Part shown: positions 1 through 64,000 of the stretch, one piece after another | Layout of the letters: each line of letters starts with the position of its first letter | Numbering within the stretch: the first letter of the stretch is position 1 | Assembly (NCBI RefSeq): GCF_008520305.1 | Contig: NZ_ML703278.1 | Coordinates: 1-64,000, forward strand | Origin: Mesorhizobium sp. SARCC-RB16n | GTDB lineage: Bacteria > Pseudomonadota > Alphaproteobacteria > Rhizobiales > Rhizobiaceae | Direction of reading: 5' to 3' | DNA: 64,000 nt | Notes under the pieces: generated by a model | What the model was told of the DNA's origin: nothing | The model's database searches: none | Seen by the model: only the letters and a program-made list of their open reading frames with translations | Translations under genes and position numbers: made by a program

Positions 1-2
1 CC

Positions 3-149
3 TCACGATTCCATCAGGTCAGATTGTGCTCTAGAATAGGTCGCCTGGCTGATCCCCGCCCGACGACAGATCTCCGCGACAGGGATTCCGTCCGATCCCT
101 GCTTCAGAATGAACGCCTTCTGCGCGTCCGAGAACTTCGATGTCTTCAT
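3..149 (-). pseudogene. IS3-family transposase OrfA, N-terminal fragment
   Basis: About 48 residues starting MKTSKFSDAQKAFILKQGSD and continuing through a helix-turn-helix (EICRRAGISQATY) match the DNA-binding start of IS3-family OrfA proteins, which are usually near 90 residues. Homology stops after QATY and a foreign tail runs to a stop at the window edge, so the gene is truncated. No OrfB with its DDE core is present next to it. This is a broken IS remnant bordering the catabolic block. Confidence 0.75.
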
Positions 150-456
150 CGTCTTCCGCTCCTCCCAGCCAAGGGATGTTACCGCGGAAAACTCCACTTT
201 CGAACGATCCAGTTTTCAGGGATCAGAGCAAATCTGAACCGGAGCTCAATGAGGTCAGAAGTAGAAGGGCCGCTCGGCTTGGTGCCTGCGGCTAGATCAA
301 GCAGAGACCGCGTGCCCTTCGAACGCATGGCCGACGGATGGTTATCGAGCCATAACGTGATCCCGGGTACAAAACCTCCGGTATCCGTCGGACACCTGTG
401 TTTCAAGATGACCTCCTTGCCGGCGATGGGCCAGTAGCTCGGCCTGCCGCGCCCCC
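150..456. other. Non-coding gap left of the hydrolase gene
   Basis: No convincing gene is seen. The part next to the OrfA start may include the old IS terminus, but I could not identify its inverted repeat. Short open frames here show no recognisable protein. Confidence 0.4.
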
Positions 457-2283
457 TCAGCTATGGACAATTGGCAGATCGACATAGCAACCTTCCGCGC
501 CCTTATGAAATTGCACATTGGGGGCAGGGCCGTGTGTGGGCACATTGATGAAGGTGGGCGCGTCACTGCCGGTAAATACCACCCTCAGGCGATACCCGGC
601 CGGGATGCGGGCAGAAATGGGAAGTAATGAGAAAGTAAGAATCGCGGGCTTGCCGGGAATGAGGGGCTTGGCGTCTCGCTTTAGGTAACTGTGCTGAGGT
701 CCCAAGACGTGGCATTGAGAATCTAACAAGACTTTCCGGTGCAGGGCCCGCAATTGACCTTCGGTAAGATAACAGGACGTGCCATCGGGCGCAACCGCCT
801 GAAGGTAGACAAAAAAATTGCCGTCTTCCCGGGTCGAGGAAATAGTCAATTTGACAATGGGATGACCGGTTATTTCGAGATCGCGGCGCAACGGCTCGCC
901 GATGTAGGCGAGACCAGCAGCCTCAAGTCGCCGATGGTCTCCCGGGAAATTTACAGTGCGTGCGAAATCCCACCGAGTGGGTGAGGGGTCACCCAATGCT
1001 GGGATCACCTGAAGCTCGTCGAAACCCGTTTCGTCAGGTGATTCCCGCAACGAGAACCCGCTTCCGGTGTAAAGCCGCCAGCGGGTGGAGGTTGGTGGCC
1101 AGGTAGGAGTAGTTTTCCAGGTTCCTTCGCCAAGGGTATAGTAATGGAGTGCCTTGCCTCCGTGGTGACCGGCTTGATCGCTGAAGCACATATCCGCGAA
1201 GCGGATGTCATTTGCTTCTTGGATCGGCGTTGTTGGCAGGATCAACTCCCCATCCGACCGAAGTGGATCTCGGGCCTCGAACGCGCCGTGGCCCCAAGGG
1301 CCGATAATTATGTTCATTGGATTTGTTTGGCGCAGGAAACGACGTATGGCCCCCTGAGCCGTCCCACCGTCGAACCAGCCCGCCCAGTTCTGCGTTGGGG
1401 TTCCAGCGCGGGACACTCGATTGGCTACCTGCTCTATGCTCCAATCGAGCATTGAGTCGCCCTCCCAACTTGCGGGACGATCATCCTTGAAAGTCACCTG
1501 CTGAAATCCCTCCCATAGGGAGGGCACCGCATCGTGTTCTCGCAGGGCGCTGACGAGGTCCTCCTCACCGCGCTCGCCGACGGGTCGAACGCCCGGCGAC
1601 CGGTCGCCATCGGGCGAGATACGGACGTTGCAGTCGAGATTTTTATTGCCGTTGCTCCAGTCTCGCCCAAAGGAAGCGTTTGGGATGCCCCCTGGGAAAA
1701 ATTCGTCCTCATAAGGATCGTAATCGGCAAATCGCGGGATGATGCCTTTCAAGGCCGGATGGTTCCGCTCTGCCATCCAATCGGAAGTGTTAGCCGTATA
1801 GGACAGCCCATAGCCGACCACGCGTCCACTGGACCAAGGCTGCGTAGCGATCCAATCCAGCACTTCGCTGAAATCTGCGGTCTCGGCGCGCGCGCGCGGA
1901 TGGGGCCACACGCCAAATGATGCGCCAGTGCCTCGAACATCTCCCACGACCACCGCATATCCGTGGGGCACGAAAAGATCGGCATATTCATTCGACAGGG
2001 TGCCCCTGACACCTCGCCAGTAGCGCGTCATCACCAGGATGGTGTCGCGTTTGGTACTGCCTGCCTCGTCCATCGGCCGCACGATATCCAGGGCGATTCT
2101 GACACCATCGCGCATTGTCAGGTAAGTAGATTCGATTGGGCCGACGGACATCGAGCCTCGCAGCGCTTTGCCGTGGAGATCGAACCGGAATATCGAGGCA
2201 TGCATCTGCTGCGCTCCAGTGACCCCTAGCTGCGGCGATGTGTCGGTCGCCTTCGAATCGTCATTCTCCCGTGAGACACTCAT
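457..2283 (-). CDS. CocE/NonD-family serine hydrolase (X-Pro dipeptidyl-peptidase-like)
   Basis: A 608-residue protein with the CocE/NonD layout. The N-terminal alpha/beta-hydrolase domain has the nucleophile in GYGLSY (Ser161), a typical DVRGTG segment before it and IIGPWGHG near the C-terminal side. A jelly-roll X-Pro-type C-terminal domain follows (GYRLRVVFTGSDAPTF). Family members hydrolyse esters or peptides such as cocaine esters, cephalosporin esters or X-Pro peptides; the substrate here is unknown. I chose the ATG preceded by GAGGAG about ten bases upstream rather than an upstream in-frame start without a ribosome site. The neighbours are catabolic, so a role in opening or de-esterifying a carbon source is inferred. 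Confidence 0.85.
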   Translation of the reverse strand: MSVSRENDDSKATDTSPQLGVTGAQQMHASIFRFDLHGKALRGSMSVGPIESTYLTMRDGVRIALDIVRPMDEAGSTKRDTILVMTRYWRGVRGTLSNEYADLFVPHGYAVVVGDVRGTGASFGVWPHPRARAETADFSEVLDWIATQPWSSGRVVGYGLSYTANTSDWMAERNHPALKGIIPRFADYDPYEDEFFPGGIPNASFGRDWSNGNKNLDCNVRISPDGDRSPGVRPVGERGEEDLVSALREHDAVPSLWEGFQQVTFKDDRPASWEGDSMLDWSIEQVANRVSRAGTPTQNWAGWFDGGTAQGAIRRFLRQTNPMNIIIGPWGHGAFEARDPLRSDGELILPTTPIQEANDIRFADMCFSDQAGHHGGKALHYYTLGEGTWKTTPTWPPTSTRWRLYTGSGFSLRESPDETGFDELQVIPALGDPSPTRWDFARTVNFPGDHRRLEAAGLAYIGEPLRRDLEITGHPIVKLTISSTREDGNFFVYLQAVAPDGTSCYLTEGQLRALHRKVLLDSQCHVLGPQHSYLKRDAKPLIPGKPAILTFSLLPISARIPAGYRLRVVFTGSDAPTFINVPTHGPAPNVQFHKGAEGCYVDLPIVHS

Positions 2284-2844
2284 GGTTATTCTTCTCCTCA
2301 TTTTGACGTACGCAGTCGTTCGTATTTCCCTGACGCCCGATCTGCCGTCATTGAACCGTTGGTCATCCACACAAATACCTGATTGCAAATGCCTCAAGAA
2401 CAGTCGGCGTTCGCGGCAAGTCGAGCCCTTGTGACAGAGGTAGTCCTCACGAAAGGCGCCGAGATCAAGTCTTGACAGGTACCCTACATCCCTAGCTCTC
2501 TATAAAGTTCATGCTCTCTTCCGACTATGGCCAAGGCAAAACGACGGCACGCTGACCGGCCCGTCAATCTAGCTTCGACCTCGCTCTCCGTGATGCGTCT
2601 CCCGCTGCCTCGGGGCGAGTTGTAAAGCCGTTTTACAGACAGCGATTACCCATTCGTTCCATGGCGACCCGACCGGCATGGACCCATCCGCATCGCCTAA
2701 TAAAGACTCTATATCGTCAATGTGCGGAGAGATGGTTCGCTGAATTTATGCCAGCCCTTCTTGAGGCAAGTGTTGCACAAGGCCCGCTTCCTCGCATAGC
2801 AGTTCCTCTGCTGAAACTGCCTCCGCTCTGTCGGCAAAACCGGA
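2284..2844. other. Intergenic region between hydrolase and CoA-transferase
   Basis: About 560 bases with no gene I can support. It should contain the promoter of the leftward hydrolase gene. A TTGACA hexamer lies near 2474 on the plus strand without a well-placed -10. Short plus-strand frames show no family features. Confidence 0.4.
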
Positions 2845-3472
2845 TCAGTTGATGATCGTTGCGTCGGTTGCCCGTCGCAGGTCGCTTTCCGTCACGCCAT
2901 CGGCTACCTCAATCAATCTCAGGCCGCCCTCAACCACGTCCAAGACACCAAGATTCGTGATGATCCGGTCGACGACGCCCTGGGCGGTCAGGTAGGGTGC
3001 AGGCTTTAAGCACCTTGGAGTCGCCGGCTTTGTTGGTGTGGTCCATGACCGCGACGACCCGCTTGACACCCGCGACCAAATCCATGGCTCCGCCCATGCC
3101 TTTGACCAGCTTGCCGGGTATCATCCAGTTGGCGAGATCGCCATTCTCGGCGACTTCCATGGCGCCGAGTATCGCCATGGCGATCTTGCCGCCGCGAATC
3201 ATCGCGAAGCTTTGCGCCGAATCGAAGAAGGCTGAGTGTGGCAAGGCCGTCACCGTCTGCTTGCCGGCGTTGATCAGATCCGCATCGATCGCGTCCTCAG
3301 TTGGGAACGGACCGATTCCGAGCAGACCGTTCTCCGACTGCAGCGTCACATGAATTCCGTCGGGGATGTAATTGGCCACCAAGGTCGGGATGCCGATCCT
3401 GAGATTGACATTGGTGCCGTCTTCAAGCTCGCGGACAGCCCGTGCTGCCATCTGGTTCCTGTCCCAGGCCAT
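2845..3472 (-). pseudogene. CoA-transferase subunit B (SCOT/AtoA type), frameshifted
   Basis: The reading frame begins [19 protein letters not shown] behind a GAGGGG ribosome site and carries the catalytic glutamate motif of subunit B ([10 protein letters not shown]). Around 2985-2990 the frame is lost. The conserved C-terminal part ([15 protein letters not shown], then LRLIEVADGVTESDL) continues in another frame to a stop at 2845, so one indel splits an otherwise normal gene of about 208 residues. The family moves CoA between succinyl-CoA or acetyl-CoA and 3-oxoacids. It follows subunit A by about 11 bases as one operon. Either a pseudogene or a sequence error. Confidence 0.8.
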
Positions 3473-3483
3473 TGCTTCCCCCC

Positions 3484-4181
3484 TCAAGCCGCCGCGCGCG
3501 TCGTGCGCTGTTCGATACGCTTCTCATGCTCGCCCTGGATGAGGCGATGCACATAGATCCCCGGCAGTTGATGTGATCGGGATCGAGGCTGCCGGCGGGC
3601 ACGATCTCCTCGACTTCCGCCACGCAGATCTTGCCGCACGTCGCCGCTGGCGGATTGAAGTTGCGGGCCGTCTTGCGGAAGACGAGATTGCCTGACGTGT
3701 CGGCCTGCCAGGCCTTGACGATCGACAGGTCGGCCACGATGCCGGTCTCGAGCACATGAGCCTCGCCGTTGAAGGACTTCACCTCCTTGCCTTCGGCCAC
3801 CACAGTGCCAACCCCGGTCCTGGTGTAAAAGCCGGCAATGCCCGCCCCGCCGGCCCGCATGCGCTCGGCGAGCGTGCCTTGCGGGTTGAACTCCAGCTCC
3901 AGTTCGCCGCTCAGATATTGGCGCATGAACTCGGCGTTCTCGCCGACATAAGAGGAGAGCATCTTTTTGATCTGCTTCGTCTTGAGCAGGACGCCAAGGC
4001 CGAAGTCGTCGACCCCGCAATTGTTCGAGGCGATGGTGAGGTCCCTCGTACCGACCCCGCGGATCGCATCGATCAGAAGCTCGGGGATGCCGCAGAGGCC
4101 GAACCCGCCACCCGCGATGAACATCCCGTCGAACAACAGGCCCTCAAGTGCTGCATACGGGTTTTCGCAAATCTTATTCAT
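3484..4181 (-). pseudogene. CoA-transferase subunit A (SCOT/AtoD type), frameshifted
   Basis: Starts [12 protein letters not shown] with a GAGG ribosome site and shows the subunit A glycine-rich segment ([17 protein letters not shown]) and the [12 protein letters not shown] region. Near 3565, after SLDPDHI, the frame breaks. The normal C-terminus ([20 protein letters not shown]) continues one frame over to a stop at 3484, so about 232 residues would be expected from the intact gene. It pairs with subunit B to form the alpha-2/beta-2 type enzyme that activates 3-oxoacids. Both subunits of this operon carry a frameshift. Confidence 0.8.
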
Positions 4182-4391
4182 CGGATCCTCGACGGTCTGC
4201 TCTAAAGCCGGTCCAATACAATGCGCAGGCTGGCTTTTCACGGCAGTAATGACGGCACCGCGATCTACATTCTACAATGTCCATCTAATCCAACCTTTTC
4301 CGACTGAAGATCAGCGCCTCAAGGACGACAATGGTGTCCTTGCGATTGAGAAGGGTGCGATGGTGGATGGGCGCATGGGGCTTTGCAGCCG

Positions 4392-6785
4392 TCAATGTTT
4401 CATCCGCAAGCTCTGAGGATCGTATAGCGGACCGATTCTAACTGTGGCGTCGTGCATTTGCCGCGCTATATCAATTTGGACCCGTTCGCCACCCGCCAGC
4501 GGCTCACGAGTGCGTCCAAGACCTACGGGTTTGCCGACGCGGTAACCGAAGGCGCAAGAGGAGGTTTGTCCTACAATACGACCATTGTGGTAGATCGGCT
4601 CATGCCCCAGAGGAACAGCTGTCTCGTCATCAAGCGAAATTGAGATGATGTGCGAAACGCCTCCAAGTGCGCGCGCGGCTTCCAATGCGTCTGCTCCGAT
4701 AAACCCGCCACTTTTTCTGACAGCGAAATCGAGTCCAGCAGCGATCGGACTGATGTCGCCATCCAATTCGTGACCCATCGCACAGAAGCCTTTCTCAATC
4801 CGCATCGACGTTTGAGCAAACATTCCGGCTGGTTGAGCACCAGCCCTGACAACCGCCGCATAGATTTCAGGCGCATCTTCCCTTCGGCAGGTCATCTCCC
4901 AACCCGCTTCTCCCACATAGGAGATGCGGGCGGCTCGCACGGGCTTTCCGATTAGTTCCCCGGTATCATGCTTGAAATAGCCGACGTTGTTGAAGGCGGG
5001 GGCGCCGCATTCGCTGACAATCCTGGCCGAGTCCGGCCCCATCAGTCCAAGCACCGCGTAAACCTCGGTGACATCTGTCAATGTGACATCGTAGCCATCA
5101 GAGCGACGGCGAAGCCATGCAAGATCACGCTTTATTGCAGTTGTGCCGACGAACAATCGATAGTGATCCTCAGCGAGGCGCTGAGCGGTAAGGTCTGACT
5201 CAAAGGTGCCGCGCTCGTTAAGCATGGCGGTATAGATCACAAACCCCGGCGCACGCGCCATGTGACCCGCGCAGACGTGCAAAAGGAACCTTTCCGCATC
5301 TGGGCCTTGGACGTCAATTTTGCCAAATGGCGAAGCATCAAAAACCGCAGCTCGATCATGTGCAGCCATCACTTCGGCACGCACGTTTTCAAACCAGTCT
5401 GGTCGATCGAAACGCAGAACGGGTTCTTGGGACTTGCCAAAATAAAGTGGCCGTTCCCAGCCAAAGAACTGGCCCATATGCGCCTTCGACTCACGGTACT
5501 CCCTGTCCAGCGGAAGCGTGCGCAGATCCCGAGCGGTCTTCAACTGCTTTCCGGGGTAAGCAATGTCATAATGCGTTCCAAGGATTTCTGGCGCCCGCGC
5601 CATTAAGTGTTCGATGTTGTTGAAAACCGGCGCGAAGCGCTTAGCGTCTGCTTCGGTTAGGTCATATGCTGTATGGCCGTGGACAATACAGTGGGCAAGG
5701 TTCATCCCTGCGCCGCCGCCGGAAGCAATCCCCACGGAGTTCATGCCGCATCCGAGGAATAGCCCTCGGGTTTCAGCAGTCTCGCCCAACATGAACGTGC
5801 CGTCCGGCGTAAAGCTTTCTGGCCCATTCAAAAGCATCTTGACCTCGGCCTTCTCAAGTGCGGGCAAGCGGTGCAGGGCGTTCACCATCATAGGCTCGAA
5901 ATGGTCCCAATCTTCAGGGAGTAGCCCGAATTCGAAGCTGTCATTCAGTACGCCTGGCGCAATTGGCTTGCCCATGGGCTCGAAGCATCCGACCAACAAT
6001 CCACCCGAATCGTCCCGGATATACAGATGGCTATCATGGTCGGAGAGCGTCGGAGAATTGCCCACAATTCCTTCGATCGGCTTAGTCAGCAGGTAAAAAT
6101 GTTCGCAAGCGAGTGCGGGCACCTCTGCTCCCCCCATCGCGCCGACCTCTCTTGACCAAAGCCCGGCGCAAAGCGCGATTGCGTCACAGGTGATTGTACC
6201 CTGCGTGGTTTCGACGCCACGCACGCGCCCGTTCTCTGTTAGGACGCCAGTGACGCCAGTTCGTTCAAAAAGCTTCGCGCCCAGCCTCTTGGCGGACTTC
6301 ATCAGAGCAGCACATACATCTGACGGAGACACACGCCCATCTTCAGGCGACCAAACCGCCCCAAGAACGTCGTCAGCGTTCATCAGCGGCCACCGGTCCT
6401 TCGCCTCTTCAGCAGAAATTGACCGCGCGTTGATTCCGTAGGCATGTGCCAATGCTTCTTGCCGATGAATATGGGTTAGCCGGCCGGGGCTCGTAGCGAT
6501 GGACAAGGATCCTTTCTGTATCCAACCTACGGACTGGCCCGTCTCTTGCTCGAGCTGCGAATAGAGTTCAACCGAATATTGAATCATTCGCGTCAAATTC
6601 CGAGAGTGCCGCAAAGCTCTGACCTGTGCTGCAGAGTGCCACGTCGTACCAGAGGTCAATGCGTTGCGCTCGAGCAGGATTGCGTCCGAAACACCCATCT
6701 TTGCGAGGTGATAGAGGGTTGAGCAGCCCATAATTCCACCACCAACAACGATGACAGAAGCATGAGAGGGCAGCGGATGAGGCAT
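4392..6785 (-). CDS. FAD-dependent oxidoreductase with GcvT C-terminal half (dimethylglycine/sarcosine dehydrogenase-like)
   Basis: A 797-residue protein. Residues 10-30 form the FAD dinucleotide-binding fold (VIVVGGGIMGCSTLYHLAK). A DAO-type domain extends to about residue 365, a linker (FAO_M) domain to about 425, and the rest matches the tetrahydrofolate-binding GcvT fold, including GEAGWEMTC and the C-terminal barrel ending near GRTREPL. Such proteins demethylate N-methyl amines such as dimethylglycine or sarcosine and pass the one-carbon unit to folate. The start follows an AGGA ribosome site. The gene is divergent from an RpiR regulator. The exact substrate cannot be read from sequence. 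Confidence 0.85.
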   Translation of the reverse strand: MPHPLPSHASVIVVGGGIMGCSTLYHLAKMGVSDAILLERNALTSGTTWHSAAQVRALRHSRNLTRMIQYSVELYSQLEQETGQSVGWIQKGSLSIATSPGRLTHIHRQEALAHAYGINARSISAEEAKDRWPLMNADDVLGAVWSPEDGRVSPSDVCAALMKSAKRLGAKLFERTGVTGVLTENGRVRGVETTQGTITCDAIALCAGLWSREVGAMGGAEVPALACEHFYLLTKPIEGIVGNSPTLSDHDSHLYIRDDSGGLLVGCFEPMGKPIAPGVLNDSFEFGLLPEDWDHFEPMMVNALHRLPALEKAEVKMLLNGPESFTPDGTFMLGETAETRGLFLGCGMNSVGIASGGGAGMNLAHCIVHGHTAYDLTEADAKRFAPVFNNIEHLMARAPEILGTHYDIAYPGKQLKTARDLRTLPLDREYRESKAHMGQFFGWERPLYFGKSQEPVLRFDRPDWFENVRAEVMAAHDRAAVFDASPFGKIDVQGPDAERFLLHVCAGHMARAPGFVIYTAMLNERGTFESDLTAQRLAEDHYRLFVGTTAIKRDLAWLRRRSDGYDVTLTDVTEVYAVLGLMGPDSARIVSECGAPAFNNVGYFKHDTGELIGKPVRAARISYVGEAGWEMTCRREDAPEIYAAVVRAGAQPAGMFAQTSMRIEKGFCAMGHELDGDISPIAAGLDFAVRKSGGFIGADALEAARALGGVSHIISISLDDETAVPLGHEPIYHNGRIVGQTSSCAFGYRVGKPVGLGRTREPLAGGERVQIDIARQMHDATVRIGPLYDPQSLRMKH

Positions 6786-6899
6786 GTTTTTATCCTGACG
6801 CTTAATGCAGTCGAGGGCGCACGAGCGCGCATTTTTCGGTGACATGACCTTGCATAAAAAAACGGATCAAGTAAACATGCACAAAAAATAACAAATGTT

Positions 6900-7805
6900 T
6901 TGCAACGGACGGCGGATTTGGATCCGACTCAAAAGAACCGTATCATAGCCGATCTCAAGGATAGGCTGGGGAGCTTTCCCGGCAGGTTGCGAACGGTTGC
7001 AAAGTACATCGTGGATCATCCATCGGATTTTGGTCTGGATCCCATTCGTATAACGGCGCGAAAAGCAGGGGTGAGCACCTATACGCTCGTACGATTGGCT
7101 CAACGCCTCGGGTTCGAGGGCTATGACGACTTGCGCGAGCCGTTTAGGCATGCGCTTGTTTCAGCTTCCGCCGTCCTCGATCATCCTGCGTGGGTTGAAC
7201 GATTGAGAGACGGCGATGAGTTCGGACAGGTTCAAGCCGACGCGTCGACAAATGTCCTGGCAATTGTTCAGCGGTCCCTCGAACTTCAGGCGCCTGACCA
7301 ATTGCAACGAGTGATCACGATGCTTCTGGAGGCGCGGGTGGTCTATTTGACTGCCGTCCGAGCTAGTTTCGCCATGGCCTACTACTTCCATTACGTCGGC
7401 CGTATGGCGCTGCCGACTTTGGAACTGGTGCCGCGTCATACGAACAGCGCAATCGACGAATTGCATTCAGCCAGCGCAGCTGATGTTATGATTGCGATCA
7501 CCTTTAATCCTTACTCTCGAGAAACGATCGATGCTTGCAAATTTGCGAGACGCAAGGGCATGAAATTGGTTCTGCTCTCGGACAGCGAACTCGTGGCTCC
7601 AGATTTCGAAGCCGACGAAACCATTATAGTTTCCGTTTTGTCGACCCACCATTTCGGATGTTATGCTGGCGCAACGGCTGTGCTCGACGTCCTCATTTCT
7701 TTGCTTGTTGCGCGCGGAGGTGACGCGGCCAAAGCGCGGATCAGGGCTTACGAAGACCTTCGCCGTGAAAATCAGGTCTATTGGGTTGGGCAGAAAAAAC
7801 GATAG
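6900..7805 (+). CDS. MurR/RpiR-family transcriptional regulator
   Basis: About 301 residues. The N-terminal HTH_6 domain (about 1-75; ARKAGVSTYTLVRLAQRLGF) and a C-terminal SIS sugar-phosphate-binding domain (about 125-255; ITFNPYSRETIDACKFARRKG) define the RpiR family, which controls catabolic genes in response to small phosphorylated or amino-acid-like ligands. It is divergent from the oxidoreductase gene, with about 110 bases between them, so it probably controls that promoter. The start is a TTG with a weak ribosome site; an alternative TTG lies six codons downstream. Confidence 0.82.
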   Translation: MQRTADLDPTQKNRIIADLKDRLGSFPGRLRTVAKYIVDHPSDFGLDPIRITARKAGVSTYTLVRLAQRLGFEGYDDLREPFRHALVSASAVLDHPAWVERLRDGDEFGQVQADASTNVLAIVQRSLELQAPDQLQRVITMLLEARVVYLTAVRASFAMAYYFHYVGRMALPTLELVPRHTNSAIDELHSASAADVMIAITFNPYSRETIDACKFARRKGMKLVLLSDSELVAPDFEADETIIVSVLSTHHFGCYAGATAVLDVLISLLVARGGDAAKARIRAYEDLRRENQVYWVGQKKR

Positions 7806-7865
7806 TTTTTTAGTATCGGCGCCTAGAGCGGAAACTGTTCTGCCGTAGACATTGTGCGCGCTTCA

Positions 7866-8242
7866 CGGATTGCTGACCAGATGGCACTCGTCCGAATAGA
7901 TAACGATCGGACGGTCGCCGTCGGCGAGTTTGCCGTTCGAGATCACGTAGACCCCCTGGTCTCTCCAACCAGCAGAGGCCGGGGACCTCGCCCCCGCATT
8001 GAAATAGTAAGATGTGGAATTCGCCGTTAGCGGCGTCGTCGGTCTCGCCGCGTTCGATGACCTTTGAATTGCAGAGAATGGTAGACTGAATATCCGACAC
8101 TACACGCCGCGATTGCATTGGGGGGAGTAGCGCAGGTGCACCGGCTTCGCGGAGACCTCTGCGCTAATGAGGCGGTCAAGCAGCTTCAGGACGCTGCCGT
8201 GACGACCGCACGAACCGTGCCCGCGCCCCGATTGGCTTCGGA
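7866..8242 (-). pseudogene. Decayed duplicate of the DUF1419-DUF3085 gene pair
   Basis: Read on the minus strand, this stretch resembles 46063-46448 of the same window: the last third of the DUF1419 gene, the short junction, and the first two thirds of the DUF3085 gene. Recognisable pieces are KVIERGETDDAANGEFHI, GGEVPGL and ISNGKLADGDRPIVIYSD, but the frame is broken several times and the copy is truncated at both ends. It is a relic, not a gene, and shows that this plasmid-type block once existed or recombined here. Confidence 0.8.
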
Positions 8243-8404
8243 CAAACGTTCATGGCCGAAGCCGCTCGGGACTGTATTCATTCCACGGTGACCTCGTAAT
8301 ATCTTGGTCTCGCTCTGCGTCGTGTGTGAGATCCTCTACAGTCAAAACTAGTTAGGAAACTGACCAATTCTACTTCCCAGCAATAGCTATTTCATGAATT
8401 TGAT

Positions 8405-8451
8405 CATTTTGCATTTTGCATTTTGCATTTTGCATTTTGCATTTTGCATTT
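8405..8451. repeat. Heptanucleotide tandem repeat, about 6.7 copies
   Basis: Six perfect copies of CATTTTG followed by CATTT, in AT-rich DNA just downstream of the stop of the leftward carboxymuconolactone-decarboxylase-like gene. It is not inside a gene. A microsatellite of this type is prone to slipped-strand change. Confidence 0.95.
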
Positions 8452-8482
8452 GGCGATGGCCGATGCATGCCGCTGACTGGGT

Positions 8483-9034
8483 TCAGAGGGGGCGCTTTTG
8501 GAATTCGCCTGCGACAGCGGGGTCTATAGGTGTTTCGTAAGTCCTCAAGATAAAGCCTAATATTGAGTAGAATCCGACTGTCGCTATTAAGTCGAATACA
8601 GCCTGTTGACCCACCGCTTCGGCAACGGCACCTTCTATCTCCGGAGCCAGATATCCCTTGTCAAACAGCGCGTCGACCGCAGATGCAATAAGGCCGTCTT
8701 CTCCGTCTGGCGAATTTCGCATCGCTTGAATTCGCGCGTCTGCAATGCCGAGCGCACGGGCGCGGCTCACATGATGGGCCCATTCATAATCCGAACGTAT
8801 GCGATGGGCAGATCTCAGAATAACAAGTTCTGATCGGACGTCCCCCAGAGCACTGTCCTTGACGATATGTTGGCGTAGCGGAGCCCATGCTTTCAGCAGT
8901 GCCGGGTGGCGCGCCATCGTTCTGTAGACGTTAAGCGCTCCGGCGAAGCCGGCCTTCATATCAGCGATTTCCGCGGGCCAGTCTTCGTCGGCCAGGGGCG
9001 GACAGGGAGATGGCGATTGAGGGGAGAAATTCAT
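8483..9034 (-). CDS. Carboxymuconolactone decarboxylase / AhpD-like family protein
   Basis: A 183-residue all-helical protein with the family core (RSELVILRSAHRIRSDYEWA followed by HHVSRARALG), in which Glu and His of the EWAHH segment are typical. There is no CxxC pair, so it is closer to the decarboxylase/lactone branch than to peroxidase partners such as AhpD. Its ATG overlaps the stop of the upstream aminotransferase gene (ATGA), so the two are co-transcribed and probably translationally coupled. Likely a minor enzyme of the same catabolic pathway; the reaction is unknown. Confidence 0.8.
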   Translation of the reverse strand: MNFSPQSPSPCPPLADEDWPAEIADMKAGFAGALNVYRTMARHPALLKAWAPLRQHIVKDSALGDVRSELVILRSAHRIRSDYEWAHHVSRARALGIADARIQAMRNSPDGEDGLIASAVDALFDKGYLAPEIEGAVAEAVGQQAVFDLIATVGFYSILGFILRTYETPIDPAVAGEFQKRPL

Positions 9035-10371
9035 GACAAACAGCCTGAGCCTGCAACGGCACTATCTATCGCTGCGGCGAGCCGCTCCACGATCATATCG
9101 ATCTGCTCGGGTTGAATTATGTAGGGAGGGGCCAGCAGGACGTGATCGCCATTCATGCCGTCAATGGTTCCCCCCATCGGATAGCACATCAGGCCCCGCT
9201 GCATTGCCTCCTTCTTGATCTTGGCGTGAACCTTGTAAGCTGGATCGAACGGCTGCTTGCTTTCCTTGTCCGCCACGATTTCCACGCCACGGAATAGGCC
9301 GCGGCCGCGGATATCGCCCACGTAGGGAGATTGACCGAGAGCCGCGTTGAGGCTGGCCTCGAGTCGATCTCCCATTCTTCTGATGTTGGATATCGTCTCT
9401 GGACGCTTGAGGATTTCGACAACCTTGTTGGCGGCGGCCGCAGCTATGGGGTGACCAATATACGTATGTCCGTGCTGGAACAGTCCCGAACCTTCCGCGA
9501 ATGCACGATAAATCTCTTCTGACAGCAGTACCGCTCCAATCGGCTGGAAGCCACCACCCAATCCCTTCGCGATAGTGACGAGATCAGGAACGATTCCTTC
9601 CTGCTCCAACGCGAATATCGTTCCGGTGCGGCCCATTCCGCACATAACTTCATCGAGGATAAGCAAGATGCCGTACTTGTCGCAGATCTGGCGGATGCGC
9701 TTGAAGTAATCCGCCACGGGCCCTACGGCTCCAAGCGTCGCGCCGACCACCGGTTCAGCCACGAACGCCATGACCTTTTCGGCTCCCAGCTCGACAATCT
9801 TGGCCTCGAGTTCGGTGGCGAGGCGCTCGGCGTAGGCCTCAGCCGTCTCGCCCGGCTGCAAATCGCGGTAGGCATAGCAGGGCGACACATGATGTGTTTC
9901 TGGTAAGATCGGTTTGAATTGCGCACGGCGCCACGCGTTTCCACCGGTTGCCAGAGCCCCGATCGTATTGCCATGATAGCTCTGCCGACGCGCAATGATA
10001 TGGCGTCGCTCAGCCTGGCCAATCTCCACGAAATACTGACGTGCCATCTTGAGAGCAGCTTCGACAGCTTCGGATCCCCCAGAGACTAGGTACACATAGT
10101 CGAGACCGCTTGGCGCCAGATCAACGAGCTGCTCAGCAAGCTGTTCAGCAACGTCGGTCGTAAAGAAAGATGTATGAGCGTAACTGATGCGCCCCATCTG
10201 CACTTTCATCGCCTCAAGAACTTCGGGATGATTGTGGCCCAAGCAACTAACTGCGGCCCCGCCGGAGCCGTCTATGTAGCTGCGCCCTCCACCGTCCGTG
10301 ATGTAGATCCCCCCTCCTGCTACGGCCATTGGTAGGTTCGCACCGATTGTTCGGTGAAGAATCTTGCTCAT
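9031..10371 (-). CDS. Class-III pyridoxal-phosphate aminotransferase
   Basis: A 446-residue fold-type I enzyme of the BioA/omega-amino-acid:pyruvate aminotransferase class. Signs are the GSEAVEAALKMARQY phosphate-binding region, the ILDEVMCGMGRTG aspartate motif and the PLP lysine Lys269 in TIAKGLGGGFQPIGA. Length is normal for the class. Family members move the terminal amino group of omega-amino acids, taurine, putrescine-like or beta-amino acids to pyruvate or 2-oxoglutarate. It is the first gene of a two-gene leftward operon with the AhpD-like gene and may feed amine-derived carbon to neighbouring enzymes. The substrate is not determinable here. Confidence 0.85.
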   Translation of the reverse strand: MSKILHRTIGANLPMAVAGGGIYITDGGGRSYIDGSGGAAVSCLGHNHPEVLEAMKVQMGRISYAHTSFFTTDVAEQLAEQLVDLAPSGLDYVYLVSGGSEAVEAALKMARQYFVEIGQAERRHIIARRQSYHGNTIGALATGGNAWRRAQFKPILPETHHVSPCYAYRDLQPGETAEAYAERLATELEAKIVELGAEKVMAFVAEPVVGATLGAVGPVADYFKRIRQICDKYGILLILDEVMCGMGRTGTIFALEQEGIVPDLVTIAKGLGGGFQPIGAVLLSEEIYRAFAEGSGLFQHGHTYIGHPIAAAAANKVVEILKRPETISNIRRMGDRLEASLNAALGQSPYVGDIRGRGLFRGVEIVADKESKQPFDPAYKVHAKIKKEAMQRGLMCYPMGGTIDGMNGDHVLLAPPYIIQPEQIDMIVERLAAAIDSAVAGSGCLS

Positions 10372-10819
10372 TTCAATCTCGCCGTCCGGTTGGTTTTCGA
10401 GCCTTTTTTATCAGTTTGCAGAATTTTCTGGTCAATGCAACATGTGTTTTATTTATTCGTGGGATGATGCATACGTTGTCATCGTGCCAGCCTCTTGTTG
10501 CTTTCTCATGACGGCGGAGCGCAGGGCCTGGGATTCCCTTTTACTAACCTCATAAAATCGATCCTAGGAATCAGATACTTATCGATCGCCCGGACGGGTC
10601 ACATTGACATGGATGACGAGCCACCGTCCCATCTTTTTGAGACCTCTGAAGGATGGAGCCTTCTCGCATCGCAGATGACCCAGAAGGATCATATTGTGCA
10701 AACAAGAAATAACTGTTGCAGTCCCGATTGGCTTATGATCATGGTGACAATACTCGATTGAGCGATGGGCCAGCCGGCCCCGAAATGAGCCTGAAACTGA
10801 GAACCGCGTAGCAGGTGTG
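10372..10819. other. Intergenic region, no gene seen
   Basis: About 450 bases upstream of the aminotransferase gene, holding its promoter by position. Short frames show no recognisable protein. The right end runs into the transporter relics. Confidence 0.4.
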
Positions 10820-10970
10820 CTGAGGAAGCACGTCATTTGGTGCGGGCGACATCCGTGTGATGCGTCAGCACATCCTCCCGAATGTGATGGGTCCAATCAT
10901 CGTGATGAGCAGCTTGTCCATCGCAGGAGTGCCAAAAGCAGCCTTCTCTTCCGCGATTCGGCAACTGTGT
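10820..10970 (+). pseudogene. Remnant of a DppC/OppC-type peptide permease
   Basis: A short segment reads GAGDIRVMRQHILPNVMGPI, then IVMSSLSIAG. This is the EAA-loop region that ends with the helix of binding-protein-dependent dipeptide permeases (typically H-x-LPN). A frameshift precedes it and stops follow. Only about 50 codons survive. Confidence 0.7.
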
Positions 10971-11004
10971 ATGCCGTAGCCAAGATATCCTTCGACATCC
11001 GCCG

Positions 11005-11391
11005 GCGGTGAAACGCTCGGCCTTGTCGGGGAATCAGGCTGCGGAAGTCAACGACCGCTCGACTCGTGGCGCGTTTGCTCGACCCGACGGCCGGAACTAT
11101 CACTTTGAGGGGCAGGAGATTGTCAGCCTCTCCAAGAACGCCCTCAAGACGAGGCGGAAGGATTTCCAATAATTTTCCAAGACCCTTTTAGCTCGCTTAA
11201 TCCGCGCATGCGGGTAAAAGGGCTTCTTGGCGAGCCGCTCGCTATCGCTAACTAGAAGGCCCCGACCGCGACGCTCGGGTCCACCAACTCCTCGACATGG
11301 TCGGACTCGCTACACAGCACGCGCATCGTTTCCACACGAGTTTTCCGGGGGGCAACGCCAGCGCATTGGCATCGCCCGTGCTCTAGTCTAG
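11005..11391 (+). pseudogene. OppF/DppF-type ABC ATPase, 5' portion (decayed, IS-interrupted)
   Basis: Pieces of a peptide-transporter ATPase lie in changing frames: GETLGLVGESGCGKSTTARL (Walker A), then an [15 protein letters not shown]-loop region, then the signature segment [14 protein letters not shown] directly before the IS element. Several frameshifts and at least one stop (after EPLAIAN) show decay in addition to the insertion. The gene continues at 13056 beyond the IS. Confidence 0.85.
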
Positions 11392-11409
11392 TGCGCGTCC
11401 ATAAACGGC
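11383..11409. repeat. Left target duplication and terminal inverted repeat of the IS
   Basis: CTAGTCTAG at 11383-11391 is the left copy of a 9-bp direct repeat. TGCGCGTCCATAAACGGC at 11392-11409 is the left terminal inverted repeat, a perfect 18-bp match to the complement of 13038-13055. Confidence 0.9.
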
Positions 11410-13055
11410 TGTTTTCCTGGAGTTTTCAGTGGTCTTTGGCCTGGTGAAGCGATGTTTTGGGGACGCGTGATGGTACAAGGGCATGGAGGTTGCGGCCGGG
11501 GGTCGATCTGGCGGCAATGGGGTCATAGGAGTATCGGCCGGCGCTCGCCGGCGTGCTTGTGAACGCGGCCCGATGACTGGGGGTCAGGTCGATCTGAGGC
11601 GGGTGAAGAGGGCGAGATTGTAAGCGACCACCGAGGACCAGACGTAAGCCTTGAAGTGGTTGAGCCCGCGCCAGGTGCAGCGGGCCAAGCCATAGGCGCG
11701 CTTCAGGCAGGAGATGCTGGCCTCGATACCAGCGCGGAAGTTGCGCAGCTTGCGATAGACCCAGCGGCTGCTGACCATGTCTTCGATCCTGAGGGCGCTC
11801 TTCTTGTGGAACGCCATATCGCGCACGCCCCAAGCCTTGGCCTGGCGCAGATTGGCGCGGCTGGCATAGCCGCCGTCGGCCGCCGCCTGACGCGGCGGCT
11901 CGCCGTAAAACGCGATGTGGCGCTCCAGCATTAGCAGCAGACGCTCGCTGTCGGCTGGGTTGCCCGCTTCGATGACGAGATCGAGGATCAGTCCGCTGCG
12001 ACCGGTGGTCAGATTGATCTTGTGACCATATTCGACGTCGCGGCTGCCCTTGACGATGATATCGGCGTGCGGTTCGAACAGGCTCACCAGCTTCTCGCCG
12101 GCCGGGACCGGCTCGCCTGCCAGGACCCGCCGTTCGGTCTGGGCGATGATCCGCTCGATCAGCGGCCGGTAATGGCGGACTTGGGCCTGCCACAGTTCAA
12201 CGGCCGGGCTCGCCGCCAGGGTCAGCTGCTCAGCCGCCTGCTGGAGATAGCCCAAGGTGGTGCGTGTGATCCTGAGCAGCTCGCGGTAGTGCTTCACCCG
12301 TTTCGGGCGGCCGCGGGTATATTCGATCGACCGGGACCGCTTCTTCGCCGCGCGGCAGTGATCGTGCCATGGGATGGCGCTGCCCAGTGCATCCGCGTGC
12401 TGCAACAGCCGCACCATCACCCGCACAGCGTCCCATAACAGGCTGCTGTCGCTCGGCTCGTGGACGAGTGCGGCGGTGACGGTGCTGTCCACGCGCACGA
12501 CCTTGCCGCCTTCCAGCCTCTCTCGCCTGGCGCTTGCCAGCAGTACTTTGTTGATTTCTTCCCAGGTCGGCGCCTGGATCGCGCTGATCGTCTTGTGCAG
12601 GACTGATTTCTTTGGGCTCCACCCCCATGGCAGCCGGGCAAAAGCCCGGAACGAGGCGGAATCCTCCAAGTGAAAGGCCAGTTCCTGATAGCTTGGTTGG
12701 CGGTGCTGCTTGAGCAGCGCGCAGCGCAGCACAGCCTCCGCCGGCAGGCCCTCGCGGCCGGTCTCCTTGAGATCGTGCCGGCGCAGGTCCCGCGTCACCA
12801 GGCTCAAAAGCTCGCGATGCTCGTCCAGCCATTGCGACATGGCCTTCAATTCACAGCCGATCTCGTGTCCGGCGAAAAGATCAAATACACTGGATTGGAC
12901 GGTGCGTTCTTGGCGCATTGTCGGCTCCGGCGGTGGCAGAAACGCTTTGGAATCAGTGGCTTGATCTCAAAGTGTATCTGAACCCGCCGGGCCTTGCCTA
13001 CCCAAAAGCAGGATTCATTCAATAATATCAGCAGCTTGCCGTTTATGGACGCGCA
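11392..13055. mobile_element. Complete insertion sequence, 1664 bp, ISNCY-type
   Basis: Bounded by perfect 18-bp inverted repeats and by a 9-bp direct repeat CTAGTCTAG on both sides, with one intact transposase gene on the minus strand. It sits inside the ABC signature region of a decayed OppF-like gene, whose homology resumes exactly on the other side. Family assignment rests on resemblance of the transposase to proteins annotated as ISNCY; I am less sure of the subgroup. Confidence 0.92.
11584..12918 (-). CDS. Transposase of the ISNCY-type element
   Basis: A 444-residue DDE-type transposase beginning MRQERTVQSSVFDLFAGHEI. It has an N-terminal recognition part (GLPAEAVLRCALLKQ, SYQELAFHLEDS), a catalytic region opening with VVRVDSTVTAALVHEPSDSS and a C-terminal segment (RAGIEASISCLKRAYGL, with the downstream WRGLNHFKAYVWSSVVAYN). 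The frame is intact and it fills most of the element. It would cut and rejoin the inverted repeats at 11392 and 13055. The long opposite-strand frames inside it are GC-rich shadows. Confidence 0.9.
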   Translation of the reverse strand: MRQERTVQSSVFDLFAGHEIGCELKAMSQWLDEHRELLSLVTRDLRRHDLKETGREGLPAEAVLRCALLKQHRQPSYQELAFHLEDSASFRAFARLPWGWSPKKSVLHKTISAIQAPTWEEINKVLLASARRERLEGGKVVRVDSTVTAALVHEPSDSSLLWDAVRVMVRLLQHADALGSAIPWHDHCRAAKKRSRSIEYTRGRPKRVKHYRELLRITRTTLGYLQQAAEQLTLAASPAVELWQAQVRHYRPLIERIIAQTERRVLAGEPVPAGEKLVSLFEPHADIIVKGSRDVEYGHKINLTTGRSGLILDLVIEAGNPADSERLLLMLERHIAFYGEPPRQAAADGGYASRANLRQAKAWGVRDMAFHKKSALRIEDMVSSRWVYRKLRNFRAGIEASISCLKRAYGLARCTWRGLNHFKAYVWSSVVAYNLALFTRLRST

Positions 13056-13064
13056 CTAGTCTAG
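13038..13064. repeat. Right terminal inverted repeat and target duplication of the IS
   Basis: 13038-13055 is the complement of the left 18-bp inverted repeat, and CTAGTCTAG at 13056-13064 is the second copy of the 9-bp direct repeat. Confidence 0.9.
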
Positions 13065-13516
13065 CGCTCCGGCCGAAATTTGTCGTGTGCGACGAACGCG
13101 TTCCTGCGTTGGACGCCTCGATTGAGGCACAACTCGTCTACTTGCTTAAGGATCTTCCAGCCGAGTTGGGCCTCACATACCTTTTTGTGGCTCATGGACC
13201 TCAGCGTTGTGCGACATATCTCAGATCGTGCGGCAGTGATGTACCTTGGACAAATGGTAGAGCTTGCTTCGAGGTCAACGATATTTCGCAACCCGCGGCA
13301 CCCCTACACCCGGGCTCTTATTCTTCGGTTCCATCCGCTCGCCCTTATCGAACGAAAACTGCAGTTGCACTAAAGGGAGACGTTCCAAGCCCGATCAATC
13401 CACCCTCCGGCTGCCGCTTTCACATACGCTGCCCAATAGCAACGGGTCGATGCCGTGTCGATGAGCCATTGTTGAGAGAGGTCTCGGGACATTCCGTAGT
13501 CTGCCACCCAGCCTGA
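13056..13516 (+). pseudogene. OppF/DppF-type ABC ATPase, 3' portion
   Basis: Continues the ATPase after the [22 protein letters not shown] is the Walker B and D-loop region with the usual DE(P)xSALD altered. [20 protein letters not shown] follows across a frameshift (H-loop), then [20 protein letters not shown] and the C-terminal oligopeptide-transporter tail with a CRFHIRCPIATGRC cysteine cluster ending at 13516. Frame changes near 13195 and 13360 confirm decay independent of the insertion. Confidence 0.85.
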
Positions 13517-13641
13517 CACGTATAAGCGGCGGAATCGGAAACGCGGAGATAGAGATGCTATCGTGAAAGCTATAGGTTACTAATTCAGCAGAGGGAAGCC
13601 GGGAGACTATGCGTAACGTGGCCGAAGTGCCGATATCGCCC

Positions 13642-14574
13642 TCAATCTTCCAGGGCGCTACCGTTGTGACCCCGTGCAGAAACGCTGGCTTTTCGGGGTG
13701 CGGTCTTCGATTTCAGATGCGTATTGAGGTTGGAGAGATGGGCATCAAATTTGAGAAGTGACTCGCGGGTAGCATCTGCGTTTCTGCCAGCCACTAACGC
13801 GCCAAGCACTTCAGCTACCGCAAAAGCCGGCGTCATTGTGTGAAAAAAAGACGGACTCTTTGTCTGGACGAGGACGACATCATCAGCAATGCGGGCTAGG
13901 GGCGCGACCTCACTGTCCGTGATGGCAACAATCGGAATCTTCTTGCGCTGCGCATATTCAGCTATCTCAACAGTCGCCCGCGTGTAGGGGGAAACACTTG
14001 CGGCAAAAAGCACGTCATCCCTAGTAGCGCGAGTCATCATGTCGGAGCCAATACCCCCCATAGCATCCAGTAGAATCGATTTCTCGCCTATCATCGACAG
14101 TATATAATGCAGGTGCCACGCGATTGAGTGACTTGATCGCAAGCCTACACAAAATACCTGCTGCGCAATGGCGAGACGCCTAGCCGTTGAAACAATCGCA
14201 TCGAGCTGCGCGGATTCCGCTAGTCGTCCGATCTCGGCGGCTTCTGCGCGAAGTATTTCGCGAGCTAGCCCATGATCTCCTTTGCGCTTTTGGTCAAGTG
14301 CCTGGGCTCCGGCCTTCCCAGCGAAACCAACATCGCCGCTGCGAACGGCTTCGGCATACATTCCCCTGATCTCATCATAACCTGAAAGGCCGAAAAATTT
14401 TGCCAGCCGAGTCATTGTTGAGGGCTGAACGCCAGCTAATCGGGCTTGATCCCGCATAGAAAGCAAGGCCACATCATGGGGATGGTCAATAATGTACCGT
14501 GCGGCAAGCTGAAATTGCTCCGACAGCGATTCGAAGCTCCCGATTAGTCGGTCAGAGAAAGGTCCATTAGCCAT
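13642..14574 (-). CDS. MurR/RpiR-family transcriptional regulator
   Basis: About 310 residues from the chosen ATG (MANGPFSDRLIGSFESLSEQ). The N-terminal HTH (ARLAGVQPSTMTRLAKFFGLSG) and SIS domain (FAASVSPYTRATVEIAEYAQ) place it in the RpiR family, together with the regulator at 6900. It lies just beyond the decayed peptide transporter and may once have regulated it. No strong ribosome site is visible; an upstream in-frame start would add 25 residues that do not resemble the family. Confidence 0.8.
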   Translation of the reverse strand: MANGPFSDRLIGSFESLSEQFQLAARYIIDHPHDVALLSMRDQARLAGVQPSTMTRLAKFFGLSGYDEIRGMYAEAVRSGDVGFAGKAGAQALDQKRKGDHGLAREILRAEAAEIGRLAESAQLDAIVSTARRLAIAQQVFCVGLRSSHSIAWHLHYILSMIGEKSILLDAMGGIGSDMMTRATRDDVLFAASVSPYTRATVEIAEYAQRKKIPIVAITDSEVAPLARIADDVVLVQTKSPSFFHTMTPAFAVAEVLGALVAGRNADATRESLLKFDAHLSNLNTHLKSKTAPRKASVSARGHNGSALED

Positions 14575-14987
14575 AGAAGTTCGTAGCGCAACGTCGTGAT
14601 TTGTGCAACAGATGTTGCGTTGCGAAGTGAGCAGTCGAGCCAGTAACACATGCTAGCAGCATGCCAGCAGGTGCTAGATACCGGTCCTTTGAGCATTTAC
14701 ATAGATGCTTAGAGACGCTGGCAACAGAAACGGACACACCCAAGGCAATCGTTACGGGCCGTATGTCGTCCGAAGCTGCCCCCCCGTCAAGCAGTCGGGG
14801 TCTGACGGAGGCATCTCGACATGGCCTTGGGGACTAGCTCGAGATGAGGTATCTCTGCGGGGGCGGCCCTGTAAAGGAGAGCGCCGGGTCCCAGCGCCGT
14901 AGCGCACGCCGGTGTGAGCAAAATAGAGAGGGCGGATGCACGTTCACGGCGGGTGAGGAGAGCTCACTGCACGCAGAACGTCCGATT
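14575..14987. other. Region between trbI and the RpiR gene
   Basis: About 410 bases with no supportable gene. In related quorum-controlled plasmids traR and traM may follow trbI; neither is here. A leftward terminator for the trb operon would be expected, but I see no clear hairpin with a T-run. Confidence 0.45.
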
Positions 14988-16298
14988 CTAACTCCGATAG
15001 GACCCAGGAAACACAATGTCCTGATCGATCAGGACATTGAACTTATATCCCGGCCTAATCTCCAGCGTCGGCTGGATATTCAGATTGCGACTGATCGTCT
15101 GTTCCGCAACACGGCCAAAACTCTCCGCGAAATTCCGTCGCGCCGCATCCGACGCCGTCTCCTGCGTGGCGAGCGTGGAACTTTCCGGCATCGACGCATC
15201 GATCCCGGTGCCGATCAGCGCGATCAGCGCCGCCGAGCCAAAGGTCCGCCAATAGTGGTTGTTCACCTTGTCGTTGAACCCGCCGTAGCCTTCGGCGTCG
15301 GTGCCTGCCATGCCACCGATCTGGAGCGTTGAACCATTCGGAAAGATGAGATCCGTCCAGACGACGAGAACGCGGCTTTGTCCGAACGAGACCTTGCTGT
15401 CGTAGCGCCCGAACAGTTTTGCTCCTTGAGGGATCAAAAGCCGGTGGCCGGTGGCGCTGTCATAGACGTTCTGGCTCACTTGCGCGGTGATGCGGCCGGG
15501 AAGGTCGGAATTGATGCCAGTGATCAACGTCGCCGGGATAACCGAGCCACGCTTGAGTTCATAGAGGGATTGCTGCGGCACGACACGGTTCGGCAGATAT
15601 CCCAGCTCCTTGAGATCGGAGTTGAAGAAGTCCTCCTTGGATCGCTGCCCGTTCTGGTCGACGTCCTGACCTGTGAGGCCGTTTTTCAGGGCGGCGGCAT
15701 AAAGGTCCGGCATGGTTTGGTTTGTCGTTGACGATGCCGTGGTGGTTTCAGCTGGCGTCTGGTCGCTGGTTTTCGCACTTGCCGCCAGCTTGCTGCGGTC
15801 GATGGCGAGAGGTGCATCATAGGCTGCGTCATTTGCTTGCAGTCGTGCCATCCTCTGGCGCTGCCGCTCGCGTAGATACTGCTCCTGCTGCTCACGCTTC
15901 AGGCGGGCGCGCCAAACCGCCTCCGGCTCCAGTTCCTGGGTCTTTTGCGGCTCCTCGCGGTTTTCCGGCTGCGTCGTGAACGGATTTGTCGCCTTGTCTT
16001 CCTTCTTCTCGACCGGCGTCGGCTGGAAGGTGACCTGCGGCTCGGTGTCACCGATAATACCGTCGGTGATGCCTCGCTTCATCTGATCGGCAAAAGTCGA
16101 GGCGGGCGTGCCTGTACTCGTATCGAGCCCCGCATTCTTGCCAAAGAACAGCCCGCGCGAGGTCAGGCCGTAGATGATCACCCCGAGGAACAGGATCACC
16201 AGGACGACCACGACGATGATGGGCAACCGGTTGATCCGGCGCATGCCGGACTGAGCGTCCTCCGTCGTGGCGGCGCCGAGCTTCAGAGATTGTACCAT
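14988..16298 (-). CDS. trbI: TrbI, VirB10-like conjugal transfer channel protein
   Basis: About 436 residues. A short cytoplasmic start, one membrane segment (LPIIVVVVLVILFLGVIIYG, about residues 25-44), a Pro/Gln/Lys-rich periplasmic linker and a C-terminal VirB10 beta-barrel domain (LIPQGAKLFGRYDSKVSFGQ, DGE-like PNGSTLQIGGMAGTDAEGY) are seen. VirB10 homologues bridge inner and outer membranes of type IV secretion systems. The start is behind an AGGGGG ribosome site. It is the last gene of the traI-trb operon. Confidence 0.93.
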   Translation of the reverse strand: MVQSLKLGAATTEDAQSGMRRINRLPIIVVVVLVILFLGVIIYGLTSRGLFFGKNAGLDTSTGTPASTFADQMKRGITDGIIGDTEPQVTFQPTPVEKKEDKATNPFTTQPENREEPQKTQELEPEAVWRARLKREQQEQYLRERQRQRMARLQANDAAYDAPLAIDRSKLAASAKTSDQTPAETTTASSTTNQTMPDLYAAALKNGLTGQDVDQNGQRSKEDFFNSDLKELGYLPNRVVPQQSLYELKRGSVIPATLITGINSDLPGRITAQVSQNVYDSATGHRLLIPQGAKLFGRYDSKVSFGQSRVLVVWTDLIFPNGSTLQIGGMAGTDAEGYGGFNDKVNNHYWRTFGSAALIALIGTGIDASMPESSTLATQETASDAARRNFAESFGRVAEQTISRNLNIQPTLEIRPGYKFNVLIDQDIVFPGSYRS

Positions 16299-16312
16299 CG
16301 ACTTTTTCCCCC

Positions 16313-16774
16313 TCACCCGCGCTTCAGAACGGAGAGTGCACTGGCCGGGGTCGCGCCACCGGCGGTCACCGTGTAGGCGCGGCCAAGCTCGACTTTACTG
16401 GTCGAGAGCCGCGCCAGAACCTGGCCATCGAATGCCAGGACGCCGTAGGCGAGCGGGATTACGGTCTTGCCGGCATCGGTTTTCTGGTCCGTGACGACGG
16501 CATAGCCCCAGCCCTTGAGCGCCCCCTCGAGCGCCTGGCCAAAGGGAGAGGCATCGACCTTGAGGGCAATCGTCACCTTGCCCGGCCCGATCTGCTCGGC
16601 GAGACGGCTGACCATATCGCCGGCGATGGCGCTTGCGGCTGGGCCGGAAACGTCCGGCGGCGCGTCGCTGGCAACGAGGCCGTCCGTTGCGGCCGTCTGA
16701 CATCCGGAAAGAAACAGAACGATGAGGCCGGCCGCGGCGAGCTGGCGGATTTGATCAATGGCAGGACATCTCAT
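16313..16774 (-). CDS. trbH: TrbH, conjugal transfer lipoprotein
   Basis: A 153-residue protein with a lipoprotein signal ([13 protein letters not shown]; Cys about residue 25) and a periplasmic domain. TrbH is a small component of the Ti/RP4-type mating apparatus. Position between trbG and trbI and the overlap of its start with the trbG stop support the call. Exact role unknown. Confidence 0.88.
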
Positions 16775-17631
16775 CAGCGCCCTCCCCGCCGGATCGTCAC
16801 CTTCTCCTGTTTCCAGCCAACGCCCGAAACCAGAACGGCCTTGTCGACGTTGTAGTCGACGATCATCATGTCGTTCTTCATCCGGTAGTTGACGATCCGG
16901 TTCTGTCCACCAGACACAACGAACAGCACCGGTGCATCCTGGCCGGAGATCCGGCGCGGGAACTGGATGTAGGTCTTCTCGCCGTCGCTATAGACCCGCG
17001 TCGGTCGCCAGCCGGCTCGGCCGGAGACGGAGTAGGAGAAGGTAAGCTGTTCGGCCGGCATGCCCGCGCCGGGAATCGTGCTTGCCTCCAGCCTCGAATT
17101 GATATCGGCGAGCTTGGCCGACACATCTTCCGGATATTCGAACCCGACCCGCGCCATATATTGCGTCGGATGCGATTTCAGCTGGATATGGTAGGTGCGG
17201 CGCGACGTCGTCACCACCATCGAGGTGATCAGCCCTGCCTCGGCCGGTTTGACGATCAGATGGATCGCCTGGCCACCAGCCGCACCCGATGTCGCGGGCT
17301 CGACCTTCCAGCGGACCGTATCGCCGACGAGTACATCGCGGACCACCTCACCGGGCTGAAGCTCGATATCGCAAACCTGCAGCGGCGAGCAGACGACGGA
17401 GGGCTGCACCTCGCCATAGAGGAAGATGACCTTGCCGTCGTCTCCCCTGGTCACCAGGCCACGGCTGCCGCGCCACTTGCCGGAGATATCGATGCCCTTC
17501 TCTTCGTTTGCCGAGACATCGCCCGCGCGCGCGTCGGATATCGCCACGGTTCCGGTGATCAGTCCGCTTGCGAGGGCAAGGACAAGCCTGGCGCGGCGCG
17601 TATTTGTTTTCATGTTCATGTGCGTGGCCAT
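16774..17631 (-). CDS. trbG: TrbG, VirB9-like outer-membrane channel component
   Basis: About 285 residues with a cleavable signal ([21 protein letters not shown]) and the VirB9/CagX beta-rich fold ([40 protein letters not shown], then a C-terminal domain [20 protein letters not shown]). VirB9 forms the outer-membrane core with VirB10. The start chosen is the first of three close ATGs, 5 bases after the trbF stop, with a GAAAGG ribosome site. A longer open frame upstream only overlaps trbF and is rejected. Confidence 0.92.
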
Positions 17632-17636
17632 GCCTT

Positions 17637-18299
17637 TCAAAGCTGTGCGGTCCAGTCGAAATCGCGGAGATAAAGACCGATCGGGTTGAGACGGATCACG
17701 CCCTCGTCCTGCGGCGGGGTCAGCGTCACCGTGGCGATGCCGCGGAACCGGCGGACAGCCGTTTCCTTGCCTTTGCGGTCGCGCTCGAATTCCGTCCAGT
17801 CGATCTGGTAGGACTGGTTCGACAGCGCCACGATGTTGTTGACCTCGATGGCGACCGTGGCGTTCTTCGCCTTCTCGAAGGGTGAGTTCGAGCGGAACCA
17901 GGCATTGACCTTTTCCGTCGCCGGATCCGAGGTCCTGAGCAGCGCGTAGGTGCGGTCGATATACTGCTTCTGCACCACGGCATCCGGGGTGACCGAGCGG
18001 AAGTTCGAAACGAAGCCGCCAAGCGTCGCGCGCACCACCCTGGGGTCGGCATATTCGATCTGCTGCGGGAAACCGGCGCTCACCGCCGTGCCGAGCTTGT
18101 CGACCTCGACGACATAAGGAACGAGCTTGACCTGCGTGCTCTGGTAAAGCGCATAGGAAAACCCCACCACGGCCATGACCATGCCGGTGATGCCGACAAT
18201 GCGCCACGCCGACGCCGCCTTCACATAGGAGCCGTATCGCTCGTTCCATTCGTTGCGGGCGGCAAGATAGGGGTTATCGGGGCCGCGGTTCGCTGCCAT
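17637..18299 (-). CDS. trbF: TrbF, VirB8-like inner-membrane scaffold
   Basis: A 220-residue protein with a cytoplasmic N-terminus, a single membrane helix ([20 protein letters not shown]) and a periplasmic VirB8 domain ([31 protein letters not shown]). VirB8 homologues nucleate assembly of the type IV channel. Typical length and position in the operon. Confidence 0.92.
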
Positions 18300-18317
18300 C
18301 TTTCCCGTCCTCTTTGA

Positions 18318-19499
18318 TTATGATTGATCGTTGCGTTCGGGAGGTGGAGTGCGTCCGCCATTGCCACTGCGGTTGCCGTCGAGCTTGGCATTCGCCAGAC
18401 CCAGCAGCGAGCCGGCATAGGCCCCTGGAGAGCCGATCGCCTTTTCCTTGGCCGCCGAGCCGGCCGCTTGTCCGGCGGCCCAGATACCGGTGCCAACACC
18501 GCGTGCGGCGGCTCCGGCAAACGACGATCCCGCCGCCCGTGCTGCCTGACCGGCGGCAAATCCGGCGCCGGCCGCACCACCGGCCAGAAACGCCCCGCCG
18601 GCCGCGAACGATGCTGCCTGGCCGCCATGGCGGATGGCTTCCATTCCGCCGGACACCGAGGCTCCCTGAACCACGCCCTGGATGATGTTCGGCACATAGA
18701 TCGCGATAATGAAGACCACCACCGATATGCCGGCAATTGCCAGGGTGGTCACGAACTGATCGGAAGAGGCGGTCGGCGCCTGGGCGAGGCCGGTGAGAAC
18801 CTGCGATCCGATCTTGGCGATCATCACCAGCGCCATCAGTTTCATGCCCACGCCGAAGGCGTAGACCAGATAACGGATGGCAAAGTCCTTGGTATAGGAG
18901 GACCCGCCAAGGCCAAGCATGATCATGCCGGCGAGCAGGCCGACATACATCTCGACCATCACCGACACGAAAATCGCCGCGACCAGTGAAAAGCAGATGA
19001 CGACGATGCTCATCGCCAGGACGGCCGCGATCGCCAGTGCATTGTCCTCGAACAACCCGAATTGCGCCTGTTGCGACATTTGCGAGGCCACGCGAATGCC
19101 GGCGTCGAATACTTCGGCGGGAGAGGCTGACCCGCCACCTGCACCGATCTGGAAGAGACTGTCGACGACGGAGCGGGCGAAGCCTGGCCCCTCGGTGAGA
19201 ACGAACGCGAAAAAGCCGACGAACATGATCCGCCGGACAAGCTCTGCGAACCAGCTATCAAGGGATGCGGCCTGAAGGGCCAGCCAAACCGCGGCAACTC
19301 CGATCTCGATGCCCGCGAGGATCCAGAACAGCGACTTCGCCGCATCCATGATGGTGGTTTCCCACCCTTTCGCAGCGGTCGATATCTGATTTTCCAGCTC
19401 CGTCAGCACCTGGCCCTGTTGCGCAAAAGCCGGGGCCGCGAAGACGACGCAAAGCAGGATAGCGACAAGAACCGAACGTCCAATATTGGTCTTTACCAT
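18318..19499 (-). CDS. trbL: TrbL, VirB6-like polytopic inner-membrane protein
   Basis: A 393-residue protein with a signal-like N-terminus (VLVAILLCVVFAAPAFAQQG), several hydrophobic helices up to about residue 270, then an Ala/Gly-rich tail (SFAAGGAFLAGGAAGAGFAA) and a polar C-terminus. This is the usual TrbL pattern; VirB6-type proteins contribute to substrate passage across the inner membrane. It overlaps trbK by 7 bases. Confidence 0.92.
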   Translation of the reverse strand: MVKTNIGRSVLVAILLCVVFAAPAFAQQGQVLTELENQISTAAKGWETTIMDAAKSLFWILAGIEIGVAAVWLALQAASLDSWFAELVRRIMFVGFFAFVLTEGPGFARSVVDSLFQIGAGGGSASPAEVFDAGIRVASQMSQQAQFGLFEDNALAIAAVLAMSIVVICFSLVAAIFVSVMVEMYVGLLAGMIMLGLGGSSYTKDFAIRYLVYAFGVGMKLMALVMIAKIGSQVLTGLAQAPTASSDQFVTTLAIAGISVVVFIIAIYVPNIIQGVVQGASVSGGMEAIRHGGQAASFAAGGAFLAGGAAGAGFAAGQAARAAGSSFAGAAARGVGTGIWAAGQAAGSAAKEKAIGSPGAYAGSLLGLANAKLDGNRSGNGGRTPPPERNDQS

Positions 19500-19693
19500 C
19501 GTGGACGCATCTCCTGACCGTCCTTGATCGGCGGAAGCTCCTTGTTCGCGCCGAAGAAGTTTTCCCTGGCGGCGCGTTGCTCCTCGGTGAGTGCAGGTTT
19601 GCTGGAGTCTCTCGAGTTGACGACCAGCGTTGCAGCGACCGACGAGACCGCGGCAACGACCAGGAGCAGGACAACAATGACGGTGCGGTTCAC
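19493..19693 (-). CDS. trbK: TrbK, entry-exclusion-type small protein
   Basis: A 66-residue protein with an N-terminal hydrophobic anchor (TVIVVLLLVVAAVSSVAATL). It sits between trbJ and trbL, where trbK lies in Ti and RP4 plasmids. RP4 TrbK is a lipoprotein that blocks redundant transfer; here I see no lipobox cysteine. The C-terminus (ENFFGANKELPPIKDGQEMR then PRW) closely resembles that of TrbJ, which is unusual. Overlaps trbJ and trbL by a few bases. Confidence 0.82.
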   Translation of the reverse strand: MNRTVIVVLLLVVAAVSSVAATLVVNSRDSSKPALTEEQRAARENFFGANKELPPIKDGQEMRPRW

Positions 19694-20499
19694 CAGCGCG
19701 GCTCCATCTTTTGACCTTCGGGGATGCTCTTGACCTCGGCGTTGAAGAACTTCTCCCTTCGCGCCTGGGCGAGATCCTTCCCAGCCTGTTCCGACTGGTA
19801 CCAGGTGCCCATCATCGTCATCTGCTGGGAAACCAGCCCGCGCAGCTTCTCAAGCTGCGCCACCTGCTGGGCGGCGATCTCATGGCCCACCTGCAACGCT
19901 TTCATCTGACCGTCGGCGCTCTCCGACATCGAGCGCAATGACGACATCGTGGATTCCTCGCTCGAAAACTGCTCGGCGGTCAGGTTCGCGGCTTTCAACG
20001 TGCCGGCGATCGTGTCGCGATTGGTGTCGGACCAGGACTGGTAGGTGGTGGAGAAGCTCGCGTTGGTGGGCAAGTTGCTCTTCATCTCGGCATAGCTCTC
20101 GAACCGCTGCTTGAGCTGGTCGTCGATATTGCCCATAGAAAACGCAATGCCCTGCCCCTGCCCGACGATGCTCTGCAGCCGGTTCAGGTCGCTTTCGACT
20201 TGGCCCCAGACATGATCAGGCAATTGCGCGGTGTTCTGCAGCATGTTCTCGTAGATCTTCAGCTGGTTCTGGATCTGCTCCGCCAGCTGATTGATCTGGG
20301 TGACCTGGTTGTTCACCTGCTCGGCCGACTTGCCGACCAGCGAGACGAGCTCGGCATTGTTGGCGAGCTGGGTGAATTCCGTCGCCTCGCCGGTGACGCC
20401 ACCGGCCATGCCTGGCGCCGGCAGAGCCATCGCTGCCACCACCGCCAGCATGGCGACGGTGCAGCGTCGATCAGTTGTTGTGAGGAGTGATATTTGCAT
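19690..20499 (-). CDS. trbJ: TrbJ, VirB5-like pilus/mating-pair component
   Basis: About 269 residues with a signal peptide (CTVAMLAVVAAMALPAPGMA) and a long helical body (EQVNNQVTQINQLAEQIQNQ; heptad-like), typical of TrbJ. The start MQISLLTTTD is used because it sits inside the trbE 3' end as in other operons of this type. The C-terminal motif KFFNAEVKSIPEGQKMEPRW is shared with TrbK. TrbJ is thought to act at the cell surface in pilus formation. Confidence 0.9.
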   Translation of the reverse strand: MQISLLTTTDRRCTVAMLAVVAAMALPAPGMAGGVTGEATEFTQLANNAELVSLVGKSAEQVNNQVTQINQLAEQIQNQLKIYENMLQNTAQLPDHVWGQVESDLNRLQSIVGQGQGIAFSMGNIDDQLKQRFESYAEMKSNLPTNASFSTTYQSWSDTNRDTIAGTLKAANLTAEQFSSEESTMSSLRSMSESADGQMKALQVGHEIAAQQVAQLEKLRGLVSQQMTMMGTWYQSEQAGKDLAQARREKFFNAEVKSIPEGQKMEPRW

Positions 20500-22939
20500 G
20501 AGCAATCCCTCTCTGTTGCAGCCAGTGTTCCGGCCATTTGGCACCGTGTTCGGCGTGAAGTGCGCGGATGCGTTTCAGGTCTTCCTTGCCGGACGCACCG
20601 ACAAAGGAGAGCGCGACAGGCCCGAGCGCCATGTCGAAGAGCCGGCGGCCGTCGGGCGAGGCGACATAGTATTCGCGCTTCGGCAGGGCGGTCGCGACGA
20701 TCTCGATCTGCCGCTCGTTAAAACCGATCCGCTCGTAGAACTCCCGTGTGCCGGGTTCGCGTGCCGCACCGTTCGGCAGGCAGATCTTTGTCGGGCAGCT
20801 TTCCTTCAGCACATCGATGATGCCGGAGCGCTCGGCGTCCGAGATCGACTGGGTGGCGAGCACCACCGCGCAATTGGCCTTGCGCAAGACCTTCAGCCAT
20901 TCCCGGATCTTGTCGCGGAAGAGCGGATGACCGAGCATCAGCCAGGCTTCGTCGAGAATGATCAGGCTTGGCGCGCCGGTGAGCCGCTTCTCAACCCGCC
21001 GGAACATGTAGGTCAGGACCGGCACGAGATTGCGCTCGCCCATATTCATCAACTCTTCCACTTCGAAGCATTGGAAGGCGCCGAGTGACAGGCCGTCTTC
21101 CTCGGAATCGAGGAGCTGCCCCATCGGACCATCGACGGTGTAGCGATGGAGTGCATCCTTGATCTCGCGCATTTGCACGCCACTCGCGAAGTCCGACAGC
21201 GACCGGCCGCGCGATTGCGCCATCAAGGCGATCTGGCGCGAGATGGCGTTCCGGTGCTCCGGCGTCACCGTGACACCCTGCAGCGCCACAAGCGTCTCCA
21301 GCCATTCGGACGCCCAGGCGCGATCGCCGTCGGTCGAGAGTCCGGCGAGCGGGCAAAAGGCGAGCGGCGGCGATGCCCCCTCCCCTCCTGCCGGCGTGTC
21401 GCCGCCGATCTCGTAATGGTCTCCGCCCACAGCAAGCGTCAGTGGCAACATTGATCGGCCCTTGTCGAACGCGAAGATCTGCGCGCCGGCATAGCGACGG
21501 AACTGCGCCGCGATCAGCGACAGCAGTGTGGACTTGCCCGATCCCGTTGGGCCGAACACCAGTGTATGGCCGACATCGTCGACATGCAGGTTCAACCGGA
21601 AAGGAGTGGAGCCGCTGGCGACCTGCATCAGCGGCGGCGAACCCGGCGGGTAGAACGGGCAAGGGGCTACCGGGCTGCCCGACCAGACCGAGTTCAGCGG
21701 CACGAGATCGGCGAGATTGCGGGTGTTGATCAGCGGCTCGCGGATATTGGCATAGGAAACACCCGGCAAGCTGCCGAGAAAGGCGTCCGTGGCATTCAGC
21801 GTCTCGATGCGGGCGCCAAACCCTTCCGCCTGGATCAGGCGGCGGACCGCCTCGCACTTGTCCTGCAGGCGGGGCTGCTCTTCGTCGAAGAGGACGATCA
21901 CCGGCGTGTAGTAACCATAGGCAACGAGCTGCGAGGCTGCCTGGGCGATCGCATCCTCGGTCTCGGCCACCATCGTCATGGCATCCTGGTCGAGCGAGCG
22001 GCTCTGGGTCTGGAACAGCTGATCGAAGAACGGCCGCACCTTCTGCTGCCATTTCTTGCGGGTGCGCTCCAGCCGCGCCCGCGCTTCCTGTTCATCAAGG
22101 AAGACGAAGCGGCTCGACCAGCGATAGGTGAGCGGCATGAGATCAAGCGTATTGAGAATACCCGGCCAGCTCTCCGCCGGCAGGCCATCGATCGCCACCA
22201 CACCGAGAAAGCGGTTTTCGACGGTAGGCGTCAGGCCATGCTGAAGCTCTGATGTCACCAGCCAGTCGAGATACATTGGGATGTCCGGCAACTGCACCGG
22301 ATGGTTTTCGCCGGTGATGCAGAAGCGGATGAACTGGAACAGGTCGTCATAGCGTGCCACACGAAAGCCGCCTCGGTCTTCCGCCTCGTGTGTCAGCATC
22401 CGGCGGATCGACACGACGTTGGCGAGGTATTGTTCGATTTCACGGATCGACGTGCGGAAGGCCTCAAGAACGCCATCGGCATAGGTGGCGGAGCGGCTCG
22501 CTCGATCGGAATAGATGTAGCGTGCCAGCCCGGAGCGCCGTGGCTCCGGTGGGCGCCAGGTCAGGATCAGGGCATGCCGGCTTTCAAAATGCCCCCTCTC
22601 CCGCCCGAAATGCGCCCGCCGCTCCGCGTCGATGGCGCGCGTGACCGCATCCGGGAAATGGCAATCCGCCTCGGCCGGATAGTCGGTTGTCGGAACGCGC
22701 GCGGCCTCAACCTGGATCATCCAGCCGGAGCCGAGGCGGGCGAGGATCGCATTGATCTGGCGGCTGATCTCATTGCGCTCGGCGTCAGTCGAACTTTCGC
22801 TGTCCGGTCCGGCAAAATACCAGCCGGCCAAGAGGCTGCCGTCCTTCAGGAGCATGATGCCGTTGTCGACGAGGCCAGCATAGGGAACGAGGTCGGCAAA
22901 CGACGGTCCGGAATTCCGGAATTGCTTCAGGGCTACCAT
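20471..22939 (-). CDS. trbE: TrbE, VirB4-like type IV secretion ATPase
   Basis: An 822-residue protein with an N-terminal CagE/VirB4 domain, Walker A FGPTGSGKSTLLSL near residue 463 and Walker B SLIILDEAWLMLGHP near 660. VirB4 ATPases power pilin extraction and channel assembly at the inner membrane. Length and position are canonical. The 3' end overlaps trbJ by about 29 bases. Large frames on the opposite strand across this gene are shadows. Confidence 0.95.
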   Translation of the reverse strand: MVALKQFRNSGPSFADLVPYAGLVDNGIMLLKDGSLLAGWYFAGPDSESSTDAERNEISRQINAILARLGSGWMIQVEAARVPTTDYPAEADCHFPDAVTRAIDAERRAHFGRERGHFESRHALILTWRPPEPRRSGLARYIYSDRASRSATYADGVLEAFRTSIREIEQYLANVVSIRRMLTHEAEDRGGFRVARYDDLFQFIRFCITGENHPVQLPDIPMYLDWLVTSELQHGLTPTVENRFLGVVAIDGLPAESWPGILNTLDLMPLTYRWSSRFVFLDEQEARARLERTRKKWQQKVRPFFDQLFQTQSRSLDQDAMTMVAETEDAIAQAASQLVAYGYYTPVIVLFDEEQPRLQDKCEAVRRLIQAEGFGARIETLNATDAFLGSLPGVSYANIREPLINTRNLADLVPLNSVWSGSPVAPCPFYPPGSPPLMQVASGSTPFRLNLHVDDVGHTLVFGPTGSGKSTLLSLIAAQFRRYAGAQIFAFDKGRSMLPLTLAVGGDHYEIGGDTPAGGEGASPPLAFCPLAGLSTDGDRAWASEWLETLVALQGVTVTPEHRNAISRQIALMAQSRGRSLSDFASGVQMREIKDALHRYTVDGPMGQLLDSEEDGLSLGAFQCFEVEELMNMGERNLVPVLTYMFRRVEKRLTGAPSLIILDEAWLMLGHPLFRDKIREWLKVLRKANCAVVLATQSISDAERSGIIDVLKESCPTKICLPNGAAREPGTREFYERIGFNERQIEIVATALPKREYYVASPDGRRLFDMALGPVALSFVGASGKEDLKRIRALHAEHGAKWPEHWLQQRGIAHANITPHNN

Positions 22940-22948
22940 TTCGTGGCC

Positions 22949-23248
22949 TCAGTACCGTCGCCAGGGCGAGGATGTGGCGTGATAGAACGATTTGTAGGAG
23001 ACGTGCCGGAGATAGACGCGACGCATCAGGGGATCGGCCTTCGCCATCATGCGAAGGGCGGCGACGGCAACGAGCCAGAACATCATTCCGAAGATCGCCG
23101 CATACCAGGTCAGCACGACGAAGATCAGGATGACTGCCGCGAGACCGCTCAGCAGCACCAGTTCGCGATCCGCGCCCATCAGCAGATTGGGACGCGAGAG
23201 CGCACGGTGGATCCGCGAGCTGATGAGAGCGGAGCCGGAGTCAGCCAT
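22949..23248 (-). CDS. trbD: TrbD, VirB3-like inner-membrane protein
   Basis: About 99 residues with two adjacent hydrophobic helices ([20 protein letters not shown] and [20 protein letters not shown]) and a basic C-terminus, typical of VirB3/TrbD, which works with the VirB4 ATPase. The start was chosen by overlap with the trbC stop (8 bases). Confidence 0.88.
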
Positions 23249-23645
23249 GAGGCCCCTCTCCTTCCCGCTGTGCGGGCTCCATTTGCGCGAGGAAACTCTG
23301 CCGCGCCTGCGGCTCGAGGCTGCCGATAGTGGCACCTGTTGCTCCGAACAGGGCGACGATCTGGGTGGCACCCAGGAGGACACCGCCCACCAGCGCGATG
23401 TAGCAAAGCCGTCTGGCAAAGTCGTTGAGCTCGCCCCCGAAGATCAGCATGCCGCCGGCGATCGCCACCGCCGCCAGTGCGATGAAGCCGGCGACCGGAC
23501 CGGTGATCGATTGCTGGATCTGCTGAAGCGGCGACTCCCACGGCAACCCGCCGCCACCGGATGAGGCAAATGCCGGAGAGGCCAGTATCATTGCCGAAAG
23601 AAGAAAGGCGCCGCCGGCCACGGCACGATAACGCTTAGGCTGCAT
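23241..23645 (-). CDS. trbC: TrbC, VirB2-like pilin
   Basis: About 134 residues: a long signal peptide ending near SPAFASSGG, then two hydrophobic helices ([40 protein letters not shown]). TrbC is the major pilin, cyclised in RP4 and Ti systems after processing. The first ATG downstream of trbB coding is used, giving an 11-base overlap with trbB. Confidence 0.9.
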
Positions 23646-24606
23646 GAGTAACCTCGTCGATCTGGGCATAATGTTCGGTTTGATAGGTCGAGGCCCCAAA
23701 ACTCTCGACATGAATCACGTCGCGGACACGCCGGCTCCGTCCGCTCCGCTCGATCGAAACGACGAGATCGACGGCTTCGCCGATTACCTCGCGCATCGGC
23801 TGCTGGCTGGCTTCGGCCGTCAGCTGTTCCAGACGGCGGAGCGCGGACATGGCGGTGTTGGAATGCACAGTGGTGACGCCGCCCGGATGGCCTGTGTTCC
23901 ATGCCTTGAGCAGCGTCAGCGCGGCGCCATCGCGCACCTCGCCGACGATGATCCTGTCAGGGCGCAGACGCATCGTGCTTTTGAGCAATCGCGCCATGTC
24001 GACGCTGTCGCTCGTATGAAGGCAGACAGAGTTTTCGGCCGCGCACTGGATCTCGGCGGTGTCCTCGAGGATCACCATGCGATCTTCCGGCGCGGTCGCG
24101 ACGATCTCCGCGATGACGGCGTTGGCCAGTGTCGTCTTGCCCGATCCCGTCCCGCCCGAGATAACGATGTTCAAACGTGAAGCAATGGCGCTCCTGATGA
24201 CGCGGGCCTGCGCTTCGGTCATCACCTGGTTCTTCACATAATCGTCGAGCGGGATGAGGCGCGAGGCGCGACGGCGGATCGTGAAGGTCGGCGCCGACAC
24301 CACCGGCGGAAGCAGCCCCTCGAAGCGGTGGCCGCCGATCGGCAGTTCGCCGGATATGATCGGCTGATCGTGGTCCGCCTCGGCTTGCAGCGCATGGGCG
24401 ACACTGCCGATGACGACCTCGGCCGCGGCGGCCGACATCTCTCCGGCCGGAGCAATGCCGTGGCCGAGCCGCTCGATGAACAGCCGCCCGTCCGGGTTCA
24501 GCATGATCTCGACAACGGTTGCATCGTCGAGGGCCACACAAAGCTGGTCACCGAGTGCGTCCTGGAGCTTGCGGACAAGGCGGGAATGGGAACGAAGCTG
24601 GGTCAC
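23635..24606 (-). CDS. trbB: TrbB, VirB11-like traffic ATPase
   Basis: A 323-residue hexameric-type ATPase with Walker [17 protein letters not shown] near residue 150, an Asp box ([13 protein letters not shown]), Walker B-like [20 protein letters not shown] and the His box [20 protein letters not shown]. VirB11-type ATPases energise type IV secretion. The GTG start overlaps the traI stop, so the two are translationally linked. Confidence 0.94.
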
Positions 24607-25241
24607 GCGGCACTCATCGCCGAAGTGACGGCGTGTTCAGCGATGGTCGAATGGTAATCCGGCGGGCGGACGCGCTCGAAGCTCGCGCGATCGGCGGGAA
24701 GACTGCCTGCCACAGCCATCGTGTTGCCGATTGGAGCAGGCTTGCCGAGCCGCGTCATCGGCCACCCGGCCCGCTTCAGAATGCGTTCGAAACGAAGGTC
24801 GGTCGCTGTGACGATTTCGGTATAGCCGTTGGTGATCGACCACTCGATGATGCCGGCAAACATCGTGAGCGTTGCTAGGTGCAACTGGCCCTCTCCTCTC
24901 CCCACTTCAAGCGAGGTGTCGACGCAGAAGCGTGAGCTCTCGACCATGCCGGAGTGAGGAGAGAGCGACTCGTTGGCCAGCAGTTTCCGAAAGCTGCACT
25001 CCAGCATCGTTGGGCCAGACGCGGGAAGCAGGCGCGCGCAGCCAGCGACCCGATCGCCGTCATCGACAGCTAGAACATAGGTCGGTCTGAGACCGTCGTA
25101 GCGGTCTCTTTCCTCGCCATCACTGACCGCCACGTCCCAGCCCATGCGCGATCTAAAGATCATCGCACGAAGGCAATGCATCTGCGTGAGCAGGTCAGAA
25201 TACTGCTCGTAGAGGTCCGGCGAAACTATTGTGATGTGCAT
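24603..25241 (-). CDS. traI: TraI, LuxI-family acyl-homoserine-lactone synthase
   Basis: A 212-residue autoinducer synthase with the conserved LuxI pattern: Arg, Phe and Trp in LRAMIFRSRMGW, Asp residues in ERDRYDGL, GCARLLP, and SSRFCVDTSLEVG. It uses S-adenosylmethionine and acyl-ACP to make an N-acyl homoserine lactone. As first gene of the trb operon it corresponds to Ti-type traI; the signal would activate TraR and so conjugation. Two tra boxes lie upstream. The cognate traR is not in this window. Confidence 0.94.
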   Translation of the reverse strand: MHITIVSPDLYEQYSDLLTQMHCLRAMIFRSRMGWDVAVSDGEERDRYDGLRPTYVLAVDDGDRVAGCARLLPASGPTMLECSFRKLLANESLSPHSGMVESSRFCVDTSLEVGRGEGQLHLATLTMFAGIIEWSITNGYTEIVTATDLRFERILKRAGWPMTRLGKPAPIGNTMAVAGSLPADRASFERVRPPDYHSTIAEHAVTSAMSAA

Positions 25242-25299
25242 GCTCCACTCCGCGAATCGAACTGGGGCATACAGAAATCATCACGACTCACCTGTGGCT

Positions 25300-25317
25300 A
25301 CGTGCAGATTTGCACCT
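25300..25317. promoter_or_regulatory. Candidate tra box 1 (TraR operator)
   Basis: ACGTGCAGATTTGCACCT resembles the 18-bp dyad of Ti-plasmid tra boxes, centred on GCAGATNTGC, about 60 bases upstream of the traI start. One base departs from perfect symmetry in the core. It would activate the traI-trb operon. Confidence 0.8.
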
Positions 25318-25380
25318 CGCCGAGTCGGGAGAATCACCGTCTATTGGCGTGTAGACGATCAATGAACGTGTGGATGATCG

Positions 25381-25398
25381 ATATGCAGATCTGCATTT
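25381..25398. promoter_or_regulatory. Candidate tra box 2 (TraR operator)
   Basis: A perfect 14-bp palindrome ATGCAGATCTGCAT (25383-25396) sits within an 18-bp tra-box-like dyad, centred about 205 bases upstream of the repA start. In pTiR10-type plasmids a tra box in this interval drives repABC, coupling copy number to quorum. Confidence 0.8.
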
Positions 25399-25518
25399 CC
25401 GGCCGACGCCTCGAAACGGGAAGGCGAACTAACCTGCGGAGGAATATGGATAAATCGGAGTTTTCTGGAGGATTGTGGGAGCTCACGTTAACCCTTCATT
25501 AACCAAAAACGCCTTGCA

Positions 25519-25579
25519 ACCGAACGTGCATTCGGTAATCGTCACGGAAAAATGGCAGTACGTGCCGATTAACCGTGAC
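25519..25579. promoter_or_regulatory. Inverted repeats upstream of repA (possible RepA operator or leader)
   Basis: ACCGAA (25519-25524) pairs with TTCGGT (25531-25536) around a six-base loop. GTCACGG (25541-25547) pairs with CCGTGAC (25573-25579). They lie directly before the repA start and could be RepA/RepB autoregulatory sites; this function is inferred from position only. Confidence 0.4.
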
Positions 25580-25593
25580 AAGAGCTTTCCACC

Positions 25594-26808
25594 GTGAGCA
25601 ATGTGGCCATATCCCGAAATGATCGCCCTTCGGTAGATGTTACTATTGGTGAGCATGCCGAACAGCTGAGCTCCCAGCTTCAAGCTATGAGCGAGACACT
25701 GTTTCCTCCCACCTCGCACAAGAGTTTGCGCAAATTCACGTCGGGTGAAGCAGCCCGCCTAATGAAGATATCCGATTCAACGCTTCGAAAGATGACTTTG
25801 GCGGGTGAAGGGCCGCAGCCCGAACTCGCCAGCAACGGAAGGCGCTTCTACACACTAGGTCAGATAAATGAGATCCGGCATATGCTGGCGGGCTCTGCTC
25901 GTGGACGCGAAAGCATCGAGTTCGTGCCCCATCGACGAGGCTCGGAGCACTTGCAGGTCATCGCGGTTACCAATTTCAAAGGCGGCTCGGGCAAGACGAC
26001 GACGTCGGCTCATCTTGCTCAGTATCTTGCGCTGCAGGGGTACAGAGTACTCGCCGTTGACCTCGATCCCCAGGCCAGCCTCTCGGCACTCCTCGGGGTT
26101 CTTCCAGAGACGGATGTGGCTTCCAACGAGACATTATATGCGGCAATCCGCTACGACGACGCGAGACGGCCTCTCAAAGAGGTTATTCGCCCGACGTACT
26201 TTGACGGATTGCATCTCGTTCCTGGAAATCTTGAGCTTATGGAGTTTGAGCACACTACTCCAAAAGCCTTGAGCGACCGCGGTTCACGCGAGGGGCTTTT
26301 TTTCACCCGTGTCGCCCAGGCTTTTGATGAGGTCGCCGATGACTATGACGTGGTTGTAATCGACTGCCCTCCCCAGCTTGGGTTCTTGACCCTAAGTGGC
26401 CTGTGCGCCGCGACATCAATGGTCATCACTGTGCATCCTCAGATGCTCGATGTCGCGTCCATGAGCCAGTTCCTACTTATGACCCGCGACCTCCTCGGCG
26501 TCGTGAAGGAGGCCGGGGGAAATCTCCAATATGATTTCATCCGCTATCTGCTTACCCGGTTTGAACCTCAGGATGCGCCGCAGACGAAGGTCGCGGCGCT
26601 GTTGCGCAACATGTTTGACGATCATGTCCTCACCAATCCAATGGTGAAATCTGCAGCCGTCTCCGATGCCGGTCTTACAAAGCAGACCCTCTACGAGATC
26701 GGCCGAGAGAATCTAACGCGGTCGACATATGATCGGGCGATGGAGGCTTTGGATTCGGTAAACGCCGAAATCGAGGCTTTGATCAAGACTGCATGGGGGC
26801 GGGCATGA
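25594..26808 (+). CDS. repA: RepA, plasmid partitioning ATPase (ParA type)
   Basis: A 404-residue protein: N-terminal helix-turn-helix (FTSGEAARLMKISDSTLRKM), then a ParA ATPase with deviant Walker A FKGGSGKTTTSAHLA near residue 128, VLAVDLDPQASLSAL and DVVVIDCPPQLGFLTLSGL. RepA autoregulates repABC and, with RepB and parS, segregates the plasmid. The GTG start gives the usual RepA N-terminus (PSVDVTIGEHAEQLSSQLQA). Confidence 0.95.
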   Translation: MSNVAISRNDRPSVDVTIGEHAEQLSSQLQAMSETLFPPTSHKSLRKFTSGEAARLMKISDSTLRKMTLAGEGPQPELASNGRRFYTLGQINEIRHMLAGSARGRESIEFVPHRRGSEHLQVIAVTNFKGGSGKTTTSAHLAQYLALQGYRVLAVDLDPQASLSALLGVLPETDVASNETLYAAIRYDDARRPLKEVIRPTYFDGLHLVPGNLELMEFEHTTPKALSDRGSREGLFFTRVAQAFDEVADDYDVVVIDCPPQLGFLTLSGLCAATSMVITVHPQMLDVASMSQFLLMTRDLLGVVKEAGGNLQYDFIRYLLTRFEPQDAPQTKVAALLRNMFDDHVLTNPMVKSAAVSDAGLTKQTLYEIGRENLTRSTYDRAMEALDSVNAEIEALIKTAWGRA

Positions 26809-26833
26809 TGGCCGGCACGAATCATGACGACTC

Positions 26834-26849
26834 GTTGGGAGCTCCCAAC
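26834..26849. promoter_or_regulatory. parS site 1
   Basis: The perfect palindrome GTTGGGAGCTCCCAAC fits the repABC parS pattern GTTNNNNGCNNNNAAC and lies 25 bases after the repA stop, in the repA-repB gap where parS occurs in several repABC plasmids. RepB is the expected ligand. Confidence 0.85.
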
Positions 26850-26952
26850 AGAGCGCTGCCCTGGCTGCTCCGTGTTGCTGCCCAGCGCCCCTGCCTGTCG
26901 AATTCACACCAGGGATTTTGTGCGGACGTCCGGCAAGCCCGCCTGCGACTTC

Positions 26953-26976
26953 GCTTGTTGGGAGCTCCCAACAAGC
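26953..26976. promoter_or_regulatory. parS site 2 (extended palindrome)
   Basis: A second identical GTTGGGAGCTCCCAAC core (26957-26972), here extended by GCTT and AAGC to a 24-bp perfect palindrome, in the same repA-repB gap. Spacing between cores is about 123 bases. Confidence 0.85.
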
Positions 26977-27031
26977 AGCTCCTACCGGCGAAACCATGCT
27001 GCCTCGAAACTAGCCCGCAAAGATCAGTGCC

Positions 27032-28045
27032 ATGAGCCGCAAGGACGCAATCGACTCATTGTTCCTTAAGAAGCCCGTAGCGAGCGAGAAGGCCCCGACG
27101 GACAAGTCAGTTGCTCGTGTCCGCACCGGTGCTATCTCCGCCATGGGCTCGTCGTTACAGGAAATGGCGGAAGGAGCAAAAAACGCAGCTCGGCTACAAG
27201 ATCAGTTAGCCTCTGGCGAGGCTGTCATTGCCCTGGATCCATCCACAGTCGAAGGATCAACGATCGCTGACCGATTGCCTACAGCCATCGATCCAAAGTT
27301 CGATCAGCTAAAGGCGAGCATTGCGGAGAACGGGCAGCAAATTCCGATCCTTGTTCGACCACATCCAGAAATGACCGGCCGATATCAGATTGCGTATGGG
27401 CGGCGACGGTTGCGGGCCGCCGTCGATCTGGGTCAGGCGGTGTCGGCAATTGTCAGAAACCTGACTGATCGTGAGTTGGTGGTAGCTCAAGGTCGGGAGA
27501 ATCTGGACCGTGCTGATCTCTCGTTCATTGAGAAAGCCCTTTTTGCGCTAAGACTTGAGAACGCGGGCTTCGATCGCACAACCATCACCGCTGCCCTCTC
27601 AACTGACAAGTCTGACGTCAGCCGCTATATCGCCGTCGCACGAACCGTACCTGAAAAACTTGCAGCTCAGATAGGCCCGGCCTCAAAGGCTGGAAGATCG
27701 CGCTGGATTGCGCTCGCTGAGAGTATAGCGAAGCCCAGGGTCATGGACGCTGTCGAGACGGTTCTGGAATCTGAACGGTTCAAAGCCTCAGATAGCGACA
27801 CTCGCTTCGCGCTCATTTTCGATCTTGCGTCGAAGCGTCCTAGCAAGTCCTCCAGGAAGGTAAAAGCTTGGAGTACGCCGAAGGGGAAAAAAGCGGCGCG
27901 GATCCAGCAAGAGATCGGCAGGACAGCCTTAATTTTCGACGAGAAGCTGGTGCCCTCATTCGGAGAATATGTCGCAGACCAGTTGGATCGTTTGTATGCC
28001 CAATTTATCGAAACCAGCGGAGGAGGGACAACCGACCAAGAGTGA
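27032..28045 (+). CDS. repB: RepB, ParB-type partition protein
   Basis: A 337-residue ParB-family protein with an N-terminal RepA-contact region (MSRKDAIDSLF), the ParB nuclease-like core (QIPILVRPHPEMTGRYQIAY followed by GRRRLRAA) and a helix-turn-helix (TTITAALSTDKSDVSRYIAV). It binds parS in the preceding gap and works with RepA. Length and order are canonical for repABC. Confidence 0.95.
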   Translation: MSRKDAIDSLFLKKPVASEKAPTDKSVARVRTGAISAMGSSLQEMAEGAKNAARLQDQLASGEAVIALDPSTVEGSTIADRLPTAIDPKFDQLKASIAENGQQIPILVRPHPEMTGRYQIAYGRRRLRAAVDLGQAVSAIVRNLTDRELVVAQGRENLDRADLSFIEKALFALRLENAGFDRTTITAALSTDKSDVSRYIAVARTVPEKLAAQIGPASKAGRSRWIALAESIAKPRVMDAVETVLESERFKASDSDTRFALIFDLASKRPSKSSRKVKAWSTPKGKKAARIQQEIGRTALIFDEKLVPSFGEYVADQLDRLYAQFIETSGGGTTDQE

Positions 28046-28096
28046 AACCTTCTTCAACCCAGCGACGCTGGGTAGGGATAGAAAACCACTAGTCGC

Positions 28097-28150
28097 AAAA
28101 GAAAAAGGCCACCGAAACGAATTCCGGAAGCCCTTCTCTGTAGTCTCGCA
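28097..28150 (-). ncRNA. Predicted antisense counter-transcribed RNA in the repB-repC gap
   Basis: On the minus strand TTGACG (-35, 28185-28180) and a weak GATTCT (-10, about 28162-28157) precede a stretch ending in a hairpin GGCTTCCG/CGGTGGCC followed by TTTTTCTTTT (about 28132-28097). repABC plasmids encode a 50-60 nt antisense RNA here that blocks repC expression and sets incompatibility. Boundaries are estimates. Confidence 0.6.
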
Positions 28151-28251
28151 ACTAAGAGAATCGCATTTCCGAGAATCACCGTCAAGAGCCTTCTGAGGCT
28201 CAACGCCGATTCGGCGAGCGGAATTCTTTTGCCTAACAAAAGGTAAAGGAA

Positions 28252-29571
28252 ATGCAGACGTACGTCTCAACGACGCCCTTTGGGCGGCGGCCGGTAAAGC
28301 TTGGCCATATTGCAAGTCAGATCACCGCAAAGACGGTCTCACGTAACGCTGTCGCTCACAAGTGGCAGGTTTTTCAGCATATTCGCGAAGCGCGCGAGTT
28401 GATCGGGGCCACGGACCGCTCGCTCGCGATCCTGAACGCCCTGCTCACCTTCCATCCAGAAACGGCCCTTGCAGGCGATGCGGAGCTTATCGTCTGGCCG
28501 TCGAACGAGCAGCTCATGGCGCGGGCAAATGGTATGCCCGCGACGACGCTGCGCCGGCATCTCGCCGTCCTGGTCGATTGCGGTTTGATTATCCGTCGCG
28601 ACAGCCCGAACGGCAAACGTTTCGCCCGCAAGGGCAGGGGCGGCGAGCTCGAGCAGGCTTATGGCTTCGACCTCTCGCCGATCGTAGCGCGTGCGGAAGA
28701 GTTCCGAGACCTGGCTGATGCAGTGCAGGCTGAGAAGAAGGCCTTCCGGGTCGCCAAGGAGCGCTTGACCCTGCTTCGGCGTGACATCGTCAAGATGATC
28801 GAGACTTGCATTGAGGAGCGCGTTCCAGGGAACTGGGGCAGGGTGCATCAGACCTATCAACAGATCATCCTCCGGTTGCCACGCTCGGCTCCTCGCCAGC
28901 TTGTCGAGAGCATCGCGCAAGAGCTGCACGAGCTTTGCACGGATATCCGTGAGGTATTGGAATCATTCACACAATCACAGAATATGGACGCCAATGAGTC
29001 CCATTTCGGCCGCCACATACAGAATTCAAATCCAGACTCTAATTTTGAATCTGAACATGGCTTGGGAAATGAGGATGAAGCGGGCGGCACCGTTGCGGAA
29101 ACCGACAAGGTACGGAGCCTGCCGAAACGGGAGCTGCCTTTGGGGATCGTGCTGGACGCCTGCCCGGAAATCCGAGAGCTGGCAAAAGGCAGCGCAATCC
29201 GGCACTGGCGCGACTTGCTGACCGCGGCGGAGGTCGCCCGGCCAATGCTGGGGATCAGCCCGAGCGCCTGGCGGGAGGCCCGTGAGGTCATGGGTGAACA
29301 ACATGCCGGGATTACCCTGGCCGCGATCTATCAGAGGTCCGGGCAGATCAACAACGCCGGCGGCTATCTGCGTAGCCTGACCGATCGGGCCAAGGACGGG
29401 AAGTTCTCGACCTGGCCGATGATCATGGCACTGCTCCGGGCTAAACTGGACGCGCAGAAGCCAGCTGAGAAGCTGGATGGTTGGCGGTCAAATGGTGACG
29501 GTGAAGCCGAAGATCGCCTGCAGGTCTCGGATTCGCTGTTGAAGAGCCTGCAGAGGCCGAAATCGCGATGA
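28252..29571 (+). CDS. repC: RepC, plasmid replication initiator
   Basis: A 439-residue RepC. The N-terminal replication-initiator domain (RNAVAHKWQVFQHIREAREL, LAILNALLTFHPETAL, MARANGMPATTLRRHLAVL winged helix) is followed by a hydrophilic middle and a C-terminal domain (SAWREAREVMGEQHAGITLA). RepC is the essential initiator and acts in cis at an origin inside its own gene. Its leader contains the antisense RNA region. Convergent with the recombinase gene, 11 bases away. Confidence 0.95.
   Translation: MQTYVSTTPFGRRPVKLGHIASQITAKTVSRNAVAHKWQVFQHIREARELIGATDRSLAILNALLTFHPETALAGDAELIVWPSNEQLMARANGMPATTLRRHLAVLVDCGLIIRRDSPNGKRFARKGRGGELEQAYGFDLSPIVARAEEFRDLADAVQAEKKAFRVAKERLTLLRRDIVKMIETCIEERVPGNWGRVHQTYQQIILRLPRSAPRQLVESIAQELHELCTDIREVLESFTQSQNMDANESHFGRHIQNSNPDSNFESEHGLGNEDEAGGTVAETDKVRSLPKRELPLGIVLDACPEIRELAKGSAIRHWRDLLTAAEVARPMLGISPSAWREAREVMGEQHAGITLAAIYQRSGQINNAGGYLRSLTDRAKDGKFSTWPMIMALLRAKLDAQKPAEKLDGWRSNGDGEAEDRLQVSDSLLKSLQRPKSR
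28965..29065. other. Predicted oriV within repC
   Basis: An AT-rich stretch interrupts the otherwise GC-rich repC coding sequence in its middle third. In studied repABC plasmids the origin lies in an AT-rich segment at this place in repC. No iterons are visible, as expected for the class. Inference from position and composition. Confidence 0.5.
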
Positions 29572-29582
29572 AGGCAGCGCTG

Positions 29583-30533
29583 TTATCCGGCCATAGGAAA
29601 GGCAGTGTCGCCGGCGCTGGCAATCAAACCCGATCGGCGGGCCCGGTCGATGAGGTTCTTCACGGACGAGGGCGACCATTTGGAGCCGCCGCGCGGGGTG
29701 CGCTCGTGCAACCTTTCGAGCTGAACGGCGATTTCGCGCAAGGTCAGATCGGGATTCGACCAATGAATGCCGGCGACCAGCGTCATCAAGCGATCCTCGG
29801 GCAGGCGTGGAGGAGACTTGCGAAGCAATGCCGGGTCGGCCATGCGCTCCGCGACCAGCCATTTTACGGCGCGGCGAAGGCGTTCCGGCGTCCAGTCGAG
29901 ACCGCGCTGCTCGAGCACGCGGGCGATGTCGTCCCAGGTGTGATCCGGCCGCATGCGGCGAACGATTGGAAGCCACTGGTTAGCGGAAGCCTGAATGCGA
30001 TCGCCGTAGGCGGCTTTCTGCACCGCGGTCATTTTGGCCAGCGCCTCGGGGCGTTTTTCCCGGATACCGGGGTTGCCGGACAATCGACCCGTTGCCTTTG
30101 CGGCCTTGATGCCGGCCTTGGTACGCTCGGAGATCAGCGCGCGTTCGAGCTGCGCCACGGCGCCCAGCACCTGGAGCGAAAACATTCCCTGCGGCGTGGT
30201 CGTATCGATGGGGTCGTGCAGCGAGCGAAAATGCGCATTCCTCGTGGTCAGATCCTCGATCACCTCGAGCAGATGGCCGACGGACCGCGCCAGACGATCG
30301 AGCCTCACGACCACGAGCGTGTCACCGGCGTCGATCTCACGAAGCAGCCTGGAAAGGGCAGGGCGCGCCCGTGACGCTCCGGATCCGTGTTCCTGGACGA
30401 TGACGTCACAGCCGGCCGAGCGAAGTTCAATCTCTTGCGCTTCCGTCGCCTGTTCCTCCGTCGAGACCCGCGCATAGCCGATAAGCCGGCCCTGAGGCCG
30501 GCGAGAAGAGCGATTGTGTGCATCACCAGCCAT
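29583..30533 (-). CDS. Serine recombinase (resolvase/invertase family)
   Basis: About 316 residues. The catalytic domain has the nucleophile in IGYARVSTEEQ (Ser24), VVVRLDRLARSVGHLLEVI, and QLERALISERTKAGIKAAKA; a longer than usual C-terminal region has two HTH-like segments (ERLRRAVKWLVAERMADPAL and LTLREIAVQLERLH). Family members resolve plasmid multimers or transposon cointegrates or invert DNA. Convergent to repC, so a multimer-resolution role is plausible. The ATG after GGGGCG is used; an upstream TTG would add 13 codons. Confidence 0.88.
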   Translation of the reverse strand: MAGDAHNRSSRRPQGRLIGYARVSTEEQATEAQEIELRSAGCDVIVQEHGSGASRARPALSRLLREIDAGDTLVVVRLDRLARSVGHLLEVIEDLTTRNAHFRSLHDPIDTTTPQGMFSLQVLGAVAQLERALISERTKAGIKAAKATGRLSGNPGIREKRPEALAKMTAVQKAAYGDRIQASANQWLPIVRRMRPDHTWDDIARVLEQRGLDWTPERLRRAVKWLVAERMADPALLRKSPPRLPEDRLMTLVAGIHWSNPDLTLREIAVQLERLHERTPRGGSKWSPSSVKNLIDRARRSGLIASAGDTAFPMAG

Positions 30534-30589
30534 TTGCAGCGCCCCAGAGACCGTCGAGCGGCGATTTTCCAATTGCAGAAGATACGGAT

Positions 30590-30601
30590 AAACGATCGTT
30601 T
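30590..30601. repeat. 12-bp palindrome upstream of the recombinase gene
   Basis: AAACGATCGTTT is a perfect palindrome about 57 bases before the recombinase start, in the divergent gap with the DUF1612 gene. It could be a recombination half-site or operator. A GGGTGT/ACACCC inverted repeat lies further right at 30736-30755. Confidence 0.45.
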
Positions 30602-30814
30602 GTAAACGTCTCTAGGTACTTTTCCGCCGTCGCTGTGGCTGCGCAAACCTTGGAAATAAACGGTTTCGAGCTTTAGCAAGGTCGATAGGCGGGCACCTGT
30701 TCAATGCCCAGGCAGCTCGCCCTCTGTATATCGACGGGTGTCGGAGAAAACACCCTATGACGGAAGCCAATGGCGTGTTAGTTTCCGTTTCGATAAAATC
30801 CTCAAGTGTTCGCA

Positions 30815-31933
30815 ATGGGATACCGTTCAGCCAATTTACCCTTGGAAGAGCTCCTTCCGCACGTAATGAGGGCGGAGGACCAGCTCGCTCGCCTGGATGA
30901 GCGAGCACGTCGAAGCCCAGTCACCTCCGGCTTCATTGAGCGAGGGCATTTCTTCGACGCTGCCGCCAGCATGTGGGTCGCCGGCGAACTTGTCCATGTC
31001 GAGGACCTCGTTCTTCACGATGCCCATATGGATGTCCGCGCCCCGACGCATGAGTTGGTGATTGCGCACTCCATCCTTCGAACGCGGCGCAGGATTGCGG
31101 CAGCCGAACCGGGCTGGGCGCTGAGCGACGTGGGGTTAGCGACGCTGCGCGGTCAATCAGGTGACGTTCATCCGGCGGTGCCAGGGGAAGGAAATCTCCA
31201 CGCGCAACATGATGATGATGATGTTGATGACCATGAAGCTGTCGATCCCCTTTCGGACGAGTTTGCAGAGTTTGATGCGGTCCTCGCGCGGTCGGAGCGT
31301 GTTCTAACACAACATGCGGCTGCTCCTCCGACGGCGGTATCGGTCAAGGGGAAGGAACGCGATCCACTCGTGTATGATCAGGACTGGGATGAAGCTGAGC
31401 GTCTGGCGCGTTGGCAGGAGCTGGTTTCCGACACTGCTGGCGTGCCGCCGTCGCTAGCCGCAGCCTTGGCTTGGGAAGAATGGGAAACACTCGAGCCGCT
31501 GCAACGCCAACATTGGCTGGGTGCGCAACTGGCGGCCTCCATTCTGCGGTCAGAACGGAAGGTTGGCACACATCTGCTGGGCATCAATGCCGGACTCAAA
31601 TCCATCTCGCGTGAGCGTCGGCGGTCACCGGTCCGAACGACCCGGCTGACGGCTTTCCTTGATGCGTTGTCGAGCGCGGCCGAGGCGGGAATGAAAGAGC
31701 TCGATCGACTTGTCCAAGCGAAGGATCTAATGGAACGGCGGCTTCGGAACCGTCGGTCGTCAAGCAGTCTTCCTAGCGTCATAGAACTTGTGCTCTCCAG
31801 GCCACTTGTGTCTGCAGCAATGATCGCCAAGGAAGTGAAGATCAGCCCGCGCGGCGCACTCAATTTGATTTCCGAACTCGGCGTTAGGGAAATGACGGGG
31901 AGAGGCCGGTACCGTGCATGGGGGATCACCTAG
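30815..31933 (+). CDS. DUF1612 / RHE_PE00001-family protein
   Basis: About 372 residues. The N-terminal part (LPHVMRAEDQLARLDERARR, RGHFFDAAASMWVAGELVHV, EDLVLHDAHMDVRAPTHEL) and the C-terminal DUF1612 helix-turn-helix region (MIAKEVKISPRGALNLISEL with GRGRYRAWG) match proteins found beside repABC on rhizobial plasmids. A Fic-related N-terminal region has been suggested for related proteins, but the Fic motif is not seen here. Function unknown, probably DNA-binding. An in-frame GTG at 30806 is an alternative start. Confidence 0.75.
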   Translation: MGYRSANLPLEELLPHVMRAEDQLARLDERARRSPVTSGFIERGHFFDAAASMWVAGELVHVEDLVLHDAHMDVRAPTHELVIAHSILRTRRRIAAAEPGWALSDVGLATLRGQSGDVHPAVPGEGNLHAQHDDDDVDDHEAVDPLSDEFAEFDAVLARSERVLTQHAAAPPTAVSVKGKERDPLVYDQDWDEAERLARWQELVSDTAGVPPSLAAALAWEEWETLEPLQRQHWLGAQLAASILRSERKVGTHLLGINAGLKSISRERRRSPVRTTRLTAFLDALSSAAEAGMKELDRLVQAKDLMERRLRNRRSSSSLPSVIELVLSRPLVSAAMIAKEVKISPRGALNLISELGVREMTGRGRYRAWGIT

Positions 31934-32020
31934 CGCGGAACTTGGAGATGAACGTGGAGCCGGCTGTTGATCGCTCGTAGAAGAAGCGTAACATGGCGAG
32001 GGCATTGGGGGTGGCAATCG

Positions 32021-32938
32021 GTGACAAGTGCTGTTCAGGTCTGGAATCCAGACGACTGGGAATTGTTTTCACTTAGTTTGCTTCAACATCGTCACGGCAC
32101 ATTGAACGTGCACAAGATACCGGCAGCACACAAAGGTGACTATGGCATCGACTACTATTGCGCTAAAGAGGCGGTTGCCTACCAATGCTATGTTGTCGAA
32201 GAGCCGGTCGACATCGCCACACGGGCGGAACGGCAAAAGAAAAAAATCACTACAGATCTTCGCAAGATAATAGCCAATTCCGTCGAGATCGCGAAGTTGT
32301 TTATGGGCGTGCCCATAAAGCACTGGGTTCTGCTCGCTCCGAACCACGACAGTAAGGAAGTGAATCTTCACTGCTCGAAAAAGACCCTGGACATGCGCGA
32401 TGCGAAATGTCCAGCGCTCGACATCACCTTTGAGGTTGGCATTCACGATCCGGGCTCGTTTCCGAAAGACGCTGTCGCTGTGGGCATGTCCACTGTCTCC
32501 AGCGTAAAGCTGTCAATCCCTACTCCTTCGCAACAAGAACTTGATACGTGGGCGGCGGGTTCATCCAACCTTCTGACAAATGCAACGCAGAAGTTGGGCA
32601 AGAGAACCGGTCCGGATCACGTCCACGAGGCAGTTGCGGAAGCTGCTAAATCGTTCCTGCAGGGGAATGCCTTGCTCGACGCCCTTCGCAACGGTTCTCC
32701 AGACCTCCATGAGAAAATTATGTCAGCCATAAATAGCCGGGCTCGTCGCCTGCAATTTGCAGGGCCGCAGGGGGTGCAGACACCTGGCTCGATTTTGCAC
32801 ACCGAGCTGGATTCCCTCATCTCGGCGATGCGCACGGCGGCGCCGAACCTTTCGGAGGAGAATGCAGAGCAGATAGCCTATGGGTCGATATGCGAATGGA
32901 TCATGCGTTGTCCGCTGGATTTTCCCAATGTCCAATGA
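32021..32938 (+). CDS. ABC-3C module component 1: putative nuclease-fold effector
   Basis: About 305 residues from a GTG behind GGGGGTGG. Near the N-terminus HKGDYGIDYY (Asp40, Asp44) is followed by AVAYQCYVVEE (Gln55), which resembles the Mrr-like endonuclease pattern GxDxGID...QCK, with Tyr in place of the usual Lys. The rest is helical and unassigned. It overlaps the next gene by 11 bases and is first in a tight three-gene set with a winged-helix middle protein and a Rad50-like ATPase. In Lamassu/ABC-3C systems the corresponding gene encodes the toxic effector. Nuclease activity is inferred, and the missing lysine is a caution. Confidence 0.65.
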   Translation: MTSAVQVWNPDDWELFSLSLLQHRHGTLNVHKIPAAHKGDYGIDYYCAKEAVAYQCYVVEEPVDIATRAERQKKKITTDLRKIIANSVEIAKLFMGVPIKHWVLLAPNHDSKEVNLHCSKKTLDMRDAKCPALDITFEVGIHDPGSFPKDAVAVGMSTVSSVKLSIPTPSQQELDTWAAGSSNLLTNATQKLGKRTGPDHVHEAVAEAAKSFLQGNALLDALRNGSPDLHEKIMSAINSRARRLQFAGPQGVQTPGSILHTELDSLISAMRTAAPNLSEENAEQIAYGSICEWIMRCPLDFPNVQ

Positions 32939-33416
32939 ATCGGTGCTTCGCCAAGCGATCCTGAACGGGGCTTTCACCTATACAGCCCGTCCTAATCCAC
33001 TTCCCGGGGACCTCCGCATGTCGTGGGGTATAGCGGTACTCATTTTGGCTCTGTTTTACAGCCGCGGAAAGAAATCGAACTTCCAGAAGCTTCAATTTCT
33101 GGCCCATTCAGTTCGACTGCCGGAAGGCCGTGAAGAGGTTCGCGGGCTCTTGTCTGGGGAGTACAAGCCCACTGACGTTTCGGTGAGAGTTGAACCGTCG
33201 CTGAATCGAGCGGTCGCGCTTGCTCATGCCCTTGGGCTTGTAAAGATCGAAAAGGGCACGTCAGTTTCGCTCACCGACCAAGGCGTACGGACGTCGGAAG
33301 CGATAGTGAAGGAGGGGGAAATCTTGACGGATGAGATGCGCTTTCTGAATGACGTCGCCCCTCGCATGACTGACGCCTTAATGAAGCGGGTGTGGCGCTT
33401 GGAGGATCTGCTTTGA
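32928..33416 (+). CDS. ABC-3C module component 2: winged-helix middle component
   Basis: A 162-residue protein starting MSNESVLRQAILNGAF. Its centre (FYSRGKKSNFQKLQFLAHSV, then RAVALAHALGLVKIEKGTSV and SLTDQG) reads as a winged helix-turn-helix. A small helical middle component between effector and ATPase is the defining feature of ABC-three-component systems. It overlaps the upstream gene by 11 bases and the downstream TTG start by 4 bases, implying fixed stoichiometry. No closer family recognised. Confidence 0.65.
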   Translation: MSNESVLRQAILNGAFTYTARPNPLPGDLRMSWGIAVLILALFYSRGKKSNFQKLQFLAHSVRLPEGREEVRGLLSGEYKPTDVSVRVEPSLNRAVALAHALGLVKIEKGTSVSLTDQGVRTSEAIVKEGEILTDEMRFLNDVAPRMTDALMKRVWRLEDLL

Positions 33417-35437
33417 CGCTGCTTTTTCGAAGGCTAAGGCTCCGCGCTGTAGCAACGGATGGTGTCTATGGTGCCGATGTGCCCTTCGGCCGGGGCCTGA
33501 CCGTCCTGTGGGCTGACAACACCAAGGGGAAGTCAACATGCATGCAAGGCATGTTGTACGCCCTCGGCCTAGAGCGGATGCTGAGCCCGCGCAGAGAGAT
33601 TCCGCTGCCGCATGCGATGACGAGCTACCTGGACACCGACGACGACAAACGGGTTGATGTTCTTGAATCAAACGTTTCGCTTGAAATCGAAAACGGGCGA
33701 GGGCAAGTCATCACTGTTACTCGTGCTGTAAAGGCAAGCACAGACACTCGCCTGATAACCGTGGATTTCGGACCGGCGCTGTCAGAGGACGCGACATCCC
33801 TCAAAAGACAGAACTTCTTTGTACTAGATCCAGGAGCTGCGCAGCGGGAAGACGGCTTTCACCACTTCCTAGAGGGCTTCCTCGGCTGGCAGCTTCCTAA
33901 CGTCCGACGATACGACGCGCCAGAGACGAAACTCTACCTGGAGACCGTCTTTCCCCTTTTCTGGGTTGAGCAAAAGTTCGGATGGTCTGCGATCCCCGCG
34001 GCGATTCCCACCTACATGAGAATTAGGGAAGTTCATAAGCGCGCCGTCGAATTTGTCATGGACCTCGACGTTTACAAGCTTGAGATGTTGCGGGAGCGCT
34101 TGGCCGAGCGGATCGGCTCAAATGCCAAGCAGTGGTCTGCAATTCGTGAGGAGCTGGAGCGGTTCGTTTCGCGGGGCGGTGGCAGGATCGCAGCCCTGAG
34201 CGAGAGTCCCCTTGCCGATCCCGATGCGTTGGCTCGCGCGCACATTCAGCTTGCGGACGGAACGGAATGGACCGGCCTTTCCGCAATGGTCTCCAGATAT
34301 CGAGGGACCGCAGCTACTCTTGCATCGGTCCCGGTGCCTGATGTGGAGGACCAATCAGATGAGGTCGCTGAAAAGCTCCAGGAGCTGACCCAGCGGGTCG
34401 ATACCCTCAATGTGCAGCGGGTCAAACTTCACAATCTTCAGCAGCTCAAATTGGCCGATATGCAGTCTCTGGAAAGGCGCATCGATACCCTCGATGATGA
34501 TCTGTCCAAGAATCTGGATGTACAGAAACTACAACGTTATTCGGGGATAACGGCGACCTTAACGCCCGACAGGTGCCCAACGTGCGAGCAGGCACTCGTC
34601 GACACCTTGTTGTCCCAAGATGCCCTTTCAGCCGTTATGCCGGTTTCTGACAACATCGAATATATTCGATCGCAAAAGAGAATGTTTGAAGACATTCTCG
34701 CTCGGGAAGAGGCCGAGGAGACCGAACGAAGCGATCAGCTGTCCGCAATCAGCCGAGAACTCTTTGATCACTACGCACAGATTCGGCTGCTTAGATCCGA
34801 GCTGGTCGCGCCGGGGTCGAATCCTTCAGCGGCGGTCATTGAAGAACGCATCCGGGCAGAAGCGAAGGTCCGGGATCTAGAAGGTCTTCAGGCGGTATTT
34901 GATGACGCAATTGAGCGTTTGAGGAATTTACAGGACGTTTACAGGAAGCTTCTCGAGGAGCGTGAACAAATCCCCGGAGATAAGCTCTCCTCCAGTGATC
35001 GGGATAAGCTGAGGCTCCTGACGGAGCTTCTCCAAAGTCAGGCAAGAGAATTCGGTTTCAGTACATTCTCGCCTTCTGAGCTGTCGATCTCCGAAGACAG
35101 TTACCGCCCCGAGAAGGAGGGGTTCGAAATCGGTTTCGAGACATCGGCGAGCGATGCTATTCGGTTGAAGTGGGCGTATCAGCTAAGCTTGCTCGAGCTT
35201 GCGAACGCAAAGCACACCAACCACCCGGGATTGCTTGTGTTCGACGAGCCGCGGCAGCAGTCTTCCTCGAAGGTGAGCTTCGAGAATCTATTGAAGAGGG
35301 CGTCTGGTGCTGGCCGGCGAAATCAGCAGGTCATTTTTTCTACTAGTGAAGATCTAGAGGCGTTGAAGCAAATCACTGGAAAGCTTGTCTGCAGTGAGGT
35401 GATTTTTCCCGGCTACATTTTGCAGAAACTTCAGTAA
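33413..35437 (+). CDS. ABC-3C module component 3: SMC/Rad50-like ATPase with zinc-hook motif
   Basis: About 674 residues from a TTG behind GGAGG. The N-terminus has the P-loop ADNTKGKST (residues 34-42, with Ala in place of the first Gly). A long charged, coiled-coil-rich middle contains a CPTC pair (Cys388, Cys391) like the Rad50 zinc hook. The C-terminus has Walker B LLVFDEPRQQ (Asp611, Glu612) and a switch-like QQVIFSTSED. The canonical ABC signature is not obvious. Such ATPases sense DNA ends or foreign replicons and release the effector in Lamassu-type defence. Confidence 0.75.
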   Translation: MTLLFRRLRLRAVATDGVYGADVPFGRGLTVLWADNTKGKSTCMQGMLYALGLERMLSPRREIPLPHAMTSYLDTDDDKRVDVLESNVSLEIENGRGQVITVTRAVKASTDTRLITVDFGPALSEDATSLKRQNFFVLDPGAAQREDGFHHFLEGFLGWQLPNVRRYDAPETKLYLETVFPLFWVEQKFGWSAIPAAIPTYMRIREVHKRAVEFVMDLDVYKLEMLRERLAERIGSNAKQWSAIREELERFVSRGGGRIAALSESPLADPDALARAHIQLADGTEWTGLSAMVSRYRGTAATLASVPVPDVEDQSDEVAEKLQELTQRVDTLNVQRVKLHNLQQLKLADMQSLERRIDTLDDDLSKNLDVQKLQRYSGITATLTPDRCPTCEQALVDTLLSQDALSAVMPVSDNIEYIRSQKRMFEDILAREEAEETERSDQLSAISRELFDHYAQIRLLRSELVAPGSNPSAAVIEERIRAEAKVRDLEGLQAVFDDAIERLRNLQDVYRKLLEEREQIPGDKLSSSDRDKLRLLTELLQSQAREFGFSTFSPSELSISEDSYRPEKEGFEIGFETSASDAIRLKWAYQLSLLELANAKHTNHPGLLVFDEPRQQSSSKVSFENLLKRASGAGRRNQQVIFSTSEDLEALKQITGKLVCSEVIFPGYILQKLQ

Positions 35438-35615
35438 ATGGACCAGGGCAGTCGTAGGCAGCCATCGCCCCGTCACGCTCCTTCACCCCGTTGCCGCAGG
35501 CAATGAGCGTTGCTCTGCGATGCCGACCGAACTTCACTTGGTAGTTGATCTACCTGCTTTTTTGAGGCGTGCAAGGGACATCCGCGCTTAACGTGGGACA
35601 ACTAGGGGGAAGTGC
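35438..35615. other. Gap between the ATPase gene and the DUF4365-like gene
   Basis: About 180 bases with no gene. It probably carries a promoter for the following two genes, because the next start has its own ribosome site (GGGGGAAG). Confidence 0.35.
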
Positions 35616-37178
35616 ATGGAAGGGCGGGATGTCGGTATGCTGGGAGAGAACCAGTTCATAAGCTGGTGCGAGCCCGAAGGGTTCCGCGCTCAGAAATGTC
35701 TGGTCGACAGGCTGGGTTGGGACTTCCTACTCGAACGTGAACCGGTTCGCTCGACGCAAATGCCGCTGGACAGCCAGAACGACCTCCCGAAATTCCTCGT
35801 CCAAGTCAAATCGACGGACCGAGCAGGGGAGGTGCCCAGGATCAAGCTTTCGGCCCTCAAGCATCTCGTCGATGCCGATCTGCCGGCAGCGATCGCCGTG
35901 CTCGAATTCGGAATCGGAAACAGGTTGCCCATGCGCAGCCTGATGGTTCCGGTGGATGGAGCGGTCATTTACTGGACACTGCGCCGCGTGCGACGGGAAG
36001 AGGCGCGGGGAAATCGCAAGCTCCATAAGGTCACGGTTCCGATCCCGCTGGAACACGCAGTCGAGCTGGGCAGCGGCGGTGAAGGGTTGTCAGCTGCCCT
36101 TGACGGCATGCTTGGCGGATCCTTGTCCGCCTATATCGAAGGCAAGATCCGACAGCGACAGACGTGCGGCTTTGAAGACGGTTCTGTCGTCGGCAGGTTC
36201 TTTGTTCCCGGCGAAGATGCCCGGGAGAAGATCCACAGCCTATTCCTCGGTAGTCGTCGGGAAATCGACGTCATGGATCTCACCATCGAGCGCCGGCGGT
36301 TCGGCATCGCTCTGGAGAACGACACGGACTTCTTCCACAGTGCGATCCTGGAGTTTCAGGCGCCGCCTCTCATGTCGGCATCTGTTGAGCTCGCTGACCC
36401 GGACGACGGTCAATGGACGAGATTTCCGGTCCAGGTGTTCGCGGTGCTGCCGTTACCGGACGGCGAACCGAGCGCCCCGATCCGGATGGCCAACGCGTTC
36501 TTCGAGATCATCCTCGATTTCGAAAAGGAATGGGCAGGCATGAACTTTGACTATAGTGGGTCGCGGTCGGTCGAGCTGGACGAAGCAGTCACGATAGTCG
36601 AGGTTGGCGCGATACTGGCCCGTCCGCACAAGAAGGTGAAGATCGAAATGGGAGCCGCAGCACTGGAATTGCCGGCGGCCGAGGGCGAACCGGGGCCGTT
36701 TCACAACTGGATTCCGGTGGCGCCCATGCTTCGTCGCATGGCGTCCGTCATCGAAAGACATGCCAAACCCGATGCGCCCTATGTCGTGCTCTCAGACTTC
36801 TACCAATGGATAGAAAAACATCAGGATCTTCTGGCGCTGGGCTCGATCGCCGGGGCTAACTTGTTTTTTCCGCGTTGGGACGACGACGGCATCGTGGATT
36901 CGCAAGACACGGTTCTCGCGCCCCTGACAGTTGAGCTGGCGGGTGTGCAGTACACGGTATTGATTGAGCTACCCATTGAGACGATGGGAAGGGATGAGAA
37001 CGAAATCAAACTCGTCTGTGGCCAGCCGCGAATAGTCGCCGACATCGCTCGCTCACCCGGCTCCAGCACGACGGACTTCATCGACCGCGCTGTCGACATG
37101 TCGAAACGGCAGCGAAAGGCAGCAGGCCCCGCGCTGGTCGCCGCGGCCTTTGAGAACTGGACGATCGGATCGGCATAG
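35616..37178 (+). CDS. DUF4365-like protein with restriction-endonuclease-fold N-terminus
   Basis: A 520-residue protein. The first 120 residues carry LGENQFISWC (Glu11), LGWDFLLE (Asp36) and FLVQVKST (Gln63, Lys65), the layout of DUF4365/PD-(D/E)XK nucleases. The remaining 400 residues are unrecognised, with no clear second domain motif. It follows the ABC-3C genes in the same direction after 180 bases and is followed by another nuclease-fold gene, so it may be a further defence component or a separate system. Confidence 0.6.
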   Translation: MEGRDVGMLGENQFISWCEPEGFRAQKCLVDRLGWDFLLEREPVRSTQMPLDSQNDLPKFLVQVKSTDRAGEVPRIKLSALKHLVDADLPAAIAVLEFGIGNRLPMRSLMVPVDGAVIYWTLRRVRREEARGNRKLHKVTVPIPLEHAVELGSGGEGLSAALDGMLGGSLSAYIEGKIRQRQTCGFEDGSVVGRFFVPGEDAREKIHSLFLGSRREIDVMDLTIERRRFGIALENDTDFFHSAILEFQAPPLMSASVELADPDDGQWTRFPVQVFAVLPLPDGEPSAPIRMANAFFEIILDFEKEWAGMNFDYSGSRSVELDEAVTIVEVGAILARPHKKVKIEMGAAALELPAAEGEPGPFHNWIPVAPMLRRMASVIERHAKPDAPYVVLSDFYQWIEKHQDLLALGSIAGANLFFPRWDDDGIVDSQDTVLAPLTVELAGVQYTVLIELPIETMGRDENEIKLVCGQPRIVADIARSPGSSTTDFIDRAVDMSKRQRKAAGPALVAAAFENWTIGSA

Positions 37179-37239
37179 GCTGGCCGCAGGGACGGTGTGC
37201 GCACTGGGCGCAGATGCCGGGCTTGGGAGGGTGCTAATA

Positions 37240-38280
37240 TTGTTGGAAGCAGTAGAGTCGCGTTCAGCGATCCATGCATGTGTGAACCTGTTCGAGCACA
37301 AATTTGCAATAGGTGGGCGGAAAATCTCCGGGCTGAAGCACGGGGCGATTTGGCAGGAACGGCTTGGGGTATGGGGCTACTTTTCGGAGAGCGGTCGGGC
37401 GACGCCTCCTGAGAAGTACTGGAATGTTTTCGGACAGCAGCCGGCACGATTGCGCGACAACATGCTGGTGGAGATCAATCCCCCGGGCACTGGCAAGAAC
37501 CTGAACCGGCAGGGTGTACTTGCCACAGATGAACAAGGCCATCGCTGGCTGCTGCACCAGGGTCGCCTCCATCCGCGCGGCATTCGCATCACCGAGGAAA
37601 TGTTCGATACCGTTGCAAAATCGAAGCGGGTTCCTGTTCGCTATGCGGACGGGACGGTGGCATCGTGCCACCGCGTCGCGGACCTCGATCGGCCGGCCCC
37701 CGAGGTGCAGGACTGCGTTGCCGCGTTCGTCGAGCTTTGCGCCCGGGTTCGGATCCACTTTCAGCTCGGCGCTGTAGCCCAGGACATGTTCGACCGTGTC
37801 AGCGAGGCAGAGGGTTCGTCCAATCCAGAAAAACAGGGCGCTTACAATGTCCCGCCTGTCGCGGCAAGAACCGCTGAACGTCGGCATGCGGACATCTGGC
37901 ACGCGCTGACCAGAACTCTCGAGGCGTTGGACATTCCGCATTCCAACAGTCGGTTCGGACGGTATGGTCCAGATCTCTTCGCTCAAGCGGGACGGAACAG
38001 ACTTCTGTTTGAAATCAAGTCCGATGCGACGGCCTCGGACATCCAACGTGCACTCGGTCAGCTTCTGCTGTACGAACACCTCGGCGGCGAAACGTGCAAG
38101 AAGGTGATGGTGCTGCCTGGCGAACCACCTCTTCAAATCAGGAAGGCGCTCGCTGCCCTTAGCATTGATCTGCTATATTTTGCGAAGCGGGGAATCTCGA
38201 TTCAATTCGATCAGCAAACCGTGCGCGATATCATCGGGAAAGCGGCGCCTCGCACGCAAAGGGAACGGCGCGTCAATTAA
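37240..38280 (+). CDS. Putative PD-(D/E)XK nuclease, unknown family
   Basis: About 346 residues. No family recognised in the N-terminal half. The C-terminal third has a clean nuclease signature: RYGPDLFAQ (Asp245) then LLFEIKSDA (Glu258, Lys260) followed by ALGQLLLYEHLGG, the helix with Gln and Tyr common in this fold. The TTG start is preceded by GGGAGGG at good spacing; an upstream in-frame GTG at 37231 is the alternative. It starts about 60 bases after the DUF4365-like gene and is likely co-transcribed. Confidence 0.6.
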   Translation: MLEAVESRSAIHACVNLFEHKFAIGGRKISGLKHGAIWQERLGVWGYFSESGRATPPEKYWNVFGQQPARLRDNMLVEINPPGTGKNLNRQGVLATDEQGHRWLLHQGRLHPRGIRITEEMFDTVAKSKRVPVRYADGTVASCHRVADLDRPAPEVQDCVAAFVELCARVRIHFQLGAVAQDMFDRVSEAEGSSNPEKQGAYNVPPVAARTAERRHADIWHALTRTLEALDIPHSNSRFGRYGPDLFAQAGRNRLLFEIKSDATASDIQRALGQLLLYEHLGGETCKKVMVLPGEPPLQIRKALAALSIDLLYFAKRGISIQFDQQTVRDIIGKAAPRTQRERRVN

Positions 38281-38450
38281 CTTTGCTGCCCTCGTATTCG
38301 TTATGCTTGGGTGGCATTTCAGACGATCTCGAGGTGACTGACCGTGTCGATCTTGCCATCGGTCGCTGGACCTTTTCATCGGTCAAAGGCGTTCAGCATT
38401 TGCTGAAAATAGGCTTTTAGCTGAAATCAGTTGACGAATTTCACTGAACG
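38281..38450. promoter_or_regulatory. AbiE promoter region with TTGACG element
   Basis: A TTGACG hexamer near 38431 precedes the AbiEi start by about 20 bases. It is flanked by the two operator-like palindromes described separately. No gene is present. Confidence 0.45.
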
Positions 38451-38473
38451 ATGCATTTTCAGCAAATGCTGAA
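38392..38473. promoter_or_regulatory. Paired palindromic operators of the abiE operon
   Basis: TTCAGCATTTGCTGAA (38392-38407) and TTCAGCAAATGCTGAA (38458-38473) are exact reverse complements, each nearly self-palindromic, about 66 bases apart and flanking the likely promoter. A half-site TAGCTGAA lies between. AbiEi proteins autorepress by binding inverted repeats in this position. The right copy overlaps both possible start codons of AbiEi. Confidence 0.75.
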
Positions 38474-39542
38474 AACTCACCTAGAAGTGAACGATCTTGA
38501 GACCCAGGCAGCCGAGGCCGTCGCCGCATTGCTGCGCAGCGTCCCCGCCATCCACGTGGAGAAGGTGGAACTGACGCCGCCCAGTTCCAGCATCGATATT
38601 TTCGCGGAATTTAGCCTGGACGGAAATCGTCGCTTTCTCGCTTGCGAAGTCAAACCAATCGGTCAGCCGCGGCATGTGCGTGCGGCACTCTTTCAGCTTC
38701 GGAAGACTGCGGAGAAGTACGATCCTCCGGCGATGCCGATCTTCATCGCGCCTTACCTGTCTCAGGAAGCGCAAGCGCTTTGCCGGGAATTCGATGTGGG
38801 CTATCTTGACTTGGTTGGAAATGCCCGGATCGCGTTCGATACCGTATTCATCGAACGCCAGGTTGATGCAAAGCCGCCTGCCATTCAGCGAAACCTGAAA
38901 TCCATCTTCAAACCGAAATCCGCGCAGGTTCTCCGGGTGCTTCTCCGCGATCCTGATCGCGCGTGGCGCGTCGCCGATCTCGCCCAAGCTTCCGACGTGA
39001 GCCTGGGCCACGTCAGCAACGTCCGCGGCGAGCTGGTTGATCGCGAATGGGCCGAGGTGACGGATGACGGCCTACGGCTGTCGCAGCCCGGCGGGCTCCT
39101 GGATGCCTGGCGTGACGCCTACGAACCACCGGTCGGCGAGCGCATGGGGTTCTATACGACGCTCCATGGTCAATCTTTCGAGGTCTCGGCGCGTCGCGCC
39201 CTGAGCGCCGGACGAGCCACACCAAACGCCGTGTTCGCATCGTTTTCGGCGGCGCATTGGCTGGCGCCTTATGGTCGGGTGTCCACCCAATATTTCTACG
39301 CGGACTCGGCTGGACTTGCGGCGCTAAGCGATGCTCTGAAACTGTCTCCGTCTACCTCAGGGGCGAATGTGATAATTACGGTGCTGAAGGATCATGGGCT
39401 TTTCAACGATGTCACCCAGCCTGCCCCGGGAGTGGTTTGCACCAGCCCCGTCCAGACTTACCTCGACCTTGGCGTTGCCGGAGAACGAGGAGCCGAAGCT
39501 GCGCAACATCTAAGACAGGAACTCCTCCCATGGCCAAGATAG
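38451..39542 (+). CDS. abiEi: AbiEi-type antitoxin/autoregulator with nuclease-like N-terminal domain
   Basis: A 363-residue protein. Residues 20-110 contain IDIFAEF (Asp49) and FLACEVKP (Glu66, Lys68), a PD-(D/E)XK-like layout. A winged helix follows (AQVLRVLLRDPDRAWRVADL, ASDVSLGHVSNVRGELV). The C-terminal half corresponds to the AbiEi domain that neutralises the toxin. Type IV toxin-antitoxin pairs of this kind act in phage defence and element stability. Its 3' end overlaps abiEii by 13 bases. A second in-frame ATG at 38466 is possible. Confidence 0.75.
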   Translation: MHFQQMLKTHLEVNDLETQAAEAVAALLRSVPAIHVEKVELTPPSSSIDIFAEFSLDGNRRFLACEVKPIGQPRHVRAALFQLRKTAEKYDPPAMPIFIAPYLSQEAQALCREFDVGYLDLVGNARIAFDTVFIERQVDAKPPAIQRNLKSIFKPKSAQVLRVLLRDPDRAWRVADLAQASDVSLGHVSNVRGELVDREWAEVTDDGLRLSQPGGLLDAWRDAYEPPVGERMGFYTTLHGQSFEVSARRALSAGRATPNAVFASFSAAHWLAPYGRVSTQYFYADSAGLAALSDALKLSPSTSGANVIITVLKDHGLFNDVTQPAPGVVCTSPVQTYLDLGVAGERGAEAAQHLRQELLPWPR

Positions 39543-40423
39543 TGCCGCCTGACCCTCAGTCTGCGGCGGATTACCAAGACCGCACGACGAAAGCCGTTAA
39601 AGGTGTCTTGGTCGAAATCGGGCAGATCCTCGGCAGCTTCAAGGGAAAGTTTGCCGTGATCGGCGGCGCAGTTCCCTGGCTGCTTCTCGACAACGAGGAC
39701 ATGCGTCACGTCGGAACGCTCGATGTCGATCTCAGTCTCGATGCAGAAGCTCTGGGTGACGGCGAGTACGTTACGTTGGTCGAAGCCTTGATGAGCCAAG
39801 GTTACAAACAGCGCGAGGAGCTTCGACGCTTTCAGCTCGTCCGTGAGGTGCCTGTCGATGATGGGGGTACGTCCATCGACATAGTCGTCGATTTCCTCAT
39901 GCCACGTGATGCGGAAATCGTGAAAAACCGTCCACCGATCCTAAATGATTTCGCCGTCCAGCGGGCCGACGGCGCGGATCTCGCTCTTCGCTTCTATCAA
40001 CTGGTCGCCATCTCGGGCGACATGCCGGACGGCGGCACTAATCGCGTCGAGATTGCCGTTTGCTCCATCCCAGCTTTGCTCGCCATGAAAGGCTATGCGC
40101 TCAATGGCCGGCATAAGCAGAAAGACGCCTACGATATCTACTACTGCATTCGCAACTATCCCGATGGAATCGAGGCCTTGGCCGAAGCCTGCAAACCTCT
40201 GCTCGACCACGAAAGCGGAGCCCAGGGCTACAAATACATCGCGGACAAGTTCGACGCGCCTGACGGCTACGGCGCGACAAGCGTGCGCAAATTCGTAGCT
40301 GAGACGGACATCCTCGATGGCCGTACACCCGAGCAATGGCAGCAGGACGCCTTCGGCCAGGTCGATGCGTGGTTGCGAGTGCTAGGCCTGCGAGGGGGTG
40401 CTATGGAGCAGCGCGAAGGATAG
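39530..40423 (+). CDS. abiEii: AbiEii-type nucleotidyltransferase toxin
   Basis: A 297-residue protein with the nucleotidyltransferase fold: FAVIGGAVPWLL (Gly-Gly) followed by LDVDLSLD (Asp65, Asp67), and the KDAYDIYYCIRNY segment corresponding to the K-x3-D motif of AbiEii. AbiEii-family toxins use nucleotides to modify RNA targets such as tRNA acceptor ends. Translationally coupled to abiEi. The start has an AGGA ribosome site within the upstream gene. Confidence 0.8.
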   Translation: MAKIVPPDPQSAADYQDRTTKAVKGVLVEIGQILGSFKGKFAVIGGAVPWLLLDNEDMRHVGTLDVDLSLDAEALGDGEYVTLVEALMSQGYKQREELRRFQLVREVPVDDGGTSIDIVVDFLMPRDAEIVKNRPPILNDFAVQRADGADLALRFYQLVAISGDMPDGGTNRVEIAVCSIPALLAMKGYALNGRHKQKDAYDIYYCIRNYPDGIEALAEACKPLLDHESGAQGYKYIADKFDAPDGYGATSVRKFVAETDILDGRTPEQWQQDAFGQVDAWLRVLGLRGGAMEQREG

Positions 40424-40665
40424 GACTCACAATTCCAGCAAATGGCGCTGCAACCCGCGCCCGCCGAAGGAGCTGAAGAATCGCCATCGGCGAGGTCAGA
40501 CGCCTCCATCGCTCGAACGTCCTGAAGTGCCAGTTTTCCAACATCTCCGATGGGCAGTTTATCGGTCACAGAGCCTCCCCAGGCTGGGTACTAATACCGG
40601 CACACAGGATTGTGACGAGGGGGGAGACGCGCCAAGTTGGCCGTCGAAGCCAGTGATGAGGGGGT
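40424..40665. other. Gap between convergent abiEii and the unknown leftward gene
   Basis: About 240 bases with no recognisable gene or terminator hairpin. Confidence 0.35.
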
Positions 40666-41487
40666 TCATTGCCGTCCCCAAGCATCATACCGACGAAGAA
40701 AGAGCGCTGCAGTCAGCAGCACTATATGCAATCGGAAAGTGCTGTCATCGAGTTCCGACAGGCCGGGATGTGCCCCTGCAGGACTCAGCCGTTTGAAAAG
40801 GCCGTTTACAAAACCACGGCCGTCATTGTCCCACTCGTTCAACGGGATGCTCAGAAAGCCCGCCGCCGACAGCTTTGTCCGGCGCGGCTGTCCGCTGCCA
40901 AGTGCTACCGCTGACGGATCGATCTTCGCTGCCAGGTCATCGAGCAGGGCATCTAAGAAAGTTCGAAGCTGGCTATTGGCCGACGCCCAATTGCCACGAG
41001 CATGGGCATCCAGCGCCTGGTCGAGATGTCCTTGGGCGATGATAAAGCCGTGCCGATCAAGCAACACCGTCATTTCGGACTGGGTCGGTGGCATGCCGAT
41101 ATCCTCGGGAAGCGTACGCCGCAGTTTGCCCTCGATGACCACATAGTCATCCTGTGCAAGGGCGTGTTTGAATTGCGCCATGACTGAATGCAACACGACT
41201 GGCTGGGACCACGGGTATTCGAGAACCTCGGACGGTAGATGTGGCGCCGCGCGCTCCACCAACACATTCTCGAGTAAGCCGCCGTAAACCTGTTGCTTAG
41301 GCTTCGCATCCACGAACGTTTTGAGGTCATTCATGCGCTTCTTGACGCTGAAGCTCTCACCGCGCAGATGGCGATAGACGTCGGGCCCGAATTCAAGAAA
41401 GAGCGCGCTGGTCTCAGCTTGTGTTGAGACAATTTCCAGAGTGTCGATCGCCGCGAGCACGGTTCGACGTGAAAAAAGTATCTCCAT
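40666..41487 (-). CDS. Unknown protein with a possible abortive-infection C-terminal-like region
   Basis: A 273-residue protein starting MEILFSRRTVLAAIDTLEIV behind an AAGG site. I do not recognise the N-terminal 100 residues. A helical segment ALDAHARGNWASANSQLRTF followed by LDALLDDLAAKI resembles the repeated-helix pattern seen in proteins with an abortive-infection C-terminal domain, but this is only a pattern resemblance. It is convergent with abiE and sits at the edge of the defence-like block. Confidence 0.5.
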   Translation of the reverse strand: MEILFSRRTVLAAIDTLEIVSTQAETSALFLEFGPDVYRHLRGESFSVKKRMNDLKTFVDAKPKQQVYGGLLENVLVERAAPHLPSEVLEYPWSQPVVLHSVMAQFKHALAQDDYVVIEGKLRRTLPEDIGMPPTQSEMTVLLDRHGFIIAQGHLDQALDAHARGNWASANSQLRTFLDALLDDLAAKIDPSAVALGSGQPRRTKLSAAGFLSIPLNEWDNDGRGFVNGLFKRLSPAGAHPGLSELDDSTFRLHIVLLTAALFLRRYDAWGRQ

Positions 41488-41635
41488 TGGCGCCTTTTCT
41501 TTAGCTGACTTACCGCAGGCCCGGTGGGTCTCCGGATTCCACATACGAACTTTTGATGAATTCAGGGGAACCGACAGCCGGCGCCCTCGACCAGGGCAGT
41601 GAGAGATTGCGCGGCGATGAGCGGGAAGAGTTCGT

Positions 41636-41833
41636 TCACCGCTGTCCATCATTGGCGGCTGATCGGAGAAGCGCTTCCAGGCGCTCGATGGCGCGCTCAT
41701 GCAGAGCGGCGGCGTCCGGCTCGAGCGGCAAGCCGGAAGGCATCCGGTGGCTTTCGATCGTGTCGCGCAGCACGTTGATCGCGGCGCGCAGTGCAATTTC
41801 GTAATCGGTGAGAAAAGCTTCCTTATCGGTCAT
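41636..41833 (-). CDS. Small protein of unknown function, 65 residues
   Basis: Starts MTDKEAFLTDYEIALRAAIN with an AAGGA ribosome site and is predicted to be helical and acidic. It lies upstream of the 273-residue gene in the same direction after 150 bases. No family recognised; retained because of start, ribosome site and composition. Confidence 0.45.
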   Translation of the reverse strand: MTDKEAFLTDYEIALRAAINVLRDTIESHRMPSGLPLEPDAAALHERAIERLEALLRSAANDGQR

Positions 41834-42140
41834 GCTGTCGTCCTTGGTCAAATCAGGGCATTCGCCGGAGGGGCTCCAACCAGCGTGATCATGAGAGGGG
41901 GAAGCCGCTTCATCGCGTGCCGCCCTGGTGGCCGTACGCCCGTTTACGATCCGCAACAGATGGGTGGCAAGCAGGAAGTGGGCCCACCCGTGCTGGCATT
42001 ACGATATTTGTCACCGGCAACTTGATAAACTGAGTGAGGCCTCACCGCGTAAGAAGCGTTCCGGCGCTTGTGAGATCTTAAGGACTCAGCTCTCTTCCCG
42101 TTGGCGGACCAAGAGCGGTGGGACACGGGAGCATGAAGAT
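41834..42140. other. Gap, no gene seen
   Basis: Between the small gene and a transposase fragment. Short frames only, without recognisable similarity. Confidence 0.35.
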
Positions 42141-42440
42141 TTATGGGGCGGCCATGCGGCACGGGCGGTCTGCGTGCGGGTTTGCAGCAGAAGATGCGCG
42201 CCGATCCTGCTCCACTGCATCTGCTGTTTCTTGGCGAAGCGCTTGGAGATGACGGCGTCGACGGTGGCCTCGACGAAGGCAGGCCTGGAAGCCGCCGATG
42301 GCGGTGAGGAACTTGCGCATGTTTGGATAGCCTGTTTCCAAACCTTCCGCATCGAATTGCAGGTCGGCAATTTCGTCACGGGTTCGATAGACCTTACCAT
42401 GCCAGAGTTGCCATTTGATCGTGCGAGGGGCTTCAAGCAA
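42141..42440 (-). pseudogene. Transposase fragment (C-terminal region, frameshifted)
   Basis: On the minus strand FDAEGLETGYPNMRKFLTAI, then in another frame FVEATVDAVISKRFAKKQQM and QWSRIGAHLLLQTRTQT, match the C-terminal region of a transposase family common in rhizobia. About 15-20 residues between them are garbled and the end is missing. The family name is uncertain. An inactive IS remnant. Confidence 0.7.
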
Positions 42441-42567
42441 ATCTTGCCCGGCCTGGCAAGCGACAGGCCCAGATGTTAGACGCCCCTCGTGACCTTCACC
42501 AGATCGGCGACGACTTCGCTGGCGATCAGTAGGGGCAGCTGCTACGCGCCGAACGACGGATCGGCGA

Positions 42568-43038
42568 TCAATCAGCTGTGGCGTTCTTGCGGGTCCGCTT
42601 CGCAGGCGCCGGTTTTTCCGGTTCTTTGGGCTTCCGGCCGAGGCCCATGGCCTTGGCCAATGCCGAACGTGCGGCTGCGTAGTTGGGCGCCACCATCGGA
42701 TAATCCGCCGGCAGACCCCATTTTGCGCGATATTCGTCCGGCGTCAGCCCGTAGTCGGTCGACAGGTGCCGCTTCAGCGATTTAAACTTCTTCCCGTCTT
42801 CCAGGCAGATGATGAAGTCGGGCGTCACCGATTTCTTGATCGGCACGGCGGGATTGAGAGCTTGCGGCTTTTCAGGCGCGGCGCCGCCGGCCGTGCCCTT
42901 CAGTGCAGCATGCACCTGCCCAATCAGGGCTGGGAGCTCACCGACCGGAACCGGATTGTTCGAGACATATGCCGAGACGACATCGGCGGTGAGTTCGATG
43001 AGGGCATCAGTTGTGTTGTTGTCGGCTTCGTCTGTCAC
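42568..43038 (-). CDS. Ros/MucR-family transcriptional regulator
   Basis: A 156-residue protein from GTG behind AAGGAG. The zinc-finger-like region ICLEDGKKFKSLKRHLSTDY and the adjacent GLTPDEYRAKWGLPADYPMV are typical of the Ros/MucR family, which represses exopolysaccharide, motility or plasmid genes by binding AT-rich DNA. The second Cys is Asp (CLED) and the His after RHLST is Asp, so the metal site is altered, as in Mesorhizobium Ros homologues described as folding without zinc. The tail is Lys/Pro-rich. Confidence 0.9.
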   Translation of the reverse strand: MTDEADNNTTDALIELTADVVSAYVSNNPVPVGELPALIGQVHAALKGTAGGAAPEKPQALNPAVPIKKSVTPDFIICLEDGKKFKSLKRHLSTDYGLTPDEYRAKWGLPADYPMVAPNYAAARSALAKAMGLGRKPKEPEKPAPAKRTRKNATAD

Positions 43039-43555
43039 GGAACGCTCCTTCTGGCATTATCAGCAGTCGGCGAAGTTCCACCCCATAGTGATGCCCGCCG
43101 CCGAAAGCAATGTGCCTCGGCAGCGCTCATGCGATGCTCGTCCCGCAATCCTTTCATAGCGTCTGGTGTTGAGGTAGTCCTGCGCGGCGATCGCGGCAAA
43201 GTCGTCGTCGGCACGGTTCGGACGTGTCCACCAGCAGTCTCCAAGCGGCCGGCGCCGATAAAACTCGCGACAGGCGAGGCCGCACCGGTTCGATGCGCTT
43301 GGTCGCTGTTGCTGCTCTCCCTTTGGGCGATCCCTCGGGGCGTAGCCGCGCCTAATCGCAGGAAGCCCGTCGCCGACGCTCACTAGCTGTGACGGGCTTT
43401 TCTTATCTCGGCAATGTTAGTGTTTTTGCCACATACCATCTGCCGACGAGCCTTCGTCGCTGCCGCGCTCGAAGCACGAATTCTGCGCTGCGACCGTGCT
43501 GTCGGAACCCTTGGACCCGTTCAAAACCACGCGTTAGCTGTGGGACAGTGCGCCA
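43039..43555. other. Region between mucR-like gene and the candidate small RNA
   Basis: About 500 bases. It should contain the mucR-like promoter, usually autoregulated in this family. A minus-strand frame at 43060-43383 has no ribosome site or recognised family and is not called. Confidence 0.4.
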
Positions 43556-43690
43556 AAAAAATAGGGCCATCGGAAAACCGAGGCCCTTTAAGTGTGAAGG
43601 CAAAAGCCTCCAGAGGGGAACAGCTGATGCGATGGACTGGGAGGAGACCGTCGCCTGCTTCAGCTGTAGGCTTAATGGCTAGAATTTGTG
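43556..43690 (-). ncRNA. Candidate trans-acting small RNA with anti-Shine-Dalgarno loop
   Basis: Read leftwards there are three hairpins. The first is closed by GCGA/UCGC with the loop segment UCUCCUCCCAG. The second is GGAGGC-UUUU-GCCUUC. The third is a strong stem AGGGCC.UCGG/CCGA.GGCCCT around AAAA (43587-43563) followed by ATTTTTTT. A CUCCUCCC loop plus a rho-independent terminator is the hallmark of alpha-proteobacterial anti-SD small RNAs (alpha-r14 / cuckoo type). A TTGCAT/CTATTT promoter-like pair lies upstream. 5' end is an estimate. Confidence 0.6.
43563..43589. terminator. Strong bidirectional terminator hairpin
   Basis: AGGGCC/GGCCCT plus TCGG/CCGA with one bulged A and an AAAA loop. 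Seven T residues follow on the minus strand and TTTAA on the plus strand. The minus-strand polarity suits the candidate small RNA. Confidence 0.8.
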
Positions 43691-44105
43691 CACGGCGCAA
43701 ATAGATTTCGTGCATTGCAGCTATGCAAGAATAGTGAGGATCGCCTCTCACCCGCAATTTGGGGTAGGAACGTATGGTTCTGCGCTCCTTTATCGCGTCC
43801 GGCTTCTCGACGGATTTCGACGGTCACCTGAACAAGTGTGATCCCTAAACGGTGCGGAGGCTTTGTCGGAGCCTCGCAGCCAGCAAGATTTGCGTTCATA
43901 GGCGCTCTCCACAGGAGGCAATCCAATCCCGCTCTCATGCGATGGCTTCCTGGTCCGTCCCCGGATCTTCCACGATCAACCCGCGCGGGGTCGGCTACGC
44001 GAGCGTGCCGCCGCTTCGGCTCACGCCTCGCGGTGATCGCGACCGGGGCCGGACACCGACGGAGCCATCGAGCGGGAATGGCCCGCTCCGAAGATGGAGC
44101 CTCAG
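43691..44105. other. Upstream region of the small conserved gene
   Basis: About 415 bases containing the putative small-RNA promoter on the minus strand. No gene is supported; longer frames on either strand are GC-rich shadows. Confidence 0.4.
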
Positions 44106-44285
44106 ATGTCCGATCTTGCCACCGCACAGAACCACGCCTTCCAGCTTTCGCGCACCCTGATGGTCCCGGTCACGCTGTTCGAGGTCGACGGACAGTACGG
44201 CGTCATGGTCAGCCACGAACTGGACGGCGGCGAGGTTGCCATCATCCACGAATTCGATCCCCACGAATACGGGCCGGCTCATTGA
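44106..44285 (+). CDS. Small conserved plasmid protein, 59 residues
   Basis: MSDLATAQNHAFQLSRTLMV continuing through VTLFEVDGQYGVMVSHELDG. It is short, acidic, with no cysteine or membrane segment. Similar short genes are common at this place beside the TOPRIM gene on rhizobial plasmids, as far as I recall. Function unknown. An ATG four codons upstream is an alternative start. Confidence 0.6.
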   Translation: MSDLATAQNHAFQLSRTLMVPVTLFEVDGQYGVMVSHELDGGEVAIIHEFDPHEYGPAH

Positions 44286-44324
44286 GCCGGCTTTCTGCTC
44301 CCGGAGGTGCCGCTCGCGAGCAGC

Positions 44325-44412
44325 AGGCGGCAAGGGAAGCTTCGCCCCGGCTGGCCAGCGGTGAGGGCCCGAGGTGCGGATTTGCACGTTGCCAGCCGCG
44401 CCCTTGCCGCCT
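44325..44412. repeat. Nested perfect inverted repeat, 88 nt
   Basis: AGGCGGCAAGGG (44325-44336) is the exact complement of CCCTTGCCGCCT (44401-44412). Inside, GGCTGGC near 44349 pairs with GCCAGCC near 44391. It lies between a 59-residue gene and the TOPRIM gene and could fold in RNA or in single-stranded DNA during transfer. Confidence 0.85.
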
Positions 44413-44503
44413 TTCTCTTCGCGGCGTCCGGAAGCTGTCCCGCAAGGCTGCGGTGAGAAAACCTGAAGGAAAGGCGAGCGCCTGCGGCGCACGAAAGAGG
44501 ATA

Positions 44504-45469
44504 ATGGATCGGGATGAACTCAACGAGCTGAGACATAGCGTGCCCTGCGCGGCTGCGCTGGATAATGCCGGTTACGCCATCGACCTGAAGGAAAGCACAA
44601 GACGGGCGATTAAGTACCGGCGTGGTGAGGCGATCATCATTGTTATCCATGAGGGGAAGGGCTGGTTCGACCCGCTCTCGGACGCCAAGGGAGATGTGTT
44701 TTCGCTCATGTCGCATCTGCACACGGTCGGCTTTGCGCAGGCAAAGACGCTGGTCGCCCGGCTAATCGACTATCAGCCGCGCCAGCCGGTGTGGGAGAGG
44801 CAGGCCCCGGAGCGCAATCCCGGCATCAGCGCGGCCGAGCGATGGAGCAGGCGCCACAAGCCGTGGCCGGGCTCCAGCACCTGGCGCTACCTGCGCGAGG
44901 GGCGTCATCTTCCGGACTCTGTCATGCGATCCGCCATCCGCCAGGACCTGCTGCGGGAGGGGCCCCGTGGCAGCGTGTGGGTTGCCCACAGGGACGGGGA
45001 GGGGCGTCTCACTGGCTGGGAAGAGCGCGGTCCGCAGTGGCGCGGCTTCGCGACGGGGGGCGCCAAGGTGCTGTTCAGATTCGGCTCCCGCGATGCGATG
45101 CGTCTGTGCGTCACCGAGGCGGCGATCGACGCCATGAGCCTTGCGGCGCTGGAGGGTGAACGGCGCGACAGCCTTTATCTGAGCACCGGCGGCGGCTGGG
45201 CTCCCGCCACCCCGGCGGCGATACGGCTGCTGGCGGCACGGTCAGGTGTGTTGCTGGTCGCGGCGACCGACAATAATCCCCAAGGCGACGTTTACGCAGA
45301 TCGCCTCGAAGCGCTCGCCGGCGAGGCCGGCTGCGGCTTCGAACGTCTGCGGCCGCGAGAGGAGGACTGGAACGCCGAGCTGAGGGCAGGAGTGAAGAGT
45401 GGGCCAAAGGCAGGAAGGAGAGAGGAGGAAGACCGGCTGCCGCATGCCCGCCGGCCGCGTCAAGGGTGA
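44504..45469 (+). CDS. DUF3991/TOPRIM-domain protein (primase-like)
   Basis: A 321-residue protein from ATG behind AGAGG. An N-terminal helical and DUF3991-like part (WFDPLSDAKGDVFSLMSHL; RHKPWPGSSTWRYLREGRHL) precedes a TOPRIM domain with RLCVTEAAIDAMSLAAL (catalytic Glu) and LLVAATDNNPQGDVYADRL, where the usual D-x-D reads D-N-N. TOPRIM proteins of this kind on mobile elements may act in primer synthesis or nicking. The C-terminal tail is Lys/Arg-rich. Confidence 0.85.
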   Translation: MDRDELNELRHSVPCAAALDNAGYAIDLKESTRRAIKYRRGEAIIIVIHEGKGWFDPLSDAKGDVFSLMSHLHTVGFAQAKTLVARLIDYQPRQPVWERQAPERNPGISAAERWSRRHKPWPGSSTWRYLREGRHLPDSVMRSAIRQDLLREGPRGSVWVAHRDGEGRLTGWEERGPQWRGFATGGAKVLFRFGSRDAMRLCVTEAAIDAMSLAALEGERRDSLYLSTGGGWAPATPAAIRLLAARSGVLLVAATDNNPQGDVYADRLEALAGEAGCGFERLRPREEDWNAELRAGVKSGPKAGRREEEDRLPHARRPRQG

Positions 45470-45609
45470 AGCTTCGCCCGGCTTCGCCGGCCCTTGACCC
45501 GCCCGGACGGAGAGGCGCCGCGGAGGAGGGGTCAGGAAGGGCTGAATTGACGGTGAAATCGCAAGGATGAGCCGCGCTCCAGCCCGACGAGGCTGAAAGG
45601 AGCCCGCAA

Positions 45610-46212
45610 ATGACCCTCTCTCCGATCCGCAAGGTGTATCAGGGTGTCGCCGACCGCCGGCAGATGTTTCGCATGTTCGACCGCCACGCGCAGCGGCCCA
45701 ACCGCTGGCAGGACGATGCCGGCGCGCTCTACACCGGCGAGTGGTTCGCGATCAGCGAACGCGACCACGACCATATGTTCGAGATTCTGCCGCCACTCTG
45801 GATGCGTGAGGGCATGTTCGCGCTGCGGGAATTCCTGACCGGCAGCGTCACCAGCGTTTTCTTCGCGCTGACGATCGACGCCCAACTCCGTCATTATCAC
45901 GGCTATTGCGACCTGTCGGACAGAGGCTCCTACAAGCGCATGCGCGACGCGATTGTCGAGCGCGAATCCCGCCCGGTTCGCGCAATGACGCGCCAAGAGC
46001 GGCTCGATCACATCTGGTCGAGCACGCATGACGATTTTCGCGGCTATGCCAGTGAAGGTTGGGCCGAAGCCGATCGCGGCGCGCGCACCGTTTTTGTCTA
46101 TTGCGGCCGTCGCGGCAGCGCCCTGAAGCTGCTTGACCGCCTCACTGACGCAGAGGTCTCCGCAAAGCTTCCGGTGCACCTGCGCTACCTCCCTGATGCA
46201 ATCGCGGCGTGA
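45610..46212 (+). CDS. DUF1419-family protein
   Basis: A 200-residue protein (MTLSPIRKVYQGVADRRQMF) with a conserved Trp/Asp/His-rich core (GEWFAISERDHDHMFEILPP, FFALTIDAQLRHYHGYCDLS). The family is restricted largely to rhizobial plasmids and islands and has no known function. A GGCTGAAAGGAG ribosome region precedes the ATG. A decayed copy of its 3' end lies at 8.07-8.24 kb. Confidence 0.85.
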   Translation: MTLSPIRKVYQGVADRRQMFRMFDRHAQRPNRWQDDAGALYTGEWFAISERDHDHMFEILPPLWMREGMFALREFLTGSVTSVFFALTIDAQLRHYHGYCDLSDRGSYKRMRDAIVERESRPVRAMTRQERLDHIWSSTHDDFRGYASEGWAEADRGARTVFVYCGRRGSALKLLDRLTDAEVSAKLPVHLRYLPDAIAA

Positions 46213-46222
46213 GGAAGCAGCC

Positions 46223-46609
46223 ATGTTCACGTTTCCCATTCCCGGCGTTCGCAAGGTCGTCGATCGCGGTATTGCCGACGCCGCAGCCAATGGCGGGTTT
46301 CGCAACCCGTACTACGGCGAGGGCGAGATCCCCGGCCTATGGCTGGTTGGCGACCAGGGGGTCTACATGATCTCGAACGGCAAACTCGCCGACAGCGACC
46401 GTCCGCTCGTGATCTATTCGGACGAGTGCCATCCGGTCGGCAATCCGGACTGGTTCCATTACAAAACCCGCCATTTCGGCGGTGATGACGGGATCGAATT
46501 CATCGACGCCGAGAGGCTTATACCGCTGTTTGATCGGCACTTGCACTGCACACATCTGCACGTGCAGCTGACCGAGACAGAAGTCTCGCTGTCGTTGATC
46601 GCCCGCTAG
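46223..46609 (+). CDS. DUF3085-family protein
   Basis: A 128-residue protein starting MFTFPIPGVRKVVDRGIADA behind GAGGAAG, 10 bases after the DUF1419 stop, so co-transcribed. Conserved core: GEIPGLWLVGDQGVYMISNG and GGDDGIEFIDAERL. No enzyme motif seen; function unknown. A decayed copy of its 5' two thirds lies at 7.87-8.07 kb. Confidence 0.85.
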   Translation: MFTFPIPGVRKVVDRGIADAAANGGFRNPYYGEGEIPGLWLVGDQGVYMISNGKLADSDRPLVIYSDECHPVGNPDWFHYKTRHFGGDDGIEFIDAERLIPLFDRHLHCTHLHVQLTETEVSLSLIAR

Positions 46610-46631
46610 CCCCTTCCCCCTCGCCAGCCTT

Positions 46632-46660
46632 TCACGCGGCCGACAACGCCGTCCGCGTGA
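46632..46660. repeat. Hairpin upstream of the methyltransferase-helicase gene
   Basis: TCACGCGG (46632-46639) and CCGCGTGA (46653-46660) form an 8-bp perfect stem with a 13-base loop, ending about 33 bases before the start codon of the giant gene. No T-run follows, so it is a leader element or weak attenuator rather than a classic terminator. Confidence 0.6.
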
Positions 46661-46693
46661 TCGTGCTCGCCAAAATTCCAAGGAGATTTTTCG

Positions 46694-49600
46694 ATGGCGC
46701 AAGACGACCCCTTCACCCTCGACCTGTTCGGCAATACCGCTCTTTCTTCCGGTCTTGGCCTCGGCGTTACCGCCTTTTCGGCCGCATTTGCCGACGATCC
46801 TGACGATGATGACCCGACACCCTCGCCCCTCGCACCCGCCAAGCCCATCGCGGCGGATGCGGGGTCCGTGCGCAAGTCGCCAAGCGGAACGAACTTTTAT
46901 CTCGCCGGCGCGCGCTGCCTCGCCAGATCCTGGCGCGACCGAGCCCGGGACAATCTCGCCGCCATTCGCCTTGCCGCCGGGATCGTTGACCAACAACGCG
47001 CGGCCACAGCCGATGAACAGGCGGCGCTAATCAAGTTCACCGGCTTTGGGGCCAGCGAGCTCGCCAATGGCGTCTTCCGCCGGCCGGGCGAACAGCGCTT
47101 CCGCAAGGGCTGGGACGAAATCGGCGCGCAGCTGGAGGCTGCAACAGACAGCGGTGACTACGCTTCGCTCGCCCGGTGCACGCAATACGCTCACTTCACC
47201 CCGGAATACATCGTCCGGGCCATCTGGAACGGACTACAGCGGCTGGGCTGGCGCGGCGGCCGCGTTCTGGAACCGGGTATTGGCACCGGGCTATTTGCAG
47301 CGCTGATGCCCGAACGGTTCCGCGCGGTCTCCCACATCACCGGTATCGAACTCGACCCGGTCACTGCCCGGATCGCCAGGCTGCTGCAGCCACGTGCAAA
47401 AATCCTCAACCGGGATTTCGCGCATGTCGATCTGCCGGCGCATTTCGATCTGGCCATCGGCAATCCCCCGTTCTCGGACCGCATCGTGCGCAGCGACCGG
47501 GCGCTCCGCTCGCTTGGGCTGCGCCTGCACGACTATTTTATCGTCAAGGCGATAGACAGTCTGAAGCCTGCAGGCCTCGCCGCCTTTGTCACCTCGGCCG
47601 GTACGATGGACAAGGCGGATAGTCGCGCCCGCGCAGCAATAGCCGGCATGGCCGATCTTATCGCCGCAGTCCGCCTGCCTGAAGGCAGCTTTCGCGCCGA
47701 CGCGGGTACCGACGTCGTGGTCGATATCCTGTTCTTCCGCAAGCGTAGCCCCGGGGAGATGCCCGGTTCCGATGCGTGGCTCGATTTGGCGCAGGTGCGG
47801 GCGGAAACCGAGGACGAGGGCGCAATCCGCGTCAACCGCTGGCTCGCCGAGCACCCCGACATGGTGCTGGGTGAGCATGCGCTGCGGCGCGGCATCCATG
47901 GTCCCGACGAGACCTATACCTGCCTGCCGCGCGCCGGTGAGGACCTCGATGCTGCTCTCAACGCGGCGATGTTTTTTCTTCCGGAAGCCATCTACGGCGG
48001 CGATCCTGAAGAGATCGGTCCCAGTCTGGACGAGGATCTTGCCGGGCCGTCCGCCAGTCCGGCAGCCGATGGCATGGCGATCCGCGAGGGCAGCTATTTT
48101 CTGGCGAAAAGTGGCGCCCTGATGCAAATGATTGACGGCATTCCTGTCGCCGTCAATGTGAAGCGGGGCCGGGGGACCGATGGCATCCTCGACAAGCATG
48201 CGCGCATCCTCCGCAAGCTCATCCCGATCCGCGATGCCGTGCGCGAGGTGCTGAGGTGCCAAGAGTTGCATCGGCCGTGGAAGCCGGCACAAGTCACGCT
48301 GCGCATCGCTTGGTCGAACTTCGTGCGCGAGTTCGGGCCGATCAACTTTACCACCGTCTCGACGTCGCAGGACGACGAGACCGGAGAGGTTCGCGAAACG
48401 CATCGTCGGCCGAACATCCAGCCCTTTCTCGATGATCCGGATTGCTGGCTGGTCGCCTCGATCGAGGACTATGACCTGGAGAGCAATACGGCCAAGCCCG
48501 GGCCGATCTTTTCCGAGCGCGTGATCGCGCCGCCGCCGGCGCCGGTCATCACGAATGCCGCCGACGCGCTCGCGGTAGTCCTCAACGAACGTGGCCATGT
48601 CGATCCCGATCACATCGCTGAGCTTTTGCATCGCGATGTCGCCGCCATCATCGAGGAACTGGGACCGGCGATCTTCCAGGACCCGGCTTCAGGAGCATGG
48701 CAGGCGGCGGACGCCTATCTTTCCGGCGCGGTCCGCTCGAAGCTTGCGGTTGCCGAGGCCGCGGCTGCACTTGATCCCGTTTTCGCCCGTAATGTCTCGG
48801 CGCTGAAGGCTGTGCAGCCTGCCGATCTCCGGCCCTCCGACATCACCGCGCGTCTTGGCGCACCATGGATACCGGCGGCCGACATCATCGGCTTCGTCAA
48901 GGAAACGATGGACGCCGACATCACCATCCACCACACCCCGGAGCTTGCCTGCTGGACGGTGATGGCCCATGGCCTGCGATATTCGGCCGCCGGCACGACG
49001 CAATGGGGCACCCATCGCCGTGACGCCGGTCAGCTTCTGTCCGATGCGCTCAACTCCTCGATCCCGCAGATCTTCGACACGGTGAAGGACGGCGATACCG
49101 AGCGCCGTGTCCTCAATGTCGTCGACACGGAGGCGGCGAAGGAGAAGCTGCAAAAAATCAAGACGGCTTTCCAGAACTGGATCTGGTCCGATCCCGATCG
49201 CACCGACCGCTTGGCCCGTATCTACAATGACCGTTTCAACAACATCGTGCCGCGAAGATTCAACGGGGACCACCTGCAACTTCCAGGCGCCTCGGGCGCC
49301 TTTTCTCTTTATGGCCACCAGAAGCGGGTCATCTGGCGGATCATTGCCGCCGGCAGCACCTATGTCGCCCACGCCGTCGGCGCCGGTAAGACCATGTCGA
49401 TCGCCGCCGCGATCATGGAGCAGCGTCGGCTCGGCCTGATCAACAAGGCGATGATGGTCGTGCCCGGCCATTGCCTGGCACAGGCCGCGCGTGAGTTTCT
49501 CGCGCTCTACCCTTCCGCCCGCATTCTCGTCGCCGACGAGACGAACTTCGTGAGGGAGAAGCGTCGTCGCTTCTTGTCGCGCGCCGCGACCGCCAACTGG

Positions 49601-51808
49601 GACGCGATCATCATCACCCATTCGGCGTTTCGCTTCATTGCCGTTCCTTCGGCCTTCGAGGCCCAGATGATCCAAGATGAACTCGTAGCCTACGAGGAGC
49701 TGCTGACCAAGGTCGAGCGAGAGGATCGGCTGTCGCGCAAGCGCATCGAGCGCATGAAGGAGGGCCACAAGGAGCGGCTGGAGGCGCTGTCGACGCGCAA
49801 GGACGATCTCGTGACCATCGGCGAGATCGGCGTCGACCAGATCATCGTCGACGAAGCGCAGGAGTTCCGAAAACTGTCGTTCGCCACCAACATGTCGACA
49901 CTGAAGGGTGTCGATCCGAACGGCTCGCAGCGCGCCTGGGATCTTTATGTAAAATCCCGCTTCGTCGACACCAGGAATCCGGGCAGGGCGCTGGTGCTGG
50001 CGTCAGGCACCCCGATTACCAACACGCTCGGCGAAATGTTCACCGTCCAGCGGCTGATGGACAATGCAGGTCTTGCACAGCGCGGGCTGCACGAGTTCGA
50101 CGCCTGGGCTTCGACCTTTGGCGATGCCTCGACCGAGCTCGAACTGCAGCCGTCCGGCAAATACAAGCCGGTGACACGCTTCGCCCAGTTCGTGAACGTT
50201 CCCGAACTGATCGCGATATTCCGGTCGTTTGCCGATGTGGTGATGCCGGCGGACCTGCGCCACTATGTCAAGGTGCCGGAGATCACCGGCGGCAAGCGCC
50301 AGATCATCACGGCAGAGCCGACCCGAGCCTTCAAGGCCTATCAGCTGGTGCTCGCCGAACGCATCAAGGCGATCGAGGAACGTGACGGACCGGCGCAGCC
50401 GGGCGACGACATCCTGTTGTCGGTGATCACCGACGGACGGCATGCGGCAATCGATCTTCGGCTGGTCATGCCGGCCATGGACAATGAAGTTGGCAACAAG
50501 CTCAACGCGCTTATAGCCAACGCCTTTCACATCTGGCGCGACACGGCGCAAAACATCTATGTCCGGCCAGACGGGCAAGTCTTTGAGCTGCCAGGGGCGG
50601 CCCAGATGATCTTTTCCGATCTCGGCACCATCAACGTCGAGAAGACCCGGGGCTTCTCCGCCTATCGCTGGATCCGCGATGAACTGGTCCGGATGGGCGT
50701 CCCCGCTTCCGAAATCGCGTTCATGCAGGATTTTCGGAAGTCTGAGGCCAAGCAGCGCCTGTTCGGCGATGTCCGGTCGGGCCGGGTGAGGTTCCTGCTC
50801 GGCTCTTCCGAGACGATGGGAACCGGGGTCAACGCGCAGCTTCGGCTGAAGGCGTTGCATCACCTTGATGTCCCGTGGCTCCCCTCACAGATCGAGCAGC
50901 GTGAGGGGCGTATAATCAGGCAAGGCAATCAGCACGATGAGGTGGGCATTTACGCCTACGCAACGCTCGGCAGCCTTGATGCCACGATGTGGCAGAACAA
51001 CGAGCGCAAGGCCCGCTTCATCGCCGCGGCCCTTTCCGGCGATACCTCGATCCGCCGCCTGGCAGACATCGGCGAGGGCCAGGCCAACCAGTTCGCTTTA
51101 GCCAAGGCGATCGCGTCCGGCGATCCGCGCCTGATGCAGAAGGCCGGATTGGAGGCCGAGATCGCCCGTCTCGAGCGTCTTTGCGCGGCCCATATCGACG
51201 ATCAGCATGCTATCCGTCGCCAGATCCGCGATGCCGAGCGCGACATTGAACTGGCGATCCGCAGGATCGGTGAGATCGCACAGGACATCGAGCGGCTGGT
51301 GCCAACGGCAGGGGATGCCTTCGCCATGACCGTGACAGGCGAGGCGTTCACCGAGCGCAAGTGCGCCGGCCGCGCGCTGATGAAAGAGATCCTGACGCTG
51401 GTCCAGCTCCAGCATGATGGCGAACAGGTTATTGCCTCGATCGGCGACTTCGATCTGAAATTTGCCGGCGAGCGCTTCGGCAAGGACGGCTTCCGCTACA
51501 CGACCATGCTGCTGCGCATCGGCGCCGGACATGAGGTCGAGTTGCCCGTCACCACGACGCCGATCGGCGCCATCGCCCGGCTCGAGCACGCACTGGACAA
51601 CTTCGAGGGCGAACAGGAAAACTATCGCCTGCGGCTCGACGATGCTCGCAAGCGTCTTGCGTCGTATCGACCGCGCGTCGGTGAAGCCTTTGCCTTCGAG
51701 GCCGAGTTGAAGATGAAGCTGGAACAACTGGCAAAGGTTGACGCGGATCTTGCCCGCGATGTCGAGGCATCGGGCGACAAACCCAGGAGCGATCGGATCG
51801 CGGCCTGA
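46694..51808 (+). CDS. Giant N6-adenine methyltransferase-like / SF2 helicase fusion protein
   Basis: A 1704-residue protein behind AAGGAG. Methyltransferase motif I GRVLEPGIGTGLFAALMP near residue 193 and motif IV DLAIGNPPFSDR near 255 (NPPF, N6-adenine type). From about 880 a helicase core: SLYGHQKRVIW (Q-like), HAVGAGKTMSIAAA (Walker A, near 898), QIIVDEAQEFR (DEAQ, near 1052), and motif VI IEQREGRIIRQGNQ near 1402. A C-terminal coiled coil follows. Such fusions are found on rhizobial plasmids and other mobile elements, and may counter restriction or modify incoming DNA. Confidence 0.9.
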   Translation: MAQDDPFTLDLFGNTALSSGLGLGVTAFSAAFADDPDDDDPTPSPLAPAKPIAADAGSVRKSPSGTNFYLAGARCLARSWRDRARDNLAAIRLAAGIVDQQRAATADEQAALIKFTGFGASELANGVFRRPGEQRFRKGWDEIGAQLEAATDSGDYASLARCTQYAHFTPEYIVRAIWNGLQRLGWRGGRVLEPGIGTGLFAALMPERFRAVSHITGIELDPVTARIARLLQPRAKILNRDFAHVDLPAHFDLAIGNPPFSDRIVRSDRALRSLGLRLHDYFIVKAIDSLKPAGLAAFVTSAGTMDKADSRARAAIAGMADLIAAVRLPEGSFRADAGTDVVVDILFFRKRSPGEMPGSDAWLDLAQVRAETEDEGAIRVNRWLAEHPDMVLGEHALRRGIHGPDETYTCLPRAGEDLDAALNAAMFFLPEAIYGGDPEEIGPSLDEDLAGPSASPAADGMAIREGSYFLAKSGALMQMIDGIPVAVNVKRGRGTDGILDKHARILRKLIPIRDAVREVLRCQELHRPWKPAQVTLRIAWSNFVREFGPINFTTVSTSQDDETGEVRETHRRPNIQPFLDDPDCWLVASIEDYDLESNTAKPGPIFSERVIAPPPAPVITNAADALAVVLNERGHVDPDHIAELLHRDVAAIIEELGPAIFQDPASGAWQAADAYLSGAVRSKLAVAEAAAALDPVFARNVSALKAVQPADLRPSDITARLGAPWIPAADIIGFVKETMDADITIHHTPELACWTVMAHGLRYSAAGTTQWGTHRRDAGQLLSDALNSSIPQIFDTVKDGDTERRVLNVVDTEAAKEKLQKIKTAFQNWIWSDPDRTDRLARIYNDRFNNIVPRRFNGDHLQLPGASGAFSLYGHQKRVIWRIIAAGSTYVAHAVGAGKTMSIAAAIMEQRRLGLINKAMMVVPGHCLAQAAREFLALYPSARILVADETNFVREKRRRFLSRAATANWDAIIITHSAFRFIAVPSAFEAQMIQDELVAYEELLTKVEREDRLSRKRIERMKEGHKERLEALSTRKDDLVTIGEIGVDQIIVDEAQEFRKLSFATNMSTLKGVDPNGSQRAWDLYVKSRFVDTRNPGRALVLASGTPITNTLGEMFTVQRLMDNAGLAQRGLHEFDAWASTFGDASTELELQPSGKYKPVTRFAQFVNVPELIAIFRSFADVVMPADLRHYVKVPEITGGKRQIITAEPTRAFKAYQLVLAERIKAIEERDGPAQPGDDILLSVITDGRHAAIDLRLVMPAMDNEVGNKLNALIANAFHIWRDTAQNIYVRPDGQVFELPGAAQMIFSDLGTINVEKTRGFSAYRWIRDELVRMGVPASEIAFMQDFRKSEAKQRLFGDVRSGRVRFLLGSSETMGTGVNAQLRLKALHHLDVPWLPSQIEQREGRIIRQGNQHDEVGIYAYATLGSLDATMWQNNERKARFIAAALSGDTSIRRLADIGEGQANQFALAKAIASGDPRLMQKAGLEAEIARLERLCAAHIDDQHAIRRQIRDAERDIELAIRRIGEIAQDIERLVPTAGDAFAMTVTGEAFTERKCAGRALMKEILTLVQLQHDGEQVIASIGDFDLKFAGERFGKDGFRYTTMLLRIGAGHEVELPVTTTPIGAIARLEHALDNFEGEQENYRLRLDDARKRLASYRPRVGEAFAFEAELKMKLEQLAKVDADLARDVEASGDKPRSDRIAA

Positions 51809-51816
51809 CGGCTTTG

Positions 51817-52314
51817 CTATCTTGACAGGCGATTCTCGTCGTCGATCAGCGTGAGGCGGTGCGGGGCCGCATCACCCCATTTCCAGAGCACGAGGTTCAG
51901 ATCCTGCCTGGTTGCGCCAGGTGCGAAGCTGCCGACAAGCAGGCCGTTGCAACCCTTGTCCATGAGGCGGCGGGCAAAGGCTTGCGTCCGCGCTTCTCCG
52001 GTCGCCTTCATCTGGTCACGCCATGTGCCGTCGGCGAGCGTGGCCGCATCCATGTCTTGGGCCGACAAAGCCTCTGCGTCACGGCCGTCGAAGACATCAT
52101 CGATTTGTGCGTCGTAGGAGACGAGCGTCGTCGGCTGGAGATTGCCGACCTGGTTTGCTTCGCGTAGCGCGGTCATCACCGACAGTGACGCATAGAGCGC
52201 CGGAACACCCTTCGGATTGAATCGTCCACCGTAGAGTTCAGCGCCACGGCCCGACAGCGGCTCGCGCGCATAAATGGGATTCAACGCCCGATAGAGCTTT
52301 CCACGATAAAACAC
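51817..52314 (-). CDS. RES-domain toxin
   Basis: About 165 residues from a GTG start 4 bases after the antitoxin stop. Core: YRALNPIYAREPLSGRGAEL, GGRFNPKGVPALYASLSVMT, the R-Y-S arrangement that names the RES family. RES toxins degrade NAD+. Convergent with the giant methyltransferase-helicase gene (8 bases apart). A longer upstream frame overlaps the antitoxin and is rejected. Confidence 0.88.
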   Translation of the reverse strand: MFYRGKLYRALNPIYAREPLSGRGAELYGGRFNPKGVPALYASLSVMTALREANQVGNLQPTTLVSYDAQIDDVFDGRDAEALSAQDMDAATLADGTWRDQMKATGEARTQAFARRLMDKGCNGLLVGSFAPGATRQDLNLVLWKWGDAAPHRLTLIDDENRLSR

Positions 52315-52318
52315 CGGG

Positions 52319-52669
52319 TCAGGCGTGCACGCCGGCGTCGACCGCGTCGACATAGTCCAGCACGTCATCGGCACGACCGCCGCGCACCAGCTGCATAGCC
52401 GTCTGGCCGGAGAAGCCCGGTAGCGGCTCCGAACGATACCAGGCATAGGCCATCAACTGCGAACCAAAGCGCGGCTCGACCTTGTTGATCACCTCGACCA
52501 TCTCGCGCAGTCGACGCTGGGTCTTGTCCGACCGAATGCGGTCCTTGCGCTGGACCGCGTCCCTGCCGAGCCCCGCGGTGCGCGCGACTTCCTCGCTGGT
52601 CGTACGGAACGCCTCCGCGATCTTGCGCGGCGCGAAGAGGCCATTATCGGAATACTGGATGAGACCCAT
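52319..52669 (-). CDS. Xre/MbcA/ParS-type antitoxin of the RES toxin
   Basis: A 116-residue protein. The helical N-terminal part (RKIAEAFRTTSEEVARTAGL) is followed by the DUF2384 toxin-binding region (PGFSGQTAMQLVRGGRADDV then LDYVDAVDAGVHA). Its order with the RES gene is standard, and it probably represses its own promoter. No strong palindrome was identified upstream. Confidence 0.88.
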   Translation of the reverse strand: MGLIQYSDNGLFAPRKIAEAFRTTSEEVARTAGLGRDAVQRKDRIRSDKTQRRLREMVEVINKVEPRFGSQLMAYAWYRSEPLPGFSGQTAMQLVRGGRADDVLDYVDAVDAGVHA

Positions 52670-53015
52670 AAGCTATCTCTTGCCGGTTTGATGCCACTCA
52701 ACTTGACGCAATATAGTGCCAGCCAACGTGGCAATCAATGGGAATAGCAATGGAAATGGAAGGAGAGGAGGAGGGGGAAAAAAACCGGTTCGCCGATCGC
52801 CCGAACCAGTGGCGCTTACGCTCAACCGCGCCGCTCGCGATCCCGGCCCGTCGTCCTGCGCAGGGCTGAAAGCCCCGCTGGTCCGGCCAGGCAGGGATGC
52901 TCGACCGCAGTTGCACCGGCCCGCCCGCTCCGCGGTGCCGGGGGATGTCTTCGGGAAGAAGACGGAAAAGGACGGGCGAAAAGGCCGCGTCCGCAATCCC
53001 CAAAGGAGTATCTCC
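52670..53015. other. Leader region between antitoxin and ParB-like gene
   Basis: About 345 bases: the antitoxin promoter at the left and a GC-rich leader at the right. The leader has a near-complementary pair (52805-52815 with 52870-52880), a CCTGCGCAGG palindrome (52854-52863) and a GGGCT/AGCCC hairpin about 150 bases before the ParB-like start. A similar hairpin occurs before 56976. Confidence 0.55.
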
Positions 53016-54704
53016 ATGGAACTGAAATTTGTCGATCCGCGCGCGCTCAAGGATAATCCCGACAAGGCGCGCCGTTCCAAGTCCAGCCCGCAGGCTGACG
53101 CGCTGCTGCTGGCGACGATCAAGGCTGTCGGCATCGTGCAGCCCCCTGTCGTTGCCGCCGAGGCGGACGGCGGCAACGGCTTCGTCATCGACGAGGGCCA
53201 CCGGCGCGTCAAGCAGGCAATCGCCGCCGGCCTCGAGGAAATCGCCGTCCTGGTCGTTCCCCGTGCCGAGGATGGCGGCGCCATGCGCTCGCTGGTCACG
53301 ACGATCGCGCATGAGCAGCTCAATCCCGTCGACCAGTGGCGCGCGATCGAACGGCTCGTTGCCCTGGGCTGGACCGAGGAGGCGATCGGCGTCGCGCTCG
53401 CTCAGTCGGTGCGCCAGATCAAGAAGCTGAGGCTGCTCGCCAACGTGCTGCCGGCGATGCTGGACCATATGGCCAAGGGCGACATGCCCGACGAACGCCA
53501 GCTCCGCACCATTGCGGCCGCCTCGCTCGAGGAGCAGAAAGAGGTCTGGAAGAAGCATAGGCCGTCGAAGGCCGATCCGCAGGTGTCGTGGTGGAGTGTG
53601 GCGCAGGGCCTCACAAAGACCCGCATGTATGCGCGCGATGCGAGCTTCGGCGATGACCTGGCCCAGGCCTATGGCATCGCCTGGGTCGAGGACCTGTTCG
53701 CGCCAGCCGACGAGGACAGCCGCTATACGAGCGACGTCGAGGCTTTCCTCGGCGCGCAGCAGGAATGGATGACGAACAATCTGCCCAAGAAGGGCATGCT
53801 CGTCGAAGTCAACGGTTGGGGCCAGCCGGAACTGCCGCAGAAGGCAGAACGCGTCCACGGCAAGCCCGCGAAGTCGGACTGCACGGCGATGTATCTCGAC
53901 CGCGACGGCAAGGTGCAGTCGGTGCACTACCGCATGCCCGAGGCGAAGAAGGCCAAAGCCAGGGACGATGGCGGCCCCGGCGCTGGCGGTGCGGACGACA
54001 CCGGCATCGTCTCGACGTCGCGCCCGGATGTCACCCGCAAGGGAATCGAGATCATCGGCGATTTGCGTACCGACGCGCTCCACGAGGCGCTTGCCCGCGC
54101 CCCGATCGAGGACGACACGCTGATGGCGCTGCTTGTTCTGGCCTTCGCCGGCCAGAATGTCAGCGTCGCATCCGGCGCCCGCGACATCTCGTATTTTGGA
54201 TCCGCAAGCCTCGGGCAACACGCGGCGCGATTGTTCAATCCGGAGGGCGTCTTCGAGTTCGACATGGACACGCTGCGCTCCGCGGTGCGGTCCGTGCTGA
54301 TCGACGTGCTCTCTTGCCGCGAGAACAGGTCGAACAGCGGCATTGTCGCGCGCGTGGCCGGCGATGCGATCGGCGCGGACAATTTTCTGCCCAACATGGG
54401 CAGCGAAGAATTCCTCTCCTGCCTGTCGCGGCCGGCACTGGAAGGCTCCTGCAAGGACACGCCGGTCCTGCCGCGCCAGAAGGTCAAGGACACTCGCGCC
54501 GCGCTCGTCGAGCACTTCAGAGAAGGGCGCCTCATTCATCCGGCCGCCCTGTTCGCGCCGGACAAGGCCAGGCTTTCGTCGTGGCTGACCAGGAAGGCCG
54601 CCAGCGGGGAAGACGATCCCGACGATCAGCTCGAGGATCCGCAGGCGGCTGCCGACGCTGGCGACGCTGAGGCCGAGCAGGCTTTCCGCGAGGCCGCCGA
54701 ATAG
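53016..54704 (+). CDS. ParB/Spo0J-like protein, plasmid accessory type
   Basis: A 562-residue protein from ATG behind AAAGGAG. Its N-terminus has the ParB nuclease-like domain (LKFVDPRALKDNPDKARRSK; VIDEGHRRVKQAIAAG, box II Gly61-His-Arg-Arg64) and an HTH-like stretch (GWTEEAIGVALAQSVRQIKK). The rest, up to a low-complexity acidic tail, is less conserved. It is much longer than RepB. This class of ParB-like protein is common on rhizobial plasmids; it may bind or nick DNA rather than partition. No partner ParA adjoins. Confidence 0.85.
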   Translation: MELKFVDPRALKDNPDKARRSKSSPQADALLLATIKAVGIVQPPVVAAEADGGNGFVIDEGHRRVKQAIAAGLEEIAVLVVPRAEDGGAMRSLVTTIAHEQLNPVDQWRAIERLVALGWTEEAIGVALAQSVRQIKKLRLLANVLPAMLDHMAKGDMPDERQLRTIAAASLEEQKEVWKKHRPSKADPQVSWWSVAQGLTKTRMYARDASFGDDLAQAYGIAWVEDLFAPADEDSRYTSDVEAFLGAQQEWMTNNLPKKGMLVEVNGWGQPELPQKAERVHGKPAKSDCTAMYLDRDGKVQSVHYRMPEAKKAKARDDGGPGAGGADDTGIVSTSRPDVTRKGIEIIGDLRTDALHEALARAPIEDDTLMALLVLAFAGQNVSVASGARDISYFGSASLGQHAARLFNPEGVFEFDMDTLRSAVRSVLIDVLSCRENRSNSGIVARVAGDAIGADNFLPNMGSEEFLSCLSRPALEGSCKDTPVLPRQKVKDTRAALVEHFREGRLIHPAALFAPDKARLSSWLTRKAASGEDDPDDQLEDPQAAADAGDAEAEQAFREAAE

Positions 54705-54794
54705 CGCTCCCGCATCTTTCTTCTGATCGCCATCCCGCCGCCGGCAAACGCTGGCGGCGGTCCTGTTTTGACAATCAGCACATGGAGGACATGC

Positions 54795-55265
54795 ATGTCC
54801 GCGCATCTCATCTTCCGCGCACCCATCGGTTCGCTCATCGCCTGGTCCGACGGCACGAAACGACCGCCGGAACGCCACCACAAGAAGCTGTCGCAATGGC
54901 AGACCAATAACAGCAGGGGTCGCCTGATCCGAAAGCAGCGCGAGGGAGCCGTCGCCAACGTCGGCCTGCCGGCGAGCTTCACGCTGCATGAGGCGGATTA
55001 CGGTGCCAGCGGGGTCGTCGCTGTCCGCATCTATCGGACATTCTCGCTTGATTGCCGACTGCGCTTCATGGTTCTCGAACGCCCGGCCATCGGCGCGGTC
55101 CGCGTGCTTGATCGGCCCGGCGAGAACGCCGAACTGGTCCATCTCGCCCGAAATCGCGCCGATGCCGAAGAATGGCTGACGCAGCACCGCTATCCGAACG
55201 CGGTGCTCGATCAGATCACAGCGGACGAGGTCGCCGCCGACCATGTCGAGGGAAGGGCCGCGTGA
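54795..55265 (+). CDS. Conserved plasmid protein of unknown function, 156 residues
   Basis: Starts MSAHLIFRAPIGSLIAWSDG behind GGAGGAC. Mixed alpha/beta composition with a recognisable TKRPPERHHKKLSQWQTNNS segment but no catalytic motif I can name. It lies 90 bases after the ParB-like gene and its stop overlaps the next start by one base, indicating one operon. Confidence 0.6.
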   Translation: MSAHLIFRAPIGSLIAWSDGTKRPPERHHKKLSQWQTNNSRGRLIRKQREGAVANVGLPASFTLHEADYGASGVVAVRIYRTFSLDCRLRFMVLERPAIGAVRVLDRPGENAELVHLARNRADAEEWLTQHRYPNAVLDQITADEVAADHVEGRAA

Positions 55266-56151
55266 TGACCTATGCTCCTGCAAGTTCGAACGAAAACTCC
55301 ATATCCGGATATCCGGAGGTGGAGATCGGCCGCAGCGCTGACGGCTTCTTGGTCGCTCGCACCGGTGATACGGCGTTTGCGATGCTGCCCGCGAGCGACG
55401 GGCGGCACTATCTGGCAACCGGCTGGCGTATCCGGCGTCCTATCGCCGAGTGGATGCGCTCCGATTTCTACGGCCATTGCGGCGCGCTCGCCGACGAGGC
55501 CGCGTTCCGGACAAAAGTCGAGCAGAACGCCGGGGATCAACGCGAGAGGCGCGCGCTCGGACGGCGGGAGATCTGGTCCACGGCGCAAACGCCATGGGGC
55601 CATCGCAGGGCGCCACGGTCTTCGCGGACGGGGTGACCTGTCATTCGACCGCGAGCCATGGCGGGTTCCATCTCTCGCCGGAACGCAACGCCAAGGTCCA
55701 CGCCCGGCTGCGCGCGGCCGATGGATTCTATGAGGAAGATGTCTGTTGGGCGATCGTCGCCTTCACCTTCCCTCATCTCTTCACGAGCTTCGAGCGCCGT
55801 AGCGCGGAACGTACCATGAAGGACAGCTTTCCCGATGCCTGGGAAGCGATCACCGGCAAGGTGCTTACACCCGGCGAATCCCGCGAGAAAGATCAACGTG
55901 ACTTCGAGGCGCAACACGCCGACGACTGGATCGTGGTTTCCGCAATCACGTCGGACCATGAAAAGGGCTTCGTCGAATGCATTGCCACGCCAGGTGGCAG
56001 GCGTGGCGTCGGCATTGAGGAACGCCGCTTCCTCGTCCCCGCCGATGAGTACGAGATCGGCCGTTTTGGCTTCGTCATCGATCCGGATCGCCACGTCGTC
56101 TATGGCGGCCCGTCGAGCTTCGTCGGCTGGCAGGGGAGGCTGGGCTCATGA
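55265..56151 (+). pseudogene. DUF7007-like protein gene, split by a single-base frameshift
   Basis: The first frame (MMTYAPASSNENSISGYPEV ... REIWSTAQTPWG) and the second (GPSQGATVFADGVTCHSTAS, then HGGFHLSPERNAKVHARLRA to 56151) join naturally at about 55598 if one G is restored in the GGGG run of CCATGGGGCC. Together they give about 295 residues resembling conserved rhizobial plasmid proteins of the DUF7007 type (name from memory). The break is either a sequence error or a true frameshift. Confidence 0.7.
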
Positions 56152-56490
56152 CGTTGTCGCCTAAGCGCCGCGCCGAACTCTTGCGCATGGAGGAAGCCCG
56201 CCGTCAAGCGCCAGCTCGACATGATCGACCGGCAGATCACACGCTGCATGACGGCGCTGATCCCGCAATTGCAGCCGCGCCAGTCAGGCTATCGTCGCGG
56301 GAGGGCGCCGGACGCGAGCGCCTTCCTCGAGCGTTATCGGTCACATCTTGCCGGCCTGACCGCGGAGCGCCAGCCGGAGATCGATGCCCTGTCCCGAAAG
56401 CTGGCACGCCAGGATCTTGCGATCGCCCGATTCCTCGAGCGGCATGGCGGTTGTCTCGATTTGCAACCCTTGTCGACCTTATACTTCTGA
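56148..56490 (+). pseudogene. Small coiled-coil-type protein gene, frameshifted
   Basis: Begins MTLSPKRRAELLRMEEARR, overlapping the upstream stop as ATGA. Near 56195-56205 the frame changes; the natural continuation VKRQLDMIDRQITRCMTALI then FLERYRSHLAGLTAERQPEI lies one frame over and ends at 56490. About 113 helical residues would result. Its neighbour carries a frameshift too. Function unknown. Confidence 0.6.
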
Positions 56491-56975
56491 CGCGCGGCGT
56501 GACGATCGGCCTGTTTGCCGCGAGGTGAAGCAGGTGCCTTCCGGCGGGCGCGGCAGCCGAATTGACGGGCATAGCCGGTTCATCCGGTGGCGACACATGC
56601 GGTACAACAACAATCAGACTGGTTTTGAAGGCGGTTGGTCACGGCAACCTGTCCTACGGTCCTCATTGTCGATGATCAGGCTCCCTGGCCGGCCTCCCTT
56701 CGTTCGGTGTGCGGTCCTAAACCGGCGGCCGTGCGCTTCAAGGCCGCGTTCCGCGCCGCGGGGCGGCCGGTAGAGGCCGCTCTCGGCACGGCGGGCCCGC
56801 GTCCCGCGCGAGGGCTGGTAAGCCCTGCTTGGACGCAAACCCACCCTGCTCGATTGGCCCTCCCGGACCCTGAAGCGCCCGTCTTTCCGCCGGTTTTGTC
56901 TGGACCTCGCCCGAAGGGAGGGCCGGCCAGGGAGCCGGTCCAGGCCTTCGGCGGAACCGAAGCAAAGGAACTCCC
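56491..56975. other. Long GC-rich leader region with hairpin
   Basis: About 485 bases without a supportable gene. A GC-AGGGCT/AGCCCT-GC hairpin (about 56808-56826) sits about 150 bases before the next start, and the flanking 40 bases resemble the same part of the ParB-like leader (about 52848-52886). Confidence 0.5.
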
Positions 56976-57563
56976 ATGACCAAGACCGCTCGTACTTCCC
57001 GTCAGTCTGCCCGCGTTGTGCCGCTGCGCAAAGGCACCACCATCGAAATGGTCCGGCTCTGTTGCCCGGACGCCAATCAGGCCAGCCTCATCTCCGAAAG
57101 CTTCGGCCTGCCCCTTCTCGACAGTGATGGCATTCGCGATCTTCACGAAAAGCTCATCATCGAGACGGCCGATGCCCTGAGCGAGGGCCTGGGCGAACGC
57201 GCGATGCAGATCCACCTGCAGCGGATCGTTGGCGCCTTCGTCGGATCGGCGCACGGCGCCGGCCAGTTCTACAGCCGCGCCGTGACCGAAGCGCGCGATG
57301 CGACGGCCAAGTCCGCCAACGACGCCCGCGACGAGGACCTCGACGGGCCGGTCGGTTTCGACAGCGCCGCCCAGCGCAAGCGCGAGTTCGCCGCCGATAT
57401 GGCACTCCAGTCCCATGCGCTGCGCGTGGCGGCCGAGGGTGCGGTCGCCGCTTACGAGCAGGTCGTCGGCGAGCGCTGGAAACCCTTCGAGCGCGCCATC
57501 GAGAACCCCGGCCAGACCGTCGACCGCAAGGCGGCCGATTTGCAGATGGCGGCTCTCGGCTGA
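56976..57563 (+). CDS. Conserved plasmid protein of unknown function, 195 residues
   Basis: Begins MTKTARTSRQSARVVPLRKG with an AAAGGAA ribosome site. The middle and end are alanine-rich and helical (HLQRIVGAFVGSAHGAGQFY, AADMALQSHALRVAAEGAVA). No enzyme or membrane motif. It stands alone between a long leader and a strong terminator, so it is probably a single-gene transcript. Confidence 0.65.
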   Translation: MTKTARTSRQSARVVPLRKGTTIEMVRLCCPDANQASLISESFGLPLLDSDGIRDLHEKLIIETADALSEGLGERAMQIHLQRIVGAFVGSAHGAGQFYSRAVTEARDATAKSANDARDEDLDGPVGFDSAAQRKREFAADMALQSHALRVAAEGAVAAYEQVVGERWKPFERAIENPGQTVDRKAADLQMAALG

Positions 57564-57609
57564 GCCCGCCAGGGCGAGGCCTCAGCCTCGCCCGTCACAT
57601 CGTTGACGA

Positions 57610-57638
57610 GGCCGGTCCTACGACGGACCGGCCTTTTT
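57610..57638 (+). terminator. Rho-independent terminator
   Basis: GGCCGGTCC (57610-57618) pairs perfectly with GGACCGGCC (57625-57633) around a six-base loop, followed by TTTTT. It ends the transcript of the 195-residue gene. Confidence 0.93.
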
Positions 57639-57866
57639 CATGGGGCGCCGCTCCGGAAAGGAAAGAGAAAGAAGAATGGAAGGGAGCAGCCGCCCTCGCA
57701 TCCCGTCCCGGATCGCGGTCCTGCCAGGCCCGGTGGGTCGCGCAACGGCTTCGCCGCCCTCCTCTTCGTTCCGGTCCTGCGGATGCGCGCCCTCCCGATC
57801 GCCCTGGCGACGGACGCCCGTGACGGGTCGCGATAGGCGCGGCTCCAAAATCGAGAGGTTGAGAAC
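57639..57866. other. Leader of the ArdC-like gene
   Basis: About 230 GC-rich bases with no supportable gene. Short frames on both strands are shadows. It should contain the ardC promoter. Confidence 0.4.
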
Positions 57867-58793
57867 ATGAAAGCCAGGGAAAGCGGATCGCGCGCCGACA
57901 TCTATGCGCGGATCACCGACAAGATCGTTGCCGATCTGGAGAAGGGAGTTCGTCCATGGGTCCAGCCATGGAATAGGCGCAACATGGTTGGTCGGATCAT
58001 CCGGCCGCTGCGCCACAATGGCGAGGCCTACACAGGAGTGAATGTGCTCCTTCTCTGGTCGGAGCGAATGGCGCGCGGCTTTTCTTCCTCAATGTGGATG
58101 ACATTGCGGCAGGCGAACGAACTCGGCGCCCATATCCGAAAGGGTGAAAGTGGCGCGACCGTCGTTTATGCCAGCCGCTTCACCAAGACTGAAGCGGACC
58201 CCGGCGGCGGCGAAGTCGCACGCGAGATCCCGTTCCTGAAGGCGTATACAGTGTTCAACTGTGACCAGATCGAAGGCTTGGATGACCATTATTATCGGCA
58301 TGCGGACCCGGCCCCCAATCCCATCGAGCAGATCGAACACGCCGAGCGGTTCTTCGACAATACAGGCGCGACGGTGCGCTATGGCGGCGACAAGGCATAT
58401 TACTCACCGATCACCGACCACGTGCAGCTACCCTTTCCAGACCAATTTCGGGACATTGCGTCGCTGATCGCAGTGCGAGGACACGAGACCCTGCATTGGA
58501 CCTCTGCCCCTCATCGGCTGAACCGCGACCTGAGCCGGTACCATCAGGACAAGACCGATCGCGCGCGCGAAGAACTTTTGGTCGAAATTGGCGCCAGTTT
58601 CATTTGCGCCGATCTCGGCATCGTGCCGGAGATGGAGCCGCGACCCGATCATGCCTCGTATATCCAGAGCTGGGCCACAATCCTCGGCTCCGACAAGCGG
58701 GCGATCTTCCAGGCTGCAGCCCATGCGCAGCGCGCGGTGGCCTATCTGCACAGCCTTCAGCCGCAAGAGGATACGGAGCAGGAGGCCGCCTGA
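57867..58793 (+). CDS. ardC: ArdC-like antirestriction / zincin metallopeptidase protein
   Basis: A 308-residue protein. An ssDNA-binding N-terminal ArdC domain (DIYARITDKIVADLEKGVRP; RHNGEAYTGVNVLLLW; GATVVYASRF) is followed by a metallopeptidase with RGHETLHWTSAPHRLNRDLS (HExxH, His206, Glu207, His210) and AREELLVEIGASFICADLGI (third ligand region). ArdC proteins enter recipients with the transferred strand and protect DNA against restriction. Length typical. It fits a conjugation-establishment role of this block. Confidence 0.92.
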   Translation: MKARESGSRADIYARITDKIVADLEKGVRPWVQPWNRRNMVGRIIRPLRHNGEAYTGVNVLLLWSERMARGFSSSMWMTLRQANELGAHIRKGESGATVVYASRFTKTEADPGGGEVAREIPFLKAYTVFNCDQIEGLDDHYYRHADPAPNPIEQIEHAERFFDNTGATVRYGGDKAYYSPITDHVQLPFPDQFRDIASLIAVRGHETLHWTSAPHRLNRDLSRYHQDKTDRAREELLVEIGASFICADLGIVPEMEPRPDHASYIQSWATILGSDKRAIFQAAAHAQRAVAYLHSLQPQEDTEQEAA

Positions 58794-58980
58794 GGCTTCC
58801 GCTCCGCTCGCAGCCAGGACGCACCTCACGCCGATCCGCGTGCAAGCGGATGCCGGTCACCCGTGATCACCGAGCGGCTTTACTTAGGAGACACTGTATA
58901 AAAAGCACGTTGATCGGCCGTCGGCCCCACCTTATTCATAAGCCAGCAGAGTGCCTTCTCCTATGCCCAGCCGAGACAAA
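58794..58980. other. Leader of the cold-shock gene
   Basis: About 190 bases, with CACTGTATAAAAAG near 58890 as a possible -10 region. Cold-shock genes often have long leaders. No gene seen. Confidence 0.35.
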
Positions 58981-59574
58981 ATGAGCAGATACAAAGACCA
59001 CCGCAAGCCACGTCGGCATCGAGATGAGGACGGGCCGCCTTTTGCAGAAGTTGGTTTCGTGCCGAGCTTCTTTCAGAGCCCATCACCTGCGATCGCAGAG
59101 CCTGTCCAGGCGCAGGTGAAGTGGTTCGACGCGGGCAAAGGATTTGGGTTCGTCAAAGTCTCGGACGGCAGGGAAGCCTATCTGCCGCTCCGCGTCTTGG
59201 AGGCCTTCGGAAACAGCGGTGTCGCCGAAGGAGCCCATCTCAAGGTCGTTCTGGAAGAAACGCGAAAGGGGCATCAGGTTGCGCAGGTACTGGAGATCGG
59301 AGAAGGGAGCAAGACTTCGCCACACGCGACTGTTGGTGAAGCGTCCGTCGTTGGATCGGAGGTGCGGCTGGAAACTGCCGGCACTGTGAAGTGGTACAAT
59401 GTCGAAAAGGGCTTCGGCTTCATCGCTCCTGAAACCGGAGGAAAGGACGTCTTCGTGCATGCCTCCGCGCTGTCCCGCTCTGGGCTCACCGCGCTGGTGG
59501 AGGGACAGAAGGTTCTTTTCGAACAGGGGCAGGGCAAGAGAGGCACGGAGGCCCAGAGCCTTCGCCTTGCCTAA
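58981..59574 (+). CDS. Two-domain cold-shock protein
   Basis: About 197 residues. Cold-shock domain 1 ([20 protein letters not shown]) has RNP1 but not the VFVH of RNP2. Domain 2 ([34 protein letters not shown]) is complete. A charged N-terminal tail precedes them. Dual-domain cold-shock proteins are common in alpha-proteobacteria and bind nucleic acid. The start [13 protein letters not shown] is preferred; in-frame ATGs at 58951 and 58963 exist. Confidence 0.9.
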
Positions 59575-60589
59575 AGCCCTCACCGGCGCCGCCGCCCGGC
59601 TGTTCTATTGGGCGTCTTACCTGGAGTTGCTCGCAGCCTTCTTCGTGAACCCATGAACAGAGATCGATGGGAGAGGCGGCGCGAGCGAGGATGATTCTAG
59701 CCTGGCCGGCGTCCGACGCATACTCTCGGGGGGCGGGGGGTACATGAAAGCGTCGGTCGCCGGCACTAGGCTGCGCGTCACCAATGACGCGCGGGCAGTC
59801 AGGCTGCGGAGGGGCGCCTTCAACAAGGATGGCTGATCATAGTAAAGAAGTTGTTACGACCCACAGGCTATCCGATCTCGGGACGATCTGTGGTCTCAGC
59901 TGAGGCTGGGATTTCTGCAGCCGCGAACATTCTTTCCACTTCAGGCTAACGGCGGCCCGGAATGGAAAACGCCTCCAAAAACCGGTCGAGTTTGCGCTGT
60001 TGTGCTTCAATCTTGCCCGGCGGGCCGGCGAACTTCACCTCATGTTTTGCCCGGACCAGGCGTCATCGACTCGCTGGCATAGGGCGGGCGGGCGACTGCC
60101 GATGATCGTCGACCAGAAACAACCTACGTTAGCGCAGCACCTTTTATCTGCTGTGCCCATCACCTGTTGCCGCTCGTCGCCTGACCGCATCATGCCATCG
60201 TCCTCGTTCAGCCGGTCGACCCTCCCGATCGCCAAGCTCAGTGATGTTCCTCTGGAGAACTGTTTCGCGTCGTTCGTGACCTGCCTACGCGCCGTCACCT
60301 CGCTTGAAGTTGGCCATTCCGTTGAATACGGGCGCTCGCTTACGGGTCGCGACTCTTACTGATGTGCACGAAGCGCATTGCCCGCAGTCTTTTCTGGCCT
60401 CGCGCTCACCTGGTGCCATTCTACCCTTTCGATGCTTCTTGCGAGTGCGACAAGCGGACCAAAAATATCCATTTGAGGCTAATAACTTTGCGGCATGCCC
60501 CGAAAAAAGGAAACGGAGCCTCTTTTGCGTAGAAATGGCTGGACCCGAACGGGCAGCAGTCGACCCGGATCGCGTCAAGCTTCCCGGAT
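59575..60589. other. Kilobase gap without an intact gene
   Basis: About 1 kb. A minus-strand stretch near 59949-60050 reads like a truncated coding end (KHEVKFAGPPGKIEAQQRKL) but has no start. Other frames at 60000-60620 show nothing recognisable. It is probably decayed DNA between the plasmid block and the right-hand cargo. Confidence 0.4.
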
Positions 60590-60700
60590 GTCGCATGGTG
60601 ACAAGCGGGCAAATCTCCACGCGGTGGCAGATGCCCAGTGCGCTGTTGCCTATTTGCAGCCTACAGCAAGCCAGGACCGGCAGGCACGCGTCGCGGGCGA
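60590..60700 (+). pseudogene. Fragment of a second ArdC-like gene (C-terminal)
   Basis: GDKRANLHAVADAQCAVAYL parallels GSDKRAIFQAAAHAQRAVAY of the intact ArdC gene at 57867, and the DNA is similar over about 90 bases. Nothing upstream matches well. A decayed copy with no start. Confidence 0.6.
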
Positions 60701-60904
60701 TCGCGTTTAATCAGCGCTGCCCGCTATCGATGGCGGTTGGCTCCTTTTGCGGCCCCGTTGCACCGGCAGATCGTCATCGGTTCTCAAATCCAGCTTCCCC
60801 AGGTCCGGCTCCCGACGGCCAAACCGCTTAGCCTAGCCGAACCGCAAGACGCTACTCTGTCTTGGCGATGAATACGTTCTGCCGCAAACACAAATGATAA
60901 TTGA

Positions 60905-62365
60905 CTATAGGTTATTAGTAAAAGGCGCACGCAGAAGTGTTACAAGGTCTGTAATCTTGCTATCGTGTCTATCGAGACTCATTGCCATCTCTAAGATTTG
61001 TGCGGTCCGCTTTTCGAGGAAAGTGCCTTGTAAGTTTCGCTCGAACTTGCGTTCAATCTCGGTATCCCTGAGCGGGTTACGTGGGTGGCCGGGGGGCCAA
61101 TCGACAGTTGCGTAATAGGTTTTTCCATCTTTCAATGAAATGGATACCGACGCCCGTTGCGCTTCTCCTTTCCAGAGCGCAGCGTCTGCTTCAGGATCAA
61201 CGTCGACGGCTATCTTTGCCAGCAAAGCCCTTACATCTGGATCGTCCCAAGTCGAAGAGCTATGCCAAATTACACCCGGCTCTTTTGACAATAACAGCAT
61301 GGCTGCAACATACTGCACCGAGAATTGGCCATCGAGTTCGGACGATGGCATTCCATATGAGAACCAGCTCGCTAGCTTTGCTCCACCTAGAATGCAGACG
61401 TTCTCGATGTTGGCCGGATTCACATCATGCTCTTTCTGTATAGCTAGAATTGCCCCGATTGTCGGATGCAAGGCGTAGCAGGCGGGATATCCCTTGAAGC
61501 AAGTTTTTGTGATTCGCCAAGTGGAGCCCAGATCGGTCGAAAATTGAGCGGGATCAAAGCGATCAGATCCGATGATCGCCGCGAAACCCCGCTCTGGGTC
61601 ACTGAGCATGGAAAACGGTCCGATAATCCCCTGTCCGGCACAGAGTGCTGCATCGACTCCGCCAAGCGCCATCTGTCCGTAGTTCGCCTTCAGGGCATGT
61701 GCCGGCCGGCCATATTCCACATACCAAAGAGGGATATTTGTGTTGCCGGCCGCGTGCCCTAGAGCGGATCGAAACTGGTCCTCAGATCCCCCCAAAATCG
61801 CCATAGCAGCTGCACCAGCTGCTACGCCGTGCCACGCGTGATATGAGGCAAACCGACGATAAGCCTCGGGAGTTGCCCTTGTCGCATCATGAAGTCGTAC
61901 CCCGGCTTCATATCCTGCCACAAGCCCGGTGAGGAATTGCCTTGAGGATTCCGTTCGGTGCTCTGCCATAGCTAAGGCTGCCGGAATAACCGTCGCGCTC
62001 GGGTGACCCGAGAGTGTGTCCTCATAGTCCAGAATATCGGAGAGCCAAGCATTGACCTTAGCCGCTTGCGAAGGCGCAAGCCTCAATGCAGTTCCAAGAA
62101 CGCTGCAACCTTGGGGGCCGCTTCCAGTTTCGTACGCCGCGATCACTTGCCGTCCAAGATCCGTCTGCGTGCCAGCAATGATGCAGCCGATAGTATCAAG
62201 CGCTACGAGCTTCGCTAGACGAATGACTTCACCGGGTAGGTCATCAAAGCTGAGTTGGCACAGGAAACGCGCCATCTGAGCCGCATGTTCATGAACCTCT
62301 GCTCGAGGAAACAAAGTATGCTCAAACCTGGAGGTTCGGTCTTCGAGATTTTCGTTCGTGGGCAT
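60905..62365 (-). CDS. MmgE/PrpD-family protein
   Basis: A 486-residue protein of the MmgE/PrpD fold: MARFLCQLSFDDLPGEVIRL, LVALDTIGCIIAGTQ, the IPAALAMAE helix and HAWHGVAAGAAAMAILGG in the helical domain, GYPACYALHPTIGAILAI and the C-terminal lid. Family members include 2-methylcitrate dehydratase and cis-aconitate decarboxylase, but substrates vary. Length typical. Divergent from a GntR regulator about 775 bases away. Confidence 0.88.
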   Translation of the reverse strand: MPTNENLEDRTSRFEHTLFPRAEVHEHAAQMARFLCQLSFDDLPGEVIRLAKLVALDTIGCIIAGTQTDLGRQVIAAYETGSGPQGCSVLGTALRLAPSQAAKVNAWLSDILDYEDTLSGHPSATVIPAALAMAEHRTESSRQFLTGLVAGYEAGVRLHDATRATPEAYRRFASYHAWHGVAAGAAAMAILGGSEDQFRSALGHAAGNTNIPLWYVEYGRPAHALKANYGQMALGGVDAALCAGQGIIGPFSMLSDPERGFAAIIGSDRFDPAQFSTDLGSTWRITKTCFKGYPACYALHPTIGAILAIQKEHDVNPANIENVCILGGAKLASWFSYGMPSSELDGQFSVQYVAAMLLLSKEPGVIWHSSSTWDDPDVRALLAKIAVDVDPEADAALWKGEAQRASVSISLKDGKTYYATVDWPPGHPRNPLRDTEIERKFERNLQGTFLEKRTAQILEMAMSLDRHDSKITDLVTLLRAPFTNNL

Positions 62366-62469
62366 GGCGCGAGCACCTCATTTTTTGGGATTCGATATTG
62401 ATATACCTCATATACATGGTGTCAATCTCTGGAGGAAGAGGCGAGTCAATCTGGCATTGGAGTTCCGAA
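62366..62469. promoter_or_regulatory. Probable promoter region of the MmgE/PrpD gene
   Basis: About 100 AT-richer bases just upstream of the gene, before the IS relics begin. No specific element is assigned. Confidence 0.3.
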
Positions 62470-62665
62470 AAATCCCATGCACCGATCTCGCCACAGCGCC
62501 ACAGCGTTTGGCGGGAACGCGGACCAACGAGAACCCCAATCGGGTGCTGCGCCAGTACTTTTCGAAGGGTGCGAACCTGAGCGCTGAGGCGATCGCAGCC
62601 GTTGCTGCAACCCTCACAACGCGGCTGAGAAAAACTCGCTGGAAGACCCCGGCCGAGGCGACATG
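62470..62665 (+). pseudogene. IS30-family transposase, C-terminal fragment
   Basis: GTRTNENPNRVLRQYFSKGA followed by NLSAEAIAAVAATLTTRLRK and WKTPAEA matches the end of the DDE domain of IS30 transposases (RGTNENTNGLLRQYFPKGTD). Everything upstream of the motif is lost or unrelated. An inactive relic. Confidence 0.8.
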
Positions 62666-62669
62666 GCCG

Positions 62670-62905
62670 AGTGAAACTATCCGTTACGACGACCGTTCCA
62701 CCCAATATGCCTCCGAACTTTGGCATCCTCACGTTACCAGGCAGGCATGGGCCGCGTCGGCGATTATGATAGTGCAAAGGCGCGCAGGACCAGCTGCTGG
62801 CTCTCGCCCCCAACCGATGACGCCCCTCAGCGCATCAGCGCTTTCGGCGATATAGTGTACAATACGCAGCGCCTGCATTACGCGCTCGGCTCATCCCGGA
62901 GGAAC
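62670..62905 (+). pseudogene. IS3-family OrfB remnants
   Basis: YDDRSTQYASELW (compare HSDRGSQYAS of the integrase core) and further on YNTQRLHYALGS (compare YNxxRxHxALG at the OrfB end) survive in degraded, shifted frames, directly after the IS30 fragment. Not a functional gene. Confidence 0.6.
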
Positions 62906-63140
62906 ACTAACAGAAGGCACGACAAAGGCAGCATAAGGCTGCTCATGAGAAGTGTGCGCCATTTAGCGGAGTCGGTGTACCATCGATTCAAATCTCAGCC
63001 TAACCACCCATCCGGGTTGACGCCGTTGAAATTTCATACAAGGTAGGCCAGTTATGTCAACTTCGTGTTGATCGGTGCCTCGTGGGAAGGATCCCGCAGA
63101 GCCGCTGGAAAGTTGTTGTATTGATCGAGCGGGGATGATT
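62906..63140. other. Upstream region of the GntR gene
   Basis: About 235 bases holding the GntR promoter by position. No gene seen. Confidence 0.35.
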
Positions 63141-63881
63141 ATGGCCACCTCAATGTTTCGGGCGTCCGCATCTCTACACGAGTCAGTACGCGAGGAGATC
63201 CAACGGCGCATCACCAACGGAGCCTATCAGCCCGACGCCCTTATCCCCTCCACCGTCGTGCTCGCAGCAGAATTCGGTGTTAGTCCTATCACCATAAAGC
63301 GTTCCTTGCGCGATCTGCAGGCCGCAGGAGCTTTGGTTTCAATCGCCGGAAAAGGCACCTATGTAAAGAAGCGGACGCGCGTCCTGCGCACGCTTGATAT
63401 GTCCAAGCTTTCGTTCGAGGCCGCGACGATCCAACTTCTATCCATCACGCGTGAGAAAATTTCAGACCCCACTATGAGAGCCTTCGATCCGCCTCTGGAG
63501 GCAATGCTCTGTGTCCGCAAGACTATTAATCTAGAGGGCGCGCCGTTTATGTACGACGCCACTTACGTCTCATCACATGTAGGCGAGGAAATCATCGAGG
63601 AGTTCGGGGAACGATTCGTTGTTCAGGCGCTGGAGCGTCACAACATCAATGTCGTCAATACGGACCTCATCATCGATGCAGCCCCAGCTGTCGGCAAGGT
63701 CGAGGAGGTGTTCGGCATTCCAACAGGCTATCCGATGCTCCGCCGTTTCTACAAATTTACGACAACCAACCCCGCAGTTAGTTGCTATGGCGTTGTCCAA
63801 GCCCCCTTTGACCAATTTGCCTGTACTATAAGTATTCCTGGGAATCGTGCATCGGCAAGCCACAGGAAGATCAAGAAGTGA
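63141..63881 (+). CDS. GntR-family regulator, HutC/UTRA type
   Basis: About 246 residues. N-terminal winged helix (SVREEIQRRITNGAYQPDAL, VVLAAEFGVSPITIKRSLRD, AGKGTYVKKR) and a UTRA ligand-binding domain (RKTINLEGAPFMYDATYVSS to GYPMLRRFYKF). Members respond to metabolites such as urocanate or other acids. Divergent from the MmgE/PrpD gene, which it may control, and also first toward genes beyond the window. The ATG with GGGGA upstream is used; another ATG lies two codons before. Confidence 0.85.
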   Translation: MATSMFRASASLHESVREEIQRRITNGAYQPDALIPSTVVLAAEFGVSPITIKRSLRDLQAAGALVSIAGKGTYVKKRTRVLRTLDMSKLSFEAATIQLLSITREKISDPTMRAFDPPLEAMLCVRKTINLEGAPFMYDATYVSSHVGEEIIEEFGERFVVQALERHNINVVNTDLIIDAAPAVGKVEEVFGIPTGYPMLRRFYKFTTTNPAVSCYGVVQAPFDQFACTISIPGNRASASHRKIKK

Positions 63882-64000
63882 CCGCGACTTCACATTCCCC
63901 AGTGCTTCCCAAACCCTCGTCCTGGTCGCGTCTGCCGCCGAGAGGTGGTTTAAGAGCGCGGGTATGAGGGAGCGTCTGATAGCCGGCAGCGTCGATTAAG
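63879..64000 (+). other. Possible start of a following gene, unresolved
   Basis: A GTG overlaps the GntR stop and opens 29 codons (VTATSHSPVLPKPSSW...) before a stop. It could be the frameshifted 5' end of a downstream gene or nothing. No family recognised in so short a piece. Confidence 0.25.

Follow-up and report, generated by a model that had tools for sequence, protein, structure and literature searches.

Three overlapping genes near the replication genes of this Mesorhizobium contig encode a putative effector that lacks its expected lysine, a small middle protein and a Rad50-like ATPase. Which system do they form, and what do the departures in its catalytic centres mean for how it would act? 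Within the window, the whole 64,000-nt stretch of DNA analysed here, the three genes are as follows.

32021..32938, + strand: lmuA, effector; GTG start, 305 aa; PADLOC LmuA profile (PDLC03852), E-value 1.2e-27
32928..33416, + strand: lmuC, middle component, predicted to be winged-helix-like; ATG start, 162 aa; PADLOC LmuC profile, 1.9e-17
33413..35437, + strand: lmuB, Rad50/SMC-like ATPase; TTG start, 674 aa; PADLOC LmuB profile (PDLC03863), 2.9e-106

We reproduced the coordinates proposed by the initial annotation together with both overlaps (11 bp for lmuA/lmuC and 4 bp for lmuC/lmuB); the 11-bp overlap is identical in five of the nine relatives inspected. The suggested effector-middle-ATPase order, likened to that of Lamassu, is the LmuA-LmuC-LmuB order returned by the profile search of the three proteins. 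Because PADLOC profiles name all three, the locus is a Lamassu system that is already database-detectable, and we hold its membership to be firm, with hardly any room for doubt. The idea of a divergent or new subtype consequently survives in its first half only: the branch is new solely in being divergent, since existing PADLOC models recognize it. The defining features of Lamassu are present, including an SMC/Rad50-like LmuB with conserved Walker A, CPTC and Walker B motifs, an LmuA that joins a variable N-terminal enzyme domain to a C-terminal docking domain (the fold being predicted), an LmuC, which belongs to type II and is absent in some systems, and adjacent genes that are kept as a set. 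The G+C contents of lmuA, lmuC and lmuB (0.533, 0.552 and 0.549, compared to 0.599 for the whole window) are consistent with acquisition.

Searches of Pfam and NCBIfam returned no family above cut-off for LmuA, LmuC or LmuB, and thus no housekeeping family for the first component, while the Pfam ABC-3C CTD and MC domains matched none of the three proteins at E 1. ABC-3C is counted inside the Lamassu superfamily in the available part of a review (PMC10586767). Out of 23 LmuA relatives, 22 match the same PADLOC LmuA profile, and no Pfam family, ABC-3C included, is matched by more than one of them. Sequence searches of the PDB with LmuA and LmuC gave chance-level matches only, and a DNA-level search with positions 31900-35500 matched no plasmid record. 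The profile PDLC00262 had no match in 249 genomes nor in the controls, and is uninformative about absence. Chance or decayed genes were ruled out by the open frames and their conservation. A literature search, which covered few subscription papers, found none describing a branch with the QCY motif and Walker-B glutamate detailed below.

The co-occurrence survey that had been proposed gave a strong result, with LmuA accompanying LmuB in 44 of 46 loci and all three genes together in 16 of 16 loci from a viral collection, where the LmuB of L052 is split over two frames. The 46 loci comprise 28 genome contigs and 18 plasmid regions (L004 and L045 are one record; L003 and L015 share lmuA); LmuB is found in all 46 and LmuC, by tblastn, in 39. 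The contigs of the two loci without LmuA (L010 and L013) start inside lmuB. The seven loci where tblastn with LmuC found no match are L010, L013, L035, L036, L038, L039 and L042, and an annotated gene of fitting size fills the LmuC gap in L035, L036 and L042. Across 72,556 plasmid records, LmuB relatives occur in 24 and LmuA relatives in 23, all of them within the 24. Among the hosts of these plasmid regions are Alpha-, Beta- and Gammaproteobacteria, Actinomycetota, Cyanobacteriota, Bacillota and Gemmatimonadota. In Azospirillum ramasamyi (L033), an annotated IS5-type transposase (6773-7578) separates the lmuA relative from the lmuB relative, and the LmuC match is partial. Complete triads on viral-collection contigs, so named by the collection (L047-L062), suggest carriage by or beside prophages.

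The module had also been placed beside repABC, and the cassette was confirmed, with a second gene between it and lmuA.

25594..29571, + strand: repABC replication/partition cassette (context)
30806..31933, + strand: RHE_PE00001 family gene (DUF1612 and HTH_13; NCBIfam 6.5e-158)

The RHE_PE00001 gene lies 87 bp upstream of lmuA and is a recurrent neighbour, at most a candidate component of the system. Within flanks of at most 8 kb, it precedes lmuA in 8 of 46 loci (L003, L005, L007, L015, L026, L029, L030 and L046), and repC is upstream in 8 of 46 (L003, L005, L007, L015, L026, L029, L032 and L046); L003 and L015 share sequence. The nearest relative is L026 with L010, from one metagenome-assembled genome (LmuA 92% and LmuB 96% identical). 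Its RepA is only 54% identical to the window's compared to 93% for its RHE_PE00001 match, so the module and the RHE_PE00001 gene appear to move between replicons.

Since systems of this kind are known to restrict plasmids, one may ask how a plasmid can live with one next to its repABC genes. The neighbourhood also bears on whether the module mainly serves its plasmid, by excluding competitors or stabilizing the carrier, rather than acting against phages. The recurrence of repC and RHE_PE00001 upstream would fit such a role, as would the V. cholerae Lamassu, which targets plasmids as well as phages according to the available part of the review (PMC10586767). However, 38 of the 46 loci have no repC within the surveyed flanks, and triads are carried on chromosomes and viral-collection contigs in addition to plasmids. 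We therefore consider a mainly plasmid-serving module unlikely; a role of this kind is compatible with, and does not exclude, the Lamassu explanation developed below.

Other genes of the window deserve mention. A resolvase-domain gene (29583-30572, minus strand) lies between repC and the RHE_PE00001 gene, and the Ti plasmid pTi_CFBP2516 has the same repC-resolvase-RHE_PE00001 order. Downstream, two overlapping genes at 35616-38280 (520 and 376 aa) have no Pfam or PADLOC match and contain stretches that look nuclease-like by eye (GWDFLLE...VQVKS and YGPDLF...FEIKS); 16 plasmid records contain a relative of the first and 13 a relative of the second, both genes are also in L010, and they are possibly an undescribed two-gene module. 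An AbiEi/AbiEii-like pair follows at 38451-40423 (weak Pfam matches, 3.2e-6 and 1.7e-5), with similar pairs in L004/L045 and L010. At 46694-51808, a 1704-aa protein has PADLOC methyltransferase-like (residues ~162-354) and helicase-like (~1280-1523) matches.

The effector carries the first of two catalytic departures. Its features are listed with counts from a 42-row LmuA alignment, from which duplicates and the broken-frame lmuA of L020 were removed.

LmuA residues ~5-160 and ~161-304: predicted PD-(D/E)XK nuclease domain and helical Lamassu-type C-terminal domain (AF2 pLDDT 84.6)
32138..32152, + strand: motif II, D40-x-G-I-D44; D40 in 41/42, residue 44 D in 33 and E in 9
32180..32191, + strand: motif III, Y54-Q55-C56-Y57, canonical lysine replaced; Q55 in 42/42
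32243..32266, + strand: motif IV helix, K75-x3-D79-x2-K82, candidate relocated-lysine site; K75 in 41/42, D79 and K82 in 42/42

The GDYGID...YQCY pattern first noticed in this protein is located at residues 39-44 and 54-57 and is conserved across the 42 rows. Although Foldseek gave no match at E < 0.001 with the LmuA or LmuC models, the N-terminal part of the predicted LmuA structure resembles the nucleases Avs4, 1y88, EcoT38I, MspJI and Cap4, and its C-terminal half resembles solved LmuA tetramers. LmuA is probably a nuclease effector.

The canonical motif-III lysine of the PD-(D/E)XK superfamily is absent from every row, residue 57 being Y in 40 and F in 2. The initial annotation was accordingly right that the expected lysine is missing from motif III, but less so for the protein as a whole, where it has probably been relocated to the next helix. 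Motif IV is inside a predicted helix (AF2, residues 65-85), and on an ideal helix D79 and K82 fall 40 and 340 degrees from K75, placing all three on one face. Among 90 distinct rows, the K-x3-D-x2-K helix follows motif III in 51 of 51 Q[CA]Y proteins compared to 1 of 39 Q[CA]K proteins; because the QCY rows are related, these cases should not be taken as independent of one another. The comparison leaves out L106, L120 and L062, where no motif could be located; L011 and L012, which combine QCF with the helix motif; and L040, a QCY protein with E at position 75 that counts against the pattern. The 39 Q[CA]K rows include 18 near-full-length LmuA profile matches, most of the others being partial and chiefly N-domain; all 18 keep the lysine (17 QCK, 1 QAK), and only one (L070) has the helix. 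One genome (G002) encodes both a QCF-type (L011) and a QCK-type (L063) LmuA.

There is precedent for such a change. The PD-(D/E)XK superfamily includes members with a migrated lysine, and in DUF506, DUF790 and DUF1626, as in the LmuA studied here, the motif-III lysine is lost and a positive residue is found on the following, motif-IV helix (PMC1913061, available part); unlike this LmuA, these families are not described as SMC-like defence effectors in that part of the source. Based on the alignments, we think it probable that the motif-III lysine moved to the motif-IV helix, where K75 or K82 would substitute for it and D79 would supply an extra acidic residue on the same face. The QCK/QCY contrast opens the relocation of a lysine in a defence nuclease to testing with point mutants.

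Alternatively, a QCY LmuA could be non-catalytic, binding DNA or another target, or regulating. The replacement of the motif-III lysine in all 42 rows would fit such a protein. Yet conservation across several phyla of the motif II acids, of Q55 and of the K-x3-D-x2-K helix speaks against a dead site, which would have no need of them, and the QCY domain recurs in other conflict-type architectures. A non-catalytic LmuA is thus quite improbable, and relocation of the lysine remains our preferred reading.

The second departure is in LmuB. Its motifs, named as in Rad50, were counted in 39 rows after removing duplicates and the short or broken sequences of L010, L013, L015, L026, L028, L042 and L044.

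33512..33538, + strand: Walker A, ADNTKGKST (residues 34-42); G39, K40 and S41 in 39/39, A34 in 36/39
34574..34585, + strand: zinc hook, CPTC (388-391); C388 and C391 in 39/39
35144..35164, + strand: degenerate ABC signature, SASDAIR (578-584); S580, D581 and R584 in 39/39
35243..35251, + strand: Walker B, D611-E612-P613, catalytic glutamate present; 39/39

The unusual P-loop (ADNTKGKS, residues 34-41) and the CPTC hook reported earlier are both real and conserved. The reported lack of a usual ABC signature needs refining: the signature is degenerate rather than missing and occupies the position of a TGGEKLR-like sequence in another LmuB family (aligned by eye). A single-sequence search of the PDB with LmuB found no match, and the LmuB profile reached Rad50 heads (best 1.7e-4).

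The Walker-B glutamate is the catalytic residue for ATP hydrolysis. It is retained in 39 of 39 aligned LmuBs of the type found here and in 0 of 12 other LmuBs; the residue after the Walker-B aspartate is instead Ser in all 6 LmuBs encoded next to QCK-type LmuAs (DSP or DSL) and in 5 of 5 PDLC03864 matches, and the Salmonella LmuB (9hqu) has DQP, with Gln replacing Glu. The glutamate is also present in the 16 viral-collection loci and in L124, L129 and L130. In a tree of 56 LmuB rows (L007, L030 and L045 omitted), 45 Glu-type rows group together (92/98; 93% of bootstrap trees), although this is not one of the starred branches and the deep joins are uncertain owing to long branches. Glu-to-Gln substitution at Walker B is the general LmuB condition according to the review (PMC10586767, section 9), and the LmuBs studied here depart from it; as the substitution is a usual trait and not a requirement, Lamassu membership stands. 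With its glutamate kept, this LmuB, in contrast to the others examined, is expected to hydrolyse ATP and could then reset, and we somewhat favour such hydrolysis on the strength of the motif. An ordinary Rad50-like DNA-repair complex, to which the Rad50 match and intact Walker B might point, is rejected as extremely improbable because of its Lamassu partners and patchy distribution (searching 397 genomes of the order with the LmuB profile at E 1e-20 gave matches in only 4), with mobile contexts, LmuA and LmuC beside it and no housekeeping family matched. The full triad is present in G088, G381, G282 and L002 (within G001).

The proposed winged-helix nature of the middle component is supported by the predicted LmuC model, which matches solved Lamassu proteins (L033 was excluded from the LmuC alignment). 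Solved Lamassu structures include those from V. cholerae (9uxh, 9uxi and 9uxl) and Salmonella (9hqu, 9hqx and 9hr5), as well as 9nxx, 9ny1 and 9ny5; they share only 7-11% sequence identity with our models in structural alignments, and the Salmonella LmuB differs at Walker B as noted. QCK-type Lamassu is closer, having three components, an LmuA that matches PDLC03852 over most of its length, the zinc-hook motif and, in L086 and L090, an LmuB that matches PDLC03863; it differs in its retained motif-III lysine and in its Walker B. The branch differs from the compared LmuACB systems in two catalytic centres, one in LmuA and one in LmuB, and its oddities (QCY, the helix motif and the Walker-B glutamate) are, in the sequences aligned, fixed traits of a broad clade.

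Taken as a whole, the locus is likely a plasmid-borne type II Lamassu (LmuACB) with a relocated-lysine nuclease LmuA and an ATP-hydrolysing LmuB. LmuB, dimerized through its zinc hook, would together with LmuC keep LmuA inactive and detect abnormal DNA (ends or hairpins) arising when a phage or plasmid replicates. LmuA would then be freed, assemble and cut DNA, halting both the cell and the invader. This scheme of sensing, effector release and killing is taken from the review (PMC10586767), where the apparent inability of LmuB to hydrolyse ATP is suggested to make Lamassu fire irreversibly. An LmuB with the Walker-B glutamate would turn over ATP and could reset the alarm, making this branch a natural experiment on whether hydrolysis resets or tunes it.

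A more tentative reading, which we put somewhat below even chances, is that a broad Lamassu branch combines a moved-lysine nuclease with an ATP-hydrolysing LmuB as a resettable alarm, and that its QCY domain is portable to ABC-3C CTD10 and iHD-CE/HSP90-like systems. In L094 (4451-7466), a QCY domain is joined to the CTD10 of ABC-3C and adjoins a PDC-M68B/DUF2326 ATPase. This ABC-3C CTD10 system (PADLOC PDC-M68) shares the QCY nuclease, the K-x3-D-x2-K helix and a neighbouring ABC-type ATPase with the Lamassu locus, but its C-terminal domain is CTD10, its ATPase best matches PDC-M68B and DUF2326, and no CPxC hook was found in that ATPase. In L122 (2292-6077) and L123 (3335-6724), the QCY domain is fused to iHD-CE and wHTH-HSP90_Na-assoc, the respective open reading frames being 1262 and 1130 aa long.
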